56,006 bases of DNA from a virus, in the IMG/VR virus record IMGVR_UViG_3300038856_000078, positions 1 to 56,006 of that record; one strand, written 5' to 3'. This document shows, one piece after another, positions 1 through 56,006 of this stretch. The number at the start of each line of letters is the position of its first letter. Positions within the stretch are counted from its first letter, which is position 1. Below the pieces are notes generated by a model. The model had not been told where the DNA came from. It saw nothing but the letters and a program-made list of their open reading frames with translations, and did not search any database. The position numbers and the translations under genes are program-made.

Positions 1-125
1 CCGCTGTCGCTGCAACCCTAATCGGCCAGGCCCTCGGCTGGATTTCCGAGCAGCGCGCCCAGAAGCCCGCGACCCGCGTCTTCACGGCCGAGGACCAGAA
101 GGACCCGTTCGAGAGGACGACGTGA
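1..125 (+). CDS. 3' end of an unknown phage gene (partial)
   Basis: An open frame enters from the left edge and ends at the TGA at 123-125; 41 codons are visible, ending in ...DPFERTT. The next gene starts on the ATG at 125 (TGATG overlap), the same coupling used throughout this operon, which is the main reason to believe it. The visible part is alanine-rich then charged; no domain is recognisable. Its start lies outside the window. Confidence 0.6.
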   Translation, partial: AVAATLIGQALGWISEQRAQKPATRVFTAEDQKDPFERTT

Positions 126-373
126 TGGAAGACTTTACTGTCTTTAAATGGTTTAAACTATCTGACCCCAATACTGTAATGGGTGAAGACCTTGACAAGA
201 TTCGAGAAGATCATCTCTTGTGGTGTACTATTAAGTTAGCTAATAGACAACAGGGCCGCTATGACAGAAAATGGAATGAACAAGTCTCTAACGCTGTCGA
301 CCGACTCACGGGCACCTGCCGTTGTGGTGGACCCGATGGACACGTCAAGCATGGGATACATTGTAGACTATGA
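125..373 (+). CDS. Small protein with Cys/His-rich C-terminus
   Basis: 82-residue protein of unknown function. The start is the ATG at 125, overlapping the previous TGA by one base; an in-frame GTG at 122 is less likely. The N-terminal half is mixed and charged; the C-terminus (CRCGGPDGHVKHGIHC) has three cysteines and two histidines that could hold one zinc ion. It overlaps the next gene by four bases (ATGA), so the two are probably translationally coupled. Base composition is more AT-rich than the replication genes downstream. Confidence 0.75.
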   Translation: MEDFTVFKWFKLSDPNTVMGEDLDKIREDHLLWCTIKLANRQQGRYDRKWNEQVSNAVDRLTGTCRCGGPDGHVKHGIHCRL

Positions 374-654
374 AACGCACAATCTCTAAAACAACTCACG
401 AACCCAGTTCTGAGGAGTACGAGCTCTGCACCCATTGTAGAGGAGAAGGTACGAACTTGAAGCGTGGATACCAGCAAAGCATGGATGAAGCGATTGCGGT
501 TACGTGTCAGACATGCGGAGGCACTGGTGAGCAACCGGCGGGAACCAAGGCCAAGGAAGAAGCAGAGCGTAAACAGACTCAAATCAGGTGGCACCTTAAG
601 CAGCGTGATGAAGCTCAGGCTAAGCTTGACAAACTTGGATTTTATGATCTATGA
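370..654 (+). CDS. DnaJ-type zinc-finger protein
   Basis: 94 residues. Two CxxCxGxG-type motifs are visible, CTHCRGEG near residue 20 and CQTCGGTG near residue 47, the signature of the DnaJ central zinc-binding domain, followed by a basic helical segment rich in Lys, Glu and Gln. There is no J domain, so it is not a DnaJ co-chaperone; phages often carry such stand-alone rubredoxin-like folds of unknown role. Starts on ATGA overlap with the previous gene and itself overlaps the next ATG by four bases. Confidence 0.8.
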   Translation: MKRTISKTTHEPSSEEYELCTHCRGEGTNLKRGYQQSMDEAIAVTCQTCGGTGEQPAGTKAKEEAERKQTQIRWHLKQRDEAQAKLDKLGFYDL

Positions 655-818
655 AAATAGCACAATTTCTCGGAAACTTAGCGGTTATTGGAGTTTTGGT
701 AGGAATAGTTTTTTGCCTTTTTTCAGAATTTAGTGTTGGTGTTCCTACCATTGTCATTTCCTTGTTCTTAGGATTCTGTATTGGGTTATTTTTGAGAGCG
801 GAGACTGATCCATTTTGA
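651..818 (+). CDS. Small two-pass membrane protein
   Basis: 55 residues, ATG at 651 overlapping the previous stop (ATGA). Two hydrophobic stretches, about residues 4-24 and 29-48, are separated by a short polar turn (SEFSVG), and the C-terminus is charged (RAETDPF). Function unknown; it could be a holin-like or envelope protein, but its place in an early operon argues against a late lysis role. Confidence 0.65.
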   Translation: MKIAQFLGNLAVIGVLVGIVFCLFSEFSVGVPTIVISLFLGFCIGLFLRAETDPF

Positions 819-1042
819 ACCCCGAAGACATCGACTTCCTACCCACAGAAGACCTGCTCGCGAGTCTCTTCCGACGCTTCGACGCGGCTCTCTTCATTGG
901 GCACATGGCACGCAGTGATGAGGCTGGGGAAATTGTCTTCGAGACCTATGGCGACTTCCCCACATGTTACGGCCTCGCACAAATCTCGCTCGACGCCCTG
1001 TGTAGAAACAGCTTCCCTGATGACAGTACTCCAAGCGTTTGA
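815..1042 (+). CDS. Conserved small phage protein (PTEDLL type)
   Basis: 75 residues starting at a TTG at 815 that overlaps the previous TGA. The N-terminus (DIDFLPTEDLLASLFRRFDA) resembles a small protein family common in environmental phages whose members open with a PTEDLL-like helix and carry an aliphatic strand after it. Function unknown. The 3' end overlaps the next gene by 23 bases in another frame. Confidence 0.65.
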   Translation: MNPEDIDFLPTEDLLASLFRRFDAALFIGHMARSDEAGEIVFETYGDFPTCYGLAQISLDALCRNSFPDDSTPSV

Positions 1043-1190
1043 CGCCGAGTTCTCGCAATACGACTGGTACCACAGTGCTAAAGGCGAGCTCGGCAACTTA
1101 GTCCTCTTCACGAAACGTCCCCTCACCGACCTCGAGCGCTTATTTGTGCCCTTGCGGTGGTTCGGGGTGAAGGTGTGTATTCATGAATGA
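1020..1190 (+). CDS. Small hypothetical protein
   Basis: 56 residues from ATG 1020 to TGA 1190. The frame stays open further upstream, but that extension (rich in His, Arg, Ser) looks like an out-of-frame reading of the preceding gene, so the internal ATG is preferred. Residues are typical of a soluble alpha/beta protein. Overlaps both neighbours; no domain recognised. Confidence 0.6.
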   Translation: MTVLQAFDAEFSQYDWYHSAKGELGNLVLFTKRPLTDLERLFVPLRWFGVKVCIHE

Positions 1191-1371
1191 TGTAGCCCCT
1201 ATCATTGCGATGATTCTCTTAGGTTTTTTTGGGTGGGCGTCTTTTTGTAATTGTCTATTCGGATGGGTTTGGTATCTTTGGCCTGAAGACCGTTGGGAGT
1301 GGCTTCCCTGTTCCTTCCTTTACATCGGCATTTTCGGAGTAATCTGTGCCCTCCTCAGAGCATTTGTTTAA
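1183..1371 (+). CDS. Small Trp-rich membrane protein
   Basis: 62 residues with two hydrophobic segments (about 7-30 and 43-61) and six tryptophans, several in a loop WPEDRWEW that would sit at a membrane interface. Start overlaps the previous gene by eight bases. Role unknown; one of several tiny membrane proteins scattered through the early operon. Confidence 0.65.
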   Translation: MNDVAPIIAMILLGFFGWASFCNCLFGWVWYLWPEDRWEWLPCSFLYIGIFGVICALLRAFV

Positions 1372-1739
1372 TGAATGAAGTAACAATAGACCAGTACCCA
1401 AAGGTAGGATTAGCTCGTATAGGGGTATGGTACCCTCGATGTGAAGGTAACATTCATACATTCGAAGTTGACATGTATGACGTTCGCGCGTCTGATGGCT
1501 TTAGGTTCACCTACGATTTCGAACGTGACGGCTGGTCTATCACACAATCTGACGAAGAAGGGGAGTGGGAAGAGACTCACTTCGTTCAGTCGTGGGCCAA
1601 GAACCGAACAGCTTGGGCTGAAGGTTGTTTCGCAAATGACCTCCGTGCCATGACGGCCACCCCCACTGACACCATTACGCGCTGTATCGCGACTGGCCGC
1701 GACGAATACACCCTTACGCCTCCGGTGATACCATCGTGA
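1371..1739 (+). CDS. Hypothetical protein
   Basis: 122 residues; the ATG at 1371 shares its A with the preceding TAA. The sequence is acidic and aromatic-rich with several predicted strands (FEVDMYDVRASDGFRFTYDF), suggesting a small beta-sandwich, and a C-terminal part with an AWAEGCFANDLRA helix. No family recognised. The helicase gene begins on its stop codon (TGATG). Confidence 0.7.
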   Translation: MNEVTIDQYPKVGLARIGVWYPRCEGNIHTFEVDMYDVRASDGFRFTYDFERDGWSITQSDEEGEWEETHFVQSWAKNRTAWAEGCFANDLRAMTATPTDTITRCIATGRDEYTLTPPVIPS

Positions 1740-3202
1740 TGTTTAAAACCCCTCCCCGCCCACACCAAGCCGAGGACTTCGAGCGAGCGAAGGATGAGGC
1801 TGCATGGGGACACTTCTGGGGCGTCGGAGCCGGGAAGTCATGGATGGGGGTCAATCAGGCGGCCCTCCTCTATCGCAAAGGCGAGATTGATGCGATGCTC
1901 GTGGTCGCGCCCTCCTCGGTCCATGAGATGTGGATTTCGGAGCAGATAGCTGAGCACATGCCCGACGACATTCCGTGGACTGGCCATATCTACTTCTCCT
2001 CGCGAGCTCGAACCAAGAAGTTCCAGAGGGAACTCAAGGCGATGTTCAAAGAAAAGTTCCCCATCTTGGTCATCACATACCCAGCATGCCGCACCTCCCG
2101 CGGCAAGAACGACAAGCGGGGGACGGTGGTGGGCAAAGACCTCGTCATGAAGTTCCTCAAGGAGCGGAAGGTGTTCTTCTGTGCAGATGAGTCGCAGTTC
2201 ATGAAGACCCCAGGTGCCAAGATTACAAAGATGTTAACCGCCGCATCGCGGTACGCGAAGCACAAGAGGATATTCTCAGGCACAAGCATCACGAACAGCC
2301 CATTCGACATCTACTCGCAGCTTCGGTTTCTGGACGGGTCGTTCTGGCCTCGGAAGGGCTTTGGGTCATATCAATCATTCAAGACCACGTTCGGCGAGTT
2401 CGAAGAGATGCGGCTCGCGGACCGCAGGTTCCAGCGCCTCAAGGGCTACAAGAACCTCGACTACCTACGCGAGATTATCAAGGACATTTCAGACCATCAT
2501 ACCACAGAGGAGGTCCTCGACCTACCAGAAAGGACATTCACCAAGCGTTTCTTCGACCCGTCCCCAGAGCAGCGCCGCATGTATAAGGACCTGCAGCGAG
2601 ACTTCTACACCTTCCTCGACGAGCAAGATGACCTCATCACTACCCAGCTCGTAATCACCCGCCTCGTGCGTTTCCAGCAGCTCTTGTCTGGGTTCATTGA
2701 GACTGACGAGGGAGGCTTCCAGCGCTTGTCCTCCAACCCACGCCTTGCGCTCCTCGAAGACATTCTTGAGAATGAGATACCCGGCAAGAAGGCGATTATA
2801 TGGGCCAAGTTTAAGGAAGACATTTCGCAGATATGTGGTAAAATGGGTGACGCAGCCGTAAGGTTTGATGGCTCAGTCAAAGAGACTGACCGGCTTGAGG
2901 CCCGCATGCGCTTCAAGAAAGACCCTAAGTGCCTCTACTTCGTGGCGAACCCCGCCGCTGGTGGAACGGGCCTTACCCTCAACGAGGCGAACGTGACTAT
3001 CTATTACAACAACTCCTTCAACCTCGCCCAGCGCCTTCAGTCCGAGGGGAGGAACCATCGCATGGGCCAGACAGGTACGGTTCTGGTGATTGACCTCTTG
3101 GCTCGAGGCTTGGGAATTGATTGGCATATTCTTCAGCGACTCCGTGAAAAGCGTGAAATGATTGACACTGTGTTTGGACACGAGGTGCGAGAATGGATAT
3201 AG
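1739..3202 (+). CDS. SNF2-type superfamily 2 helicase
   Basis: 487-residue DNA-dependent ATPase/helicase acting on phage DNA during replication or recombination. Walker A is GVGAGKS (about residues 28-34), motif II is DESQ (about 150-153), motif III is SGTSITNSP, and the C-terminal RecA-like domain shows GGTGLTLNEA followed by the motif VI region QSEGRNHRMGQ typical of SNF2/UvsW-like proteins. Length fits compact phage members with no extra domains. The ATG at 1739 overlaps the previous stop (TGATG); an in-frame GTG three bases upstream is less likely. First large enzyme in the replication operon, followed directly by a tiny membrane protein. Confidence 0.93.
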   Translation: MFKTPPRPHQAEDFERAKDEAAWGHFWGVGAGKSWMGVNQAALLYRKGEIDAMLVVAPSSVHEMWISEQIAEHMPDDIPWTGHIYFSSRARTKKFQRELKAMFKEKFPILVITYPACRTSRGKNDKRGTVVGKDLVMKFLKERKVFFCADESQFMKTPGAKITKMLTAASRYAKHKRIFSGTSITNSPFDIYSQLRFLDGSFWPRKGFGSYQSFKTTFGEFEEMRLADRRFQRLKGYKNLDYLREIIKDISDHHTTEEVLDLPERTFTKRFFDPSPEQRRMYKDLQRDFYTFLDEQDDLITTQLVITRLVRFQQLLSGFIETDEGGFQRLSSNPRLALLEDILENEIPGKKAIIWAKFKEDISQICGKMGDAAVRFDGSVKETDRLEARMRFKKDPKCLYFVANPAAGGTGLTLNEANVTIYYNNSFNLAQRLQSEGRNHRMGQTGTVLVIDLLARGLGIDWHILQRLREKREMIDTVFGHEVREWI

Positions 3203-3288
3203 CAGCTATTGTATGTCTTTCTGTAATTACCTTTGGATTTATGTTTTTTCTGGTTGTGGCCGCTATCGGCGTTATTAGAAGTTGGTGA
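3193..3288 (+). CDS. 31-residue single-pass membrane peptide
   Basis: ATG at 3193 lies inside the end of the helicase gene in another frame and the TGA at 3286-3288 ends one base before the next ATG. The peptide is almost entirely one hydrophobic helix (IVCLSVITFGFMFFLVVAAI) ending in RSW. Too short for most gene finders; supported only by its fit between two genes and its clean membrane profile. Confidence 0.5.
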   Translation: MDIAAIVCLSVITFGFMFFLVVAAIGVIRSW

Positions 3289-3289
3289 C

Positions 3290-3799
3290 ATGGATAAACT
3301 ACAACGACTCGAAGAGTTGACCAAGCAGATGGACGCCTCGTTCGAAGAGGTGGCGGGGCTCGAGGCCAAGCTGAAGGAGGCCAAGGAGAACAAACGCATG
3401 CTTCAGGAGGATATCATTCCCGAAGCCATGCACGAGGTGGGTCAGGACCTCCTCAAGCTTCCTTCTGGCCGCTACCTGTCTTTGGAACACGAACTCAAAG
3501 TTCGTGTTCCAAAGAACGCAGAGGACGAGGCGTACTCGTACCTCGAAGACCTCGGGGAAGGCGGCATGATTAAGCGGTCCGTGGTCGTAGAGTTCAGACA
3601 GGACCAGGAAGAGGACGCTGTCGCGGCACTCGAAGCCCTGCGCCACGCCGGCTTCCACCAAGCATTCGTAAAGAAGAGTCACCACTGGAACACCCTTCAA
3701 GCATGGGTCAAAGCACAAATGGAGGATGGCAAGGAAGTACCCCGAGAGTTGTTTGGCATTTACGAACGAGACGTAGCACAGGTTAAGAAGAAGGTATGA
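3290..3799 (+). CDS. Gam-like/coiled-coil conserved phage protein
   Basis: 169 residues. The N-terminal 45 residues form a strong coiled coil (LEELTKQMDASFEEVAGLEA), followed by a region resembling a phage family found beside ssDNA-binding proteins, with a beta segment (GRYLSLEHELKVRVPKNAED), paired helices and a conserved-looking C-terminal HWNTLQAWVKAQMEDGKEVP ending in LFGIYE. Overall it recalls Mu Gam-type DNA-end binding proteins but identity is not certain. Position just upstream of the putative SSB-like gene supports a role at replication forks or DNA ends. Confidence 0.7.
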   Translation: MDKLQRLEELTKQMDASFEEVAGLEAKLKEAKENKRMLQEDIIPEAMHEVGQDLLKLPSGRYLSLEHELKVRVPKNAEDEAYSYLEDLGEGGMIKRSVVVEFRQDQEEDAVAALEALRHAGFHQAFVKKSHHWNTLQAWVKAQMEDGKEVPRELFGIYERDVAQVKKKV

Positions 3800-3990
3800 A
3801 TTGGACTTCCCTAATACGTGCCTCGGGCCTCAAGGAGTGGGTCTGTGAGCATGGAGTAGGTCACCCTGACCCAAGTTCCGCTTCGGAGCTTGACGAGGAG
3901 TGTGGTTGGAAGGATTGTTGGGGAATTCACGGATGTTGTGGATGTTGTGCAAGAAAAGATTTTCCAGGACGAAAGGAAACCAATGGCTAA
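3796..3990 (+). CDS. Cys-rich small zinc-binding protein
   Basis: 64 residues, ATGA overlap with the gene before it. The sequence CEHGVGHPDP is followed by ECGWKDCWGIHGCCGCCARK: eight cysteines and four histidines in 40 residues, clearly a metal-binding fold. Similar short proteins occur in phages and actinobacteria but have no known function. It overlaps the start of the next gene by eight bases. Confidence 0.75.
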   Translation: MNWTSLIRASGLKEWVCEHGVGHPDPSSASELDEECGWKDCWGIHGCCGCCARKDFPGRKETNG

Positions 3991-4804
3991 GAAGACAGAA
4001 CTTGCGATTAAGCGTGACGAAGAGACGGGCCTCGTCGTAATGGACATTCCCTCGGAGCTCGCTGGGCGTGGGACCGAGCAGCTTACCTCGGAGGACCGGT
4101 CGATTGCGTGGCTCAAGCTCCTCCAGGGAGGCAGTCCTGAGATTAAGTCCTCGCGGACCCGCGTTGAGGGTGCGTCCCCGGGGATGTTTTACAACTCGGC
4201 GACCGGTGACCTGTTCAACGATGTGGAGATTACGATCTGCACCACCGAGCGCCAGTTCACGGAGTGGACGCCCGAGGACAAGGGCGGCGGTTTTGTGGGT
4301 AAGCATGACGCGGCCAGCCCCATTGTACGTGAGGCCATCGCTTATTCCAAGCAGGAGGACATCTGGCCGATTCGACGGCCCAACGGCAACGAGCTGATTG
4401 ACACGCGCTACCTCTACGTGTTGGCGGGAGAGGCCACAGAGGCTGCGGTCTTCGCTATCTCCTCGAAGAAGCTCAAGACCTACAAGAATCTCATGGCGCG
4501 CATTCATAACTTCCGGGTCCTTAACTCTGCGGGTGAGAGAGTCCAGCCTCCTCTGTGCGCGATTCGTATCCTGTGCTCGTCGTTCGACGATTCGGCCAAG
4601 GGTCACGACTTCTCGAACCTGACCCTGGAGCCTGCGGTGGACAATGACCTCGCCAAGAGCCTCTTGCCCATGGACGATCCGCGTGTTAAAATTGGGCTTC
4701 AGGTCGCCGACGACTTCGACAACTCGCGTCTCAAGGTCGATTACGCCGGCGAGCGGGACTCGTCGGACAATAATGAGGTTATTGATGTAAAGGTGTTTGA
4801 ATGA
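3983..4804 (+). CDS. Conserved phage replication protein, putative ssDNA-binding
   Basis: 273 residues; ATG at 3983 chosen because it gives the typical basic N-terminus (MAKKTELAIK) and overlaps the previous stop. It resembles a widespread environmental-phage family that begins with a D-x-A-x-x-L-K-L-L-Q-G-x-S-P-E segment (IAWLKLLQGGSPEIK here), has aromatic strands (TERQFTEWTPEDKGGGFVG) and an acidic C-terminus (SSDNNEVIDVKVFE), the last being a hallmark of phage SSBs. Its place between Gam-like and helicase genes supports ssDNA binding, but this is inference. Confidence 0.75.
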   Translation: MAKKTELAIKRDEETGLVVMDIPSELAGRGTEQLTSEDRSIAWLKLLQGGSPEIKSSRTRVEGASPGMFYNSATGDLFNDVEITICTTERQFTEWTPEDKGGGFVGKHDAASPIVREAIAYSKQEDIWPIRRPNGNELIDTRYLYVLAGEATEAAVFAISSKKLKTYKNLMARIHNFRVLNSAGERVQPPLCAIRILCSSFDDSAKGHDFSNLTLEPAVDNDLAKSLLPMDDPRVKIGLQVADDFDNSRLKVDYAGERDSSDNNEVIDVKVFE

Positions 4805-5055
4805 TGAAGTACGTTTTTCTTTGCGGAGTTCTGTGCCTCTGCGGCTGTACAGATTCAAAATGGAAGTCATACACGTCTCTTGGTAGTTCAATGCGTGTCA
4901 CGTTGTATTCTGGTGGGGAAGCAGTAAAGACATGGGTTTCTACTGGAAAGGTGACATCCGGAGAACACGGAACACGTTTCGCGTTTGTCGACTCAAAGAC
5001 TAAGGCCTATGTTCGAGTAACTGGCGATGTTTGTGTTGAGGAGATTACTAAATGA
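4801..5055 (+). CDS. Putative lipoprotein
   Basis: 84 residues (83 if the second ATG at 4804 is used). The N-terminus MMKYVFLCGVLCLCGC is a short signal peptide with a lipobox (LCGC), predicting lipid attachment and export across the host inner membrane. The mature part is strand-rich and basic (YTSLGSSMRVTLYSGGEAVK). It is followed by a second lipoprotein gene with a four-base overlap. Function unknown. Confidence 0.7.
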   Translation: MMKYVFLCGVLCLCGCTDSKWKSYTSLGSSMRVTLYSGGEAVKTWVSTGKVTSGEHGTRFAFVDSKTKAYVRVTGDVCVEEITK

Positions 5056-5309
5056 AGACTTACTTTTTGATCTGCATCCTGATGTGCCTCGTAGGCTGCG
5101 GTACTCTCGGTAGTATTCAGGACGCGGCCAACAAGGTCGGGGACATTGCGAACAAGACTGGCGACGTTGTCAGTGAAGTCAAGGAGTCCGCGGCCGAGCA
5201 TGATTGGGCCAGCATCATTGAGAAGATTGCCTACGGCGTTGGTGCCGTGGCCGGTGTCGCAGGTGGCGGAATGTATTTGAACAAGAGAAGGAAGGCAGGT
5301 AAAGTATGA
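5052..5309 (+). CDS. Putative lipoprotein with C-terminal membrane segment
   Basis: 85 residues. Signal peptide with lipobox (CLVGC, cysteine near residue 16), an amphipathic helical middle (VGDIANKTGDVVSEVKESAA) and a C-terminal hydrophobic glycine/alanine-rich stretch (IAYGVGAVAGVAGGGMYL) ending in basic residues. A lipid anchor at one end and a TM helix at the other could span or tether membranes, as spanin-like proteins do, but it sits in the replication operon, so a host-interaction role is equally possible. Confidence 0.7.
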   Translation: MKTYFLICILMCLVGCGTLGSIQDAANKVGDIANKTGDVVSEVKESAAEHDWASIIEKIAYGVGAVAGVAGGGMYLNKRRKAGKV

Positions 5310-5482
5310 TTCTTTGCAAGAATGACGACGGCTTGTATGTTGTTCCTCTTGGTTCGGTTGAGGAAAACTTTTTTGAACTCCTTGGACTGAGCCTTCGAGA
5401 AGGAAACACTGTAAAGTTAGGTATTAAGGACGTAGCTGAAAGTTCAGAGCATGTTGCGGACCTTAAGATTCGGATTGACTAA
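5306..5482 (+). CDS. Small hypothetical protein
   Basis: 58 residues, ATG at 5306 overlapping the preceding stop (ATGA) and ending directly at the helicase ATG (TAA then ATG at 5483). Soluble, acidic alpha/beta composition (VPLGSVEENFFELLGLSLRE). No family recognised; supported by perfect fit between neighbours. Confidence 0.6.
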   Translation: MILCKNDDGLYVVPLGSVEENFFELLGLSLREGNTVKLGIKDVAESSEHVADLKIRID

Positions 5483-6682
5483 ATGAACCTCTCAGCCCAA
5501 CAGACCTCAGCATTGGACGCGATTCACTCGTGGATTCGGGACAAGGACGCTCCCTGCTTTTACCTCGCGGGAGCCGCCGGTACCGGGAAGACGACCCTCG
5601 CGCAGTATGTGGCCGAGGGCCAGAACACCGCATTCCTGAGTTTTACCGGCAAGGCGGCATCGGTGCTGAGGTCCAAGGGCTGCGAGGGCGCGACAACGGT
5701 ACACTCCCAGATATACACGGTCAAAGAGAGGGACAAGACGGAACTCCAGAGGCTCGAGGCGGAGTATGAGAAGACAGGTGACGAGAGGCTCTTGCTCAAA
5801 CTCAAGAAGGCCCGAAAGGAAGCCCAGAGCCCAAGCTTCACACTCAACCCCAATTCCGCTATCCGAGACTGCGACCTCATAATCCTTGACGAGTGCAGCA
5901 TGATCGACGAATTCATGGGCAACGACCTCCTCAGCTTCGGAGTTCCGATTCTTGTTTTGGGTGACCGCCACCAGCTTCCCCCAGTGAAGGGCACAGGGTT
6001 CTTCACCAATCAGACTCCGGACTTCGAGCTCACGGAGATTCACCGCCAGGCGCTCGACTCTGGAATCATTCAGTTCGCAACCGACATCCGGAAGGGCCGA
6101 CCCGTATACGTGGACGGCTACTACGGCCCAGACGTGAAAATCGTGACACAGGAGGAGTTCGTTGAACAGATACGGCCGTACATTGTTCCGCCTACGCAAG
6201 TACTTGTTGGGCTCAACAAAACTCGAAACAAGGCGAACCGCCTCCTGCGCGACCAGATGGGGTTCTACAACAAGTACCCAATGGAGAGAGACCGCGTCAT
6301 TTGCCTCCGCAACAATCACGACAAGGGCCTGTTGAATGGGGCACAGTTCGAGGTTCTCGAAGGCGCGGAGGCCTCGGCCTATGACGACTACATGCGGATG
6401 ACAATCCGCAGCGACGAGGGCGAAGAGTTCCGCGTCAAGTTCCATAGGGAGGTCTTCCATATCGACGAGAAGGGCCGGAACGAGGAGCCTGATTGGCGTT
6501 TCGCTAAAGAAGCCGAGTTTTTTGATTTCGCCTGCGCCATTACGGTACATAAGAGCCAGGGCTCGGAGTACGATGACGTCGTGGTCATTGACGAGAGCCG
6601 CAGGTTCTACGAAAAGGGCCGCAAGCACCGCTACACCGCCGCGACTCGGGCGGCTAAGCATTTGACATGGGTGGTAGGATGA
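5483..6682 (+). CDS. Dda/RecD-type superfamily 1 helicase
   Basis: 399-residue 5'-3' DNA helicase acting at the phage fork. Walker A GAAGTGKT (30-37), motif Ia FTGKAASVL, Walker B/motif II DECSM (about 136-140), motif III GDRHQLPPV, motif V TVHKSQGSEYDDV and motif VI RYTAATRA are all present in order. Length and motif set match T4 Dda-like phage helicases rather than full RecD. No accessory nuclease domain is present. Starts immediately after the preceding stop. Confidence 0.95.
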   Translation: MNLSAQQTSALDAIHSWIRDKDAPCFYLAGAAGTGKTTLAQYVAEGQNTAFLSFTGKAASVLRSKGCEGATTVHSQIYTVKERDKTELQRLEAEYEKTGDERLLLKLKKARKEAQSPSFTLNPNSAIRDCDLIILDECSMIDEFMGNDLLSFGVPILVLGDRHQLPPVKGTGFFTNQTPDFELTEIHRQALDSGIIQFATDIRKGRPVYVDGYYGPDVKIVTQEEFVEQIRPYIVPPTQVLVGLNKTRNKANRLLRDQMGFYNKYPMERDRVICLRNNHDKGLLNGAQFEVLEGAEASAYDDYMRMTIRSDEGEEFRVKFHREVFHIDEKGRNEEPDWRFAKEAEFFDFACAITVHKSQGSEYDDVVVIDESRRFYEKGRKHRYTAATRAAKHLTWVVG

Positions 6683-6849
6683 AGTTCCCCTGTGCGTGCC
6701 CCGACGTCAAGGACTGTCCGAACGAACTCAGTGTGTCGGAGTCCGAGTTCTTCGACGATATGTTGGCGTTCCGCGTCAAGGGTAAAGGCGCGCTGCTGGG
6801 CAAGGAAGAGATTATGAAGTTGATTGAGTATTTGGAGAAGCATGCCTGA
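6679..6849 (+). CDS. Small hypothetical protein
   Basis: 56 residues; start ATG at 6679 overlaps the helicase stop by four bases. N-terminal CACPDVKDCPNE has three cysteines, followed by helical acidic sequence and LGKEEIMKLIEYLEKHA. Unknown function; start codon upstream at 6667 is inside the helicase and unlikely. Confidence 0.6.
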   Translation: MKFPCACPDVKDCPNELSVSESEFFDDMLAFRVKGKGALLGKEEIMKLIEYLEKHA

Positions 6850-7387
6850 CCTAACAACTAAAGTCCTCCGAGCACGCGAGGCGGGAGCCGTGAAGCGGCT
6901 TCACACACTGCCCGTCGTAGGGCATTATGATATTGCCCAGCATTGTTACGGGATGTTGACGTTGCTGGACCTCTTCGCACGTCGAAACAGCCTCATTTTG
7001 AATGACAAGGACTACCGAGACCTGCAGCAGCACATCCTCTACCACGACACCCACGAGCGCTTTACAGGGGACGTGCCCAATGGGCTGCGGCACCTTGACA
7101 AAGTCTCGTCGTCTGCTGGGCATTTTCGAGAACTCCAAGAGGCGGTTGACAATAAGCTGGGTTATATCCAGGGGGACCTATCCCCTCATCAGTACAACTG
7201 GTTCAAGTCCCTCGACCGGCTTGAGTTCCTGCTGACGTGCTACGACCAGAGGGCGCTTGGGAACAAGAACATTGAGCCCTGCATCGCGTATGAAGAGAAG
7301 TGGTTCGCGACCTCGGAGATTGTGCCTTCGGAAGTGCGGAAGTTCGTGGCTGATTTTGAATGGAGGCGAACCTCAAATGAACTATAA
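6842..7387 (+). CDS. HD-domain phosphohydrolase (YfbR-like 5'-nucleotidase)
   Basis: 181 residues. Shows the metal-binding HD signature: an early His in GHYDIAQHC, the HD pair in YHDTHERFTGDVP and a downstream Asp in DRLEFLLTCYD, the arrangement of YfbR-type deoxyribonucleoside 5'-monophosphatases. Such phage enzymes are thought to trim dNMPs or salvage host nucleotides. It sits two genes upstream of ribonucleotide reductase, consistent with nucleotide metabolism. Start at ATG 6842 overlaps the previous gene by eight bases. Confidence 0.85.
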   Translation: MPDLTTKVLRAREAGAVKRLHTLPVVGHYDIAQHCYGMLTLLDLFARRNSLILNDKDYRDLQQHILYHDTHERFTGDVPNGLRHLDKVSSSAGHFRELQEAVDNKLGYIQGDLSPHQYNWFKSLDRLEFLLTCYDQRALGNKNIEPCIAYEEKWFATSEIVPSEVRKFVADFEWRRTSNEL

Positions 7388-7634
7388 GACATCCTATGAC
7401 CGTGCTCTCTTGTTGAGCTACGGCGAGCGCCATGTTGGGCGGAAGCCTACTTGGCGAGAATGGATTGCGGAGAAAATCCTCCGAGTACGTGTCGAGAGAC
7501 TACCGGACTACTTCAACCATGCCCAAGAGACTGCGGCGCACATGGTCGAGTCGGGGGACAAGGTACGTAAGGACACGTTCTACACAGTAGGTGGCAAAAT
7601 GGAAATTGAGTTTAGGTTCGTGGAGGATAAATGA
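7377..7634 (+). CDS. Hypothetical protein
   Basis: 85 residues; ATG 7377 is preceded by a strong GGAGG in the upstream gene and overlaps it by 11 bases. Sequence is basic and helical first (GRKPTWREWIAEKILRVRVE) with a strand-rich C-terminus (TFYTVGGKMEIEFRFVEDK). No family recognised. Coupled by ATGA to the reductase gene that follows. Confidence 0.65.
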   Translation: MNYKTSYDRALLLSYGERHVGRKPTWREWIAEKILRVRVERLPDYFNHAQETAAHMVESGDKVRKDTFYTVGGKMEIEFRFVEDK

Positions 7635-9250
7635 CTGACGAGTTTTCGAGGTTCGCAGAGCTGACGTATAACAACAAGTACCGGAAGGCCGGGGAGACGT
7701 GGGTCAAGACCGCATGGCGCGTGGCCACTGAGGTCTACTCCGCAGTCGACGCGCCCAACAGCCTGGTCCAAGCCACGGCACAAACTTTCGCGGACCGCAA
7801 GGCCCTCGCTGGTGGCCGCTATTTTTATGCTGCTGGTCTCCCGATTCACCAGTGCCAGAACTGTTCGCTGTACATGGCGGAAGACTCGCGGGAAGGCTGG
7901 TCGTCGCTGTTCCGTAAGGCATCCCTGGCCCTCATGACAGGAGCAGGAATCGGGGTTGTGTATTCGAACATTCGGGAAGAGGGCGCTGACATTAAGGGAA
8001 CGGGAGGCATTGCGACAGGTCCCATTGCCCTCATGCAAATCCTGAACGAGATGGGTCGCGGCATCATGCAGGGAGGGAGCCGCCGCTCCGCAATCTGGGC
8101 CGGGCTTCACTGGAACCATCCTGACATCGAGAAGTTCATTCACCTCAAGAACTGGAAGGAAGAGGTGAGGGACCTCAAGGCGCGGGACTTCAACTTCCCG
8201 GCCACGATGGACATGACCAACATTTCTGTAATCCTTGACGACGAGTTCTTCGCCGCGTACCATGACAACGGACACCCACAACATGTCCTTGCCTCGACCG
8301 TGTATTGGGAAACGATTGAGCGCATGCTTCGAACCTCCGAGCCGGGATTCTCGGTCGACGTGGGAGAGAACGCTGGTGAACACCTCAGGAATGCCTGCAC
8401 CGAAATTACGAGCCGCGACGACTCGGACATCTGCAACCTCATCTCTGGCAACATGGCGCGGATCGAGTCTCACTCCGACATGGAACGCGTCATGAACCAT
8501 TCCACGGCCTTCGCCATCGCGGGTTCGGTCTACTCGGATTTGCCCCATGAAGAGATACGAGCGGTCCGCGAGAAGAACAGGCGAATCGGAGTCGGGCTCA
8601 TGGGTCTGCACGAGTGGCTCTTGGTGCGTGGGAAGAAGTATGGGCCTGACGCCGAGCTCGAGGAGTACCTCAAGATTTACCGTGACTGTACAGACGTCGC
8701 GGCTCGGGACTGGGCTCGCGAGTGGAGGCTCTCGGAGCCAATCAAGAAGCGCGCCATTGCCCCGACCGGGACCATCTCCATCGTCGCAGGTCCCACGACT
8801 TCGGGCATTGAGCCGCTCTTCTGTGCGTCGTACATGCGGCGCTACCTGAAGGGGAAGACGTGGTGTGAGGAGTACGTCATTGACCCAGTTGTCAAGCGCC
8901 TCGTGGCCGAGGGGCACGACCCTGCAGACATCGAGGACGCGTACACGATTGACACGGAGCGTCGTCTCGAGTTCCAGGCGTGGGTTCAGCAGTACGTGGA
9001 CCATGCGATTTCCTCGACTATCAATCTCCCTGCTTGGGGCACGGAGCGAAACAACAAACAAACTTTGCAGTGCTATGGGAACCTATTCATGAAGTACCTA
9101 CCCCGCCTTCGTGGGCTGACATGCTACGCCGACGGGTCTCGTTCCGGCCAGCCCCTGACGCCTGTCCCATACAACGAAGCCTTGGCCCACACCGAGTCAT
9201 ACGGCGACGTCTGCGACGTGTCGGGGAAAGGGGGGAGTTGTGGAGCGTAG
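7631..9250 (+). CDS. nrdJ: Class II (B12-dependent) ribonucleoside reductase
   Basis: 539 residues; reduces ribonucleotides to deoxyribonucleotides for phage DNA synthesis. The active-site N-x-C-x-E motif is NACTE (N254, C256, E258); a redox cysteine lies in QNCSLY (C78) and the C-terminal tail carries C528 and C537. APTGTISIVAG and the GGRYFYAAG segments are typical of NrdJ. No NrdB radical subunit gene is present, and the compact single-chain length fits an adenosylcobalamin-dependent enzyme. The tail cysteines are eight residues apart rather than in a CxxC pair. Overlaps both neighbours. Confidence 0.93.
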   Translation: MTDEFSRFAELTYNNKYRKAGETWVKTAWRVATEVYSAVDAPNSLVQATAQTFADRKALAGGRYFYAAGLPIHQCQNCSLYMAEDSREGWSSLFRKASLALMTGAGIGVVYSNIREEGADIKGTGGIATGPIALMQILNEMGRGIMQGGSRRSAIWAGLHWNHPDIEKFIHLKNWKEEVRDLKARDFNFPATMDMTNISVILDDEFFAAYHDNGHPQHVLASTVYWETIERMLRTSEPGFSVDVGENAGEHLRNACTEITSRDDSDICNLISGNMARIESHSDMERVMNHSTAFAIAGSVYSDLPHEEIRAVREKNRRIGVGLMGLHEWLLVRGKKYGPDAELEEYLKIYRDCTDVAARDWAREWRLSEPIKKRAIAPTGTISIVAGPTTSGIEPLFCASYMRRYLKGKTWCEEYVIDPVVKRLVAEGHDPADIEDAYTIDTERRLEFQAWVQQYVDHAISSTINLPAWGTERNNKQTLQCYGNLFMKYLPRLRGLTCYADGSRSGQPLTPVPYNEALAHTESYGDVCDVSGKGGSCGA

Positions 9251-9575
9251 AACACTAAGAAAAGAACTCGGCACCTTTGAATTCGAGTATAAAGAATATA
9301 GGGGAGAAGGTTGGCCACAAGATAAATGGCAGACTCCTATTAGTGCTCTAATAAACTGGCTGCAAGACGCTGTTCGCGCAAATAAAGACAAAGAATTGTT
9401 TGTTGAACTGGACGTTCCTTACGAAAACGAACCCAGTGACTTGCTCCTCATCGAGGAATGTGAAGAACCGGAAGAGGCATACCGGGAACGTGAGCAGTTC
9501 ATGTTGGAAAAGCAAATGAAGGAGAAAGAGGAGCGCCGCAAGAAGTACGAGGAACTCAAGAAGGAATTCGAATGA
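9240..9575 (+). CDS. Hypothetical protein with C-terminal coiled coil
   Basis: 111 residues from a GTG at 9240 that has an excellent ribosome-binding site (AAAGGGGGGAG) inside the reductase gene. N-terminal RRTLRKELGTFEFEYKEYRG and a C-terminal highly charged helix (EREQFMLEKQMKEKEERRKK). Function unknown. Overlaps nrdJ by 11 bases. Confidence 0.7.
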   Translation: MERRTLRKELGTFEFEYKEYRGEGWPQDKWQTPISALINWLQDAVRANKDKELFVELDVPYENEPSDLLLIEECEEPEEAYREREQFMLEKQMKEKEERRKKYEELKKEFE

Positions 9576-9703
9576 CAGCCGACGAAGCTCTCATTAAAAT
9601 CTATTGGCTCGTGAATGGACACAAGCATAAGTATGACACCGAAATCCGTGAGATTATCGACAAGGTCCAGTACTACGCATGGGAAGGAATGAAAGATGAA
9701 TGA
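9572..9703 (+). CDS. 43-residue hypothetical protein
   Basis: ATG 9572 overlaps the previous stop (ATGA) and the TGA at 9701-9703 overlaps the next ATG by eight bases. Helical, charged (MTADEALIKIYWLVNGHKHK). No family recognised; accepted for its exact fit between neighbours. Confidence 0.5.
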   Translation: MTADEALIKIYWLVNGHKHKYDTEIREIIDKVQYYAWEGMKDE

Positions 9704-10208
9704 AACACTAAAGCTTGCATTGGAATACTGGGTCATGAACCTTGCCGATGATCCTACAATTTTTTGCCTAACAGAAGAAGAGGGAAAGAGGCACCTCGCG
9801 GAGGCAGAGGCTCTCTTAACGAAACTTCCTGAAGAGACCACCGCGTCAATCGGCAAGTGGGGCATCGAGACGTTCGGCAAGGTCCGCGACCCTGCGGCCT
9901 TCATTGGCCGGGCGCTCGAGGAGATGGTGGAGTTGATTGATGGGTGCGTAGTGCTTAATGACTTCCAGCATCACAATCTCGACGTCCTGACTTTAGTGGC
10001 TAACTTCCTTAAGGATGAGGCTAAAATCCTTCGTAAAGCCTACTCGGCTGAGGAGGCTGCCGACATCCGAATCTTCCTCGAGCACTTCAACTACGCCCTC
10101 GGGGTTGACGGCCAAGAGGAGGTCGACAAGAAGATAGCAATCAATCGTGAACGTACTTGGAACATCGACCCAAAGAGTGGAACGGCGCAACATAAGGAGA
10201 CGACGTAA
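9696..10208 (+). CDS. MazG-like nucleotide pyrophosphohydrolase
   Basis: 170 residues, all-alpha. The segment RDPAAFIGRALEEMVELIDG with downstream EEAADIRIFLEHFNYALG gives the E-E-x-x-E and E-x-x-D metal-ligand pattern of all-alpha NTP pyrophosphatases, and the C-terminal WNIDPKSGTAQHK is a tail often seen in phage members. It would hydrolyse (d)NTPs to monophosphates, tuning nucleotide pools or (p)ppGpp-linked host responses. Location between RNR and polymerase fits. Confidence 0.8.
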   Translation: MNETLKLALEYWVMNLADDPTIFCLTEEEGKRHLAEAEALLTKLPEETTASIGKWGIETFGKVRDPAAFIGRALEEMVELIDGCVVLNDFQHHNLDVLTLVANFLKDEAKILRKAYSAEEAADIRIFLEHFNYALGVDGQEEVDKKIAINRERTWNIDPKSGTAQHKETT

Positions 10209-10456
10209 TGAATCTCAAAGAACAGCAAAGTTTACTTGTTATCGGCATGCTTCTCTGCCTATGGCTCTCGCTCGTCTCAGTAATGACCGTATGGACCGAC
10301 GCTGAAGTTGATTGGGTCGCGGCTAAGATGAAGGAGGAGCCCGTCGACATTCACTGGGGCTGGTCCGCTGCTATTGTGGTCCTGCCCGTTACTGCTCCCT
10401 TCGCCTTGCCTTTCAACATTGGCTGTGAAATCTACGCAGCATTTGAGGGAGAATGA
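10208..10456 (+). CDS. Small two-pass membrane protein
   Basis: 82 residues with hydrophobic helices at about 9-27 and 50-70 (IVVLPVTAPFALPFNIG), joined by an acidic loop. ATG shares a base with the previous stop (TAATG). Role unknown; inserted between MazG-like and polymerase genes. Confidence 0.65.
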   Translation: MNLKEQQSLLVIGMLLCLWLSLVSVMTVWTDAEVDWVAAKMKEEPVDIHWGWSAAIVVLPVTAPFALPFNIGCEIYAAFEGE

Positions 10457-12414
10457 CCTTTATCCAGCAACCTTACTTTCCTCCCACCTCCACATGGCGA
10501 CCCCCAATCCTCAAAGACCTTCCGAGATGGGAATCGCAACGCCGCGTAGGCCTCGACATCGAGACGTGCGACCCTCTCCTCACGAAGCTGGGGCCTGGGC
10601 CCAGACGAGATGGCCGTATAATCGGCATCTCGTTCTGCTTCGACTCGACTCGGGAGCCATATTACCTGCCCATTGACCACGCCTCGGGCGGTAACCTCCC
10701 GGCCCAGCATGTGTGGTCCTACCTGAAGGACCAGGCGGCGGAGTTCCGTGGCGAAATTGTGGGGGCGAACCTCCAGTATGACCTTGACTTCCTTGAGGAG
10801 GCTGGCCTGACGTGGCGTCCCGAGGTCCGCTTCCGAGACGTGCAGCTCGCGGACCCACTTATCTACGAGCTTCATATGTCGTACTCCCTGGAGAACATCG
10901 CCAAGCGGTGGGAGATTCCGGCCAAGGACGAGGGACGCCTTCGGGACGCGGCTGCCAGGTACGGGCTCGGCAACCACAAAAAAGAGATGTGGAAACTCCC
11001 GGCTCAATTTGTGGGAGAATACGCCGAGCATGACGCGTTGCTGCCGCTCCAACTCCTCGAGCTCCAAGAGAAGGAACTCGCATCGCAGGGCCTCGAGAGG
11101 GTGTGGGACCTCGAGACGGACTGCCTCCCCATTGCTCTCTCGATGCGGCGGCTCGGGGTGCGTATTGATTGGGACAAACTCAAAGAGATTGACGACTGGG
11201 CGTCGGGAATCGAGCGGTCCGAGATGGATAAGGTCCGGGCGTTGACTGGGGTAGAGGTTGGGTTCGGGGACACGTCGAAGTCCGTGCTGCTCGCCAAGTG
11301 TCTCGAGTCGATAGGGGTAGAGGTTCCGATAACGCCATCCACACAGAAGCCTTCGGTCAAGGCTGACTTCCTGCGTGCCAACCCCCATGATGTTACCAAC
11401 GCAATCCTCCGCGCCAAACAATTCGCTAAACTGCGAACTACGTTCTGCAAACAGGTCTGGGCGCAAAGAGTGGGGGACAGGGTTCATTGTACTTTCAACC
11501 AGTTGCGGACCCAGAAGCCGGGACAGGAAGAGTCCATGGGCGCGGCGTTCGGGCGGTGGTCCTCATCGGACTTCAACATCCAGAACCAGCCCATTCGCAA
11601 TCCTGAGTACGGCCAACTGTGGCGCTCAATCTTCATACCGGACGAGGGGAAGGAATGGTGTTGCTGCGATTTCTCAGCACAGGAGCCTCGTCTAACAGTC
11701 CACTTCGCCGCGCTCAACGGGCTGCCCGGAGCGCAGGCCATGGCGGACCGGTACTGCTCTGACCCGACCATTGACCCACACGCAGCCACTGCGGCCATGA
11801 TGTTCGAGGAGTGGGGGTCACTGGAGGAGGGTTCCACAGAGTACAAGGCTAAGCGCGAGCAGGGCAAGACACTGTTCCTCTCGTGGGTCTATGGTAAAGG
11901 CGCGGGGAAGATAGCCCGTGAACTGGGCTATGCTACGGAGTGGAAAGAATTTACTTCACGTAGGACGGGTGATGTGGTAAGATATGAGGCACCCGGCCCA
12001 GAAGGCCAGAAGTTTATAGACAAGTTTAACGCTCGAGTGCCCTTCGTGTCAATACTTTCTAAGGCGCTCAAGGAAATGGCCAAGACTCGTGGCTACGTCC
12101 AGACCATGTCGGGCCGGCGTTGCAGGTTTAGGATGTTTGGAGGAGAGAGGATAGAGACACACAAAGCCCTGAACCGCGTGGTGCAGGGGTCCGCGGGAGA
12201 TCAAATCAAGATGTCGCTGGTGGCGCTGTGGAAGGCAGGGATACATCCCCAGTTGACGGTACATGACGATCAAAGCTTATCCTTAAGTACGGAAGACGAG
12301 ATGCGAGAAGTAGGGCAAATAATGATTGATGCAGTTAAGCTCCGTGTGCCCTCGAAGCTTGATATTGAATACGGGCCTAACTGGGGCGAGTTGAAGAATC
12401 GAGTAGAACTATGA
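10453..12414 (+). CDS. polA: Family A DNA polymerase with 3'-5' exonuclease
   Basis: 653 residues. Exonuclease: DIET (D35, E37), NLQYD (106-110) and YAEHD (Y190, D194). Polymerase: motif A DFSAQEPRL from D406, motif B R-E-Q-G-K-T-L-F-L-S-W-V-Y-G (R468, K472, Y480), motif C HDD (604-606; HDE in E. coli). The residue equivalent to E. coli Phe762 is Leu476. There is no 5'-3' exonuclease domain, as in other phage PolA. It replicates the genome with the helicases and PrimPol-VapE primase in this window. Overlaps the upstream gene by ATGA. Confidence 0.96.
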   Translation: MTFIQQPYFPPTSTWRPPILKDLPRWESQRRVGLDIETCDPLLTKLGPGPRRDGRIIGISFCFDSTREPYYLPIDHASGGNLPAQHVWSYLKDQAAEFRGEIVGANLQYDLDFLEEAGLTWRPEVRFRDVQLADPLIYELHMSYSLENIAKRWEIPAKDEGRLRDAAARYGLGNHKKEMWKLPAQFVGEYAEHDALLPLQLLELQEKELASQGLERVWDLETDCLPIALSMRRLGVRIDWDKLKEIDDWASGIERSEMDKVRALTGVEVGFGDTSKSVLLAKCLESIGVEVPITPSTQKPSVKADFLRANPHDVTNAILRAKQFAKLRTTFCKQVWAQRVGDRVHCTFNQLRTQKPGQEESMGAAFGRWSSSDFNIQNQPIRNPEYGQLWRSIFIPDEGKEWCCCDFSAQEPRLTVHFAALNGLPGAQAMADRYCSDPTIDPHAATAAMMFEEWGSLEEGSTEYKAKREQGKTLFLSWVYGKGAGKIARELGYATEWKEFTSRRTGDVVRYEAPGPEGQKFIDKFNARVPFVSILSKALKEMAKTRGYVQTMSGRRCRFRMFGGERIETHKALNRVVQGSAGDQIKMSLVALWKAGIHPQLTVHDDQSLSLSTEDEMREVGQIMIDAVKLRVPSKLDIEYGPNWGELKNRVEL

Positions 12415-12539
12415 GTAAATGTCCCGTATGCCGCCAGCCTCTTCACACGAGGATTGGAATGCTGTGTTCGTTGTGTTACTTCCGCGCCCTCCAGCGGCGG
12501 ACTCACCAAAGGACTATGAGGAGGAAGCGTGGAAGTTGA
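12411..12539 (+). CDS. 42-residue zinc-ribbon protein with basic tail
   Basis: ATG 12411 overlaps the polymerase stop (ATGA). Two CxxC knuckles (CPVC near residue 4, CSLC near residue 19) followed by an Arg-rich tail (RRTHQRTMRRKRGS) make a nucleic-acid-binding zinc ribbon likely. Ends inside the start of the next gene (11-base overlap). Confidence 0.6.
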   Translation: MSKCPVCRQPLHTRIGMLCSLCYFRALQRRTHQRTMRRKRGS

Positions 12540-12720
12540 GCATTACAACCCAGGCCCCTACGAAGCCATCAAGGTGATTCGGGCGTGGGACCTGAACTTT
12601 ACGCTGGGGAACGTCGTGAAGTATGTGTGCAGAGCCGGGAAGAAGGGTGACGCATTGGACGATTTGAAGAAAGCACTGGACTACTTGGAGGAAGAAATTG
12701 AGCATCGAACTAACGTATAA
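12529..12720 (+). CDS. DUF3310 protein (T7 gp1.7-like)
   Basis: 63 residues from a GTG at 12529. The whole protein matches the DUF3310 pattern: YEAIKVIRAWDLNFTLGNVV then KYVCRAGKKGD and DDLKKALDYLEEEI. In T7 the related domain belongs to gp1.7, a nucleotide kinase of dTMP/dGMP; this stand-alone short version may act likewise or be only the helical core. Located just after polA, consistent with nucleotide metabolism. Confidence 0.85.
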   Translation: MEVEHYNPGPYEAIKVIRAWDLNFTLGNVVKYVCRAGKKGDALDDLKKALDYLEEEIEHRTNV

Positions 12721-13759
12721 GGGATTCTTCCATCTTCCCGATAGACGAGGCCATCCGAGGGAGGAGAGGTTCGGGCACGGCGGAGACGCTATGTGCTTTT
12801 CGCAGGATGGCACGTTGTTCGTCTCCGGGCACCGACACGCCTTGGTCCCAAACCAAGACTCCATGCCCAGCCACATCAAGCAGCGCGGGGCGCTCGTCGC
12901 GGAGATTACAATTGACGGCGAAGAGGTAGTCCAGGAGTTCTTCGACGTTACACCTGGGAACCTCAGGGAGCAGCGAGGGCAGTACGACCTTGATAGGCTC
13001 GGGGATATTACCCAACTGCCTAACGGCTCCTTGGCCTCGGTCTCGTACCGCTACTATGGCGTCCAGCCTTCTGCAGAGATTGACGACCCGACGTATGGTG
13101 TTATGGGGGAAACCGGCTTGAGTCACATCGGTACTAAGTACTGGCGGCCTTTTAATCAGAAGTTCACGAGCCGATACCTGTTCGAGCACGAGGGTGAGAT
13201 TTTCTGCGGCCGGGGGTGCGGGGCCGGTAATGCGAGTTCCCCAAAAGGTCCTGCCTTGTTCAAGTTCCCGATTGGTTTCCCGCTCGACGCTGAGAAGGTT
13301 ATTGTTCCAGAGTCCACGCCTGAATGGTGGTCGCCCTGCGACGAGTGGACTGGGGCGTGTATGATTCATGGAGAGCCGTGGTTCGTGGCGCGTAAGGACA
13401 TGTTGGCCTCCGAGCCGTGGTATGGGTATCGGGACGCGGACGATGGACGAATTGACCCATGGCACAGAGACAAGGGGTACCACTGCGAAGAGCGTGCCGT
13501 TCAGCTATTCAACTATGACCATGGCTGGGCTACCCTTGACCAGTTCCACCCCGCGTCCTTGGTTCGAGGCATGACAACCGACGGCTCGACTCTCTACATC
13601 TGGGAGCACGGACCGGTGGGCAACGAAGGCGGCTTCTATTCCGGCGAGAACCCCAAGATTCATATGTATGATGTGGGGGAGCCCCCGGTGCTGGAGCCTG
13701 AGCGGAAAGATTTGCCTGAAGAGCTTACAATTAATGGGGAGCTGTACCGAAAAGTATGA
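12698..13759 (+). CDS. Predicted beta-propeller-like protein, function unknown
   Basis: 353 residues from a TTG at 12698 with a GGAGGA ribosome-binding site five bases upstream. Repeating strand-rich units can be seen (AMCFSQDGTLFVSGH, GDITQLPNGSLASVSYRYYG, LVRGMTTDGSTLYIWEHG), each an aliphatic strand, an N/D-G turn and another strand, as in NHL/WD-like propeller blades. No catalytic motif recognised; Trp/His/Tyr-rich loops (EWWSPCDEWTGACMIHGEPW) suggest ligand binding. Its presence between DUF3310 and a nuclease in a nucleotide operon is unexpected. Confidence 0.75.
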   Translation: MSIELTYKGFFHLPDRRGHPREERFGHGGDAMCFSQDGTLFVSGHRHALVPNQDSMPSHIKQRGALVAEITIDGEEVVQEFFDVTPGNLREQRGQYDLDRLGDITQLPNGSLASVSYRYYGVQPSAEIDDPTYGVMGETGLSHIGTKYWRPFNQKFTSRYLFEHEGEIFCGRGCGAGNASSPKGPALFKFPIGFPLDAEKVIVPESTPEWWSPCDEWTGACMIHGEPWFVARKDMLASEPWYGYRDADDGRIDPWHRDKGYHCEERAVQLFNYDHGWATLDQFHPASLVRGMTTDGSTLYIWEHGPVGNEGGFYSGENPKIHMYDVGEPPVLEPERKDLPEELTINGELYRKV

Positions 13760-14217
13760 GCTCTGAGAAGCAACAACGGCAGCGGATAGTGAAGGCCCTG
13801 AAACCCCTCCATGCATGTAGTGTCGAGAACTCGTGCATGGCGGGGTTTCCTGATGTGGTGTTCATCGGCGGCATGATTGAGGCCAAGTGTCTGGACGCCT
13901 GGCCCAAGCGAAAAGGGGTCGTGCGCCTCAAGCACCACTTCACGCCTCAACAGCGCCTCTTTGCAAGGACGTGGACCAGGAAGGGCGGCTTCCATGCCGT
14001 GTGCCTCCAGGTCGACCAGGACTGGTTCCTGCTGCACGGAGTGGCTGCTGCCGACCACCTTGAGGTTGACTGGACGGAGGAGGACATACGGCGCGAGTGT
14101 TTGTGGTCGTCGTGTCCACTGGACGAGGCGGGGATGCTTGCGTTTTTGAAAATCCACAAAGGCCTTGAACAAGCAAAGAGAGGTGAGTTCAGTGAAAATC
14201 CTCCTCACATTCCCTGA
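13756..14217 (+). CDS. VRR-NUC (PD-(D/E)XK) nuclease
   Basis: 153 residues. The core GFPDVVFIGGMIEAKCLDAW holds the PD-(D/E)XK signature: G30-x-P-D33 then E42-A-K44, as in VRR-NUC phage nucleases and Holliday-junction resolvase relatives; HFTPQQRLFA after it is a typical VRR-NUC helix. It would process branched DNA or degrade host DNA. ATGA overlap with the propeller-like gene. Confidence 0.85.
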   Translation: MSSEKQQRQRIVKALKPLHACSVENSCMAGFPDVVFIGGMIEAKCLDAWPKRKGVVRLKHHFTPQQRLFARTWTRKGGFHAVCLQVDQDWFLLHGVAAADHLEVDWTEEDIRRECLWSSCPLDEAGMLAFLKIHKGLEQAKRGEFSENPPHIP

Positions 14218-14434
14218 CGGCACAGAGACGGAAGCCGAGACCCTCAAGGCTGGCCGCGTTGCGGTGCATGCGGCATTGGGCGGTGAAGGCTACGTCTTAA
14301 CTGACGTGTCCAGCCTCAAGGTCTACTGCTGGATGAAGAAAAAAGGCGAAGCCGTGAAGCTTCGCCGTAGGTTGGAAGACGCGATTGACGCGGGGGAAGA
14401 CTTAGAGGCGCTTCTTTTTACTCCATCTCCTTAA
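14192..14434 (+). CDS. Hypothetical protein
   Basis: 80 residues from GTG 14192, preceded by GAGAGGTGA at a good distance; an in-frame TTG at 14165 is less supported. Starts with a strand-rich KILLTFPDGTETEAETLKAG and ends in a charged helix. Last gene of the rightward replication operon; its end overlaps the convergent minus-strand gene by 17 bases, with no terminator hairpin visible between them. Confidence 0.65.
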   Translation: MKILLTFPDGTETEAETLKAGRVAVHAALGGEGYVLTDVSSLKVYCWMKKKGEAVKLRRRLEDAIDAGEDLEALLFTPSP

Positions 14435-14807
14435 TCCATTGTACGATGTGCGTAGCTAACGTCATGTAGTCCTTGGTCTGTTGTTCGGTGGGGGGATTGT
14501 CTTCATAACTTCGAATACTTTCAAGGGTATCACAGCCGCTGCATGACCCATAGTCGACCTTTACGTACCAGTAGGTCGACGGCTGGTAGCCACCAGCGGC
14601 GATGACAAATAGTAGTGTGCCCTGATAGTCGCCGTCATCGATTACGTGGATTCGTTCTGGGTCAATAGAGCAATAGTCATCCTCATCCCTGATTACTGAG
14701 ACGACGTCCTTGACAATGGCTCTGTAGTCGTTGGGGTGCTCCTTGGAATACTTGTCGCGGAGGGTTTCCTTGTTGGCTTCCCACCTTTCGACGAACTCTT
14801 GGATCAT
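14418..14807 (-). CDS. Hypothetical protein
   Basis: 129 residues, acidic, helical N-terminus (MIQEFVERWEANKETLRDKY) then a strand/loop region with two cysteines (GSCSGC). No family recognised. Last gene of the leftward accessory operon; overlaps the rightward operon's end by 17 bases and its ATG overlaps the stop of the PEP-CTERM gene (ATGA). Confidence 0.7.
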   Translation of the reverse strand: MIQEFVERWEANKETLRDKYSKEHPNDYRAIVKDVVSVIRDEDDYCSIDPERIHVIDDGDYQGTLLFVIAAGGYQPSTYWYVKVDYGSCSGCDTLESIRSYEDNPPTEQQTKDYMTLATHIVQWIKEME

Positions 14808-15334
14808 GAGCGCCTCCTTCGAAGACCAAGAGCCCCCAGGCCCAGGCCCAGTAGAGCGAGGCTGCCGGGCTCGGGGGTGGGGATAGTGTCACCATTAGGG
14901 CGTACAATCAGGAACTCGTCAGTGCTTGCCCACGAGTCGCGACCACCCTTCGCGAAGAAGGTGCCAAGGACGGGTGACCTGTCGGTAAGGAAGCATACAG
15001 AGCTCTCGCAATCTTCGAATTCGAATTTGACGCCGAAGATATCGCCGCCACGAGTCTGAAACCACCTCGGACCCTCGAAGCTTTCTTGGCTTCGAATCGG
15101 AATGTCGCAGTCCTGTGTCACTTCGATAATCAAATGCGACAGCGCAGGGCGCTCCGCGCTTATCGAGTAACAGTACCGCCACAGCTCTCCCTCCTGCTGG
15201 ACGTTCCACGATATGGAAAAATTGTCCCATTCGTTGGTCGTAAGCTGGTTCGCTGAAAGGGAACCCGACAGGTCGATGAATGCTGCGTTCAGATTTACGG
15301 TGACGAAAAGGAGGGGAATTAGACATCGGGACAT
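14804..15334 (-). CDS. PEP-CTERM sorting-domain protein
   Basis: 176 residues. Signal peptide MSRCLIPLLFVTVNLNAA at the N-terminus, a strand-rich extracellular middle with four cysteines, and a textbook PEP-CTERM tail at residues 153-175: TPEPGSLALLGLGLGALGL then RRRR. In bacteria, exosortase (EpsH) recognises this tail and moves the protein to the outer surface or exopolysaccharide matrix. ATG 15334 has AGAAGG upstream; longer starts add an Arg-rich leader and are rejected. Phage carriage is unusual; it implies an exosortase-bearing Gram-negative host. Confidence 0.88.
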   Translation of the reverse strand: MSRCLIPLLFVTVNLNAAFIDLSGSLSANQLTTNEWDNFSISWNVQQEGELWRYCYSISAERPALSHLIIEVTQDCDIPIRSQESFEGPRWFQTRGGDIFGVKFEFEDCESSVCFLTDRSPVLGTFFAKGGRDSWASTDEFLIVRPNGDTIPTPEPGSLALLGLGLGALGLRRRRS

Positions 15335-15666
15335 GTTAAACCTTCTTCTTCTGCAAGGGTTTCGAGTTCGGATTTCCATTTAGCAGGGGTGCTGGTGTGG
15401 TCGTCGTGAATATCTTGTAGTGTAGAGAGGAATACTTCGTTTCCCAACTTCTTCTTGATGTCTGGGTATTTCCAAAAAAGCATCTCTACCCCTCCTCGGA
15501 ACTTCTGTCCGGGGTGCCCGTCGGGAATCAAGCAGCCCACGGCACACTTTCGGCCTTCCGAATCGAGGTAACTACAGGCTCCGTATTTCTCGTCGTATGC
15601 TCTCTCCTTCTGAGTCAAGAGGTGCTTGTAGACGCGGTTAAAGATACGCTGTTTCGACATTCCCAT
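15319..15666 (-). CDS. Conserved phage protein, CAVGCLI family (copy 1)
   Basis: 115 residues. Pattern: N-terminal helix RIFNRVYKHLLTQKERA, a cysteine cluster CSYLDSEGRKCAVGCLIPDG, then LQDIHDDH and a C-terminal helix ending EEEGL. The same layout recurs in the gene at 27969-28325, so these are paralogs of a family seen in many phages; function unknown. Overlaps its neighbours by 16 bases and by TAATG. Confidence 0.8.
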   Translation of the reverse strand: MGMSKQRIFNRVYKHLLTQKERAYDEKYGACSYLDSEGRKCAVGCLIPDGHPGQKFRGGVEMLFWKYPDIKKKLGNEVFLSTLQDIHDDHTSTPAKWKSELETLAEEEGLTCPDV

Positions 15667-17411
15667 TACGGCATCTCCCAGTTGCCCGGCTCGACCGTCG
15701 TGGTGCCGTCGGCGAAGCGATATCCTCGGTGAAATCCGTCTCCACTACGTCCGTCCCACTTGGCAGCCTGGCGGATAACCTGAGCCTTCCGCTGCTCGAA
15801 ATCCTCGCCGCCGCACTTGGGGCAAATGGCGGGAGGAATATTGGCTCCTGCTCCTCCGACATCGACCTTAGGGACGACGGCCGAGCAGTCCTTGCAGCTC
15901 GTCACGCGGGTCCAGTCGCCGAGCTCGAGCTGAGTGGGCGCGGTGTACCAGTCCTTGGCACCCTGCCAAATGTCGGTGGGGTTCGAGAGGGCGGAGAACA
16001 GGACGAACAGCGCGGCATACTTACCGAAAACCTTGGACTTAGACATAAAAGCTCCTTTCGTTACGTACGGGGCGTCACCAATACTTGTAATATAAGAAGG
16101 GTCGTCTTGTTTATGGCATTTTCCATTGCCGTCGTTGACCCACCAAACTCCTTTGTACTCCTTTGCTTCTGGATGTCTGAATACTGCTCCTACCGGCAAA
16201 TCTTTTGGTGACATTGGGGTCTCCTTCTGGGGGGTGTTAGAAAGTATTTCAATATCCATTCCGGGTTTAATACTACATTCAGCAGCGTTTACTCCATCTT
16301 CTCTTTCACCTTCTGTCCCACAGGCTTTTACTCTCCATACAATATCCGAACCACGATCTCTATCACCCCAGTATTCGGGCATTGTCAAGAAGCGAAACCG
16401 GTCGCCCGGTTTGAGTTTGGGCATGGGGGGCTCCTTTTGAGTTGGGGTTTCAGAATCAAGAATTTCGTAGGTGCAGCCCTCGACGGGCCAGAGAAAACCC
16501 GCCTGGCTTTCGTACCGGGCTTTCCCTTCTTCTCCCATAACAAATGGGATATCAAGACATGTGGGTCTAACACCGTAATCCTCGGGAAAAGTCAAAAAGC
16601 GAAACCGGTCGCCCGGTTTGAGTTTGGGCATGGAGTATTTCCGCCCCGGCTCGTAGTCCTGGCCGGTGGCAGCGCGGAAAGCTTGGCGTACATCCTGTGC
16701 AGTCTGCCAATGATCCATACGAGACTTGATAAGCTCCTGAATGCGCTTTTCTGCGGCTTCTCCTGATTTCTCCGCCTCTTGTCGTGCCTCAACCTCCTTC
16801 TTCCACTGCTTGCAGTTATAATTCAAGTCATGAAGCCTATCTGTGGCAACTGTCTGGAGACGCACAACGTCCTGCTCGGCCTTCTCGCGGGCGGCGCGTT
16901 CGGTGGCGAGCTGCTCTTTCCAAGCAAGCGCTGTCTTAATCGTAACGTCGCAAGTGTCCTGTCCCGCCCCTCCTGTGGCGTGTCTCTGGGCAAAGTCCTG
17001 AAGCTTATCCGCCCACTCTGAGTTGATCTTGAGGAGCCATTTTTGGGTTTCAGATAACCCTTCCTCGGGAGGACGCTCGACAATATACTTCTCGAGACTA
17101 TCGGTGTGGTCGTTGAACCAGTCAGGACTGGAATACGACCACCCTCGAATACCACAGGTTCCCCAGTACAAATAGTGCTTCTCTGGGTCATAGTACTTGG
17201 GCAGCTTGTACCTGTAGTCCCACTCCGTCGCGTCGAGTTCTGAGGGCGGGAGGCGTCCTATGATTGGGAAGCGCCTAAGCCTCGCAGGACCAATTTTGTC
17301 TCCTGGGTTTCGGAATTCCCTCCAGTGTTTTTCGTCTACTACAACAAAAGGGTCAAAATCCTTCACGTTCTGATGTCTGTTGCGAATGGTCCCCGGTGCG
17401 AGTTCTTTCAT
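15666..17411 (-). CDS. Mosaic protein: repeats, coiled coil, TM helix, zinc ribbon; nested starts
   Basis: 581 residues in one open frame. Order: N-terminal module (ELAPGTIR...IGRLPPSELD), coiled coil about 165-235, two near-identical modules beginning MPKLKPGDRFRFL at 261 and 330, a related module MSPKDLPVGAVF at 400, then from residue 456 an unrelated-looking unit MSKSKVFGKYAALFVLFSAL with a membrane helix and a C-x-x-C...C-x-x-C zinc ribbon (about 506-533). Strong Shine-Dalgarno sequences precede Met330, Met400 and Met456, so several shorter proteins may also be made. It looks like small genes joined in frame. Paralog at 20010-21350. Function unknown. Confidence 0.75.
   Translation of the reverse strand: MKELAPGTIRNRHQNVKDFDPFVVVDEKHWREFRNPGDKIGPARLRRFPIIGRLPPSELDATEWDYRYKLPKYYDPEKHYLYWGTCGIRGWSYSSPDWFNDHTDSLEKYIVERPPEEGLSETQKWLLKINSEWADKLQDFAQRHATGGAGQDTCDVTIKTALAWKEQLATERAAREKAEQDVVRLQTVATDRLHDLNYNCKQWKKEVEARQEAEKSGEAAEKRIQELIKSRMDHWQTAQDVRQAFRAATGQDYEPGRKYSMPKLKPGDRFRFLTFPEDYGVRPTCLDIPFVMGEEGKARYESQAGFLWPVEGCTYEILDSETPTQKEPPMPKLKPGDRFRFLTMPEYWGDRDRGSDIVWRVKACGTEGEREDGVNAAECSIKPGMDIEILSNTPQKETPMSPKDLPVGAVFRHPEAKEYKGVWWVNDGNGKCHKQDDPSYITSIGDAPYVTKGAFMSKSKVFGKYAALFVLFSALSNPTDIWQGAKDWYTAPTQLELGDWTRVTSCKDCSAVVPKVDVGGAGANIPPAICPKCGGEDFEQRKAQVIRQAAKWDGRSGDGFHRGYRFADGTTTVEPGNWEMP
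16044..16058 (-). promoter_or_regulatory. Internal ribosome-binding site and start (Met456)
   Basis: On the minus strand AAAGGAG is followed by CTTTT and ATG, an ideal translation start inside the 581-codon frame. It would yield a 126-residue protein with an N-terminal membrane helix and a zinc ribbon, a plausible stand-alone product. Confidence 0.65.
16212..16227 (-). promoter_or_regulatory. Internal ribosome-binding site and start (Met400)
   Basis: Minus-strand AAGGAG, spacer ACCCCA, ATG: a strong start inside the mosaic frame, at the first residue of the MSPKDLPVGAVF module. Confidence 0.6.
16390..16426 (-). repeat. 37-bp direct repeat, copy B
   Basis: Identical over 37 bp to 16597-16633 and encoding the MPKLKPGDRFRFL segment on the minus strand. 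Marks a recent tandem duplication inside the mosaic gene. Confidence 0.85.
16422..16437 (-). promoter_or_regulatory. Internal ribosome-binding site and start (Met330)
   Basis: Minus-strand AAAGGAG, spacer CCCCCC, ATG: a strong start at the second MPKLKPGDRFRFL copy. The first copy (Met261) lacks an equally good site. Confidence 0.6.
16597..16633 (-). repeat. 37-bp direct repeat, copy A
   Basis: Partner of 16390-16426, 207 bp away (69 codons, so in frame). The identity extends a few bases further with one mismatch. Confidence 0.85.
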
Positions 17412-18205
17412 TTCTCAATAAATCCTTTCTTGGAGTACCCCAGGCGCTCGGCCCAGGCTTTGAGGGGTGGAATCATTGCATCCCATGTTAGCACGTCAGG
17501 TCCCTTGTGTTTAGTCTTATTCCTGTGTGCTTTGCGGGCCGAGGAAAGGCCAGCAGGGCTAATCCCCCGCTTCCCGAAGTAGTCCAGCACCTTCATCTGG
17601 TCCGCGAGGCTCTCGATTCGCCACACTATCTCAGGTTTCATGACCGTCATGTTGAGCTCAAACTGCGTCAAGACGTCGCGCTGCAGGCCCAGTATTTCGT
17701 CAGGTCGGCGGTCCGGGGCTTTGGCGAAATAGTACCGAGAATTTACAAGGTCGACCGGGTGCCGCACAACTGTCAGGTAGCGAACCGGTGTTCCCTTTAT
17801 CGAGGAGAGCCACGGCGGCAAGCCTCCAGATACCTCAACGTCGTACTGAGTCCCAATCATGGAGCCGAAGTAGAAAATCCCGTCATAGGAGAAAACCTGC
17901 TCATGCCCAGCTCGAACGCCGCACTTCTTAAGGAAGTTAGTTGCATATGACGTGCCACCTTTATACAGACCAGAAACAAGCGTCACATACTCCGAGAGAT
18001 AGGATAGGACATTACTCCAAGTCTGGATTCGACGGTTGTCTGATATAGCTCGAAGCTTCAAGACGAGCTCTTTCGCAACCTCGAACTTCTCATCTGAGAT
18101 AGGTGGAGGGTTAGGGTTCTGCTCCGATTCAATCGTGAACGAATACCTTACGAAGTCCACGATTTCGGGGTCAGAACCCATGTCAACGCGGAAGACGTGA
18201 CTCAT
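17408..18205 (-). CDS. Sulfotransferase-fold protein (1)
   Basis: 265 residues. A P-loop-like PAPS-binding segment SGLYKGGTSYATNFLKKCG (about 78-96) is followed by GHEQVF and by VRHPVDLVNS (about 147-156), the arrangement of sulfotransferase 5'-phosphosulfate loop and 3'-phosphate-binding motif. It probably transfers sulfate to a carbohydrate or small molecule; substrate unknown. The ATG at 18205 has GAGGT upstream and just follows the methyltransferase stop; longer frames run into that gene. A second member lies at 34070-34777 and shares GHExVF and VRxPxDxxNS. Confidence 0.78.
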   Translation of the reverse strand: MSHVFRVDMGSDPEIVDFVRYSFTIESEQNPNPPPISDEKFEVAKELVLKLRAISDNRRIQTWSNVLSYLSEYVTLVSGLYKGGTSYATNFLKKCGVRAGHEQVFSYDGIFYFGSMIGTQYDVEVSGGLPPWLSSIKGTPVRYLTVVRHPVDLVNSRYYFAKAPDRRPDEILGLQRDVLTQFELNMTVMKPEIVWRIESLADQMKVLDYFGKRGISPAGLSSARKAHRNKTKHKGPDVLTWDAMIPPLKAWAERLGYSKKGFIEK

Positions 18206-18206
18206 T

Positions 18207-18722
18207 TCATACCTCGTTTCCATGCGCGTCCCACCCCTCCACGCGCTCTCTGGCGAAAAGTTCAATCTTCGAGGCTTTGGGGAACCAGATCTCAATCATT
18301 AGCCTAACAATATCGGGTTTCTTTGAGTGCATACCACGCGCCTCAGATAGAACAGAACTTGTACGCTTATCTGTAGGAGGAGGGCTAAACTTCCCATTCA
18401 CCCCGACCAGAAGCAGTTCGTGCTGACCGCGAAACCAATAACCCATCCCCATTATCTGTTTGTCCCACACCGCGTTGGTCTTGTAGGTGAAGCCCCAGGC
18501 TTTCATGACCTCCAGCGCCTCAGGGAGCTTCGGGGCTGTGGCCCAGAGGTAGAGGACAGCGTTGTCCTTGGCGGGTATCTCCATGTCGCAGATTTCCCGC
18601 AAGGACATGGTGGGGTACTGGTTCTCAATCTTGCGCGACTTCGACTTGGAGAAGGAGTATCTCCAGGGCGGATCTGCCAGAATAACATCATAAAGCTTGT
18701 CGGATATCTTCATAGTCCTCAA
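18207..18722 (-). CDS. MT-A70 family adenine methyltransferase
   Basis: 171 residues. Catalytic DPPW at 17-20 (LADPPWRY) and MT-A70 landmarks LYLWATAPKLPEALEVMKAW and GYWFRGQHELLL and the C-terminal KIELFARERVEGWDAHGNEV. It would make N6-methyladenine in phage (or host) DNA, most simply to evade host restriction. No cognate restriction endonuclease is adjacent. Followed by the sulfotransferase-fold gene. Confidence 0.92.
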   Translation of the reverse strand: MRTMKISDKLYDVILADPPWRYSFSKSKSRKIENQYPTMSLREICDMEIPAKDNAVLYLWATAPKLPEALEVMKAWGFTYKTNAVWDKQIMGMGYWFRGQHELLLVGVNGKFSPPPTDKRTSSVLSEARGMHSKKPDIVRLMIEIWFPKASKIELFARERVEGWDAHGNEV

Positions 18723-18733
18723 TCTCGTGCTGC

Positions 18734-18883
18734 CTAACCTTTAAAAGGGAAGATCATTGAGCCAAGCCACCCAATAACGAGTGCAACAAACGCCCATGGT
18801 AATGTGATAAGAATTGGTATAACAACAAGAGCGAGAACGACCGCTGACGACCCAGCATAGAATTTTGTGATAGACTTTATCAT
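18734..18883 (-). CDS. 49-residue two-pass membrane protein
   Basis: ATG 18883 has GAAAGGAG upstream, overlapping the previous stop region. Hydrophobic from about residue 10 to 44 (AVVLALVVIPILITLPWAF), with Lys at both ends. Unknown function; a small membrane protein in the accessory operon. Confidence 0.6.
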   Translation of the reverse strand: MIKSITKFYAGSSAVVLALVVIPILITLPWAFVALVIGWLGSMIFPFKG

Positions 18884-18886
18884 ATA

Positions 18887-19582
18887 CTAACTCCTTTCAA
18901 GTATTTCTGGCCTTTGTCTGTACTCTTCCGCCACCTGCGTCATGAACACAGGCATAAACTCAATGATATGCTCTCGCTTTGTCCCGGCTTTGAGCGCGAT
19001 GTCTACAAGCTGCCCGGCTCGTAGCCAGATCTCGTCTTTATCCGGGAGCTCGTGTTTCTTGAGGCCAGCGGAGATTTGTGACCTTACATCACTTAGGAAT
19101 GCTTGATACTGTGCTTCAGATTGTGCTCGCTCTGTATAGCTCTCCTGTGTTGTTTGGGGTCCAATCACCTTTGCGGGCGTAGCTTCAGATAATCGCTCTG
19201 CAACTCTGTGAGCCCAAGGCGACGAAAGCAGGAAAGCAAGTAACAAAATTATCAATAAAATCCCAAGCACAAAACCCCAACCGTCATCATCATGTTTCTT
19301 GTTGTAAACATTCCACTTTTTTTGGTCTTGCGCCATGCTGGTGCTGTGTGCTTCCATTCTACACACATTCGTTTTAGCGCTACGAAGGGCGGACCGTGCG
19401 TTACAAAGCGCATGGAATCTTTGATTCACCCTTTCCTCAAGGAGCTGCTCAGCAGAGGTCCCTTCTCCAGTCAATAGCCACCCCTTGCTGCCATTAGGCA
19501 TTGGCGCGTATACTTGGACGTTCCATCCTCTTTCCGTGAGGTCCACTATCTCCTGTTTCTTGTTTGTCCAATACGTATTCAT
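18887..19582 (-). CDS. Single-pass membrane protein
   Basis: 231 residues with one strong TM helix at about 102-122 (GILLIILLLAFLLSSPWAH). The N-terminal part contains a strand/helix unit (GWNVQVYAPMPNGSKGWLLT) and a charged helix; the C-terminal part is helical and soluble. GGAGTATTT precedes ATG 19582. No family recognised; topology is N-cytoplasmic or N-out uncertain. Confidence 0.7.
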   Translation of the reverse strand: MNTYWTNKKQEIVDLTERGWNVQVYAPMPNGSKGWLLTGEGTSAEQLLEERVNQRFHALCNARSALRSAKTNVCRMEAHSTSMAQDQKKWNVYNKKHDDDGWGFVLGILLIILLLAFLLSSPWAHRVAERLSEATPAKVIGPQTTQESYTERAQSEAQYQAFLSDVRSQISAGLKKHELPDKDEIWLRAGQLVDIALKAGTKREHIIEFMPVFMTQVAEEYRQRPEILERS

Positions 19583-19618
19583 AAATACTCCTGGGGTTAT
19601 GAGTTAAGAACTTTTTTA

Positions 19619-19888
19619 TCAACAAGATTCGTCATCTTCAATCCCATAGTATTCGTCTAACATGCCCCAGCTTTCACAAGCCTCGAGCAGGGCCGCATCC
19701 GCGCCCCCTTCTGAGATATGCATCTCGAAGAGGGCGCGGGCCTGGTCATAATCCTCGGGTTTAGTGCTGTCTACGACGCTCACCAGCTCGACATCGTATA
19801 TGTCTACGCGGCCATGGACGACATTAAACTCAAGGTCGAAGTACGCCGATTTCTCTCCGAAGTCGAACGGGTAAGCTGAGTAAATCAT
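19619..19888 (-). CDS. Acidic hypothetical protein
   Basis: 89 residues, strongly acidic (EDYDQARALFEMHISEGGAD, C-terminal EDDESC). Such negatively charged small phage proteins can mimic DNA, but there is no direct evidence. ATGA overlap with the upstream zinc-ribbon gene. Confidence 0.65.
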   Translation of the reverse strand: MIYSAYPFDFGEKSAYFDLEFNVVHGRVDIYDVELVSVVDSTKPEDYDQARALFEMHISEGGADAALLEACESWGMLDEYYGIEDDESC

Positions 19889-20010
19889 TCTTCCTCGTTA
19901 GTGTGTTCGGCCATTTCCCCGCAGTTTACACACGGGGACCAGTGGTCACGGCTTTCGTACGCCTCTGGCGCACCACAACAAGTACTGAGGTATTCGTAAT
20001 CAACTACCAT
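19885..20010 (-). CDS. 41-residue zinc-ribbon protein
   Basis: ATG 20010 shares bases with the TAA of the gene before it. Motifs CCGAPE and CVNCGEMAEH provide four cysteines and a histidine for one zinc. Common mini-ribbon type in phages; function unknown. Confidence 0.6.
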   Translation of the reverse strand: MVVDYEYLSTCCGAPEAYESRDHWSPCVNCGEMAEHTNEEE

Positions 20011-21350
20011 TAGTCCTCCTCCAGCACGAGTCGAGTACTGCCGTCCTCGTTGCGGAACTGGGTGCCGACCACGATGTCTGACAGCGGCCAGCCGCGGTTG
20101 CGGTAGAGAGGTGCCGCGACTCGCTTCTCAATATTCTCGGAGCCGCACTTGGGGCAAATGACCGAGTTCTCGTGCTCCATGAGTGTCTCACACTCGCCGC
20201 AGACCTTGGTCTTCTGGTAGTCGCCGTGGACCACTTCCCGCGAGCCCTTGAAGTAATCGACCGACGAGACGTACATGTCATTCAGCGGCAGGTGGCTAAA
20301 CAACGCTCCAGCAGCAACGAGGATAATCGTCTTCTTCATAAAACCAATTCCTTTCTTTTGAGGCTCCATGTTATACCAATCGACACCATAACACTTTTTT
20401 ACGTCTTCACAAACGTTGTCAAATAAATTCTTCCATTCGTTTCGCGTGTCTCGTGTCTTGTCTCTCTCCTTCTTAACCTCGGCCAATTCGTCCTGGTACC
20501 TGAGAATCTCCTCGTGAGGAGGCTGTAACCTGTTAATCAAGCTAAGTATGTCGTTACTATTATCCTCCATTCCATTCTTGCGGGCTGACCACCTGTAGTC
20601 CCCACTCTTCTGGACTATATCCCAACCGTTTACCTTGCAAATATGCCGGGCGTCTGCCTCTGCCTTGAAACTCACAGTTTTGTTCTCCATATCAACTTCC
20701 GAAACATAGGCCCATGGCTCCTCCGTGTAAATCTTGTCTCCTCGTGTAACCTCTACGCAAGCATTAATAGGCTCGTACTCCGTCGCCGTGTAGAGCTGGT
20801 CCAGAGGCACGCGGCCGAGGACTTCGATGTCGTCAGTTTCCTCTACCCACACCGCGGAAAGGTACGTTTCTCGACACTCGCAGAGAGCTTTGATGTAACG
20901 CTTCTTTTCACCCACAACACAGACAACAAGAGGTACACCAACGTCTACCTCCCAATACGGTCTCCGAATGTCGGCATGACGCGCTGGCCACGAACGAAAC
21001 GCCACGACCATTCCGGGGGTGAGGGGAGTACGAGAAGGCTTGTGACGAGGGTCTTCCCCATACATTGTTCTTGAAGCAAAAACCCATTTTGTTCCTTCCC
21101 ACCTGACGTCGAAAAATGCAGGGTCGTCGAGATACGCCTGAGGCAACTTATAGCACTCCTTCCACTCCTTCGCGTCGAGTTGGTCAGGGGGCAGGCGACC
21201 GATAACTTTCTTAGGCTTACACCCATCCCATTGCTTAGGTGGGATTCCTCCATATGTTCCGTTTGAATTCAGACTTATCGCGTTACCATTGGGTAGTATT
21301 ACCCACTTTGTGTCACCTGTTCCAGTGTAAATAGTCCCCGGCTCAAGCAT
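20010..21350 (-). CDS. Mosaic protein, paralog of the 15666-17411 gene
   Basis: 446 residues. N-terminal module LEPGTIYTGTGD and KVIGRLPPDQLDAKEW mirror the other mosaic gene (LAPGTIR, IGRLPPSELDATEW). Then LTPGMVVAFRSWP and related modules, a coiled coil about 280-320, and from Met338 a unit MKKTIILVAAGALFSHLP (membrane helix) with zinc ribbon C-G-E-C...C-P-K-C (384-402). ATG 21350 is chosen for its AAAGGAGAAAGATT leader; a strong Shine-Dalgarno also precedes Met338. First gene of the leftward accessory operon, directly behind a sigma70-type promoter. Confidence 0.8.
   Translation of the reverse strand: MLEPGTIYTGTGDTKWVILPNGNAISLNSNGTYGGIPPKQWDGCKPKKVIGRLPPDQLDAKEWKECYKLPQAYLDDPAFFDVRWEGTKWVFASRTMYGEDPRHKPSRTPLTPGMVVAFRSWPARHADIRRPYWEVDVGVPLVVCVVGEKKRYIKALCECRETYLSAVWVEETDDIEVLGRVPLDQLYTATEYEPINACVEVTRGDKIYTEEPWAYVSEVDMENKTVSFKAEADARHICKVNGWDIVQKSGDYRWSARKNGMEDNSNDILSLINRLQPPHEEILRYQDELAEVKKERDKTRDTRNEWKNLFDNVCEDVKKCYGVDWYNMEPQKKGIGFMKKTIILVAAGALFSHLPLNDMYVSSVDYFKGSREVVHGDYQKTKVCGECETLMEHENSVICPKCGSENIEKRVAAPLYRNRGWPLSDIVVGTQFRNEDGSTRLVLEED
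20337..20353 (-). promoter_or_regulatory. Internal ribosome-binding site and start (Met338)
   Basis: Minus-strand AAAGGAATTGGTTTT then ATG, within the mosaic gene. The product would be a 109-residue membrane-anchored zinc-ribbon protein whose N-terminus MKKTIILVAAGALF looks like a genuine signal anchor. Confidence 0.6.
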
Positions 21351-21384
21351 AATCTTTCTCCTTTCAAAATTAGAGGTTTCAGAC

Positions 21385-21412
21385 ATTGTAGCACTCACGC
21401 CCAGCAAGTCAA
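21385..21412 (-). promoter_or_regulatory. Sigma70-type promoter for leftward operon
   Basis: Minus strand: TTGACT (21412-21407), 16-base spacer, TGC-TACAAT extended -10 (21390-21385). Predicted start near 21377, about 27 bases upstream of ATG 21350. Drives the mosaic, zinc-ribbon, methyltransferase, sulfotransferase and PEP-CTERM genes. Confidence 0.75.
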
Positions 21413-21415
21413 GCA

Positions 21416-21444
21416 TTGATTTTAGGGGGAAGGAGTGGTATAAT
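21416..21444 (+). promoter_or_regulatory. Sigma70-type promoter for primase gene
   Basis: Plus strand: TTGATT (21416-21421), 17-base spacer, perfect TATAAT (21439-21444). Start expected near 21451, leaving a short leader with AACAGGAGG before ATG 21467. The -35 boxes of this and the leftward promoter are only three bases apart. Confidence 0.75.
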
Positions 21445-21466
21445 GGCCCGATTAACAGGAGGTCCT

Positions 21467-23572
21467 ATGTTCCTAACGAAATTCCGTCCGGATGGTCCGG
21501 TCATTCTGTGTTGTATCCCCGCTAATGGCGGCACCTTGGTTGCTGAGAGGTTTGATTCGTATGAGGAGGTGGAGGCGTGGGTCACGGAACACAATCCAGG
21601 TTGCGGAATCTACTACCAAGTCGCTATTCCCAAAGAGGGACTAAGCAAGAAGTTAACTAAGGAAGAGGTGCTGGGCGTCAAGCATCTCTGGGTCGACATC
21701 GATGACGGGGAGGACATCCTCAAGCGGCTCATGGCTCCAGCCGAGGGTGTGCCAGGACGACCCACCGCTGTTGTGAGCTCTGGAGGGGGCTTCCAAGGCC
21801 TCTGGGAGCTGTCCGAGGTATGCCACGACATAGAGACTATAGAACGCGCTACGAGGCACCTGGCGGCGGTTTACGGGGGCGACAGGCAGGCTTGGAACGC
21901 TGACCGATTGCTGCGGCTCCCTGATACTATCAACTATCCCAACGAAGCCAAGCGAAAAAAGGGCCGAACCGCAAAAAAGGCGACCTACAAGTGGCTCGGC
22001 GGGACGTACGACATCAAGGAATTTACACTGGCCCCGCCTCCGAAGCCAAAAGGTGAGGCCGGCGACATCACCATTAATGGCAGAAAAAAGGAGTATAACG
22101 AAGAAAATCTGCCAGAAATGGACGAAAAGTGGAAAGACCTCATAATCCACTGCGAGAACTCGTGGCACTACGAGGACTGCGGCTATCCGTCTCGGAGCGA
22201 GGTTGTCATGGGTGCAGCCCTGTACCTCGTGGAGCGAGACGTGGACCCACAGGTAATCTTCGACATTCTCCTCTCTCGTGACCTCAAGATTTCGGACCAT
22301 ATCTATGACCAAGAGTTCGTGGAGCGATACGCGAAGCGGCAAATCACTCAGGCCATGAAGATGAAGAACGCACCAGAGCCGAGTCTCGCGACGGACGACA
22401 AAGGGAAGCCAATCAAGACTCTCGAGAACGTGGTGCAGGCTGCCAAACTCCTCGGCAACGACTACAAGTACAATGAGCTGTCTGATATCATGCTGGTAGA
22501 CGACAAGCCTTATGAGGACCACATAGCGACCCGCATCAGGCTCGAGGCGGAAAAGAAATGGCAGTTTGGCATTGCTCAAGCCGCAATGACTGACGTCGTC
22601 AAGATGCTCTGCAGGGAGAACCCATTCCACCCGGTTCGGGAGTACCTGTCGCGACTCCCCAAGTGGGACGGGGAGTCTCGGGTTGACGAGTGGCTCGTCA
22701 AGTATTGCGGAGCAGAGGATACGGAGTTCAATCGTGCCGTGGGACGGATTATTCTGGTTGCCGCGGTTCGAAGGATTATGAAGCCCGGATGCAAGTTCGA
22801 TGAGATGCTGATTCTCGAGGGCAGGCAGGGTGACGGGAAAAGTGAGCTGCTGGGTAAGGGCCTTGTTCCCAATTCTGAGTGGTTCAACGACCACCTGACG
22901 CTGGACAGGAGCCCGAAGGATTTTGTTGAAGACACTTTGGGGCACTGGATCATTGAATGCTCGGAGCTCGTCACGATGCGGCGGGCGCAGGTTGAGGGCC
23001 TCAAGGCCATGCTCTCGCGGCAAGTGGACAAGGCCAGGCTGGCCTACGCCAGGTCGCGGTCGGACAGGCCCAGGCAGTTCATTATCATTGGTTCGACGAA
23101 TCAAGAGTGTTACCTCGTGGACGATACCGGGAACAGGCGGTTCTGGCCTGTCAAGACCTCGGGGAAGCTGCACAAAAGAGTGGATGAACTGGCGCGGAAC
23201 AGGGATCAGTTGTGGGCGGAAGCCGTAGCACTCGAGAAGGCGGGCGAGCCCATTAGGCTGGACCCTAAGTTGTATGAGGTTGCGGCCGACCTTCAACGTG
23301 CTCGGCTGGTCGAGAACACTTATACGGAGTCCGTGGGACGTGCGGTGGGGAATTGCGATGGCTGGCTTCGAATGTCGGACCTCTTGAAGCACCTCGCGAT
23401 CCCACTGGGGGACTCCAAGATTTCAAAACTGGTGTCCTCCGCGCTACGTGAGCACGGATTCTTGCCCCGCCAGATGAAGATGGACGGGAGGTCGGCGAGG
23501 GTGTGGGCTCGGGGAGAGGGGAAATTGGAAGCTATTACGTTTTTGTATGAGGATGAAGTGTCTGTTCAATGA
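21467..23572 (+). CDS. PrimPol-VapE/VirE-type primase-helicase
   Basis: 701 residues. N-terminal archaeo-eukaryotic primase (PrimPol) features: VDID (D77, D79), SSGGGFQGLW (104-113) and DRLLRLPDTIN (146-156). C-terminal VapE/VirE P-loop ATPase: RLPKWDGESRVDEW, Walker A GRQGDGKS (452-459), Walker B-like WIIECSEL, STNQECYLVDDTGNRRFWPV. Together it primes and unwinds DNA for PolA. An ATG at 21443 lies inside the -10 TATAATG of the promoter, so the AGGAGG-preceded ATG 21467 is the likely start. It is away from the main replication operon with its own promoter. Confidence 0.92.
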   Translation: MFLTKFRPDGPVILCCIPANGGTLVAERFDSYEEVEAWVTEHNPGCGIYYQVAIPKEGLSKKLTKEEVLGVKHLWVDIDDGEDILKRLMAPAEGVPGRPTAVVSSGGGFQGLWELSEVCHDIETIERATRHLAAVYGGDRQAWNADRLLRLPDTINYPNEAKRKKGRTAKKATYKWLGGTYDIKEFTLAPPPKPKGEAGDITINGRKKEYNEENLPEMDEKWKDLIIHCENSWHYEDCGYPSRSEVVMGAALYLVERDVDPQVIFDILLSRDLKISDHIYDQEFVERYAKRQITQAMKMKNAPEPSLATDDKGKPIKTLENVVQAAKLLGNDYKYNELSDIMLVDDKPYEDHIATRIRLEAEKKWQFGIAQAAMTDVVKMLCRENPFHPVREYLSRLPKWDGESRVDEWLVKYCGAEDTEFNRAVGRIILVAAVRRIMKPGCKFDEMLILEGRQGDGKSELLGKGLVPNSEWFNDHLTLDRSPKDFVEDTLGHWIIECSELVTMRRAQVEGLKAMLSRQVDKARLAYARSRSDRPRQFIIIGSTNQECYLVDDTGNRRFWPVKTSGKLHKRVDELARNRDQLWAEAVALEKAGEPIRLDPKLYEVAADLQRARLVENTYTESVGRAVGNCDGWLRMSDLLKHLAIPLGDSKISKLVSSALREHGFLPRQMKMDGRSARVWARGEGKLEAITFLYEDEVSVQ

Positions 23573-23756
23573 TTCCTACAACCTCCTCCTTTACCTCAGA
23601 GAGAATGTTGTCAAACACAGACCTAAAATCATCATCCCTCAATAATCTTTCCACATGTACAGATTCTCGCCCAATGAACCTAATGGAAGTCCGCAATTTC
23701 CACCACCTTTCATCCGGTGTTCTATTAACAACTACTGCTACCTCTCGTAATTCCAT
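23535..23756 (-). CDS. Hypothetical protein
   Basis: 73 residues; ATG 23756 has AAAGGATTG upstream. Strand-helix composition (ELREVAVVVNRTPDERWWKL), helical C-terminus. Its 3' end overlaps the end of the primase gene on the other strand by 38 bases. No family recognised. Confidence 0.6.
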   Translation of the reverse strand: MELREVAVVVNRTPDERWWKLRTSIRFIGRESVHVERLLRDDDFRSVFDNILSEVKEEVVGIIEQTLHPHTKT

Positions 23757-23851
23757 TTTCAATCCTTTCTGTTCACGACCTCGGCCGCTTGCGACCGGGT
23801 CTATTGACACCCATGAGGACACTTTACATTGGCCGAGTATCGTATGACGTG

Positions 23852-24058
23852 TCACTGGCCCGGTTGCTTTTTTATCTTTTTGATTGCTTCTCCAAGCATT
23901 TCCAAATGAAATTCCATATTGTTTTCAGACAGGTAGGACTTAAGCGCTGAAAGCCGTACAAGGGCTTGCGGCGCAAAGTCAGGACTCTCTTCAACAAACC
24001 TCGGGTACACACAAATCATAGTATGAACGGCCCATTTAAGGGCGTCAGGAGTAGTCAT
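23852..24058 (-). CDS. Hypothetical helical protein
   Basis: 68 residues, all-helical, basic C-terminus (EAIKKIKKQPGQ). Its ATG (24058-24056) overlaps the ATG of the divergent plus-strand gene on a CATG tetranucleotide. GGAAGG lies upstream within that gene. The 95 bases downstream (23757-23851) hold no gene. Confidence 0.6.
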   Translation of the reverse strand: MTTPDALKWAVHTMICVYPRFVEESPDFAPQALVRLSALKSYLSENNMEFHLEMLGEAIKKIKKQPGQ

Positions 24059-24401
24059 GAGTAACCTTCCACCAAAACCTAAGCCTACTGACCCTGCGTG
24101 GGTACGCAAGGAAAAATGGCGCAAGAGGCGCGAGGCGCGAGAAGCCACGCGGATTTCCTCCGACCATGAGTTGAGCGGCGTGCGTCACAGACAGCCGCAC
24201 CGCGACAAGGGAATGAATGTGAGCTGGTCGGAGGGGCCGGACGGCGCGTTGCATGTCCGGCCCACGAGTATACCGGTTGCGACGGTGCGGGGATACGCGG
24301 TGTCGCAGGAGGATTGGGACGCAATTTTTACTCCCAAGTCCAAAGCTGACCCTCCTTCAGATGAACCTCAAGAAGATCCCGTTGATTGCGAGGAGCGTTA
24401 G
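24057..24401 (+). CDS. Hypothetical basic protein with WDxIF motif
   Basis: 114 residues; AGGAG six bases before ATG 24057. Basic helical N-terminus (KPTDPAWVRKEKWRKRREAR), then VSWSEGPDGALHVR and EDWDAIFTPKS, acidic tail. A short WDxIF segment recurs in the plus-strand frame at 25529. Wedged among minus-strand genes: its start overlaps a divergent start and its end overlaps the minus gene at 24328 by 74 bases. Confidence 0.6.
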   Translation: MSNLPPKPKPTDPAWVRKEKWRKRREAREATRISSDHELSGVRHRQPHRDKGMNVSWSEGPDGALHVRPTSIPVATVRGYAVSQEDWDAIFTPKSKADPPSDEPQEDPVDCEER

Positions 24402-24558
24402 GGAAGAGGCGACGAATCTCGCGGGTGCACATCCTACCTGAATTATCACTTCTCCACATCTTACCGTTCCATGTATATGTACCTTTTTTGAAAGCCGGCT
24501 TTTTAACATGCACGTCATATTCATTATTTTCTCGATCCCAACTAATCCAGATCTTCAT
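24328..24558 (-). CDS. Hypothetical basic protein
   Basis: 76 residues, strand-rich N-terminus (MKIWISWDRENNEYDVHVKK) and KKGTYTWNGKMWRSDNSG with a helical C-terminus. GGAG precedes ATG 24558, which is two bases from the divergent ATG at 24561. Unknown function. Confidence 0.6.
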   Translation of the reverse strand: MKIWISWDRENNEYDVHVKKPAFKKGTYTWNGKMWRSDNSGRMCTREIRRLFPNAPRNQRDLLEVHLKEGQLWTWE

Positions 24559-24560
24559 TA

Positions 24561-25022
24561 ATGGCTCCTAAGAAAATAGTTTACGCGGGTGAAATTAACA
24601 GCGCGCTGGTCGAGCGCGTGTGGAAAGGCAATTGGTCCGAGCTGATTCTGTGCTCGGACGGGGGGTGTACTTACTGCATGAGGGCTATTTGTGACTACCT
24701 CCTGGACAAGGAGAAGAAGGTTGTAGGGGTCGGGCAAATCATGTCGTCTGCGACGGCTATCCTTGCGTGCGGTACGCCTGCTCTGTGCTCGCCCAACTGT
24801 CGGTTCCTTGTTCATGCTTCTGACCTTTCGGAGGCGAGCGGCGGGATTCAAGAGATGCGGAACAATGCCGAGGAGTTGAAGGTTGAGGAGGCCTGGTACT
24901 TAGACGTCATGATGGCTCGGACGAAGTTGTCGCGTGAAGCGTGGGTTGACTTGATTCGTGAGGAGACTGTGTTTGGGGCGGCTATGGCGAAGTCGATTGG
25001 GTTGGTTGATTCAATTCTGTAG
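24561..25022 (+). CDS. ClpP-like serine protease (S14 fold)
   Basis: 153 residues. Matches the ClpP core: SELILCSDGGC strand, GVGQIMSSA with catalytic Ser62 (ClpP GQAAS), SPNCRFLVHASD with His85 (ClpP LPNSRVMIH), and a C-terminal LIREETVFGAAMAKSIGLVD like the ClpP tail. Phage ClpP-like proteins usually serve as prohead proteases beside portal and capsid genes; this one is far from them, alone on the plus strand in an accessory region. No clear Shine-Dalgarno precedes ATG 24561. Confidence 0.8.
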   Translation: MAPKKIVYAGEINSALVERVWKGNWSELILCSDGGCTYCMRAICDYLLDKEKKVVGVGQIMSSATAILACGTPALCSPNCRFLVHASDLSEASGGIQEMRNNAEELKVEEAWYLDVMMARTKLSREAWVDLIREETVFGAAMAKSIGLVDSIL

Positions 25023-25134
25023 GCTTAGCGTCCTGGTGTTCTTCACACACTGTGTACCCAAACCTCGGTTCTATCTGATTGTTTTTATACTGACCGCATA
25101 CACAACACGGTTTTTCACTTGGATGACCTATCAT
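24982..25134 (-). CDS. 50-residue zinc-binding protein
   Basis: ATG 25134 is preceded by GGAGAAAGC and lies within the end of the upstream gene (20-base overlap). Motif CCVCG and a later VCEEH supply zinc ligands; the tail is polar (QPTQSTSP). Overlaps the end of the ClpP-like gene on the opposite strand by 41 bases. Below usual length cut-offs. Confidence 0.5.
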   Translation of the reverse strand: MIGHPSEKPCCVCGQYKNNQIEPRFGYTVCEEHQDAKPTELNQPTQSTSP

Positions 25135-25351
25135 GCTTTCTCCAATTCCAAATCGTCAAAACGTTCAACACCCCGAGCACACACGACAGGCCCAGCAAGC
25201 TCCAATTCTCGAGGGCCACGGACTGATAGAGATAGGCGGCATTGCCCAAGAAGTTGGCCACGGCGTAGTGGATTGGTTTGCGGCGGGCCATGGACGCCGC
25301 GCCGTATATGAAGCAGAAATTTCCACACCATCCTACGGACTGGGCTATCAC
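25115..25351 (-). CDS. Small membrane protein resembling CBU_0592 family
   Basis: 78 residues from a GTG at 25351 that overlaps the previous TGA (GTGA). Three hydrophobic segments with QSVGWCGNFCFIYGA at the start, HYAVANFLGNAAYLYQSV in the middle and VLGVLNVLTIWNW near the end: spacing and the central N-x-x-G-x-x-x-Y motif resemble CBU_0592-type membrane proteins of bacteria and phages. Function unknown. Confidence 0.65.
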   Translation of the reverse strand: MIAQSVGWCGNFCFIYGAASMARRKPIHYAVANFLGNAAYLYQSVALENWSLLGLSCVLGVLNVLTIWNWRKHDRSSK

Positions 25352-25530
25352 TCCGGAGCCTCGAGCTGTGAGAGTTTCTCTTTGATTTCCGCAATCTCTC
25401 TTGTTAAATTACCTCTTACTATTGGGTAAACTTTTCCGGAAAGTTGAGTCATCCTTTCTTCCTCCGCAAGCTCAGCCTCAAGCCCAGCAAGCTTTACCTT
25501 CAACCTATTAATACGCCGTTGAGTGAACAT
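25348..25530 (-). CDS. Coiled-coil hypothetical protein
   Basis: 60 residues from ATG 25530 (GAAAGG upstream). Two amphipathic helices (RLKVKLAGLEAELAEEERM and TREIAEIKEKLSQLEAPE) give a helical hairpin. Its ATG overlaps the divergent ATG at 25529 on CATG. Next gene is GTGA-coupled. Confidence 0.6.
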   Translation of the reverse strand: MFTQRRINRLKVKLAGLEAELAEEERMTQLSGKVYPIVRGNLTREIAEIKEKLSQLEAPE

Positions 25531-25750
25531 GAAATACCTTTCAGGATTACCGTTTACAGTTTCAGTCGCGCCGCAAGGGGCCCATCCCAAGCGTGCTGAT
25601 TGGGACGAGATTTTCAACACTCGCAGTGCTGAACAAGTTCCCCACAAAGACGACACAGACCCTGCGACACGTACTCGTAGCCCTCGCGGTAAGCGTCGTC
25701 GTGAATGCAGTCAGGAGGAAGGAACGGACGCCAATCCTCCGCGTCCTTAG
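25529..25750 (+). CDS. Questionable small protein with WDxIF motif
   Basis: 73 residues (MKYLSGLPFTVSVAPQGAHP...DWDEIF). The DWDEIF segment recalls EDWDAIF of the gene at 24057. The second half is low-complexity and lies antisense to a better-supported minus-strand gene for 137 bases, so this may be a relic or a chance frame. The upstream GAGTGA is a weak ribosome-binding site. Confidence 0.35.
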   Translation: MKYLSGLPFTVSVAPQGAHPKRADWDEIFNTRSAEQVPHKDDTDPATRTRSPRGKRRRECSQEEGTDANPPRP

Positions 25751-25796
25751 CGCCCATGCGGAAATACTCCTGGCGGATTATGTAGCGGTCTCTCAT
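25614..25796 (-). CDS. Small Cys-rich C-terminal protein
   Basis: 60 residues; CGAGGAG lies upstream of ATG 25796, and the frame overlaps the previous stop (ATGA). C-terminal CRLCGELVQHCEC is a likely zinc site; the middle is Asp/Tyr-rich. The long upstream extension is out-of-frame shadow of the neighbour. Unknown function. Confidence 0.6.
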   Translation of the reverse strand: MRDRYIIRQEYFRMGAKDAEDWRPFLPPDCIHDDAYREGYEYVSQGLCRLCGELVQHCEC

Positions 25797-26083
25797 TGAC
25801 ACTCCTCGTGGTAGTAGTACTCGTCTCGGAGCACTGGGTTCGGGCCCAGACGTTCGTGGCAAGCAGCGCAGGTCTTGTGCCGGTTGTCGGAGTGTGGTCG
25901 GACGAATTGAAGCTCCACGCTGCAATCCGGAGGCTCCCCCTTGTATAAATCCACGCACCCCGCCTTGAACATGCGAGCGCACAATCTCGCCCAGGCCTCG
26001 TCGCGTGTCTCGGCCTGGATTACATAGGGCTCGGCGTGCTCGTCGTCTGTCCAGCTTACACAAAAACAGTAGTCAGAAATCAT
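25793..26083 (-). CDS. Hypothetical protein with zinc knuckle
   Basis: 96 residues. N-terminal strand-rich part (MISDYCFCVSWTDDEHAEPY) with a helix ETRDEAWARLCARMF, then CAACHERLGPNPVLRDEYYY ending HEECQ, a C-x-x-C...H-x-x-C zinc site. Seen in small phage early proteins; function unknown. Overlaps the PagL-like gene's end by 11 bases. Confidence 0.65.
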   Translation of the reverse strand: MISDYCFCVSWTDDEHAEPYVIQAETRDEAWARLCARMFKAGCVDLYKGEPPDCSVELQFVRPHSDNRHKTCAACHERLGPNPVLRDEYYYHEECQ

Positions 26084-26609
26084 AACTAACTCCTACAAAT
26101 ATTGCGCCGTTTTCGTGGCCCGTATTTTTGGTTGCCTTCGGAAGGCCGAAGAATTGGCGGGTTGAGTCACCGAAGAAGGTCATGCCGTTAGAGTGGTGAA
26201 AATAGCGGTAATCAAGGGAGATGGCGAGTCGAGGGGTTGCGCGCAGAGAGACACCTGCTCCGAGCTCTGTCGTGAAGGTATACCGCACGTCCGAGCCACG
26301 CCAACCTTGGGCAGTGCCCACTCCAAAGACGCCTATCATGTAGGGTGAAATCTTGCTCGGGTATCGGATTTTTACTGCGGTCTCCACGCCGTAGATTTCT
26401 CCATTGCCGCGAATCGTGGTCGGGCCGGCTTCGAGCTGGACTGCTGGGTGCAGGTTGGCGCCGAGTCGGGTCGAAGTCTTGAGTGCATTTATCGTGTTGA
26501 GATGCGGGCGGAGCGTGCTTTGTAGTCCCAGTTTTGGGTGCAGAACGCCGACTTCGGTGACAGAGTAGCAGGAGGATAGCAGCAATGGCAAGAGTAGTAA
26601 GGATTTCAT
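26073..26609 (-). CDS. PagL-like lipid A deacylase (outer-membrane lipoprotein)
   Basis: 178 residues. Signal peptide MKSLLLLPLLLSSC with lipobox cysteine near 14. The rest is an eight-strand-type beta barrel: alternating strands with aromatic girdles and a final strand AIFVGVSYDF ending in Phe, the outer-membrane insertion signature. YRYFHHSNG (H138, S140) matches the H-x-S-N active site of PagL/acyloxyacyl hydrolase enzymes, which remove an acyl chain from lipid A; E166 in TGHENG may be the third residue. A lipid anchor on a PagL barrel is odd. Likely remodels the host LPS. Confidence 0.72.
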   Translation of the reverse strand: MKSLLLLPLLLSSCYSVTEVGVLHPKLGLQSTLRPHLNTINALKTSTRLGANLHPAVQLEAGPTTIRGNGEIYGVETAVKIRYPSKISPYMIGVFGVGTAQGWRGSDVRYTFTTELGAGVSLRATPRLAISLDYRYFHHSNGMTFFGDSTRQFFGLPKATKNTGHENGAIFVGVSYDF

Positions 26610-26842
26610 TCAAGCAAAGACTCCAGGTTGTTAGAGGTTTGGATTTTGTGACTGGGGACGCCGAGTGACTGTGCCCACTCTCTTGTGTGCCGTATGGTGT
26701 TGGGGAGCGCGAGGGAGAGGTTGGCGGCGTAGAGGGTTGGTGGGATGAAGAGGGCTACGAGGTCTCCATTGGAGAACAAGGCACGGGTTTGGTTGGAGAA
26801 CTCGAGCTCATGTTTGTTGATGCCCAAGGGTGTGAGCTTCAT
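26606..26842 (-). CDS. Hypothetical protein
   Basis: 78 residues; overlaps both neighbours by ATGA. Contains a hydrophobic middle (GDLVALFIPPTLYAANLSLA) and a helical C-terminus. No family recognised. Upstream of the PagL-like gene in the same leftward set. Confidence 0.6.
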   Translation of the reverse strand: MKLTPLGINKHELEFSNQTRALFSNGDLVALFIPPTLYAANLSLALPNTIRHTREWAQSLGVPSHKIQTSNNLESLLE

Positions 26843-27009
26843 CCCGTGTAGCCTCGGTCCTTCAGGTCTTGTCCCAGCTGATCCAAGCGTCCAGCGAGGT
26901 AGTGTTTCCCAGCATCGTCCATCATGTCAGCAAACAAGGATATCGCCTTCATATATCCTTGGTCCTTAATGTAGTTGAGAATATCTCGGCGCAGTGTTGA
27001 ATGGTCCAT
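26839..27009 (-). CDS. Small helical protein
   Basis: 56 residues from ATG 27009 with AAAGGAG upstream; TAATG overlap with the gene before. Fully helical (LRRDILNYIKDQGYMKAISL). Function unknown. Confidence 0.6.
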   Translation of the reverse strand: MDHSTLRRDILNYIKDQGYMKAISLFADMMDDAGKHYLAGRLDQLGQDLKDRGYTG

Positions 27010-27215
27010 TAGTTCAGCTCCTTTGCGCAAGAGACCATGATTCGGGAGATTTGGAGGCGTTCCGAGGCGCGACGTTCGGCCTTCATGCGTGAGAGGGCCG
27101 TACGGGCGCTGTAGTGGGTGTAGAAGGCCCGCGCGAGGCGGGTGAGGGTGATAGTGCCCAGGAGGGCGAACGTGGCGTAGAGGCCAAGTATGAGGGTTGT
27201 GGAGATTTCTACCAT
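27009..27215 (-). CDS. Single-pass membrane protein with basic helix
   Basis: 68 residues. TM helix at about 6-28 (TTLILGLYATFALLGTITL), then a strongly basic helix (RMKAERRASERLQISRI). Starts inside the last bases of the upstream gene. Function unknown. Confidence 0.6.
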   Translation of the reverse strand: MVEISTTLILGLYATFALLGTITLTRLARAFYTHYSARTALSRMKAERRASERLQISRIMVSCAKELN

Positions 27216-27376
27216 GGTTTGTCGCTCCCAAGGTCGCGGACTCGGCGGATCGTATCGAGGTACTCTTCGAGTTCTGTGATGAGTGTTGACAATTCGGAAC
27301 CAGTGATTGAGGAAGGAGCCATGTCACACACATGCTGAGAGAGGAGCATGAGGTTGTCAAGGATTTTGTCGGTCAT
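27209..27376 (-). CDS. 55-residue helical protein
   Basis: ATG 27376 (AAAGGACT upstream) to TAG 27209. Helical: ILDNLMLLSQHVCDMA then ELSTLITELEEYLDTIRRVR. Overlaps the next gene's ATG by seven bases. No family recognised. Confidence 0.55.
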   Translation of the reverse strand: MTDKILDNLMLLSQHVCDMAPSSITGSELSTLITELEEYLDTIRRVRDLGSDKPW

Positions 27377-27378
27377 TT

Positions 27379-27615
27379 TTAGTCCTTTGGTTGAGGGTTG
27401 AAAAAGTGTACAGATTGTGGTATGATAGCGACGGTGCGGAATTTTCCGCCCACTTGGAGGCGAATATCTACAGAATCTACCTCGAGAATTTCGGGGATTT
27501 TTAGTTGACTGGTATATTTTATCGCGTCCGGCAGATTTGTAAAGTCTGGATTGCTTAGGGAAGCGTGCCCAGTTTTGCCGAATAGCCAGGACTGATAGTA
27601 GAGCCTATAAACCAT
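27379..27615 (-). CDS. Hypothetical protein
   Basis: 78 residues from ATG 27615, nine bases from the divergent plus-strand ATG at 27625. Strand-rich (MVYRLYYQSWLFGKTGHASL; VDIRLQVGGKFRTVAIIPQS). No Shine-Dalgarno is visible upstream, because that position lies in the divergent gene. Function unknown. Confidence 0.5.
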   Translation of the reverse strand: MVYRLYYQSWLFGKTGHASLSNPDFTNLPDAIKYTSQLKIPEILEVDSVDIRLQVGGKFRTVAIIPQSVHFFNPQPKD

Positions 27616-27624
27616 GGAGGAATC

Positions 27625-27924
27625 ATGCCGAAAGAAGTGAACTTGAGGAAGAGGAAAGAGGCTCGGGATAAAAGGCTGAAGGCTGGCCGGGAGAAGCTGC
27701 ATGAGGGGAGGCGCAAGAAGCGTAGGACGTCTGAGAAGTACATGCAGGCTGTCGTTGAGGAGATTGGTACTGACGCCGTTCGGGCGGTCGTCCAGAAGAT
27801 TCTGGAAGAGGCGCTTGACGGGAATCGTGACGCGTGGAATTTTCTGGGGCGCTTCATTTTGGGAAATGGAAAGATTAGTCTTTCAGACCTTGCGAGCCCT
27901 GGTATCCTCAAGCGTAAGGGGTAA
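27625..27924 (+). CDS. Possible small terminase-like/DNA-binding protein
   Basis: 99 residues; GGAGG before ATG 27625. A very basic N-terminus (LRKRKEARDKRLKAGREKLH) precedes AVRAVVQKILEEALDGNRDAWNFLGRFILG. Helix pairs around an A-L-x-G-x-R-x-A-W-x-F-L turn recall small terminase or phage DUF5681-like proteins. No other small-terminase candidate is seen beside terL, but the position on an isolated plus-strand unit makes this tentative. Confidence 0.5.
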   Translation: MPKEVNLRKRKEARDKRLKAGREKLHEGRRKKRRTSEKYMQAVVEEIGTDAVRAVVQKILEEALDGNRDAWNFLGRFILGNGKISLSDLASPGILKRKG

Positions 27925-27968
27925 GTGCTTCCAGTTTTTCCCGTGATAATCTCGCGTTGGGATTCCTC

Positions 27969-28325
27969 TCATTTGTCCTCCAATCCGTACTCCGCGGCGA
28001 GCTTGGTGAATTGTGCGGGCCATTCTTCGGGCTCGTGGAGGTCGTGGACGGCCTGGAGAGTCTTGAGAAGGGAGCGGTTGTCTTCTCCCAAACGAGTTGC
28101 GATGTCGGGGAAGACTTCGAAGAGATTGGGGACGCCGGTGTCGTTGGATGCGTTCTTTTCCCAAGGGGAGACTTTTTCGAGCTCTTGGGGTGTCAGAAGT
28201 ACGCCGACAGCGCAGTTTGTGTTGTTGGGTCCGGCGTAGAGGCATGAGCCGTGGCAACTCATGGACCTTTTGCCCTGGGCGAGGAGTTTGCGCTTTGAGG
28301 TGCTGAAGATTTCTTGAGGATTCAT
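27969..28325 (-). CDS. Conserved phage protein, CAVGxL family (copy 2)
   Basis: 118 residues, paralogous to the gene at 15319-15666: helix EIFSTSKRKLLAQGKRSM, cysteine cluster CHGSCLYAGPNNTNCAVGVL, then LLKTLQAVHDLHEPEEW and AAEYGL. Starts on ATGA overlap with the gene at 28322. A 44-base gap separates it from the convergent gene at 27625-27924. Function unknown. Confidence 0.8.
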   Translation of the reverse strand: MNPQEIFSTSKRKLLAQGKRSMSCHGSCLYAGPNNTNCAVGVLLTPQELEKVSPWEKNASNDTGVPNLFEVFPDIATRLGEDNRSLLKTLQAVHDLHEPEEWPAQFTKLAAEYGLEDK

Positions 28326-28750
28326 TGCTTTCTCACGATTCCGAGGGGGGTTTCTTCGTTTTCATGACGGAAAATGACGTCTCCGGGTTGAGGTTTGTAC
28401 GGAATTGCTCCTTTTTTGAGAAGTTCGAGTCTTCGCTCTTTTGGGTTGTTGTGCTGAAACGTGGTGATGATCTTGTCGCCCAGCTTCCAGACGGGGGCCT
28501 TGAGCTCCGGGCACGGGAGCCCGACGATAGTCAGCACTTTTCGTAGATCGTTCGGGATCTTGTTGCCCCTGCCTTTCTTGCTCGCCGTCTCAGGTTGTGA
28601 CCTCCTTCTGGACGTTAGCGCCCAGAATCCGTTCCCTCCGTCCGATATCTCTCGGTACGTCTCGAAGTAGTCGAGGAGGAACTTTTGTTCGTCTCTTGTT
28701 ACCTCGTAAATGGCGTCTTCACCGTGGTTGCTGAGCACTACGTAGAACAT
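28322..28750 (-). CDS. Hypothetical protein with PGDVIFRHE module
   Basis: 142 residues; GGAGACC precedes ATG 28750. N-terminal MFYVVLSNHGEDAIYEVTRD, basic middle, C-terminal KPQPGDVIFRHENEETPLGI that resembles the PG-x-x-F-R-x-P/H modules of the mosaic genes. First gene after the non-coding block to its right. Function unknown. Confidence 0.65.
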   Translation of the reverse strand: MFYVVLSNHGEDAIYEVTRDEQKFLLDYFETYREISDGGNGFWALTSRRRSQPETASKKGRGNKIPNDLRKVLTIVGLPCPELKAPVWKLGDKIITTFQHNNPKERRLELLKKGAIPYKPQPGDVIFRHENEETPLGIVRKQ

Positions 28751-28798
28751 TTTTGGTCTCCTAATGGGGGAAAATAAGTGGAATACCCCATTCTACCT

Positions 28799-28811
28799 GC
28801 AAATAATTTGC
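28799..28811. repeat. 13-bp palindrome
   Basis: GCAAAT-A-ATTTGC, perfect inverted repeat around a central A. Possible protein-binding site. Confidence 0.6.
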
Positions 28812-28812
28812 C

Positions 28813-28838
28813 GTCCCGTCTGCGATTTTAGGCGGGAC
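28813..28838. repeat. Inverted repeat, 9-bp arms
   Basis: GTCCCGTCT, eight-base loop, AGGCGGGAC: arms pair with one G-T. Could fold as a hairpin in RNA or ssDNA. Confidence 0.6.
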
Positions 28839-28841
28839 CGG
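28831..28841. repeat. GGCGGGACCGG direct repeat, copy 1
   Basis: 11 bp identical to 28994-29004; the two copies bracket the AT-rich core, as iterons or operator pairs might. Confidence 0.6.
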
Positions 28842-28927
28842 GTTAAGTGTTTAGGGGTACGGGGTTTACCCCAAATGGTCCCACTTGGGAGGTTTCGCCT
28901 ATATACGGCTATTCCCTTTAATGTATT

Positions 28928-28943
28928 ATAACTTATAAGTTAT
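28928..28943. repeat. 16-bp perfect palindrome in AT-rich core
   Basis: ATAACTTATAAGTTAT reads the same on both strands. It sits in the most AT-rich stretch of the non-coding block. Confidence 0.7.
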
Positions 28944-28993
28944 TCTTTAGGGGTTTTAAATAAACTAATAGAGAAAGAGAATTAGGCGGGTCA

Positions 28994-29004
28994 GGCGGGA
29001 CCGG
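28994..29004. repeat. GGCGGGACCGG direct repeat, copy 2
   Basis: Second copy; preceded by a partial TAGGCGGG at 28983-28990, giving one and a half tandem units. Confidence 0.6.
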
Positions 29005-29305
29005 TCTTGTGGTGTCTTCTTGGGACATGCTTCAAAGGCTCAGGAAGGGGCCTGGCTTGGGTTGTGTGGCTCTTGGGGGAGATTTGTGGGCTCTGGGTCA
29101 TATGAGGTGTTGAGGCGCTTAGAATCGAATTGTGGGGTTATTTGAAAAGTGTCCAGAAGTTGGGCAGTTTTTGTGTTGTTGTAGCTTGTGGGGAATATTT
29201 CGCAGTGTGAGTTGTTGGCGTCGGGCCCGCTGGCCTGGGTGTGGCAAATTGTCGCAGGCTATACATGCCGTGCGCGTGACCATGAAATTTCGTGGTTGGG
29301 TAAAG

Positions 29306-29322
29306 TGTCAGATTTTCTGACA
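29306..29322. repeat. Perfect hairpin, 7-bp arms
   Basis: TGTCAGA-TTT-TCTGACA. Lies 16 bases left of the terminator; could be an operator or a processing site. Confidence 0.55.
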
Positions 29323-29337
29323 GTTATGGAGTTGGTG

Positions 29338-29369
29338 AAAAATGCCCGGCCAGAGTTATCCGACCGGGC
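29338..29369 (-). terminator. Rho-independent terminator (leftward)
   Basis: Minus strand: GCCCGG, 14-base loop, CCGGGC, then ATTTTTC. Located 11 bases after the stop of the last gene (29380) of the small-gene cluster, ending transcription from the 31.7-kb promoter. Confidence 0.85.
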
Positions 29370-29379
29370 GAGCCACCAC

Positions 29380-29547
29380 TCAGTCGTTCAGTTCGAAGCC
29401 TGTGTATCCTACGTCCGGGTGAACGAACGCCACGTTCCCCGACCCGTCGTCTCGGAGCTCAAGTCCCGACGACTTAAGCACGTCGAGAATTTTCATTTTC
29501 GCCTCGATACACGTGTCGTTGATCTTGTCGAATTCGGCCTTAGTCAT
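29380..29547 (-). CDS. 55-residue hypothetical protein
   Basis: ATG 29547 to TGA 29380. Helical N-terminus (AEFDKINDTCIEAKMKILDV) and a strand-rich end (GNVAFVHPDVGYTGFEL). GGAGAAACGC gives the ribosome-binding site within the upstream gene. Last gene of the cluster, just before the terminator. Confidence 0.6.
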   Translation of the reverse strand: MTKAEFDKINDTCIEAKMKILDVLKSSGLELRDDGSGNVAFVHPDVGYTGFELND

Positions 29548-29647
29548 GCGTTTCTCCGATTCGTCTCATGTAACAGTCCACAAGCCGCCCGACCAGAAAC
29601 ACTGGCCTGGCGACTACGAATGCGATAGCGAGTGATTCAGCAATCAT
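29540..29647 (-). CDS. 35-residue membrane peptide
   Basis: ATG 29647 to TAA 29540, overlapping both neighbours. Hydrophobic helix ESLAIAFVVARPVFLVGRLV followed by DCYMRRIGETHD. Weak Shine-Dalgarno; supported by overlap geometry only. Confidence 0.45.
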   Translation of the reverse strand: MIAESLAIAFVVARPVFLVGRLVDCYMRRIGETHD

Positions 29648-29840
29648 GTTCGACGTTACTCGGTTCTACACGAAGTCCGTAATAGGTTGCGTCGTGACGC
29701 TCAAACGACCCTTCTGGATAGATTGTTGGGTCTACGAATATAGCGTAAGTACCGTCTTGGTCCGCCTGACAAGCCTTGTGACAAGGGGATCCTGCTGGAA
29801 CAATGTATCCTCGGCTTTTGAATTCTTTGATTGTTCTCAT
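29637..29840 (-). CDS. Hypothetical protein
   Basis: 67 residues. MRTIKEFKSRGYIVPAGSPC at the start, three cysteines, two Tyr/Asp-rich strands. No family recognised. Part of the run of tiny leftward genes. Confidence 0.6.
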   Translation of the reverse strand: MRTIKEFKSRGYIVPAGSPCHKACQADQDGTYAIFVDPTIYPEGSFERHDATYYGLRVEPSNVEHDC

Positions 29841-29844
29841 ATGT

Positions 29845-30051
29845 TCATTTCCCTATAGCCAGCAGTACGAGCCCCAGAGGCAGCTTCATAAGCTCCGCGA
29901 ATCCCTGCAGCTCACGATATAGCCCTCTGAAGCCCCTTAACTTCGCTTCTACGGGCCTCGAGTCCCATGACGTGAGGTACGTGTCCCGACACCTCCAAAG
30001 AGCGCCACGAAGCAAGATAACGTGTCCAGGGTCTATCACTGTTCTTTCCAT
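29845..30051 (-). CDS. Hypothetical basic protein
   Basis: 68 residues; Arg-rich (GHVILLRGALWRCRDTYLTS) with a hydrophobic C-terminal helix LMKLPLGLVLLAIGK, perhaps membrane-peripheral. Overlaps the upstream basic gene by 16 bases. Confidence 0.55.
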   Translation of the reverse strand: MERTVIDPGHVILLRGALWRCRDTYLTSWDSRPVEAKLRGFRGLYRELQGFAELMKLPLGLVLLAIGK

Positions 30052-30167
30052 TTTCTCGCCTTCTGTTTCTTGCGGTTTAGTCTCTTAATTCGCTTCCTAC
30101 GCTTCCGCTTCTTCTCCTCTTTCCTGTCGGCCTCTTTGTCATGGGGGAGTAACCACGGCGGTTTCAT
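30036..30167 (-). CDS. 43-residue strongly basic protein
   Basis: ATG 30167 with GAGGAGAAGACGA upstream. About half the residues are Lys or Arg (KEEKKRKRRKRIKRLNRKKQ); it must bind nucleic acid or another polyanion. Too short for usual gene finding. Confidence 0.55.
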   Translation of the reverse strand: MKPPWLLPHDKEADRKEEKKRKRRKRIKRLNRKKQKARKWKEQ

Positions 30168-30184
30168 TCGTCTTCTCCTCACTC

Positions 30185-30406
30185 CTACATTAGCGGGGAA
30201 ATGGCGAACAAACGATTCAAGGGTCTGTCAAACTCAGCCAGCACTTCGGCCAGAGTCTCTCCGGGCTTCGCCCACGTGCGGCCAAGTTCGAGCAAGGTGT
30301 CGTCGTCCCATGCGTGGTCGTCAGTGTAGACAATCAAAGCTTCCCATATGTCGAAAACCTTGTCGCTTTTCAGGATAGGCTTACCTTTGATCTTGCGTCG
30401 TTTCAT
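30185..30406 (-). CDS. Hypothetical protein
   Basis: 73 residues: basic start MKRRKIKGKPILKSDKVFDI, then acidic helices (WDDDTLLELGRTW; LAEVLAEFDRPLNRLF). No family recognised. Start overlaps the previous stop (ATGA). Confidence 0.6.
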   Translation of the reverse strand: MKRRKIKGKPILKSDKVFDIWEALIVYTDDHAWDDDTLLELGRTWAKPGETLAEVLAEFDRPLNRLFAISPLM

Positions 30407-30510
30407 TTCGTCTTCTCCTTCTCAATCCAGGGCAACACAAACCAGAACACCACACCCACGGGCCCAGTCAACACGGCAACCAGCAGGAAGTATGTCAGGG
30501 TTTTGTTCAC
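30403..30510 (-). CDS. 35-residue membrane peptide
   Basis: GTG 30510 overlaps the previous TGA (GTGA). One long hydrophobic helix LTYFLLVAVLTGPVGVVFWF with a basic end IEKEKTK. Function unknown. Confidence 0.5.
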   Translation of the reverse strand: MNKTLTYFLLVAVLTGPVGVVFWFVLPWIEKEKTK

Positions 30511-30695
30511 GAGTAGTATTCCTCCAAAATCCGCCTCGCTTCCCTCTCGCATGCCGCCGCGATTTTCCCGGCCGTATCCGTGTTCAGTCCCTGCTGATCA
30601 AACCAGTCGAAGTTCATATGCCAGAATCCGCCGACCTTGTCCGGGTGCCCGTCGTCGAGCATATGTTCGATTGCGCGCTTGTCTTGTGGGTACAT
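30507..30695 (-). CDS. Hypothetical protein
   Basis: 62 residues, helical C-terminus (TAGKIAAACEREARRILEEY), His/Asp-rich middle. Member of the tiny-gene run. No family recognised. Confidence 0.6.
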   Translation of the reverse strand: MYPQDKRAIEHMLDDGHPDKVGGFWHMNFDWFDQQGLNTDTAGKIAAACEREARRILEEYYS

Positions 30696-30698
30696 GGG

Positions 30699-30887
30699 CT
30701 ATCTCTCTCCTCTCGCGACCTTCGGATAAAGGTCCACACGTTGCCAGTCTTGCTCTCGGTTGATTTCCATGCTGGTCACAACCCACTCCGACGGCCAGCG
30801 GCCGACAACGTCACCGATATCGAGTTCAGGACCTTCCGACCTCTGGCCTGTGCCGACGTTTGGGTGATAGGTATAGATTCGTGTCAT
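30699..30887 (-). CDS. Hypothetical protein
   Basis: 62 residues, strand-rich (TRIYTYHPNVGTGQRSEGPE; WPSEWVVTSMEINREQDWQR). ATGA overlap with the upstream gene. Unknown function. Confidence 0.6.
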   Translation of the reverse strand: MTRIYTYHPNVGTGQRSEGPELDIGDVVGRWPSEWVVTSMEINREQDWQRVDLYPKVARGER

Positions 30888-31114
30888 ACTCCCTCCCTCG
30901 CGTCCTTAATCGCCTCGTCCTCAGTCTCAAACGGCCCTACAGGCTCACCGTCGGGCAAACAGCCAGGGAAGCATGGCCACCAATACCAGCCCTCGTCAAG
31001 TCTGTCCCCGTCGCATTCGGCGTATGCATTGTGGTCCACGCTATGAAAAACCTCAGCGTCCGGCAGCGCGTGCTCGTCCGTCTCACGGCTCGGGTCGGTG
31101 TAGAATTGGGACAT
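30884..31114 (-). CDS. Conserved small phage protein (WYWWPCFPGCLPD type)
   Basis: 76 residues. The segment GWYWWPCFPGCLPDGEPVGP followed by FETEDEAIKDARE resembles a small protein common in tailed phages (one strand, a C-x-x-G-C-L turn and a helix). Function unknown. GAGGACTAAC precedes the ATG at 31114. Confidence 0.7.
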   Translation of the reverse strand: MSQFYTDPSRETDEHALPDAEVFHSVDHNAYAECDGDRLDEGWYWWPCFPGCLPDGEPVGPFETEDEAIKDAREGV

Positions 31115-31115
31115 G

Positions 31116-31292
31116 TTAGTCCTCCTCTGGTCTCAGGCCAAGGTCTTTCAATCCGGACAACACGGTCGCGACGCAGTGGTTCATTTCCGCATGCTCAAGA
31201 CGCCCGTCATTCTGGGACTTGTCCCACGAAAGGCAATCCTCGCAGTAGAAACGATCTCCGGACTGCTCGCCACAAAGTCTGCACTCGTTCAT
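31116..31292 (-). CDS. 58-residue zinc-ribbon protein
   Basis: ATG 31292 to TAA 31116. CRLCGEQSGDRFYCEDC is a compact C-x-x-C...C-x-x-C ribbon, followed by helices. Overlaps the upstream stop by ATGA. Unknown function. Confidence 0.6.
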   Translation of the reverse strand: MNECRLCGEQSGDRFYCEDCLSWDKSQNDGRLEHAEMNHCVATVLSGLKDLGLRPEED

Positions 31293-31411
31293 TCTTCCTC
31301 CATCGCGCCCAGTCCCACAAGGACTGCGGCGATCATGGCTTCGTCGTACAGCCCGCTGAACTGTTCGTCCAGCCGGTCCCAGTATTCGTGAATCAGGGTG
31401 TCGTCAGTCAT
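31289..31411 (-). CDS. 40-residue acidic helical protein
   Basis: ATG 31411 to TGA 31289: MTDDTLIHEYWDRLDEQFSG then AMIAAVLVGLGAMEEE. A CGGAGAACCCGG leader lies upstream. The 58 bases between this and the next gene contain no gene. Confidence 0.5.
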   Translation of the reverse strand: MTDDTLIHEYWDRLDEQFSGLYDEAMIAAVLVGLGAMEEE

Positions 31412-31469
31412 TCCGGGTTCTCCGAGCTTGCGAGGAGAGGCCGGAGGGCCGCTCCATGCTGGTTAATGG

Positions 31470-31676
31470 TTAGGCGACCTGAGACCAGCGCCCGCGAGCA
31501 CGACGGAACCGCAGGGGATTCTCCGCCTCGTTCAGCGGGTGGACGCGGTACTCGTCCTGGTCCCAGCTCGAGTAGAAAAGCTCGCGCCAGATCGCTTTGA
31601 CGTCGGCGAGTGAGTGCGCGAAGAAGAACGAGGTGATACGGCCGGTTGCGGTGTGGACTGCGACGATCTCGATCAT
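31470..31676 (-). CDS. Hypothetical protein, first gene of small-gene cluster
   Basis: 68 residues; ATG 31676 with CAGGAGCCTCACC upstream. Strands then helix (MIEIVAVHTATGRITSFFFA; SLADVKAIWRELFYSS) and an Arg-rich tail. A long in-frame extension upstream would cross the promoter and is rejected. Directly follows the leftward promoter. Confidence 0.7.
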   Translation of the reverse strand: MIEIVAVHTATGRITSFFFAHSLADVKAIWRELFYSSWDQDEYRVHPLNEAENPLRFRRARGRWSQVA

Positions 31677-31715
31677 GGTGAGGCTCCTGTGGGTTGCGTC
31701 GTTCGAGGACACTGA

Positions 31716-31744
31716 ACCATACAACGAGGCCAGCGGTCTGTCAA
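31716..31744 (-). promoter_or_regulatory. Sigma70-type promoter, leftward
   Basis: Minus strand: perfect TTGACA (31744-31739), 17-base spacer, TATGGT (31721-31716). Predicted start near 31709, about 33 bases before ATG 31676. Confidence 0.75.
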
Positions 31745-31777
31745 GGCGAATCTGGGGATTTGGTGGTGTGCCCTGGG

Positions 31778-31792
31778 GCAAGAGTCGTGCCG
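31778..31792. repeat. 15-bp direct repeat, copy 1 (operator candidate)
   Basis: GCAAGAGTCGTGCCG, repeated exactly at 31813-31827, 35 bases (about three helical turns plus) apart, between divergent promoters. Likely binding site for a regulator of the early/late switch. Confidence 0.55.
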
Positions 31793-31812
31793 TGCGGAGC
31801 TCGAGGCTTGTA

Positions 31813-31827
31813 GCAAGAGTCGTGCCG
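31813..31827. repeat. 15-bp direct repeat, copy 2
   Basis: Exact second copy of GCAAGAGTCGTGCCG. Confidence 0.55.
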
Positions 31828-31941
31828 AACACCCCCTGGTCGAAACGCGATGGGGACAAAGCGTTTTGTGAGGAGCGCGGGTCGCCGCACGCGCATTTCA
31901 AAATATTTTTCCAAAAAATGATACACAACGCACACCTTTTG

Positions 31942-31950
31942 TGCTATAAT
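31942..31950 (+). promoter_or_regulatory. Extended -10 promoter for late operon
   Basis: TGC-TATAAT, perfect -10 with extended TGn; no good -35 at 16-18 bases, so it may need an activator. Start expected near 31957, about 36 bases before ATG 31993. The rest of 31677-31992 has no gene. Confidence 0.65.
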
Positions 31951-31992
31951 ACCAAAATTGTACACCGTAAACCTCTAACCCAAGGAGCCTCA

Positions 31993-32256
31993 ATGAACAT
32001 TCCCGACGAACTCTTCGAGACAAACGAAAATGTTGATATTCACTACACCGGCACCCCAGTAAGAGGAGAAAGCGCTTGGGTAGTCAAAACGTCCTGTATA
32101 TCAGGGGTGGGCCACTCATTTGAGAAAGCGTATGAAAGGAATAAAGAAAATGTGAGGAGGGAAGAATTGAAAAACAAGTTTAATGAGTTTTTAATGAATT
32201 ATCCTTCTAAAGACAATCTTGAAGCCCTCAACACCTTCCTTGAGACAAATCAGTAA
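31993..32256 (+). CDS. Hypothetical protein, first late gene
   Basis: 87 residues; AAGGAG precedes ATG 31993. N-terminal strands, then a charged helical C-terminus (EKAYERNKENVRREELKNKF; SKDNLEALNTFLETNQ). Longer starts would cross the promoter. No family recognised. Confidence 0.7.
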   Translation: MNIPDELFETNENVDIHYTGTPVRGESAWVVKTSCISGVGHSFEKAYERNKENVRREELKNKFNEFLMNYPSKDNLEALNTFLETNQ

Positions 32257-32474
32257 TGGCTTCTAAAAATTACCGAATAATCCCCAAGTCAGTCAACCCG
32301 AAAGAGGCACGAAAACAGGAGCTCGAAGAGTTCTTCTCCGACGCCTTCTTCAACGATGATGACTACCTCGCCAACCCCGAACAGTACGAACCCCTCCGCC
32401 AAGAACTCGCAGAACTCAACAACGAACTCGACCCCGACCCCTTCAACTTCACCGATGAGGAATTAGAGGATTAA
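32256..32474 (+). CDS. Acidic helical protein
   Basis: 72 residues, ATG shares a base with the previous TAA. Very acidic after a basic start (ELEEFFSDAFFNDDDYLANP; DPDPFNFTDEELED). No family recognised. Confidence 0.65.
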   Translation: MASKNYRIIPKSVNPKEARKQELEEFFSDAFFNDDDYLANPEQYEPLRQELAELNNELDPDPFNFTDEELED

Positions 32475-33013
32475 TGCCGCATAAAACGAAGGAGGCGAGG
32501 AACAAGCGCCACAAAGAGCGTATTGCGGAGATGACTCCTGAAGAAAAAATTGAGTGGAATAAGAAAATTGCCGCAAACGCAAGAGCCTACCGAAAAAAGA
32601 TGACAGAGGAATCAAGACAAAAGAGAAGAGACCTACTAAAGAAATATTATTGGGAAGACCCAAAAAGGGGCAGAGAAAGAAGTCGCGAGAATTACAGAAA
32701 GTATGTGAAAGATAGAATCCCGACTCCTAAAAGACAAGTTGCTAATATTAAACATAAAATAAAGAAGTTTGGATTAACACTTCTGGATTATTACGCAGCT
32801 CAATCGTTGGGGTGTGAGATTTGTAGAGATCAATTTGTCCGTGGGAAAACAAACGCAAAATCTATGTGTGTAGACCACTGCCACACCGCTGAAGTTTTCA
32901 GAGGTTTTATTTGTAATTCGTGCAATATTGCGTTAGGCAAGTTTCAAGATAGTCCGGATACACTAAATCGGGCCATAAAGTATCTTCTTGACAAAAGGAT
33001 AAAAACCACATGA
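32474..33013 (+). CDS. Recombination endonuclease VII
   Basis: 179 residues. A long basic helix precedes the His-Me finger nuclease core: zinc ligands C114-x-x-C117 and C147-x-x-C150, catalytic CVDHCHT (D134, H135), and FICNSCNIALGKFQDSPDTL, diagnostic of EndoVII. It resolves Holliday junctions and branched DNA before packaging, as gp49 does in T4. Base composition is more AT-rich than flanking genes, suggesting separate acquisition. First enzyme of the late operon. Confidence 0.9.
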   Translation: MPHKTKEARNKRHKERIAEMTPEEKIEWNKKIAANARAYRKKMTEESRQKRRDLLKKYYWEDPKRGRERSRENYRKYVKDRIPTPKRQVANIKHKIKKFGLTLLDYYAAQSLGCEICRDQFVRGKTNAKSMCVDHCHTAEVFRGFICNSCNIALGKFQDSPDTLNRAIKYLLDKRIKTT

Positions 33014-33567
33014 AACACATCCGCTCTCAAAATTTAGCGTACGCAGGCGTCACGCGTGTAGTCGCCCCAACCCCGCGCCCTGACCTTCCTTTCGTGGGGA
33101 TAGCCGCCCAGCTTGACGGCAATTCCTCGAGCATCAAGCCTAAGATTGTTTGGGTAGAAGATTCGCAGTTCCCCCAGCGCAAGGAGTACCACATTCTCCT
33201 GCTCCGCGGCGATAGGGAAGTCGAACACGCAGACTTCAAGAACCCAACCTTCCTCTTTACGACCTACGACCAGAATCGACGTACAGGTGGGGTAGCAACC
33301 GCATGGCTCGTGGATCCCATTCCGCAGCCCGAGAAGCCTGTTTTCAAGGAGCCCAAGCGTCCCAAGGTCGATTACACGAGCCCCGAGGCCCGCGAAGCGT
33401 TGGCAGCACATGAAAAGAAGCTACGCCTCAAGGCCCAGCAGGACGCTGCGCTGCTCAATACGGAGGAGACGTCAATCGAGGAGGATCCTGATCTAAATAC
33501 CGCGGAGAAGCCCATCGAGGAAGACGCCGAAGCCCTCCTTGAGGAATTCTTTGGGGAGGATAAATGA
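33010..33567 (+). CDS. Hypothetical protein
   Basis: 185 residues; ATGA overlap. N-terminal strand-rich half (KPKIVWVEDSQFPQRKEYHI), Pro-rich middle (PIPQPEKPVFKEPKRPKV), acidic C-terminus (EEDAEALLEEFFGEDK). Conserved in position before terminase; role unknown. Confidence 0.65.
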   Translation: MKHIRSQNLAYAGVTRVVAPTPRPDLPFVGIAAQLDGNSSSIKPKIVWVEDSQFPQRKEYHILLLRGDREVEHADFKNPTFLFTTYDQNRRTGGVATAWLVDPIPQPEKPVFKEPKRPKVDYTSPEAREALAAHEKKLRLKAQQDAALLNTEETSIEEDPDLNTAEKPIEEDAEALLEEFFGEDK

Positions 33568-33851
33568 ACGTAAAATCCCAGAAGAAAATCCCCTTCCCCA
33601 TCTATCAAGGCTCTCCCGACGAGACCCGCGACATGGTAATCTCGCGCATGGTGGACCAGTTGGGAGATGTTGTATTGCCGCCTGAGTTCTACACAACTCT
33701 CGCTAACCTCATCAACCAGAAGTTTCTCGAGTCCCCGGTCGAGGCTATGCGGAAGGACCTTGAAGACCTCAATGCCAAGATTCGAGCACTTGAGGCAACT
33801 ATGAACATTCAGCAGAGGACACCGAAGCGTTATGCCGCCAACGGGAGATAG
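33564..33851 (+). CDS. Hypothetical protein with coiled coil
   Basis: 95 residues; ATGA overlap. Helical throughout with C-terminal heptads (RKDLEDLNAKIRALEATMNI). Could be a packaging accessory; no family recognised. Confidence 0.6.
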   Translation: MNVKSQKKIPFPIYQGSPDETRDMVISRMVDQLGDVVLPPEFYTTLANLINQKFLESPVEAMRKDLEDLNAKIRALEATMNIQQRTPKRYAANGR

Positions 33852-34110
33852 CCCCAAGCAACTGGCCAATCACCTTGTGATGAGGATTCTGAAGAACATT
33901 CGCCGCAAGGTGGCGTCCTACGAGCGGGCGGAGGAGAAGCATGACGTTGAGACCATGATTCTCAATCAGCTCAGCGAGGAGGAGCAGGCGTTTATCAAGG
34001 CGCAGGCCGCACTGGATGAGGACGCGCCGCAGGAAGACCACAACGAGACTGTACTACAGGATATTCCAATTGACAAACTCCTCGAAATGTACCGAGATTT
34101 CCGAAACTGA
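33832..34110 (+). CDS. Helical hypothetical protein
   Basis: 92 residues (ANHLVMRILKNIRRKVASYE; MILNQLSEEEQAFIKAQAAL). Its TGA ends at 34110, immediately followed by the first of two 12-bp repeats. A helical protein just upstream of terL may be the small terminase, though a cassette has since separated them. Confidence 0.65.
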   Translation: MPPTGDSPKQLANHLVMRILKNIRRKVASYERAEEKHDVETMILNQLSEEEQAFIKAQAALDEDAPQEDHNETVLQDIPIDKLLEMYRDFRN

Positions 34111-34777
34111 GCAATTCGCGAAGGACTTGACCTCGAGTTTTACGCGGGCAAAGCCGGAGCGGCACACCCCGGAATTCCTCACTGAGGCGCAGGGCCATAT
34201 AACAAAGCAAAATCAAGATTGGAAGCAGAAGAATCTCAAACAGAAACTGGAGTTCATAAATAATAACCTTGACTTCGTAGTTATGGGCCTTCCTGGTGGG
34301 GGAACGACCTTTGTCGCGAACCTCCTGTCCGCGTGTAAGACCAAAACGGGCCACGAGGCCGTGTTTCACCAGTCGAATACCTTAAAGTACGACCAGATTT
34401 GGGCTGCGGGTATAAAAGGCGACTGTTCTGGGTTCTTATATCCTTGGCGAAAACTCTTAACCACTCCAACTGTCTATACAATTGTCCGGGACCCGCTTGA
34501 TACAATCAATTCTCTCGTCCAGAGGCATAACAAGACGTTTGAAGAGGCTTGTGAGCTCGTGACTCAGGTCTATCAGCACAGACCGAACACGTTCCGCCTG
34601 CAAAGCATTATAGACCTCGTTCAAATCATCACGAAATGGCCTCGGCCTTCCATTATGCGGCAAATTGACCTTTTGGGGAAGGGAGGACGCAACTACCACG
34701 GGACCTCACGTAAAATAACACACGACGACCTGCCCAAAGCAGTACAGGACCTACGAGAATATTGGGACTATGAATAA
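34070..34777 (+). CDS. Sulfotransferase-fold protein (2)
   Basis: About 216-235 residues. P-loop MGLPGGGTTFVANLLSACKT, GHEAVFHQ and YTIVRDPLDTINSLVQR parallel the first sulfotransferase-fold protein (GGTSYATNF, GHEQVF, VVRHPVDLVNS). No ATG starts the frame outside the neighbour; candidates are TTG 34070 (AGGA upstream, used here) and TTG 34127, and a cassette origin would favour the latter. It interrupts the usual packaging gene order directly upstream of terL and is flanked by 12-bp direct repeats, so it looks acquired. Substrate unknown. Confidence 0.72.
   Translation: MTNSSKCTEISETEQFAKDLTSSFTRAKPERHTPEFLTEAQGHITKQNQDWKQKNLKQKLEFINNNLDFVVMGLPGGGTTFVANLLSACKTKTGHEAVFHQSNTLKYDQIWAAGIKGDCSGFLYPWRKLLTTPTVYTIVRDPLDTINSLVQRHNKTFEEACELVTQVYQHRPNTFRLQSIIDLVQIITKWPRPSIMRQIDLLGKGGRNYHGTSRKITHDDLPKAVQDLREYWDYE
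34111..34122. repeat. 12-bp direct repeat, left
   Basis: GCAATTCGCGAA, starting the base after the previous stop codon; the same 12 bp are at 34783-34794. The pair brackets the sulfotransferase-like frame. The inner TTCGCGAA is palindromic. Confidence 0.65.
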
Positions 34778-34782
34778 TATTC

Positions 34783-34794
34783 GCAATTCGCGAA
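34783..34794. repeat. 12-bp direct repeat, right
   Basis: Second copy of GCAATTCGCGAA, 11 bases before the terL start. Confidence 0.65.
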
Positions 34795-34805
34795 CCACGA
34801 ATTAA

Positions 34806-36344
34806 ATGACTGATATTCTAAACGACGCATACGACGGATTCAAGCCCAAAAACCAATCAAAGGAGGTTCAGCAGGCGCTAAAGGCGCAGATGGTGCGAGA
34901 GTTCTGGAAACGCGGCTGCCTGAGGTACAAATGCCGCCCCGGAGGGCAGGCCGAGCTCTATGACAAGATTCACGCGCAGCCCAAGACGAAAGAGGGGCTG
35001 AAACCGGTTGTAGCACTCTGTCACCGTAGGTTTGGGAAGAGCTACCTTAGCTCTACACTGGGAATTGAGCGCTGCATCGCGCAGCCTGGGGCTGAGGTCT
35101 ATTTTTGTACGGATACGAAGCGTCACTCGAGGAAAATTCTGGAGGAGAGCCTCTATAGCATATTTGGAGACATGCCTGACTTCATCTCGTACCGAACGCG
35201 GGAGAAGTTCTACTTTTTTCGTATGAAGCACTGGCCCAAAGGGCAGGAATCCATGTTGGTCTTGGAAGGGCTAAATCACAACATGGGTGCGGACATGCGG
35301 GGTGGAAAGGCGGATCTTGTAATTATTGACGAAGCACGGGATGTTAAGAACCTGGAGTACGTGGTGACGAGTGTTATTGGGCCTATGTTTAAAGGCCGGC
35401 CAAATCCGACCCTCGTAATGTGCTCGACGCCGCCTGAGTCTCTGGACCATGATTTTGTGACTGTCTACTACGAAAATGCGAGAAATACTGATTCCTTGGT
35501 TGTGATTCCAGCGTCGAAGAATCCGGATTGGACGGAGATTGACACGAAGTTGATGTTGGATCAGTTCAAGACCAAGGAGTCAATGGGCTGGAGGCGCGAA
35601 ATCGAATGCGAAATGATTCCAGACACGACACGGGTCATTATCCCAGAGTGGGAAAAGGCAAGGAAGACCTGTGTTATCGAGCCTGTGGCAAAGCGTCCCG
35701 CGTTCTACCCAGCATATGTCTCAATTGACGCTGGCTGGAAGGACCATACCGGAGCGCTGTTCGCGTATTATGACTTCAACCAAGACAAGATTATAATCGT
35801 GGACGAAATTTTTGTCAACTATATTCCTACAGAAGACTTTGCCGAGATTCTTGTTGACAAACTCAAAAAGCACTTTCCCGCTAATGACCACCTGAGAATC
35901 ATATCCGAGAGTAATGCCCTAAACCTCGCGGACCTGAATCGGGCAATTCAGAAGTTGGGAGATTATCACGTATCTGAGGCTGATAAGTTCGATAGGGACG
36001 CCTCAATTAATAACCTGCGGTCCGGGATACAGGCAGGAAAGGTTCTCGTTCAGAAAAACTGTGAAGAGACGATTAATCAGTTCATGAATGGGACGTGGAA
36101 CATTAAGAAGACAGGATTTGACAGGTCGCCACGAATGGGTCATTGCGATTTGATTTCCGCGGCGTACTACCTCTATAAAAAAGTCGTGTGGGGCGAAAAC
36201 CTTAGCTCAGCCCCCAGCAGAACATGGCAAGAAGGAATCCAGCACAATCCTTTTGCCCCAGCACATGTCGAGGAGAAAAAAGCAGTGGTTACTAAAATAT
36301 TCGGCGGGGGGAGATTTCAACAGAGGCGGAGGAAGTTCAGATGA
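34806..36344 (+). CDS. terL: Terminase large subunit
   Basis: 512 residues; packages DNA into the prohead. Walker A CHRRFGKS (72-79), Walker B LVIIDEA (D175, E176), and an RNase H-like nuclease with D308 (YVSIDAGW), a central acidic stretch after SESNALNLADLN and D448 (GHCDLISAAYYLY). Length is typical. Type of packaging cannot be read from the sequence. Its start lies 29 bases after the cassette. The portal ATG overlaps its stop. Confidence 0.95.
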   Translation: MTDILNDAYDGFKPKNQSKEVQQALKAQMVREFWKRGCLRYKCRPGGQAELYDKIHAQPKTKEGLKPVVALCHRRFGKSYLSSTLGIERCIAQPGAEVYFCTDTKRHSRKILEESLYSIFGDMPDFISYRTREKFYFFRMKHWPKGQESMLVLEGLNHNMGADMRGGKADLVIIDEARDVKNLEYVVTSVIGPMFKGRPNPTLVMCSTPPESLDHDFVTVYYENARNTDSLVVIPASKNPDWTEIDTKLMLDQFKTKESMGWRREIECEMIPDTTRVIIPEWEKARKTCVIEPVAKRPAFYPAYVSIDAGWKDHTGALFAYYDFNQDKIIIVDEIFVNYIPTEDFAEILVDKLKKHFPANDHLRIISESNALNLADLNRAIQKLGDYHVSEADKFDRDASINNLRSGIQAGKVLVQKNCEETINQFMNGTWNIKKTGFDRSPRMGHCDLISAAYYLYKKVVWGENLSSAPSRTWQEGIQHNPFAPAHVEEKKAVVTKIFGGGRFQQRRRKFR

Positions 36345-38362
36345 TGGAAGACGAAGAAGATGATATGACGGAAGAGGAGAAGGACCCTACAGAATCCTAT
36401 TGGTGGAGGGAGGAGGACGAACAGCAACTCGCCTCGGAGTTTCAGAGCATGGTGGACGACCATCAGAACTTCACGCGGACCTCGACCTACTTCAACTGGT
36501 GCCGGCGCGTATGGCTCTTTTACTACAAGATGGCGTTTGGGGATAATGCGAGCGATTACTACGACCTTGGCGTCTCCTTCATGGGAGACGAAGGGGAGCT
36601 GGTTGCGGCGCAGATTAACCACTTTCGGAACCTTCTAAAGCACCGCGTAAACCTTGTCACGAAGGACCGGCCGTCGCTAATTTGTAGGGCTCGAAACACA
36701 GACCTCGAGAGTCAGACCCAGACTGACTTTGGGAACAATATTATTGACTACTACATGAAGGAGAAGGACGTCGAGGCTCGTCTGGTACGTTGTGCAGAGC
36801 ACGCGGCGCTCTTCGGCGAAGGTTTCCTTGTCATGACGTGGGACCCCAATTTGGGAGACGATGACGACGCAGACGAGGAAACAGGAGAGATTTCCCATAA
36901 GGGCGACCTGCGATTCGAAAACGTAACGACGTGGAACGTGATTCGAGACTGGCGGGTACGCGACAATAATCATAATTGGCTCGGAACTCGCCGCCCCGTC
37001 AATAAGTGGGACCTCGCGGCGGAATATCCGGAACACGCGAAGAAGATTCTTGCAGCGGATGAATGGATTGATATTCCACTTGAAGAGGGCCAGAGGCCGC
37101 TCGACGAAGAGCGATACTGGATGGATTCGGACCAGATTGAGGTCATGGAATTCTGGCACAAGCGCTCCTCGGCGCTGCCTCAGGGTCGATACATCCTGAT
37201 TTGCAACGGCGAGGTTCTTCAGGACCTCGCTTGGGACTACGACGAGGTGCCTATCAAGCGGCTTGTCGCCGGGGAAATGGCGCTTTCTCCGTATCCCTAC
37301 ACCGAGGCCTTCGACCTTGTCACGATTCAGGAACTTCTCAATAACTGTATCTCAACGATTGCCACGAACCAGAATGCATGGGGCGTGCAGTCAATTTGGA
37401 TGAAGTCAGGGTCCATGCTTCGAATCTCGGAGATTCTGGGTGGCATGAATCTAATTGAGTCGGACGAGGAGCCTACGGCGGTTCAGCTAACGGCGACACC
37501 CAACGAAGTGTATACGTTTGCGGATAGCCTCGTTAAACACGGAGAGCAAATTGCGGGAATTGACGAGGTGACCCGCGGCTACGCGAGCCCCAACGTGCGA
37601 GCCGGGAACTTCGCGGCTCTGCTTCAGACCCAGTCGCTGCAGTTCTCCTCGGAGCTCGTGCGGGGCTACCACAAGCTTCTTGAGGGCATTGGCACAGGCA
37701 TCATTCGCCTGATTCGCCAGTTCGCAACCACCGAGCGCGTGCTCACCATTGTGGGTAAGCACAACAAGCCTTACACGAAGTCCTATTTGGGCTCGGACCT
37801 CGAGTTGATTGACCGCGTAAACGTTGAGACGGTTGACCCAATGTTTAACTCGTACGCCGGAAAAATGGACTGGGCACAGTTGATTGCGGGCACGGGCCTG
37901 ATTCATACCCCAGAAGAGATGCTCAACGTGTTCCGGACTGGAAACCCCGATTCGCTTCTCGAGGCAGATAAGGCGCAGCTCAATATCATGCGCGAGGAGA
38001 ACGAGCTGTTGCTTGAGGGGCAAGAGGTTCCGGATGCTATTCCCGAGGATAACCAGATTCTACACCTCAGGGAACATGCTGCTTCTCTGGGGTCGATTGA
38101 AGTACGTAACAATCCGGAGATTCGTGGTGCGGTTCAGGCCCATATGATGAGCCATATCAACTTGCTTTTGGGCGATAACAATACTCAGATGATGCAGACA
38201 ATGTTGGGCTATGAGAGCCCCATTCCGCCTGGAGCGGCGCAGGACGGCACAGGGATGCCTGTCGCGGCTCCCATGGGGAATCAGCCCCAGCCAGGCGGCC
38301 CTCCGCAGCCCACAGCACAGAAACCCCCGTCAGATCAACCCCCGCAACCCAACCAGATTTAA
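36341..38362 (+). CDS. Portal protein
   Basis: 673 residues (672 from the second ATG). Acidic N-terminus, then a portal-like helical core (FGNNIIDYYMKEKDVEARLV, HAALFGEGFLVMTWDPNLGD, NNHNWLGTRRPVNKWDLAAE) and a Pro/Gln-rich tail. Large size without a fused protease fits podovirus portals. Position between terL and scaffold confirms identity. Forms the dodecameric ring for DNA entry and tail attachment. Confidence 0.9.
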   Translation: MMEDEEDDMTEEEKDPTESYWWREEDEQQLASEFQSMVDDHQNFTRTSTYFNWCRRVWLFYYKMAFGDNASDYYDLGVSFMGDEGELVAAQINHFRNLLKHRVNLVTKDRPSLICRARNTDLESQTQTDFGNNIIDYYMKEKDVEARLVRCAEHAALFGEGFLVMTWDPNLGDDDDADEETGEISHKGDLRFENVTTWNVIRDWRVRDNNHNWLGTRRPVNKWDLAAEYPEHAKKILAADEWIDIPLEEGQRPLDEERYWMDSDQIEVMEFWHKRSSALPQGRYILICNGEVLQDLAWDYDEVPIKRLVAGEMALSPYPYTEAFDLVTIQELLNNCISTIATNQNAWGVQSIWMKSGSMLRISEILGGMNLIESDEEPTAVQLTATPNEVYTFADSLVKHGEQIAGIDEVTRGYASPNVRAGNFAALLQTQSLQFSSELVRGYHKLLEGIGTGIIRLIRQFATTERVLTIVGKHNKPYTKSYLGSDLELIDRVNVETVDPMFNSYAGKMDWAQLIAGTGLIHTPEEMLNVFRTGNPDSLLEADKAQLNIMREENELLLEGQEVPDAIPEDNQILHLREHAASLGSIEVRNNPEIRGAVQAHMMSHINLLLGDNNTQMMQTMLGYESPIPPGAAQDGTGMPVAAPMGNQPQPGGPPQPTAQKPPSDQPPQPNQI

Positions 38363-38371
38363 GGAGGCCAT

Positions 38372-39535
38372 ATGCCTGACCAGATGACGACCGACCAGGC
38401 GTTCGAAGACATTTTTGACAATCTCGGGGAAGAGGATGCCCCGGAGCCCGAGGAGGAGGAGCAGGAGGCCGAACCTGAGGTTAAAGAGGAAGAGCCTGAG
38501 GAAAAGGAGGAGAAATCCGAAGATGAGGAGGAAGACGACGCGGAGGAGGATACAGAAGAGGACACTGACGAGGACGAAGATTCTGACGAAGAAGAGGCTC
38601 TGGAAGAGGAATCTGAAGAAAAAAGTGAAAAAGATGTTGACATTAATGTCGAAGAGTTGTACAATGAGTGGCAGGATTCCCCACAGAAGATTACGATTGA
38701 CGGCGAAGAATTAGAGGTTACCCCGAAGCAGGCGCTGGAGGATTACCAACGTAAAGAGGCTTCGGACAAGAGGTTTAGAGAGGGCGCGGAGGCCAAGAAG
38801 AGTGCCCAGACGTTCTGGGAGCGCATCTTGGAGGACCCGGGCGAGGCTCTCGTCGACCGAATTGTAGATGATTATTGCGAGGGCGACAGGGTCAAGGCCC
38901 GCGCCGCGGTGGTTCAGACTCTCCTTGAGTGGATGGAGCCTGAGCGAGAGGCCGCGGCAATCGACGATGAGAAAGAAAAAGAGCTCTACTACCGCGAACA
39001 CGCACTTAAAGTCAAGCAGCAGGAGAGCGAGCGACAGGAAAATCTGCGTCTTACCAAGGCAGAGCGCGAGGCAGACGCAGAATTTGCTACAAATCTGAAT
39101 AAGGAGCTTCTTAAGGCTTTCGAGAATAACTCCCTACCCACCGAAGGAAAGGAATCGCGACCTCTCTGGAATCGGGCGGGCATACTTCTTCAAGCGTTTA
39201 AAGACGAGCTTCCTTCGTACGTGCAGGGCGATGTTGGGGCGGCAAGGCGAGAAATCGTCAAGAATGCCCAGGACATTGTCAAGCAAATCGCTGCGGAACG
39301 AGACCAGGTACTCAAGGAATACATTTCGACTCTATCTCCGGACGAGCTCGAAAAGCGATTCCCTGAGAAAGCCAAGGAACTCAAGAAGGAGCGAGTAGAG
39401 AAGGCTAAGGCTAAGCGTTCCACTAAGAAAAAGGGGAACGTCAAGAAGAAACAGAAGACGAAGCCTCGGAAAAAGGAGAAATCAACCTCCACCGAGGATT
39501 TCTTCGGAAGTCTTCTGGATAACATTGAAGACTAA
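38372..39535 (+). CDS. Scaffolding protein
   Basis: 387 residues; AAGGAGG before ATG 38372. An extremely acidic segment (about 20-90) of Glu/Asp runs, then long charged helices, and a Lys-rich C-terminus (KAKAKRSTKKKGNVKKKQKT) ending with acidic SLLDNIED. The acidic-to-basic layout, coiled coil and position between portal and capsid are those of a scaffold that assembles and then leaves the prohead. Confidence 0.85.
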   Translation: MPDQMTTDQAFEDIFDNLGEEDAPEPEEEEQEAEPEVKEEEPEEKEEKSEDEEEDDAEEDTEEDTDEDEDSDEEEALEEESEEKSEKDVDINVEELYNEWQDSPQKITIDGEELEVTPKQALEDYQRKEASDKRFREGAEAKKSAQTFWERILEDPGEALVDRIVDDYCEGDRVKARAAVVQTLLEWMEPEREAAAIDDEKEKELYYREHALKVKQQESERQENLRLTKAEREADAEFATNLNKELLKAFENNSLPTEGKESRPLWNRAGILLQAFKDELPSYVQGDVGAARREIVKNAQDIVKQIAAERDQVLKEYISTLSPDELEKRFPEKAKELKKERVEKAKAKRSTKKKGNVKKKQKTKPRKKEKSTSTEDFFGSLLDNIED

Positions 39536-39547
39536 ATAGGGAGAATC

Positions 39548-40816
39548 ATGGCGACTACGAATACCACTGTTGAAATGGGTGGCATCTTTAAGCAGGTCTA
39601 TGGAGATGCTGTTCAGAGAGCTTATCCCAATGGTGTCCGACTGATTAAGGACATTAAGTTCGATAAGGCCAACCAGATTGGTGCGGCCTACAACATTCCT
39701 GTCGTTCTCACGCATGAGAATGGCTTTACCTTGAAAGCCTCGGGCAGCACCGATGCCTTTGATATTCTTGACCCCGCGGTCGGCGTCTCGAAGAATGCGA
39801 CTGTCGATGCGGCTCAGATTGTGCTCTCCAGCGAGCTCAACTACGAGGCTGCGGCGAAGGCGGCTTCGGCTGGCAAGCGAGCCTTTGTCAAGGCCACGTC
39901 CCATGTCGTGCGGAACATGACTGATTCCCACAAGAAGATGCTCGAGGTCCAGGCCCTCTACGGCCAGCAGGACATCGGCGTCGTGGGCACGGATAGTGGC
40001 TCCGGAGTCTATAAGATTTCGGCGGCTACGTGGGCTCCTGGTATTTGGGCCGGACTTGAGAATGGACGCCTTGACGCCCTGAAGTCTGACCTTACCACGC
40101 CAGAGGCTACGAATGGTCCGTTTCCTAATGCTGCGGTTACCAGCGTTGACATGACTGCTCGTACTGTGACATTTGCTTCGGATTCTACTGACGTGGTTGC
40201 AGGGTATCGCTTCTTCTTCGAGAATGCTTGCGCTCCTTCGGCTACCCCGACATTCAACGAGAACCTTGGTATCCACAAGGCGCTGACGACCTCGGGTTCG
40301 GTCTTCGGGATTTCGAACTCGACGTACAACCTCTGGAAGCCTGCTTCGACGAATGCGGGCGGCCAGCTTCAGTTCGACCACATTCAGGAGACGGCGGCTC
40401 GGATTGCGGAAAAGGGCGGCATCAACGGAAAGTTGAAGTGCTACGTGTCGAACCTGACGTGGATTGACCTTCTGGGCGACCAGGCTGCGCTTCGTCGGTA
40501 CGATGGCGGAGAGGGCAAGTCTGGGGCTTATGTGTCCGGTGCTGAGGAAATCGTCTTCCACACCGCTACGGGTCCTGTGAGTATTGTTCCCAGTATCTAT
40601 GTGAAGCGAGGCTTTGCGTATATGCTCGACACCGGTTGCTGGAGTCGAATTGGCTCTTGGGACTTTGGTTTCGGCGACCCGATCTCTGGTGAGATTTTCC
40701 ACCGTCTCGAGTCGAAGGCTGGCGTTGACCTGCGGTCGTATTCCGCGGTGTCAGTGTTCTGCAGGTCTTTGGGTCGGAATGGAATTATTACCGGCATCGT
40801 CAACAGCGCGTCGTAA
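39548..40816 (+). CDS. Major capsid protein (HK97 fold)
   Basis: 422 residues; GGGAGAATC before ATG 39548. Begins with MATTNTTVEMGGIFKQVYGD, has helical spine AHVVRNMTDSHKKMLEVQAL-like segment and beta-rich insertion domain, ends in RLESKAGVDLRSYSAVSVF. No protease-cleaved delta domain is obvious and no protease is adjacent. Followed at once by a strong terminator, a common way to make more capsid than downstream products. Confidence 0.88.
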   Translation: MATTNTTVEMGGIFKQVYGDAVQRAYPNGVRLIKDIKFDKANQIGAAYNIPVVLTHENGFTLKASGSTDAFDILDPAVGVSKNATVDAAQIVLSSELNYEAAAKAASAGKRAFVKATSHVVRNMTDSHKKMLEVQALYGQQDIGVVGTDSGSGVYKISAATWAPGIWAGLENGRLDALKSDLTTPEATNGPFPNAAVTSVDMTARTVTFASDSTDVVAGYRFFFENACAPSATPTFNENLGIHKALTTSGSVFGISNSTYNLWKPASTNAGGQLQFDHIQETAARIAEKGGINGKLKCYVSNLTWIDLLGDQAALRRYDGGEGKSGAYVSGAEEIVFHTATGPVSIVPSIYVKRGFAYMLDTGCWSRIGSWDFGFGDPISGEIFHRLESKAGVDLRSYSAVSVFCRSLGRNGIITGIVNSAS

Positions 40817-40827
40817 AGCTAAGATCT

Positions 40828-40871
40828 TTGGTGGAGAGGCGTGTGAACAACGTCTCTCCACCAACTCTTTT
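40828..40871 (+). terminator. Strong hairpin terminator after capsid gene
   Basis: 15-bp stem (TTGGTGGAGAGGCGT with ACGTCTCTCCACCAA, one G-U pair), seven-base loop, then CTCTTTT. The ribosome-binding site of the next gene overlaps its tail. Confidence 0.88.
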
Positions 40872-40882
40872 AAGGAGACAAT

Positions 40883-41323
40883 ATGGGAACATACGTTATT
40901 CCTCCTGCTGATCTTGGCATTGACGACGTAAGTCTTAAGGTCACGACCAGCAACACGTCGAACATCTTTGACGTGAGCAGGGCTTATACTTTCACTGCAA
41001 TTGTTGACATCACAGAAACCGGAACTCCGGCAGCAGGAGCAGCGTCTCTTGTTGCAAACGTCATGGACGGGATTGGCTCGAGTGCCTCAATCATCTACTC
41101 CGTAGACCTTCTCACTGGAATCGACATTCAGACTAACGGAGACCAGAACGTCGTTACGTTTGGGGCAGGAGTTAACGGCGCGAAGACTGGAAGCGGCACA
41201 ATTGGCACAGCAATCGACGTGCTAAAGGCGGTTGAGTTCTTGCAGCTCGACCTAATTGCCACCACTGCAAGCGATGGTACTACGTGTACGGGAGACGTCA
41301 CTCTAATCGTTGAGCAACTCTAA
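40883..41323 (+). CDS. Putative head decoration protein
   Basis: 146 residues; AAGGAG precedes ATG 40883. Strand-rich, Thr/Ala/Gly-rich composition (VSLKVTTSNTSNIFDVSRAY; SASIIYSVDLLTGIDIQTNG) with no charge clusters, typical of capsid decoration or fibre-base proteins. Sits directly after the capsid gene. Confidence 0.65.
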   Translation: MGTYVIPPADLGIDDVSLKVTTSNTSNIFDVSRAYTFTAIVDITETGTPAAGAASLVANVMDGIGSSASIIYSVDLLTGIDIQTNGDQNVVTFGAGVNGAKTGSGTIGTAIDVLKAVEFLQLDLIATTASDGTTCTGDVTLIVEQL

Positions 41324-42600
41324 TGGGCACAGACCGAAAACTCTTCGACCAAGGTACTGTCCAGTTCTTCGAAGCTACGGCTAACGGGGTCAATAAGGCG
41401 ACAGTCCAGGCCCCAGCTACGCTTGCTGCGGACTACACGCTTACTCTGCCGGTTGACGACGGCGGCGCTAACGAGTTTCTCAAGACAGATGGCTCTGGTG
41501 TGCTCTCTTGGGGCACGAGTACCGCAACCCTTGATTCGGCATATGATAATGGTAGCACAATCACTGCGGATGCTGGTCAAGTAGAGATAAACGGTAATGG
41601 CAACGTTGGGCTGTTCCTAAATCAGGATTCAGACCATGCTGCGTTATCTGTTGACTCTGAAGCTACCGGCTCTCCACTATTATTGCTGGCCGCAATCAAT
41701 GGCAATTCTCGAGGAGATATCGCACTTGGCACTGCTCGTACCGGAGACCCGTCATCTCCCAGTGAGGGTGACATTTGGTACAACTCGACTGATAAGAACC
41801 TCTATGTTCGTACCGACGCAGCGAGTATAGACCTTACTCAGCAAAATACAGATACTCAGAATGATCTGGATGGCGCGTATACGGATGGACAGTCTATCAC
41901 GGTAGATTCCGGAGCCATTGCCATCTCTGGTAGTGCGACTTCTTTGATGGACCTCACGCAATCAGGCGACTTTGCAGGCGCAACGATTACAAAAACAGGT
42001 GTAGGAGCCGGTCGTGTTTTATCTATTGAAGATGACGGTACAGGTGGAGCAGCATTCCTGAACCAAGATGGGAACGCTATCGCCTTGGAGATTGACTCCG
42101 AGGCTACAGGGCAACCTTTACTCAGCCTATCTGCAGCAGCGGCAAACTCACGCGGCGATATTACTTTCGGAACTGCTCGACTTAATCCGGCTTCTTCTCC
42201 TGTTGAGTCTGACATTTGGTATGACGGAAGTGAGCACCGTTGGGAAGGGTATACCGGATCAGGCAACTACACATTGGGTGGTGCTTTTAATATGACACCT
42301 GGCCCGGGTACTGCTATTCAATTATCTTCTGGAGTCTTAACACTTACGCAATCTTATTGTTTTGTAACCTCTGAATCTGGTGCTACGGATGACTTAGATA
42401 CAATCACTGCAGCAGACTCTAACACAGGAGATATTATTGTGTTGCGTCCCACAAGTGGGGATACGATTACAGTTAAGCATGGCACGGGCAATATTACACT
42501 TTCTGGAGGTGCAGATCGAGTTTTAACGCCTGCCAACGGTAGTAGTATCATGCTTCAGAATACGGGTGGTAATTGGAATGAGGTTTCGTATACAGCATGA
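41323..42600 (+). CDS. Head fibre-like protein with internal repeat
   Basis: 425 residues. Two related units carry LFLNQDSDHAALSVDSEATG and AFLNQDGNAIALEIDSEATG, each followed by NSRGDI, GTAR, SP and DIWY segments: a 220-residue-spaced duplication. N-terminal APATLAADYTLTLPVDDG is a common fibre start, and the C-terminus (TITVKHGTGNITLSGGADRV) resembles fibre tips. Placed in the head module, so a capsid fibre is more likely than a tail fibre. Confidence 0.75.
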   Translation: MGTDRKLFDQGTVQFFEATANGVNKATVQAPATLAADYTLTLPVDDGGANEFLKTDGSGVLSWGTSTATLDSAYDNGSTITADAGQVEINGNGNVGLFLNQDSDHAALSVDSEATGSPLLLLAAINGNSRGDIALGTARTGDPSSPSEGDIWYNSTDKNLYVRTDAASIDLTQQNTDTQNDLDGAYTDGQSITVDSGAIAISGSATSLMDLTQSGDFAGATITKTGVGAGRVLSIEDDGTGGAAFLNQDGNAIALEIDSEATGQPLLSLSAAAANSRGDITFGTARLNPASSPVESDIWYDGSEHRWEGYTGSGNYTLGGAFNMTPGPGTAIQLSSGVLTLTQSYCFVTSESGATDDLDTITAADSNTGDIIVLRPTSGDTITVKHGTGNITLSGGADRVLTPANGSSIMLQNTGGNWNEVSYTA

Positions 42601-43052
42601 GCACTTCAAAAACACTCCACGCTGACACAGTACTGGTTCCTGAGACGGACGAGGTTGATTGGGGAGCGGAGGTTTCTGCGTTCCTTGCTACGCTGATTGA
42701 AGACGCGGACGCCTCGACTTTTCAGGATGCAGACGGAAACGTCTTCAACCGAATCCAGTGGACCACGGCGACGATTGCAGACGGCGGGGAGCTTACCCCA
42801 GCAACTACGGGCTACCGTCTCGCAGGAGACGGAGGCGCGGCGACTCTTGATGGGACGACCGCGATTACGGACGGGGAGAAGGACGGCCAGATTCTCATCA
42901 TCAAGGGGACCAGCGACACCAACACCGTGACTATAGACACCGGAGCGAACACCGACCTAAATGGGCAGATTGTCCTTGACGACGGTGGAATGATTCACCT
43001 CGTGTGGGATTCAACGAGCTCTGCGTGGGTTGAAATTAACAGGAATTCATAA
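42597..43052 (+). CDS. Head fibre or decoration protein
   Basis: 151 residues; ATGA overlap. Strand/turn-rich with IIKGTSDTNTVTIDTGANTD and GGMIHLVWDSTSSAWVEINR, resembling fibre C-terminal beta modules, as in the preceding gene. Likely an additional head fibre. Confidence 0.6.
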   Translation: MSTSKTLHADTVLVPETDEVDWGAEVSAFLATLIEDADASTFQDADGNVFNRIQWTTATIADGGELTPATTGYRLAGDGGAATLDGTTAITDGEKDGQILIIKGTSDTNTVTIDTGANTDLNGQIVLDDGGMIHLVWDSTSSAWVEINRNS

Positions 43053-43063
43053 AGGAGACAGAT

Positions 43064-43126
43064 ATGCCCTGTGGAAACAAGCACGGAATGAAGCCCAAGA
43101 AAAAGGGTAAGAAGAAAAAGAAGTAG
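43064..43126 (+). CDS. 20-residue lysine-rich peptide
   Basis: AAAGGAG sits before ATG 43064; the stop is at 43126. The peptide is MPCGNKHGMKPKKKGKKKKK: 11 lysines in 20 residues. The strong ribosome-binding site and position in the head module suggest a real product, possibly binding packaged DNA or capsid. Confidence 0.55.
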   Translation: MPCGNKHGMKPKKKGKKKKK

Positions 43127-43128
43127 TT

Positions 43129-43698
43129 ATGGCTGACCCAAAAGAGAAGCACAGAACATACTTCAAGCAGCCCACGCTCCGCGAAAAGGCCGCGATGCGA
43201 AAGTTGGAGAGACGACAAGAGCGGGAGGCAAAGGAGCGGGAGGCACGCCGTAAGGCACGAGAAGAAAAGAAGAGAAAGGAGGAAGAGGAAAAGAAGAGGC
43301 AGGAGGAGGAGTATCAACGGGACAAGGCTGCGTACGAGGCGCGTAAGAAGAAAGAGGAGTCTCCGGCTCAGCAGAAGGCTGTACAAGGTGTTGTAGAATC
43401 AACGCGGCCACTAAAGCCGGAAACAAAGCCTAAGCCAAAACCAAAACCTTTGGTAAAGACAGAAGAAAAACCAAAGGTAACGCCAAAGCCAGAAAGTAGT
43501 AATCTTCTTCTACAACTACTTAAAGGTAAAGAGGAGAAGAAAGAACCTACCCCAATGGAAGTAATTGTCGATAAGAAACCGAAGTCAACCGCAAGGCAAG
43601 GGTCTGGGCGAAGTAGTTCAGACAGCGGCAGGACTTCAAAAACCAACAAACGAAGGAGACGACCGGATGCGAATCGAACCAGAGAAACGACATATTAA
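43129..43698 (+). CDS. Basic coiled-coil protein with Pro-Lys repeats
   Basis: 189 residues. Long charged helix (KLERRQEREAKEREARRKAR) then KPETKPKPKPKPLVKTEEKP and an Arg-rich end. Extended, highly basic; could bind DNA inside the head or link capsid components. Unknown family. Confidence 0.65.
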   Translation: MADPKEKHRTYFKQPTLREKAAMRKLERRQEREAKEREARRKAREEKKRKEEEEKKRQEEEYQRDKAAYEARKKKEESPAQQKAVQGVVESTRPLKPETKPKPKPKPLVKTEEKPKVTPKPESSNLLLQLLKGKEEKKEPTPMEVIVDKKPKSTARQGSGRSSSDSGRTSKTNKRRRRPDANRTRETTY

Positions 43699-44200
43699 GT
43701 ACGACAAGGACCCCGACGTCCTTAAGATTTCTAAGGCGACTACTATTGAATCAGGGGACCTCACGCTTACGACGGGAGACCTTGTCCTGTCAGCAGGAGA
43801 CATCACCCAGACTGGTGACCTCGCGGTGACAGGGGACATTGCAATTACTGGAGGGCCCCTGACCCAGACGGTACAATATGCAACTGTTGCAGACCCGGGG
43901 GACGGAATGACTATTACTCCTCCAGCAGATACCCCCAGATTCTATTGTCCTATTACGACGGCCGGCTCTGAAACTCGAGTTCTTGGAGCACCAGACCATC
44001 TTGGACAGGTTGCTATTCTTCGTATTGTATCAGACGGAGGCTCGCTTGCCATGACCAATGCGTCTGGTTGGAAGGGTGGAACTACTTCTGATGATGTTGC
44101 TACTTTTGCGGAAGCGGAAGACGTGATGATTTGTGTTGCTGCAGGCTTGGACGCCGTTGATTGGCGCTGGATTGCTGACGTCGGCGTCACCTTCGCGTAA
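43667..44200 (+). CDS. Beta-repeat structural protein
   Basis: 177 residues; GAAGGAGACGACC precedes ATG 43667. The N-terminal half contains short GDL/GDI repeats (SGDLTLTTGDLVLSAGDITQ TG), as in beta-solenoid or fibre shafts; the C-terminal half is a compact domain ending WRWIADVGVTFA. Likely a fibre or decoration protein. Confidence 0.7.
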   Translation: MRIEPEKRHIKYDKDPDVLKISKATTIESGDLTLTTGDLVLSAGDITQTGDLAVTGDIAITGGPLTQTVQYATVADPGDGMTITPPADTPRFYCPITTAGSETRVLGAPDHLGQVAILRIVSDGGSLAMTNASGWKGGTTSDDVATFAEAEDVMICVAAGLDAVDWRWIADVGVTFA

Positions 44201-44364
44201 TGGCTAACTACACGCTAAGAGTTGAAGAAGTGCTTGGGCTCACGGAGCTTCAAACACTTCTTCAAACCATCTCGACTGGCGAGGGACTTGCTCTTCGAGA
44301 CATAAAAATCAATTCTACGCCCCGAGAGGGGCGGTATGTAGTATCCTGGGAGGAGAAAGTTTAA
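44200..44364 (+). CDS. 54-residue hypothetical protein
   Basis: ATG shares a base with the previous TAA, and the next ATG overlaps its stop. Helical (VEEVLGLTELQTLLQTISTG) with a strand-rich end (REGRYVVSWEEKV). Unknown; fits exactly between neighbours. Confidence 0.55.
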   Translation: MANYTLRVEEVLGLTELQTLLQTISTGEGLALRDIKINSTPREGRYVVSWEEKV

Positions 44365-44660
44365 TGCCTACTGTCACTTTTGATTCTGTCTTTTCGTGGA
44401 ACGCGGTGTCCGGAGCCGCGGGCTATCAGGTTCGAGCTCTGGATGCAGTCAACAATGTTCTTACCCCAGCGCCTGGTGTTGTGGACGTCGGTCTCAGCAC
44501 CTCGGTTAGCGTCAACACGCTGCTCGCTGGGCAGTCCCCTGGGACGTATAAGCTCCAGGTTCGAGCCGTAGAGGCCGGGGGTGCGAACCCAACTGGATTC
44601 TCGTCTCTCGACGTGGACCTCGTTGGTTTGGCTGCTCCTACAGGACTTACCGTCGCGTAA
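44364..44660 (+). CDS. Fibronectin type III-like protein
   Basis: 98 residues. FSWNAVSGAAGYQVRALDAV and GTYKLQVRAVEAGG...NPTGFSS follow the FN3 pattern (W in strand B, Y-x-V-x-A in strand C, Y-x-x-x-V-x-A in strand F). Such domains on phage virions aid adhesion to carbohydrate. Confidence 0.7.
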   Translation: MPTVTFDSVFSWNAVSGAAGYQVRALDAVNNVLTPAPGVVDVGLSTSVSVNTLLAGQSPGTYKLQVRAVEAGGANPTGFSSLDVDLVGLAAPTGLTVA

Positions 44661-44662
44661 CC

Positions 44663-44926
44663 ATGACACCGACTAAGCGTATTAATAAATGTCTACTCAT
44701 AATCGTTGGGCTCGTGCTTGGGGAGGGGGTGGTCCTATACGCGGCAGGCATCGGGCAAGAAGGCTTAATCGACCAGTTGCGGGCTGATATCGACCTGATT
44801 CTTGGAGTTTCAGGAGCAATGATTGCTGGGCTCGTAACTACAATCGGCATTCTGTGGCAATCACTTAGAGCGAGCCAGAATGAGTTCATTGAAACCCTTA
44901 AAGACCTAAAGGACAAAGATGACTGA
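44663..44926 (+). CDS. Two-pass membrane protein, holin candidate
   Basis: 87 residues: basic start MTPTKRINKC, TM 1 about 11-29, acidic loop, TM 2 about 46-65 (ILGVSGAMIAGLVTTIGILW), charged C-terminus (KDLKDKDD). Small two-TM with charged tail resembles class II holins, but no endolysin is nearby, so low certainty. Confidence 0.55.
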   Translation: MTPTKRINKCLLIIVGLVLGEGVVLYAAGIGQEGLIDQLRADIDLILGVSGAMIAGLVTTIGILWQSLRASQNEFIETLKDLKDKDD

Positions 44927-45092
44927 CCCCCTTCTAACTATTCCCAAGAGCACGGCTCAGGCTGTTCTCGACGCAATTTTTGAGACAAAAGCTGGAAAGG
45001 CTGGCTACCTATTGGGTACTACCTTGCAGGAGAAGCCTCGTACAGAGAACGAGATTCTACAGGAACACCAGGTTGAGAAGTTGAATGGCTAA
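44919..45092 (+). CDS. 57-residue hypothetical protein
   Basis: ATG 44919 to TAA 45092. MTDPLLTIPKSTAQAVLDAI then KAGYLLGTTLQEKPRTENEI. Overlaps both neighbours; helical. Unknown. Confidence 0.55.
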   Translation: MTDPLLTIPKSTAQAVLDAIFETKAGKAGYLLGTTLQEKPRTENEILQEHQVEKLNG

Positions 45093-46029
45093 GCTATGGA
45101 CCACTGAGCAAGAAATCGCTGAAGTCCGGCGAATCGGGGCATTTAATGACGTCGAGTCGGAGGGTAAAGCCGATGCGGACATCATTAATGCCCTCGACCT
45201 CGTTATGATGGATGAGTTGGTTCCCAGCCTGAACCTCTTGCAGGAAGAGTACCTTGTTCGAAACCACGTAGTAACGACCACCGCAAATCAAGAATTTGTG
45301 GACGTTCCGAGCCGTGCTGTTGCCGGTATGCTTCGCGATATCTGGATTTCAGGTACCGATGGAGAGGGCCGGCGACTCCTTCCCATGATTGGGCGAGAGA
45401 ACAGGCCGTTCTACGATAACGACGCGGCGAGCTATCCTGCGGGATTCTATATGCAGGGCGACCATATTGTTCTCGTGCCTAAGATTTCTGGAGCCAAGAC
45501 TCTTCAGCTTTCATACATGTTCCGACCGGGGCAGCTCGTGAAGAGTAGTGCTTATCGCACAGTTTCGTCTGTGGACTCCACGACGAGCATTACGGTTGAT
45601 TCGACTGTTCCCACTGCATGGACCACGGCCAACACATTCGACGTCCACAGCCCGAAGTCTGGGGCCGAGAACCGAGTGTTTGATTATGGGGCAGGCACCG
45701 TGTCGGGCACGACCATCACCTTCTCGGCAGCGATTGACGGCTCCGCAACCAATACCTTTGCGGTGGAGGTTGGGGACTATGTGTGCCTCGCGGAGACCGC
45801 GGCTGTTCCCTCGTTGCCCAGAGAGCTCCACCCTGTATTGGCGCAGGCTGCGGCATGCAGGCTCCTTGAATCGGATGGGGACGCCGTAGCGCTCCAGATT
45901 GCGAGGCAGACCCTTGCGCGTCAGATTCAGGCGTTCACGCGTATGGCGGATTCTCGAGTCGAGGGCAAGCCCCACAAGACGCCAAATCGAAACTCGTTCC
46001 TTAGCAGACAGTACGGAGGCAGGTGGTAA
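45085..46029 (+). CDS. Head-tail connector (P22 gp4-like adaptor)
   Basis: 314 residues. Helical N-terminus (EQEIAEVRRIGAFNDVESEG), a beta-rich middle (IVLVPKISGAKTLQLSYMFR) and helical C-terminus (HPVLAQAAACRLLESDGDAV; RQTLARQIQAFTRMADSR). This helix-sheet-helix layout and position before a gp10-like gene match podovirus tail adaptors. Confidence 0.75.
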   Translation: MAKLWTTEQEIAEVRRIGAFNDVESEGKADADIINALDLVMMDELVPSLNLLQEEYLVRNHVVTTTANQEFVDVPSRAVAGMLRDIWISGTDGEGRRLLPMIGRENRPFYDNDAASYPAGFYMQGDHIVLVPKISGAKTLQLSYMFRPGQLVKSSAYRTVSSVDSTTSITVDSTVPTAWTTANTFDVHSPKSGAENRVFDYGAGTVSGTTITFSAAIDGSATNTFAVEVGDYVCLAETAAVPSLPRELHPVLAQAAACRLLESDGDAVALQIARQTLARQIQAFTRMADSRVEGKPHKTPNRNSFLSRQYGGRW

Positions 46030-46868
46030 TGGGTCTTTCAAACTATCTTTCAAATCTAAGACACTTTTACTATGGGGCAGGGACCGCGGGCCTTATTGAT
46101 GTAGTTGGAAGTGCAGACTGGACCGAGCAGGGAACCGTGGGCCTTAACTCATCGGACGGCCCACCTCCCGCCGCGGGCGGAACTTCTCGCGGTCCGTGTG
46201 ACTCGACCACCACGGGATTCTCAAGGTCGCCCACGGGGGACTATTTAGACCTTCGGTCTACGACCGATATCACTATGTTCGCGTGGGCAAGGCTCGATTC
46301 CCGCTCGACGTCTCAGGAGCTTTTCGGGTGGTGGACCGGAACGGCGAACGAGCAGGCCCTGCTTTACAGGTATGACCACTCCTTTGAGACGCCAATCCTC
46401 CTGGCGCAAGGAAATACGAACAACATTTCGACCGGCCCTGGTGCTATCAACCTCTGGCAAGACACGGGGGCGAACGCTTGGCACTTTTGCGGATGGTCGT
46501 ATAACACTTCGACGGACAAAATCACACATTGCTTTGACGACAACATTCTGACTGCCGCCGATGACTTCGGGAACTTCTCTCACTCCGTTCTCACGCCGGC
46601 CCGGATTGGCGTTACGGTGTCGGGCGTTTCAGGCGCGGGCCTCAAAGGAGATGTGGCATACGTCAACGTCTTTGACTACGCATTTGATGAGAGTGATTGG
46701 TCCTATTTCTATAATGGTGGGAACGGGAGACCTTACCCAGACCAGTACGTAAGGCCTGTTACCGGGCTATTTCCTGTGGTCGCGAAGTCTTTTTTAATAA
46801 GAAAAGACGCGGCTGTGAAAAATGAACACAATAGAGTCTTTTTAGATGCCGCCAAAAGAAGAACTTGA
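46029..46868 (+). CDS. LamG/concanavalin-like lectin-domain protein
   Basis: 279 residues; ATG overlaps the previous TAA. Contains the LamG/Con A-like strand pattern: YLDLRSTTDITMFAWARLDS, SQELFGWW, WHFCGWSYNTSTDKITHCFD, GDVAYVNVFDYAFDESD. It probably binds sugar on virion or host surface. Sits between connector and tail gene. Confidence 0.75.
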   Translation: MGLSNYLSNLRHFYYGAGTAGLIDVVGSADWTEQGTVGLNSSDGPPPAAGGTSRGPCDSTTTGFSRSPTGDYLDLRSTTDITMFAWARLDSRSTSQELFGWWTGTANEQALLYRYDHSFETPILLAQGNTNNISTGPGAINLWQDTGANAWHFCGWSYNTSTDKITHCFDDNILTAADDFGNFSHSVLTPARIGVTVSGVSGAGLKGDVAYVNVFDYAFDESDWSYFYNGGNGRPYPDQYVRPVTGLFPVVAKSFLIRKDAAVKNEHNRVFLDAAKRRT

Positions 46869-49620
46869 AACTCAAGTTTTAGAACGTGAGTGCAAGGGGT
46901 TGATGCTGAATCCCAACCCCTATGCTCTGCCTGAGGGTGCCCTCACTGAGGCGGATAATGTGGTTATTGACAGGCCAAACGTTATCTCCAAGGCGAGAGG
47001 TTTCAACCGCTATGGGGACGCGCTTTCGAACGCTCCCAGCGCCATGTCGGAGTTCAACGACAAGGTATTGGTGCTGGACGGCACGACCCTGAAATACGAT
47101 TCAGACGGGGCAGGGACGTGGAGTAGCCTATCTGGCACCTTCTCGCCGCCCGACGCGAACAACAGGATGAGGTTCGCAGAGAGCCTTTTTGCACTCTTCT
47201 TCACCACAAGCGGAGGCTTGTATAGACTTGACACACTTTCAGGGACGCCCGCTCGATCTGGTCTTCCGCAGGGCCTCGATATGGAGGCGACTTTTGCGGG
47301 TACTGGCCTCGGCTTTTTTAACACTGCGGCGCAAATCGCATACAAAGTCGTGTACGTTCGGAAAGACGGCAACGACCAAGAGATTATCGGAGCACCCGCC
47401 TTTCGACTCGTGGTCAAGAATCCCGTAACGGCTACTACGTGGTCCCGCTCCAGTACTACGCTGACCGTGACCCATACCGCTCATGGGTACTCGACTAATG
47501 ACACGGTTATCGTGACTGGCAGCACGGATTCCAACACGGAGAGCGTGTTATCTATAATCACGGTCTCGGATGCGGATACATACACCTACGACGTCGCAGA
47601 CACGGGGGACACCAGCGGAACGCAGGACGTGCGGCGGGACGAGAATGTGACGCTGGTGACTACGATTCCGGACGAGATTGCCGCGGGCGACTTCCTTGAG
47701 GTCTATAGGACCGAGATGTCAGCGGACATCAGCACGGACCCCGGTGGCAGGTTTCTCAAGGTGACTCGTATCGAACTTGCGTCTGGAGACATTACAACCG
47801 GGACCTATTCATTCTCGGACGACTTTCCCGAGGCGTTTCTGGGTGCGGAACTCTACGACAATCAGACCGCGGAAGGGTCCGACCAGTCGAACTACCGCGC
47901 ACCGTACATGACGGACGCTGTGTACTGGAATGGTCACATGTGGGGCTGCAACACCCGCAACCCACACCGCCTCCGGCTCGACATGAAGACCACGGAGGAC
48001 ATGACGGTAACGACGGACAGTATCACTATTGGAGGCAGGACATATATCCCTGAGACCGCGGAGGATATTGGCTCGCAAGAGTTCCTACTCGACCAAGGGC
48101 AAACCACCGAGGCTCAGAACGTGGAGAACACGTCCCGGAGCCTCGTCCGCGTTGCGAATCAAGACTCCGGGAACACTACTTTTTATCTTCACTACGTGTC
48201 GGGTCCGAATGACCCTCCGGGTCAAATTCTAATTGAACGTAGGGACTTAACAGATACTGCGCTGTCTGTAACCGCTTCTGCCGCAGACATAGGTGGAGAC
48301 TTTGAGCCAGTTCTTCCAACTTCAGGGTCGACTGTGGCGACTGAAGCTGTTCAGCAGACAAATCGAGTATTTCATTCCAAATTTGAACAGCCAGACGCTT
48401 GGCCTCTTCTGAATTTTGACGATATCGGGCCTTCCAGGTCGAAAGTGCTTCGTTTGATTCCATTGCGGGATTCTCTCCTTGTGTTTACAGAACGGGGGGT
48501 TTACAGGATTCATGGGCCTACTGAAATCGATTTTACAATTGACCAGATTGAGACGGACATTCAGCTTCTTGCTCCTGAGAGCCCTGCGGTTCTTTCGGAC
48601 TCAGTCTGGTGCTTCACGAACCAAGGGGTCGTGAGCCTTAACGAGAACGGGGCTCGGGTCCGGTCGTTCTACGGCATTGACCGCGAGCTCCAGAAGCTTC
48701 AGACCTTTTCCAACTTCAAGACCCTTACATGGGGGATTGCGTATGACGAGGACCATAAATACATCCTTTGGGCACAGGACGAGAGTGGTGATTCGACGGC
48801 CACCGTGGGGTGGGTCTGGAACGAATTCACCGAAACCTGGACCAGGCGACTCAAAAAGGTGTCGTGTGGGGTAGTGCCGCAGGAGGCTCAGGTCATGTAC
48901 TTGGGGCACGCGGTCGATACCGTGGTTCTCAAGGAGCGTAAGAGTTTTACCGCGAATTCGGTTGACTTTGTCGACGAGAGCATTCCCATTACCATTACGT
49001 CGGTATCTACTGGGTCGCATCCCACGTCTGGTGCTACGGTCTCGGAGCTGACATTTACCTACACTTACACCGGTACGACGATGGCCACGGAGTTTGGCAT
49101 CTCGCAGGGAACGGATTTCGGTAGGGTGTTGGCGCTGGTGGATAATGGGTCGGACTCCTATACGGCTACGCTGGACACGCTGGGCGCGAATTGGTCTGCT
49201 GCGTCGGCCACTGCTGACCTTCCTATTGCGTCTCGGGTGCGGTGGGCTCCCGAAGTAAATGGAGACCCCAGCAAGAAGAAGCAATATACGTACGCAGTTC
49301 TGAGCCTCGAGGCAGATACCGCAAGGTCCTTGACGCTGAAGTTCTGGAGTGATACCCAGAACATTGAAGTTGCGGTCAACGCGGTTGTGCTTGCGGTAGC
49401 CATTGGGTGGGGTTCAGTTGCTTGGGGCTCGAGCCCGTGGGGCTCTGGGTCCAAGAACCGTCGGTCCACGCCCATTCGCGTCCCGGTTCCAAGGCGCTGC
49501 CAGAAAGCTCGGGCCTTGTCGACAATCGTTGAGCACTCTCGGGCGCGTTCGTATTTCGACATTGTGAATTTGGGCCTTAGTGTTCGGAACATTAGCTCTC
49601 GGACGGACTTTGCTCCTTAG
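46846..49620 (+). CDS. Tail hub/P22 gp10-like stabilisation protein
   Basis: 924 residues. Start MPPKEELETQ overlaps the previous gene. Beta-propeller-like segments (NVVIDRPNVISKARGFNRYG; KVLRLIPLRDSLLVFTERGV; RIHGPTEIDFTIDQIETDIQ) with FTNQGVVSLNENG are typical of P22 gp10-type proteins that bind beneath the portal. There is an Ig-like insertion (TLTVTHTAHGYSTNDTVIVT). Largest protein in the window; a short-tail rather than long-tail component. Confidence 0.78.
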   Translation: MPPKEELETQVLERECKGLMLNPNPYALPEGALTEADNVVIDRPNVISKARGFNRYGDALSNAPSAMSEFNDKVLVLDGTTLKYDSDGAGTWSSLSGTFSPPDANNRMRFAESLFALFFTTSGGLYRLDTLSGTPARSGLPQGLDMEATFAGTGLGFFNTAAQIAYKVVYVRKDGNDQEIIGAPAFRLVVKNPVTATTWSRSSTTLTVTHTAHGYSTNDTVIVTGSTDSNTESVLSIITVSDADTYTYDVADTGDTSGTQDVRRDENVTLVTTIPDEIAAGDFLEVYRTEMSADISTDPGGRFLKVTRIELASGDITTGTYSFSDDFPEAFLGAELYDNQTAEGSDQSNYRAPYMTDAVYWNGHMWGCNTRNPHRLRLDMKTTEDMTVTTDSITIGGRTYIPETAEDIGSQEFLLDQGQTTEAQNVENTSRSLVRVANQDSGNTTFYLHYVSGPNDPPGQILIERRDLTDTALSVTASAADIGGDFEPVLPTSGSTVATEAVQQTNRVFHSKFEQPDAWPLLNFDDIGPSRSKVLRLIPLRDSLLVFTERGVYRIHGPTEIDFTIDQIETDIQLLAPESPAVLSDSVWCFTNQGVVSLNENGARVRSFYGIDRELQKLQTFSNFKTLTWGIAYDEDHKYILWAQDESGDSTATVGWVWNEFTETWTRRLKKVSCGVVPQEAQVMYLGHAVDTVVLKERKSFTANSVDFVDESIPITITSVSTGSHPTSGATVSELTFTYTYTGTTMATEFGISQGTDFGRVLALVDNGSDSYTATLDTLGANWSAASATADLPIASRVRWAPEVNGDPSKKKQYTYAVLSLEADTARSLTLKFWSDTQNIEVAVNAVVLAVAIGWGSVAWGSSPWGSGSKNRRSTPIRVPVPRRCQKARALSTIVEHSRARSYFDIVNLGLSVRNISSRTDFAP

Positions 49621-49867
49621 ATTTCTTTTTGATTGTGAACCGTATAGTTTTTGGATCATACCCACGGGCTTCAAATTCTTCTACAAGAGTATTTTTCTGT
49701 TGACCCAGATGAAAGGCTTCTGACCAACAGTTACGACAAACACACGGATTACAAAAAATACTTATTGCAAAGCCACCGTCCGTTTTATCAGGGTACCAGA
49801 CTCTATAATCTTGTTCCTTTTCACACCATCTAACAAGTAAAGTATCAGGACTAACTCGTCTACCCAT
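49592..49867 (-). CDS. Minus-strand zinc-binding protein (moron)
   Basis: 91 residues, the only minus-strand gene in the late module. CNPCVCRNCWSEAFHLGQQK is a zinc site; C-terminus basic. ATG 49867 overlaps the divergent ATG on CATG and is preceded by AAAGGAG 10 bases upstream. Its 3' end overlaps the tail gene by 29 bases. A perfect TATAAT lies upstream on the same strand, so it can be expressed on its own. Function unknown. Confidence 0.65.
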   Translation of the reverse strand: MGRRVSPDTLLVRWCEKEQDYRVWYPDKTDGGFAISIFCNPCVCRNCWSEAFHLGQQKNTLVEEFEARGYDPKTIRFTIKKKSKEQSPSES

Positions 49868-50246
49868 GAAAGTCGGCTCCTTTAGACGTTACAGCAAGGA
49901 AGATTATAAAGAGCTACCCCCGTGGGGCGAGCAGTTCTTTACTCAACTTAACAAGGTTCTGGAGACGCATAACAACGCCCTCTCGAACGGGCTTAATTTT
50001 GCGGACAACTTCAGGTCAGAGGTTCGGACACTTCAGATTCCCCATGATACCGCATTTCAGATTCAATTGCAAGAACTTTCCCGCGCCCCAATAGGGGCAT
50101 TTGTGCTCTTCTCAGACTTCTTCGAATACTCGAAATTCACTTGGCGGCAGACTCCAGACACTGCCCTTTCAGTAGAGGTTAAGATAAAATGGGACTCAAC
50201 CCCAACAAAAGACCCAACTGTTACACTTGTATTCATAGGTAGATAA
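49866..50246 (+). CDS. Conserved virion protein
   Basis: 126 residues. MKVGSFRRYSKEDYKELPPW then NKVLETHNNALSNGLNFADN and a beta-rich half ending VEVKIKWDSTPTKDPTVTLVFIGR, a small phage structural pattern seen near tail genes. No strong Shine-Dalgarno precedes its ATG; the minus-strand gene occupies its upstream region. Confidence 0.65.
   Translation: MKVGSFRRYSKEDYKELPPWGEQFFTQLNKVLETHNNALSNGLNFADNFRSEVRTLQIPHDTAFQIQLQELSRAPIGAFVLFSDFFEYSKFTWRQTPDTALSVEVKIKWDSTPTKDPTVTLVFIGR
49903..49908 (-). promoter_or_regulatory. -10 element for the minus-strand moron
   Basis: TATAAT on the minus strand, with start near 49896 and a 28-base leader holding AAAGGAG. No TTGACA-like -35 at the right distance, so the promoter is tentative. 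It lies within the coding region of the opposite gene. Confidence 0.4.
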
Positions 50247-51988
50247 TGGCATACCTCGACGAATCACCCTCCAATTTCCAGCAGAACAAAGAGTACCTCA
50301 TGACTGGGGATACTCGTCCTGCTCCCGGTATGGACCAGCAGCAGAGGCAGCGGGACGCGTCCAACGCTCCGAGGCTGCAGGACTTTGGTGGGGGAGTCTC
50401 TACTGGCGCTGGAGGTGCAACTGGTACGATCCAGTCTGCCCCAGAGATGGACATGCGGACCACGAGCGCCCCTCAGTCGACAACCACAACCGAGGAGAAG
50501 AAACCAGATGGCACGATTAAGACCACGACACAAGAGCAGAAGCCGGTATTCAAAACTACAGGCTCACTCATGCAAAGGCTCACTAATCCGGTTTCAGAAG
50601 GGGCGCAGCAGGGCCAAGAGCAGCTCCAGCAGGCATCCCAGGCGTTTAAGGAACTCGCCGGACCGTCCCGCACCTTCGAATCGGTAGGAGGTGCCGGGAC
50701 CTTAAATCAGGCCGTAGAGTCTGGGACCGGCATGGAGGACGCGAGGGCTCTGGCCAATGCTCAGTACGGTGGTCCTCAGGGGCTGGCTAATACTGACGTG
50801 GCAAATCTTCAGAATCTCTACACGGATATCTCGAATCGTGCCTCAGCGTTGGGTACGGGCGGCGGTCTTGCGACTATGATTCAGCAGAGCGTACCGGGTT
50901 TGACGCGGGGACAGGCGGAGTACGAGGCCAAGAGGCGGCTGGCAGATTCCAAGGTTGCAGGCCGGGACCTCAGGTTTGAGCAGGTCAACCCATTGAGGGC
51001 AGCGATTGAAAGTGAAACGGAGGGGGCCGAGGAGTTCGCGGGACAGAGGACAGCCGAAGAAGACGCCATTCGTGAGGCTTCCCGCGGACTCCTCACCGGT
51101 CGTCAGGATGTGATTTCCGAAGACATCCAGTCCGCGATTGACAAGGCCCTGAAGCAGCAGGAAGGGGCGCAGACTGCGTACGCGAATATTTCAGACCAAG
51201 GAACCCTTGACGCGATTCGGGCAGCATCCCCGTACCTTCAGTCCGGGACCACAGAAGCCCCAGGAGAGATGATTGGGAAGGATGTGGCCGAGGCACTATA
51301 TAGCCCCCAAGCGCGGCAGACAGCCGAAGGAGAGGCTTTGAAGCAGGCCATTCTAAATGACCCGAGATATGCGTCGGTTGCCCAATACGACCCTCTTGAA
51401 CTTGGGATAACTAAGCGGGGAACAGAACTGTACGACATAGGCGGGGAAGACTACAGGAAGGTCGTCCCAGACAAGACAACCAGAAGCCTTCTCTACGAGA
51501 GGCAGAAGGAATTGGAAAAGGCGTTTAGCCCGAAGACCAAGGCTCTTGGTGAATATGGCACCACGAATCCGCTTTACTATGGGGATAACTACGAATCCCT
51601 TGACACAAGAAATTACATGGGCTTTGACCCCGGCACATCGCCCAGTAGAGAGAACGTATCCAGTGATGTCCAAAAAACTCAGTACAACAGGATATCTGAC
51701 CTAATGGGGTCTTTGGACAGCATCGGTGAGGCAGAACCATTCCGGGCCGCAAAGATTTACGCTGAGGTGGGTAAATACCTCGATGACGAGGAGAAGAACC
51801 TTGAAGCCAAGGGCGAGAAGTTGTCTGAACAGGACAAGGAATGGCGGCAAATGGTCAAGGGCGCAAGGAAGAAGTATAAGAAGGCGAAGTCTAAGCCGTA
51901 CGCTCAGATAGGTGGAATTATTGCCACAGTCCTCGTGCCCGGCGGCAAGGGAGAAGGCGAGCAAATAGGCGCAGCAGCCTACCAATAA
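50246..51988 (+). CDS. Internal virion/ejection protein 1
   Basis: 580 residues. Low-complexity Gln/Gly/Thr-rich N-terminus, then Ala/Glu-rich helices (GLTRGQAEYEAKRRLADSKV) and a Lys-rich C-terminus with hydrophobic IGGIIATVLVPGGKGEG. Size, composition and position among the last late genes match podovirus ejection proteins. Starts on the previous TAA. Confidence 0.65.
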   Translation: MAYLDESPSNFQQNKEYLMTGDTRPAPGMDQQQRQRDASNAPRLQDFGGGVSTGAGGATGTIQSAPEMDMRTTSAPQSTTTTEEKKPDGTIKTTTQEQKPVFKTTGSLMQRLTNPVSEGAQQGQEQLQQASQAFKELAGPSRTFESVGGAGTLNQAVESGTGMEDARALANAQYGGPQGLANTDVANLQNLYTDISNRASALGTGGGLATMIQQSVPGLTRGQAEYEAKRRLADSKVAGRDLRFEQVNPLRAAIESETEGAEEFAGQRTAEEDAIREASRGLLTGRQDVISEDIQSAIDKALKQQEGAQTAYANISDQGTLDAIRAASPYLQSGTTEAPGEMIGKDVAEALYSPQARQTAEGEALKQAILNDPRYASVAQYDPLELGITKRGTELYDIGGEDYRKVVPDKTTRSLLYERQKELEKAFSPKTKALGEYGTTNPLYYGDNYESLDTRNYMGFDPGTSPSRENVSSDVQKTQYNRISDLMGSLDSIGEAEPFRAAKIYAEVGKYLDDEEKNLEAKGEKLSEQDKEWRQMVKGARKKYKKAKSKPYAQIGGIIATVLVPGGKGEGEQIGAAAYQ

Positions 51989-52018
51989 GGAACAAATAAC
52001 TAAAAAAGGAGTAAGCGA

Positions 52019-52960
52019 ATGGCACTGGGAGGCATTGTAGCTGCAATTGTGAACGCTGCGGACAAGGGCAGCGACGGGAAGAAGTACCTAAAAAAGGGCA
52101 TGGAGGAGTGGGAGAACCTCGAACTTCCCGAGTACGCTAAGCTAATCGCGCCGTACCTTCAGAGCACGGGGCAGATGACCCCGGAGATTTATGACGCGAT
52201 TACGAGTGGGGAGTTTCGTGGCATTGAGGAGGACCCACAGGCAGAGCAGAAGCAGCTCGAGAACCTCGGGCGGCTGGAGCAGATTGCCAAGGAGGGCATT
52301 CCTCTTGAGGACCGCTTGGCGGCTGACGAGGCACAGAGGTCGGTGGCGCAGGAAGGGTCTCGGGCTCGGGAGCAGATTATTGCGAACCTCGCCCGTCGGG
52401 GCCGTGGAGGCTCGGGTGCGGAGCTCGCGGCTAAACTCGCGTCAACCGGACAGCAGGAGGAGATGGCTCGAGGCATGGGGACGGACCTCGCGAGGCAGCT
52501 CTTGGACCGCAGGATGCAGGCCATTGGCCAAATGGGCGGGCAGCTCGGGCAGTTCCGAGGCCAGAACATTGGGAAGGAAGCGCAGATTTCCCAGATGCAG
52601 AACCGGTACAACGAGTTCCTTTCGAATCTCAACACCCAGGCGGCGGCCGATGCGGCTCGTCAGCGACAGATGTCCCAGCAGTACAACTTGGGCAACCGGC
52701 AGCGGATTGCGGACCAAAATGTGCAGAATCAGTACAATACGCAACTCGACAGGAACCAGCAGCTTCAGCAGGGCTTTCAGGACCGCTTGGCTAAAACCTC
52801 GGGTCTTACGAATCAGTTCGCTGGACTCGCAGCCCAGCAGAACGCACGCCAGGCCCAGAAGCAGGCTCGGGTTCAGGCTGCGGGGGCTGGGGTTGATAGC
52901 CTTATCAACACAGTGACAAAGAGCCTGTTACCAGCGCAGTCGCCGGCAGGAGGTGGATAA
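52019..52960 (+). CDS. Internal virion/ejection protein 2
   Basis: 313 residues; AAAAGGAG before ATG 52019. Gln/Ala/Arg-rich helices throughout (AREQIIANLARRGRGGSGAE; NTQAAADAARQRQMSQQYNL) with an alanine-rich C-terminus. Resembles gp7/gp14-type DNA-ejection components. The 30 bases before it hold only the ribosome-binding site. Confidence 0.65.
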   Translation: MALGGIVAAIVNAADKGSDGKKYLKKGMEEWENLELPEYAKLIAPYLQSTGQMTPEIYDAITSGEFRGIEEDPQAEQKQLENLGRLEQIAKEGIPLEDRLAADEAQRSVAQEGSRAREQIIANLARRGRGGSGAELAAKLASTGQQEEMARGMGTDLARQLLDRRMQAIGQMGGQLGQFRGQNIGKEAQISQMQNRYNEFLSNLNTQAAADAARQRQMSQQYNLGNRQRIADQNVQNQYNTQLDRNQQLQQGFQDRLAKTSGLTNQFAGLAAQQNARQAQKQARVQAAGAGVDSLINTVTKSLLPAQSPAGGG

Positions 52961-54693
52961 TGGCCACAACTCAATATGAATCGTTTTTACGCGATACAAA
53001 TCTAATGGATACTCTCAAGGAGATAGAGGAGAAACTAAAGGCCGGAGCACCTACGGTTGGGCCGCAGATCCCTGCTGGAGGGTTTCCTTCAGAACCACAG
53101 TTGCCAGAGGAGCCCTATGGCCCACAACTTCCAGAGGGGTGGACTCCTTCCCTAAAGGAACAAGCAACTCCTCCCCGAAAAGGAGTTTCAGTAGAAGATC
53201 TTATTGCTTCTGCAGACGCTCAGAGGTCGCTTAGGTCAGGTCCTCAGATGCGACCCGGTGCGGATACTCGGACCATGGATCAACTCAGGGGTGCAGAACA
53301 GCCTTCACTTCTGAAGACAGCAATCGACATGTATCATGCCGTGAAAAGTGGTAAAGACCAAACATACGAAGCACCCTCCGGGCAGCCGGACCCGGAGTTT
53401 CTTGCCATGCGGGCTAAAAACGAGAAGATGGCAAACTTCCAGTCTCCAGAATACGACATGATGGGTCGCAGGACAGCTCCCAGTGGTATTCCGGGAATGG
53501 AACCGCCTCCTCCGCCGCCTGACCAGTTCAAGTCTCCAGAATACGACATGATGGGACGTAGGACTTCGCCGAGTGGGATTGAGGGCATGGGGCAAAAGCC
53601 TCTTGACATAGCGTCTCTGGGGGAGCCAAAAGGGGTTCAGGGCCCGCCCCAGACAGACCAATGGGACCGTATTGCGGAGCTCGCGCCTGACGACTCGGGT
53701 GCAAGGAATCGTATGATCCTGAGCATCATGGAGGGGTTGACTCGTGCCGGGGCCGAGGCTTCTAACGTGCCGCTGATTACGGAGCTGTTGGCGGGCAAGG
53801 GTCGCGGACCCACGGATCAGACGAATGCAGACATGCTCCGCCAGTTTATCGACAAGGGGGCACAGTCGGACGAGCAGAAGAAGGCGTGGGCCACGAGCTC
53901 AGCACGTAAGGCCGCGGAGGATATGTATGGGAGGAAGTTCGATTCTCCTGATGACCTGAAGACGTTTCAGCAGACCCAGAAGGGCGAGGCGGACATCAAG
54001 GCCCAAGAGGGGCTTACCGAGAGCCGGAAGTTCGCTTCTCAACTCAAGAAGGACGAGGCGGAGTACACGCAGAAGGTTGCGGAGCAAAGGAAGCAGTTGC
54101 TTGCGTCGGGGGACCTATCGGGCCTCGACAAGGATTCCCAGAAGAAGCTTGACGAGCTTCGCACGAATCTCAATAAGGAAGAGGCTAAACTCATCGATTC
54201 GGTCCGTATTGCTGATAAGGGCCTGAAGTCTGTGGACGAACTTAGTGACAATGACATGGCGTACATGGCTGCAGGAGTCATGGTAGCCCGTGCCTCTGGT
54301 GAGGTTGGAAACCTGTCGAAGACTGAGGTGCAGGTTTACAACAAGCACCCCCATGCAGAAGGACAGCTCGAGGCGTTCGCTGATTGGGCGCGAGGTGAGA
54401 TTTCTCAGGGCCGCAGGGACACCGTCATGGAGATTCTAAAGCACCATCGGGACGAAGGAATCAAGCGGCTCAGGCAGCGCGTCACGGACGAAACTGACGC
54501 CTTCCGCACCTTCAACAAGGACGCAAACCCAGACGCCGTCATGAAGTTCATGGGCCTGGGTATGCCAGAAGAGGTTCAGGGGAAGGCTAAAGCTGAGATG
54601 GTTGAAATGTATAATCCAAAAGAAGATAGGATTGTACCTGTAAAGCCTGAACATGTAGAAGGACTTAAATTGAAAGGCTGGAGCGTTCAGTAA
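52960..54693 (+). CDS. Internal virion/ejection protein 3
   Basis: 577 residues. Pro-rich N-terminus with a short tandem motif (SPEYDMMGRRTxPSGIxGM, twice), then helical Asp/Glu/Lys-rich body. Likely part of the ejection complex. ATG shares a base with the previous stop. Confidence 0.6.
   Translation: MATTQYESFLRDTNLMDTLKEIEEKLKAGAPTVGPQIPAGGFPSEPQLPEEPYGPQLPEGWTPSLKEQATPPRKGVSVEDLIASADAQRSLRSGPQMRPGADTRTMDQLRGAEQPSLLKTAIDMYHAVKSGKDQTYEAPSGQPDPEFLAMRAKNEKMANFQSPEYDMMGRRTAPSGIPGMEPPPPPPDQFKSPEYDMMGRRTSPSGIEGMGQKPLDIASLGEPKGVQGPPQTDQWDRIAELAPDDSGARNRMILSIMEGLTRAGAEASNVPLITELLAGKGRGPTDQTNADMLRQFIDKGAQSDEQKKAWATSSARKAAEDMYGRKFDSPDDLKTFQQTQKGEADIKAQEGLTESRKFASQLKKDEAEYTQKVAEQRKQLLASGDLSGLDKDSQKKLDELRTNLNKEEAKLIDSVRIADKGLKSVDELSDNDMAYMAAGVMVARASGEVGNLSKTEVQVYNKHPHAEGQLEAFADWARGEISQGRRDTVMEILKHHRDEGIKRLRQRVTDETDAFRTFNKDANPDAVMKFMGLGMPEEVQGKAKAEMVEMYNPKEDRIVPVKPEHVEGLKLKGWSVQ
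53441..53465 (+). repeat. 25-bp direct repeat, copy 1
   Basis: Identical to 53531-53555, in frame (90 bp apart), coding for SPEYDMMG. Confidence 0.8.
53531..53555 (+). repeat. 25-bp direct repeat, copy 2
   Basis: Second copy; see 53441-53465. Confidence 0.8.
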
Positions 54694-56006
54694 TGCCCAC
54701 ACCTGACGAATTAGAAGCAATGTACTCCAATCCTTCGCCCGAAGGTGAGGATCTTGAATCCCTATACTCAAAAGAAAAGGGACGAAAGCCCAAGCCCGGT
54801 GAGACGTGGAAGAACCCTCTCGACGAGCAGCATCCCGAGGTGTCGCGCTTCTTCATCAAGAACTTTGCGTCGGCTACCCCTGAGACTATGGGCCGTGCGC
54901 TGGCGGAGAACTTCGAGGTCAAGCACCGAGGCGGCTATGACTATTCAATCCGAAAGCCTGGTGAGAAGAAGTGGCGGGTTGTAGACCGTAAGTCGTGGAC
55001 TGACTGGATTCCTTTCTATGGTGGAGACTGGTCCGACATGGTAGGGGACATTGTCACTGGGATTGGGTCCGTGATTGGGGCGGGCGCTACGTCTCCAGGT
55101 ATTGTGACTTCTGCTGCAGGTGCGGCGGCGGGGGCTGGAGCCGCTCAAGCTGCTTGGCAGGGACTCGGGTCCTTGCTCGGCTCAGGCGTTACCCCAGGTG
55201 AAGCAGCCAAGAGCGTGGCGTTCGAGGCGGGCGCTGGGGCAGTTGGAGACGTCGCAGGACGTGCCCTTATTGACCCACTCGTCAAGGGCGGGTCTCGGGT
55301 CGTGAAGCGTGGACTGCTCGGTAATGTCGACGAGGTCGCTGGGCGAAATGCTAAGAACCTCATGGATTATGAGAAGGCTTTGGCCACGTTGGCTCCTGAG
55401 GAGGCGGCTAAGGTGGCGCGTCCTGAACTCGAGAAGGCGTCTCATGGGCTTCTTGGTGGGCTGGCGCGTAAGGGCGAAAAGGCTGCGGATGAATTGGCTG
55501 CGGCGGAGACTCGAGGAATGCAGGAGTTGCTCGACCTTGAGGACGACATCTTGCGGGACCAGGCTGCAGAGATTGGGGTTGAGACTACCCGGAAGGCTAC
55601 CGCCAAGGAGGTCAAGGAGGCCATTGTAGCACAGCATGAGGCTTCTGTCAAGGAAGGAATCAAGGCTGCCCAGAAGGAACTTGACCGCGCCCAAGCTGTC
55701 ATGAAGCGTAAGACGGGGGTCGAGGGCGGTCTTGCCAAAACCGCGAAGGAAACTGCGGAACGAAAGTTGTCGGCGCTCAAGGACGTGGCGAAGAGGGGCC
55801 CGGCTAAAACGGCTGCGGAACTCCTCGATAAGGCTGAAAAGCTTGCACAAGAAATGAACACCGGCACGGACGTTGGGAAGATGGAAGCACAAAGATTGGG
55901 CATTGACCTCGACCTTCCTCACGAGGCGGTTGCACAAAAAGTGTTCAAGGCACAGGACCCAACGAAGATTGAGGCAGTCCGTGGCCAGGTAGACCGAGTC
56001 ATGGAG
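54693..56006 (+). CDS. Internal virion/ejection protein 4 (partial)
   Basis: 438 codons with no stop before the window ends. N-terminal soluble part, a Gly/Ala-rich hydrophobic stretch (ITGIGSVIGAGATSPG region, about 115-150) that could insert in a membrane, then very long Ala/Lys/Glu helices (AKETAERKLSALKDVAKRGP). Compatible with a large gp16-like ejection or channel protein. Start ATG 54693 overlaps the previous TAA. Confidence 0.65.
   Translation, partial: MPTPDELEAMYSNPSPEGEDLESLYSKEKGRKPKPGETWKNPLDEQHPEVSRFFIKNFASATPETMGRALAENFEVKHRGGYDYSIRKPGEKKWRVVDRKSWTDWIPFYGGDWSDMVGDIVTGIGSVIGAGATSPGIVTSAAGAAAGAGAAQAAWQGLGSLLGSGVTPGEAAKSVAFEAGAGAVGDVAGRALIDPLVKGGSRVVKRGLLGNVDEVAGRNAKNLMDYEKALATLAPEEAAKVARPELEKASHGLLGGLARKGEKAADELAAAETRGMQELLDLEDDILRDQAAEIGVETTRKATAKEVKEAIVAQHEASVKEGIKAAQKELDRAQAVMKRKTGVEGGLAKTAKETAERKLSALKDVAKRGPAKTAAELLDKAEKLAQEMNTGTDVGKMEAQRLGIDLDLPHEAVAQKVFKAQDPTKIEAVRGQVDRVME

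Follow-up and report, generated by a model that had tools for sequence, protein, structure and literature searches.

Shine-Dalgarno start signals at the module boundaries of a phage gene, and a paralogue that shares its terminal join

Ribosomes generally initiate at an accessible AAGGAG that is followed after 5 or 6 nt by an ATG, and phage genes with internal starts include T7 gene 4A/4B and lambda C/Nu3. In-frame internal starts are likewise established for phiX174 A/A* and for pII/pX of the filamentous phage f1 (PMC6854812). In a survey of endolysin genes from phages of Gram-positive hosts, about half of those screened had predicted internal starts, several of which were verified; 15.2% of portal genes also had them, which provides a useful false-positive rate (PMC9430671). 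The phage gene described here, ORF A, resembles two-polypeptide endolysins such as Ms6 LysA of a mycobacteriophage and LysP7951 (PMC9430671), in that a ribosome binding site and start lie at a domain boundary inside one gene and a C-terminal module could be made in excess. Unlike these endolysins, A has three candidate starts rather than one, is known from sequence, and returned no lytic (peptidoglycan-cutting) domain in Pfam and PHROG searches. In phiX174 A/A* and pII/pX (PMC6854812) an internal start likewise gives a C-terminal product in the same frame, as the candidate starts of A would; those are replication proteins, whereas A is without such a domain and has more than one candidate start. 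What is proposed for A, a small C-terminal domain translated separately inside a long gene, is also described for the large and small Rpn genes-within-genes (PMC10327210), and Cas11b is such a domain made by internal in-frame translation (PMC11899642). Both differ from A in belonging to cellular defence, in their unrelated sequence, and in their single internal start. A preliminary description of this DNA had called the nested design rarely described in phages, a view that the phiX174, f1 (PMC6854812) and endolysin (PMC9430671) cases contradict. If the starts of A are used, the novelty would be the stacking of three in one modular frame and the repetition of the arrangement in a paralogue.

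The window analyzed is the whole of a 56,006-base virus record, a single contig, in which 80 genes were called with a simple codon model. Its phage genes include those for a family A DNA polymerase, a VapE-like primase/helicase, a P22-like portal, a terminase, a ribonucleotide reductase and an MT-A70 methylase. When the primase, the DNA polymerase, the portal and gene 15319-15666 were used to search for a sister phage, only distant matches were obtained. Since the primase, polymerase and portal found no close relative, the phage is an isolated lineage, and the evidence on A therefore comes mostly from inside the window. In the phage collection, tblastn with A as the query gave no match, and A was found near none of the matches to its conserved neighbors. 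Homologues of A, of its paralogue B and of their single units were sought by tblastn in phages, by peptide and motif scans in IMG/VR, and in GTDB genomes, and nothing rose above chance in these collections, so that conservation of the joins can be assessed in paralogue B only. Within the window, no separate-gene copy of any A module was significant; gene 28322-28750 bears a weak resemblance to the N-terminal module (window-set E 0.27) and, at its end, to the end of B.

Table 1. Features of the two paralogues and of their operon. Positions refer to the window.
Feature	Coordinates	Strand	Remarks
ORF A, modular protein, 581 aa	15666..17411	-	no internal stop
N-terminal module of A, residues 1-117	17061..17411	-	motif IIGRLPPSELDATEW...YKLP common to B, 19/36 identical
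Helical, coiled-coil-like stretch of A, residues 118-260	16632..17060	-	from sequence; predicted helices, low confidence
Unit 2 of A, residues 261-329 (MPKLKPGDRFRFLT...TPTQKEPP)	16425..16631	-	first tandem-repeat copy
Unit 3 of A, residues 330-399	16215..16424	-	second tandem-repeat copy, 52% identical to unit 2 (protein); GC3 0.35
Unit 4 of A, residues 400-455 (MSPKDLPVGAVFRHPE...)	16047..16214	-	low GC3, 0.34
Unit 5 of A (zinc-ribbon tail), residues 456-581	15669..16046	-	lysines, hydrophobic stretch AALFVLFSAL, CxxC...CPKCG; GC3 0.75
AAGGAG, 6 nt before Met330 (ATG 16424-16422)	16431..16436	-	
AAGGAG, 6 nt before Met400 (ATG 16214-16212)	16221..16226	-	top internal start in rough initiation model
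AAAGGAG, 5 nt before Met456 (ATG 16046-16044)	16052..16058	-	join kept in B
Paralogue B, 446 aa, strong own Shine-Dalgarno sequence (AAAGGAG-AAAGATT-ATG)	20010..21350	-	N-terminal motif and zinc-ribbon tail as in A
AAAGGA, 9 nt before B Met338 (ATG 20339-20337)	20349..20354	-	join homologous to A Met456
Zinc-ribbon tail of B, residues 338-446, GC3 0.80	20013..20339	-	begins MKKTIILVAAGALFS
Promoter-like TTGACT-16-TACAAT, TG before second hexamer	21385..21412	-	ahead of B; consensus match only
Terminator-like hairpin and T run	14345..14366	-	end of minus-strand operon, after 14418; consensus match only

ORF A runs through a series of modules (Table 1) with coding-like codon usage over the whole frame, and its Met1 has a modest Shine-Dalgarno (SD) sequence, AAAGGA, 11 nt ahead of the ATG. 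The preliminary description was correct as to the coordinates and length of this stop-free frame, the SDs 5-6 nt before Met330, Met400 and Met456, and the nested lengths of 252, 182 and 126 residues. No unit of A could be assigned to a Pfam or PHROG family by an accepted match, and structure predictions for A and for the tail alignment were uninformative (pLDDT 38 and 49). A module of 69-70 residues has been duplicated in tandem to give units 2 and 3, whose first 68 nt share 85% DNA identity. The SD-bearing ends before Met330 (TPTQKEPP) and Met400 (TPQKETP) are homologous. The SDs of these two methionines are thus not independent, and the “independent loss of stop codons” previously suggested is not supported, since two of the three joins descend from one duplicated repeat.

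The three start signals have normal spacing and lie far from the gene ends: AAAAGGAG-CCCCCC-ATG at 16424 for Met330, AGAAGGAG-ACCCCA-ATG at 16214 for Met400, and GAAAGGAG-CTTTT-ATG at 16046 for Met456. When the anti-SD pairing energy is computed for all 299 internal in-frame ATGs of the phage, they rank 12, 8 and 12, respectively, above the background of internal methionines, while the five non-boundary methionines of A rank from 149 to 277. The modular make-up first described is supported, as is the placement of an SD and a methionine exactly at unit boundaries. Met261 is a further unit start, absent from that description, which begins the same repeat as Met330; it ranks 23, with a weaker SD-like GGGGCGG (-6.5 kcal/mol) and strong local folding. 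Duplexes of -7.7 kcal/mol or below occur at 3 of the 9 internal methionines in A versus 9 of 290 in the phage's other genes (Fisher p = 0.0036). On random assignment, 22% of trials yield some gene with three strong sites and about 2% yield three in a gene with so few methionines (all genes allowed for), so by itself the number of strong sites in A is unusual only to a moderate degree. More telling is where these sites lie, namely at unit boundaries: all five boundary methionines of A and B are among the best 24 of 299. If homologous joins are treated as a single event, three events remain (261; 330/400; 456/338), for which multiplication gives a value of about 0.0005; this is indicative only because the unit boundaries were partly suggested by the preliminary description.

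A rough initiation model, our own simplification, combines pairing, spacing and local folding and assumes a canonical anti-SD. Among 253 internal ATGs it places Met400 at rank 1, Met456 at 11 and Met330 at 13, and all three score above A's own Met1. By this rough measure about 69% of real starts are predicted to be weaker than Met400, 43% weaker than Met456 and 42% weaker than Met330. Met261 is buried in structure and ranks 218.

Paralogue B, which like the tandem duplication is absent from the preliminary description, provides the most useful new evidence. It lies about 2.6 kb upstream of A on the same strand, within the same putative operon. The two share the GRLPP..LDA.EW motif and the tail in the same order, each in one frame. 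At the homologous join, which reads GAAAGGAATTGGTTTTATG in B and GAAAGGAGCTTTTATG in A, the pattern GAAAGGA...G[C/G]TTTTATG is kept, while the aligned tails have about 26% protein identity. In B, Met338 has pairing rank 24 of 299, and the other methionines rank 88 or worse. Codon identity between A and B at the join was considered as a sign of selection at the DNA level and rejected, as 19 of 28 identical tail residues share codons generally.

Both genes belong to a minus-strand series in which several neighbors share an ATGA or TAATG overlap (as at 17408-17411, 15666 and 14804-14807), and SDs within the last codons of the upstream gene are common. Initiation within coding sequence is therefore plausible here. 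From these observations a model can be proposed in which A, one of the tightly overlapping genes of an accessory operon in an uncultivated phage, would have grown by tandem duplication of its module of about 70 residues and by in-frame joining of modules already equipped with start signals. Translation of the operon mRNA would most likely run from Met1 to give the 581-residue protein, and ribosomes would also enter at some internal starts, yielding C-terminal products. The Met456 product of 126 residues (109 from B Met338) would be a zinc-ribbon protein inserted in the membrane or anchored to it. Its output would exceed that of the full-length form, which would let this membrane tail work by itself or in an assembly with the longer protein. 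That A is a mosaic modular gene whose operon mRNA is probably entered at some internal starts too is, in our estimate, a shade under an even proposition. The chances are even that at least one internal start is used functionally, with Met456 (together with B Met338) or Met400 the likeliest. The fuller version of the model, in which the stacked starts deliver a graded nested set of 581, 252, 182 and 126 residues and B repeats the arrangement, is unlikely; it would amount to a “reverse polyprotein”. The corollary, equally unlikely as part of the same joint reading, is that stoichiometry would be set by the strength of the internal ribosome binding sites and not by proteolysis.

The chief alternative is that only the full-length modular repeat protein is made, the SD-like strings being fossil starts or by-products of Lys/Glu linkers with negligible initiation. 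This is quite conceivable, if somewhat short of an even chance, and codon choice speaks for it. In a recoding test that held the peptides fixed and drew codons from the phage's own usage, the probability of a synonymous SD at least as strong was 0.45 at Met330, 0.32 at Met400, 0.25 at Met456 and 0.23 at B Met338. Codon choice favoring an SD beyond what the peptide demands, a supporting sign and not a formal requirement, was not found in A: Lys-Glu or Lys-Gly ahead of the methionine, with the common codons AAG and GAG, suffices for strong SDs at the joins. As 25-45% of synonymous recodings give SDs this strong, codon-level selection on them is unsupported, and with no homologues in the collections either, the earlier suggestion that the start signals were retained under selection is likewise not supported. 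Sites of equal strength precede nine internal methionines in other, unrelated genes of the phage, and most of these show nothing that suggests a nested gene. In addition, Met330 and Met400 owe their SDs to one origin. The 15.2% of portal genes with predicted internal starts, presumed true negatives, point the same way (PMC9430671). Against a full-length product alone stand the placement of SD and methionine at the joins and their absence from A's other methionines, the survival of the terminal join in B at such low protein identity, and the general tendency of accessible sites of this kind to initiate.

Internal initiation, as preferred here, would have its most credible product in the zinc-ribbon tail from Met456. 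Both tails open with lysines and then a hydrophobic run, and the start of the B tail (MKKTIILVAAGALFS) resembles an N-terminus of the secretory or anchor type. The hydrophobic runs are short (11-15 residues), and their 19-residue means of 1.1-1.5 do not reach the 1.6 usually required of a membrane segment. Each tail has two CxxC-type knuckles (CKDC...CPKCG in A, CGEC...CPKCG in B) with aligned cysteines, spaced as in the CxxC...CPxCG of Pfam Zn_ribbon_8, DZR and the HypA zinc region. The best Pfam matches are HypA for A (16.5 bits against a curated cut-off of 28.9) and Zn_ribbon_NOB1 for B (17.5 against 24.9); all matches of the tails to zinc-ribbon families fall under the curated cut-offs, and neither tail is assigned to a family.

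The tails are also set apart by composition. Third-codon GC (GC3) jumps just past the join methionine, from 0.34 to 0.75 in A and from 0.49 to 0.80 in B, and the change points that fit best lie 10 and 14 codons past it, respectively. After correction for amino acids, units 3 and 4 of A have z values of -4.3 and -4.2 and its tail +3.0, while in B the coiled-coil part has -2.5 and the tail +4.0. Because GC3 flips at the join in both genes, the tail appears to be a unit with its own history. GC3 breaks also occur in genes 52960-54693, 1739-3202 and 10453-12414, and the strongest of those tested is that of B. The stand-alone, membrane-type zinc-ribbon tail of the preliminary description is credible, and both its join and its composition break recur in B. 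It could even be argued that in both paralogues selection acts on the tail as the actual gene, the upstream modules being recent, loosely constrained in-frame insertions and the long product incidental. The contrast in GC3 between the tails (high) and both units 3 and 4 and the end of B's upstream part (low) would fit, as would a tail that opens like a protein N-terminus. We consider this improbable: the shared motif and tail, in the same order and in one frame, indicate that the long frame has been kept, and Met1 of A has its own SD ahead of a frame that is coding-like throughout. An assembly or sequencing error that fused separate genes would fit a single metagenome-derived record, the only genome available for comparison, but is a very remote possibility, as errors at three joins would all have had to leave the frame open and coding, and B shows the same in-frame join independently, with no frameshift or stop seen.

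Should the internal starts be in use, small phage proteins such as the membrane-type zinc-ribbon protein considered here are overlooked by gene callers that take the longest frame, and stacking starts in one frame would set subunit ratios in a compact way. If they are idle, module duplication and Lys/Glu-rich linkers make strong idle signals, which calls for caution in internal-start prediction. The A/B pair is a built-in replicate for a simple laboratory test. Of all internal in-frame SD-ATG sites in the phage, the strongest is at codon 62 of gene 15319-15666 on the minus strand (CGAGGAGGGGTAGAGATG, -12.3 kcal/mol); it has no obvious nested unit and is a useful comparison for tests of internal starts.

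The promoter-like site ahead of B is a putative promoter for the minus-strand operon including A, judged by its sequence. Promoter-like sites number 7 in the region scanned against 4.3 expected, and terminator-like hairpins 10 against 7.5; both counts are near the shuffle expectation, so the support for the two sites in Table 1 comes from placement only. Internal promoters were rejected as a source of short products: two consensus matches lie in B (20731-20703 and 20641-20614) and none in A, and the total for the region is about the shuffle mean. In the operon of A, gene 14804-15334 (minus strand) encodes a protein that opens with a signal-like stretch and carries a sorting tail of the PEP-CTERM type (PF07589, E 3.8e-6), which is unusual in a phage and hints at a PEP-CTERM/exosortase host. 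There are also two further pairs of paralogues. The small minus-strand genes 15319-15666 (PHROG 17693) and 27969-28325 are 36% identical, and large phages of Pseudomonas and Sinorhizobium carry distant relatives. Genes 17408-18223 (minus strand) and 34070-34777 (plus strand) encode P-loop, sulfotransferase-like proteins that are 36% identical over 81 residues, with Pfam sulfotransferase matches under the cut-off. Elsewhere in the window, gene 52960-54693 (plus strand) contains an internal tandem DNA repeat (53437-53500 and 53527-53590, 83%) and has its sharp GC3 change near codon 139. Finally, the minus-strand region 23852-31676 is a cluster of many very small genes (35-142 residues), several of which have their SD in the end of the preceding gene.
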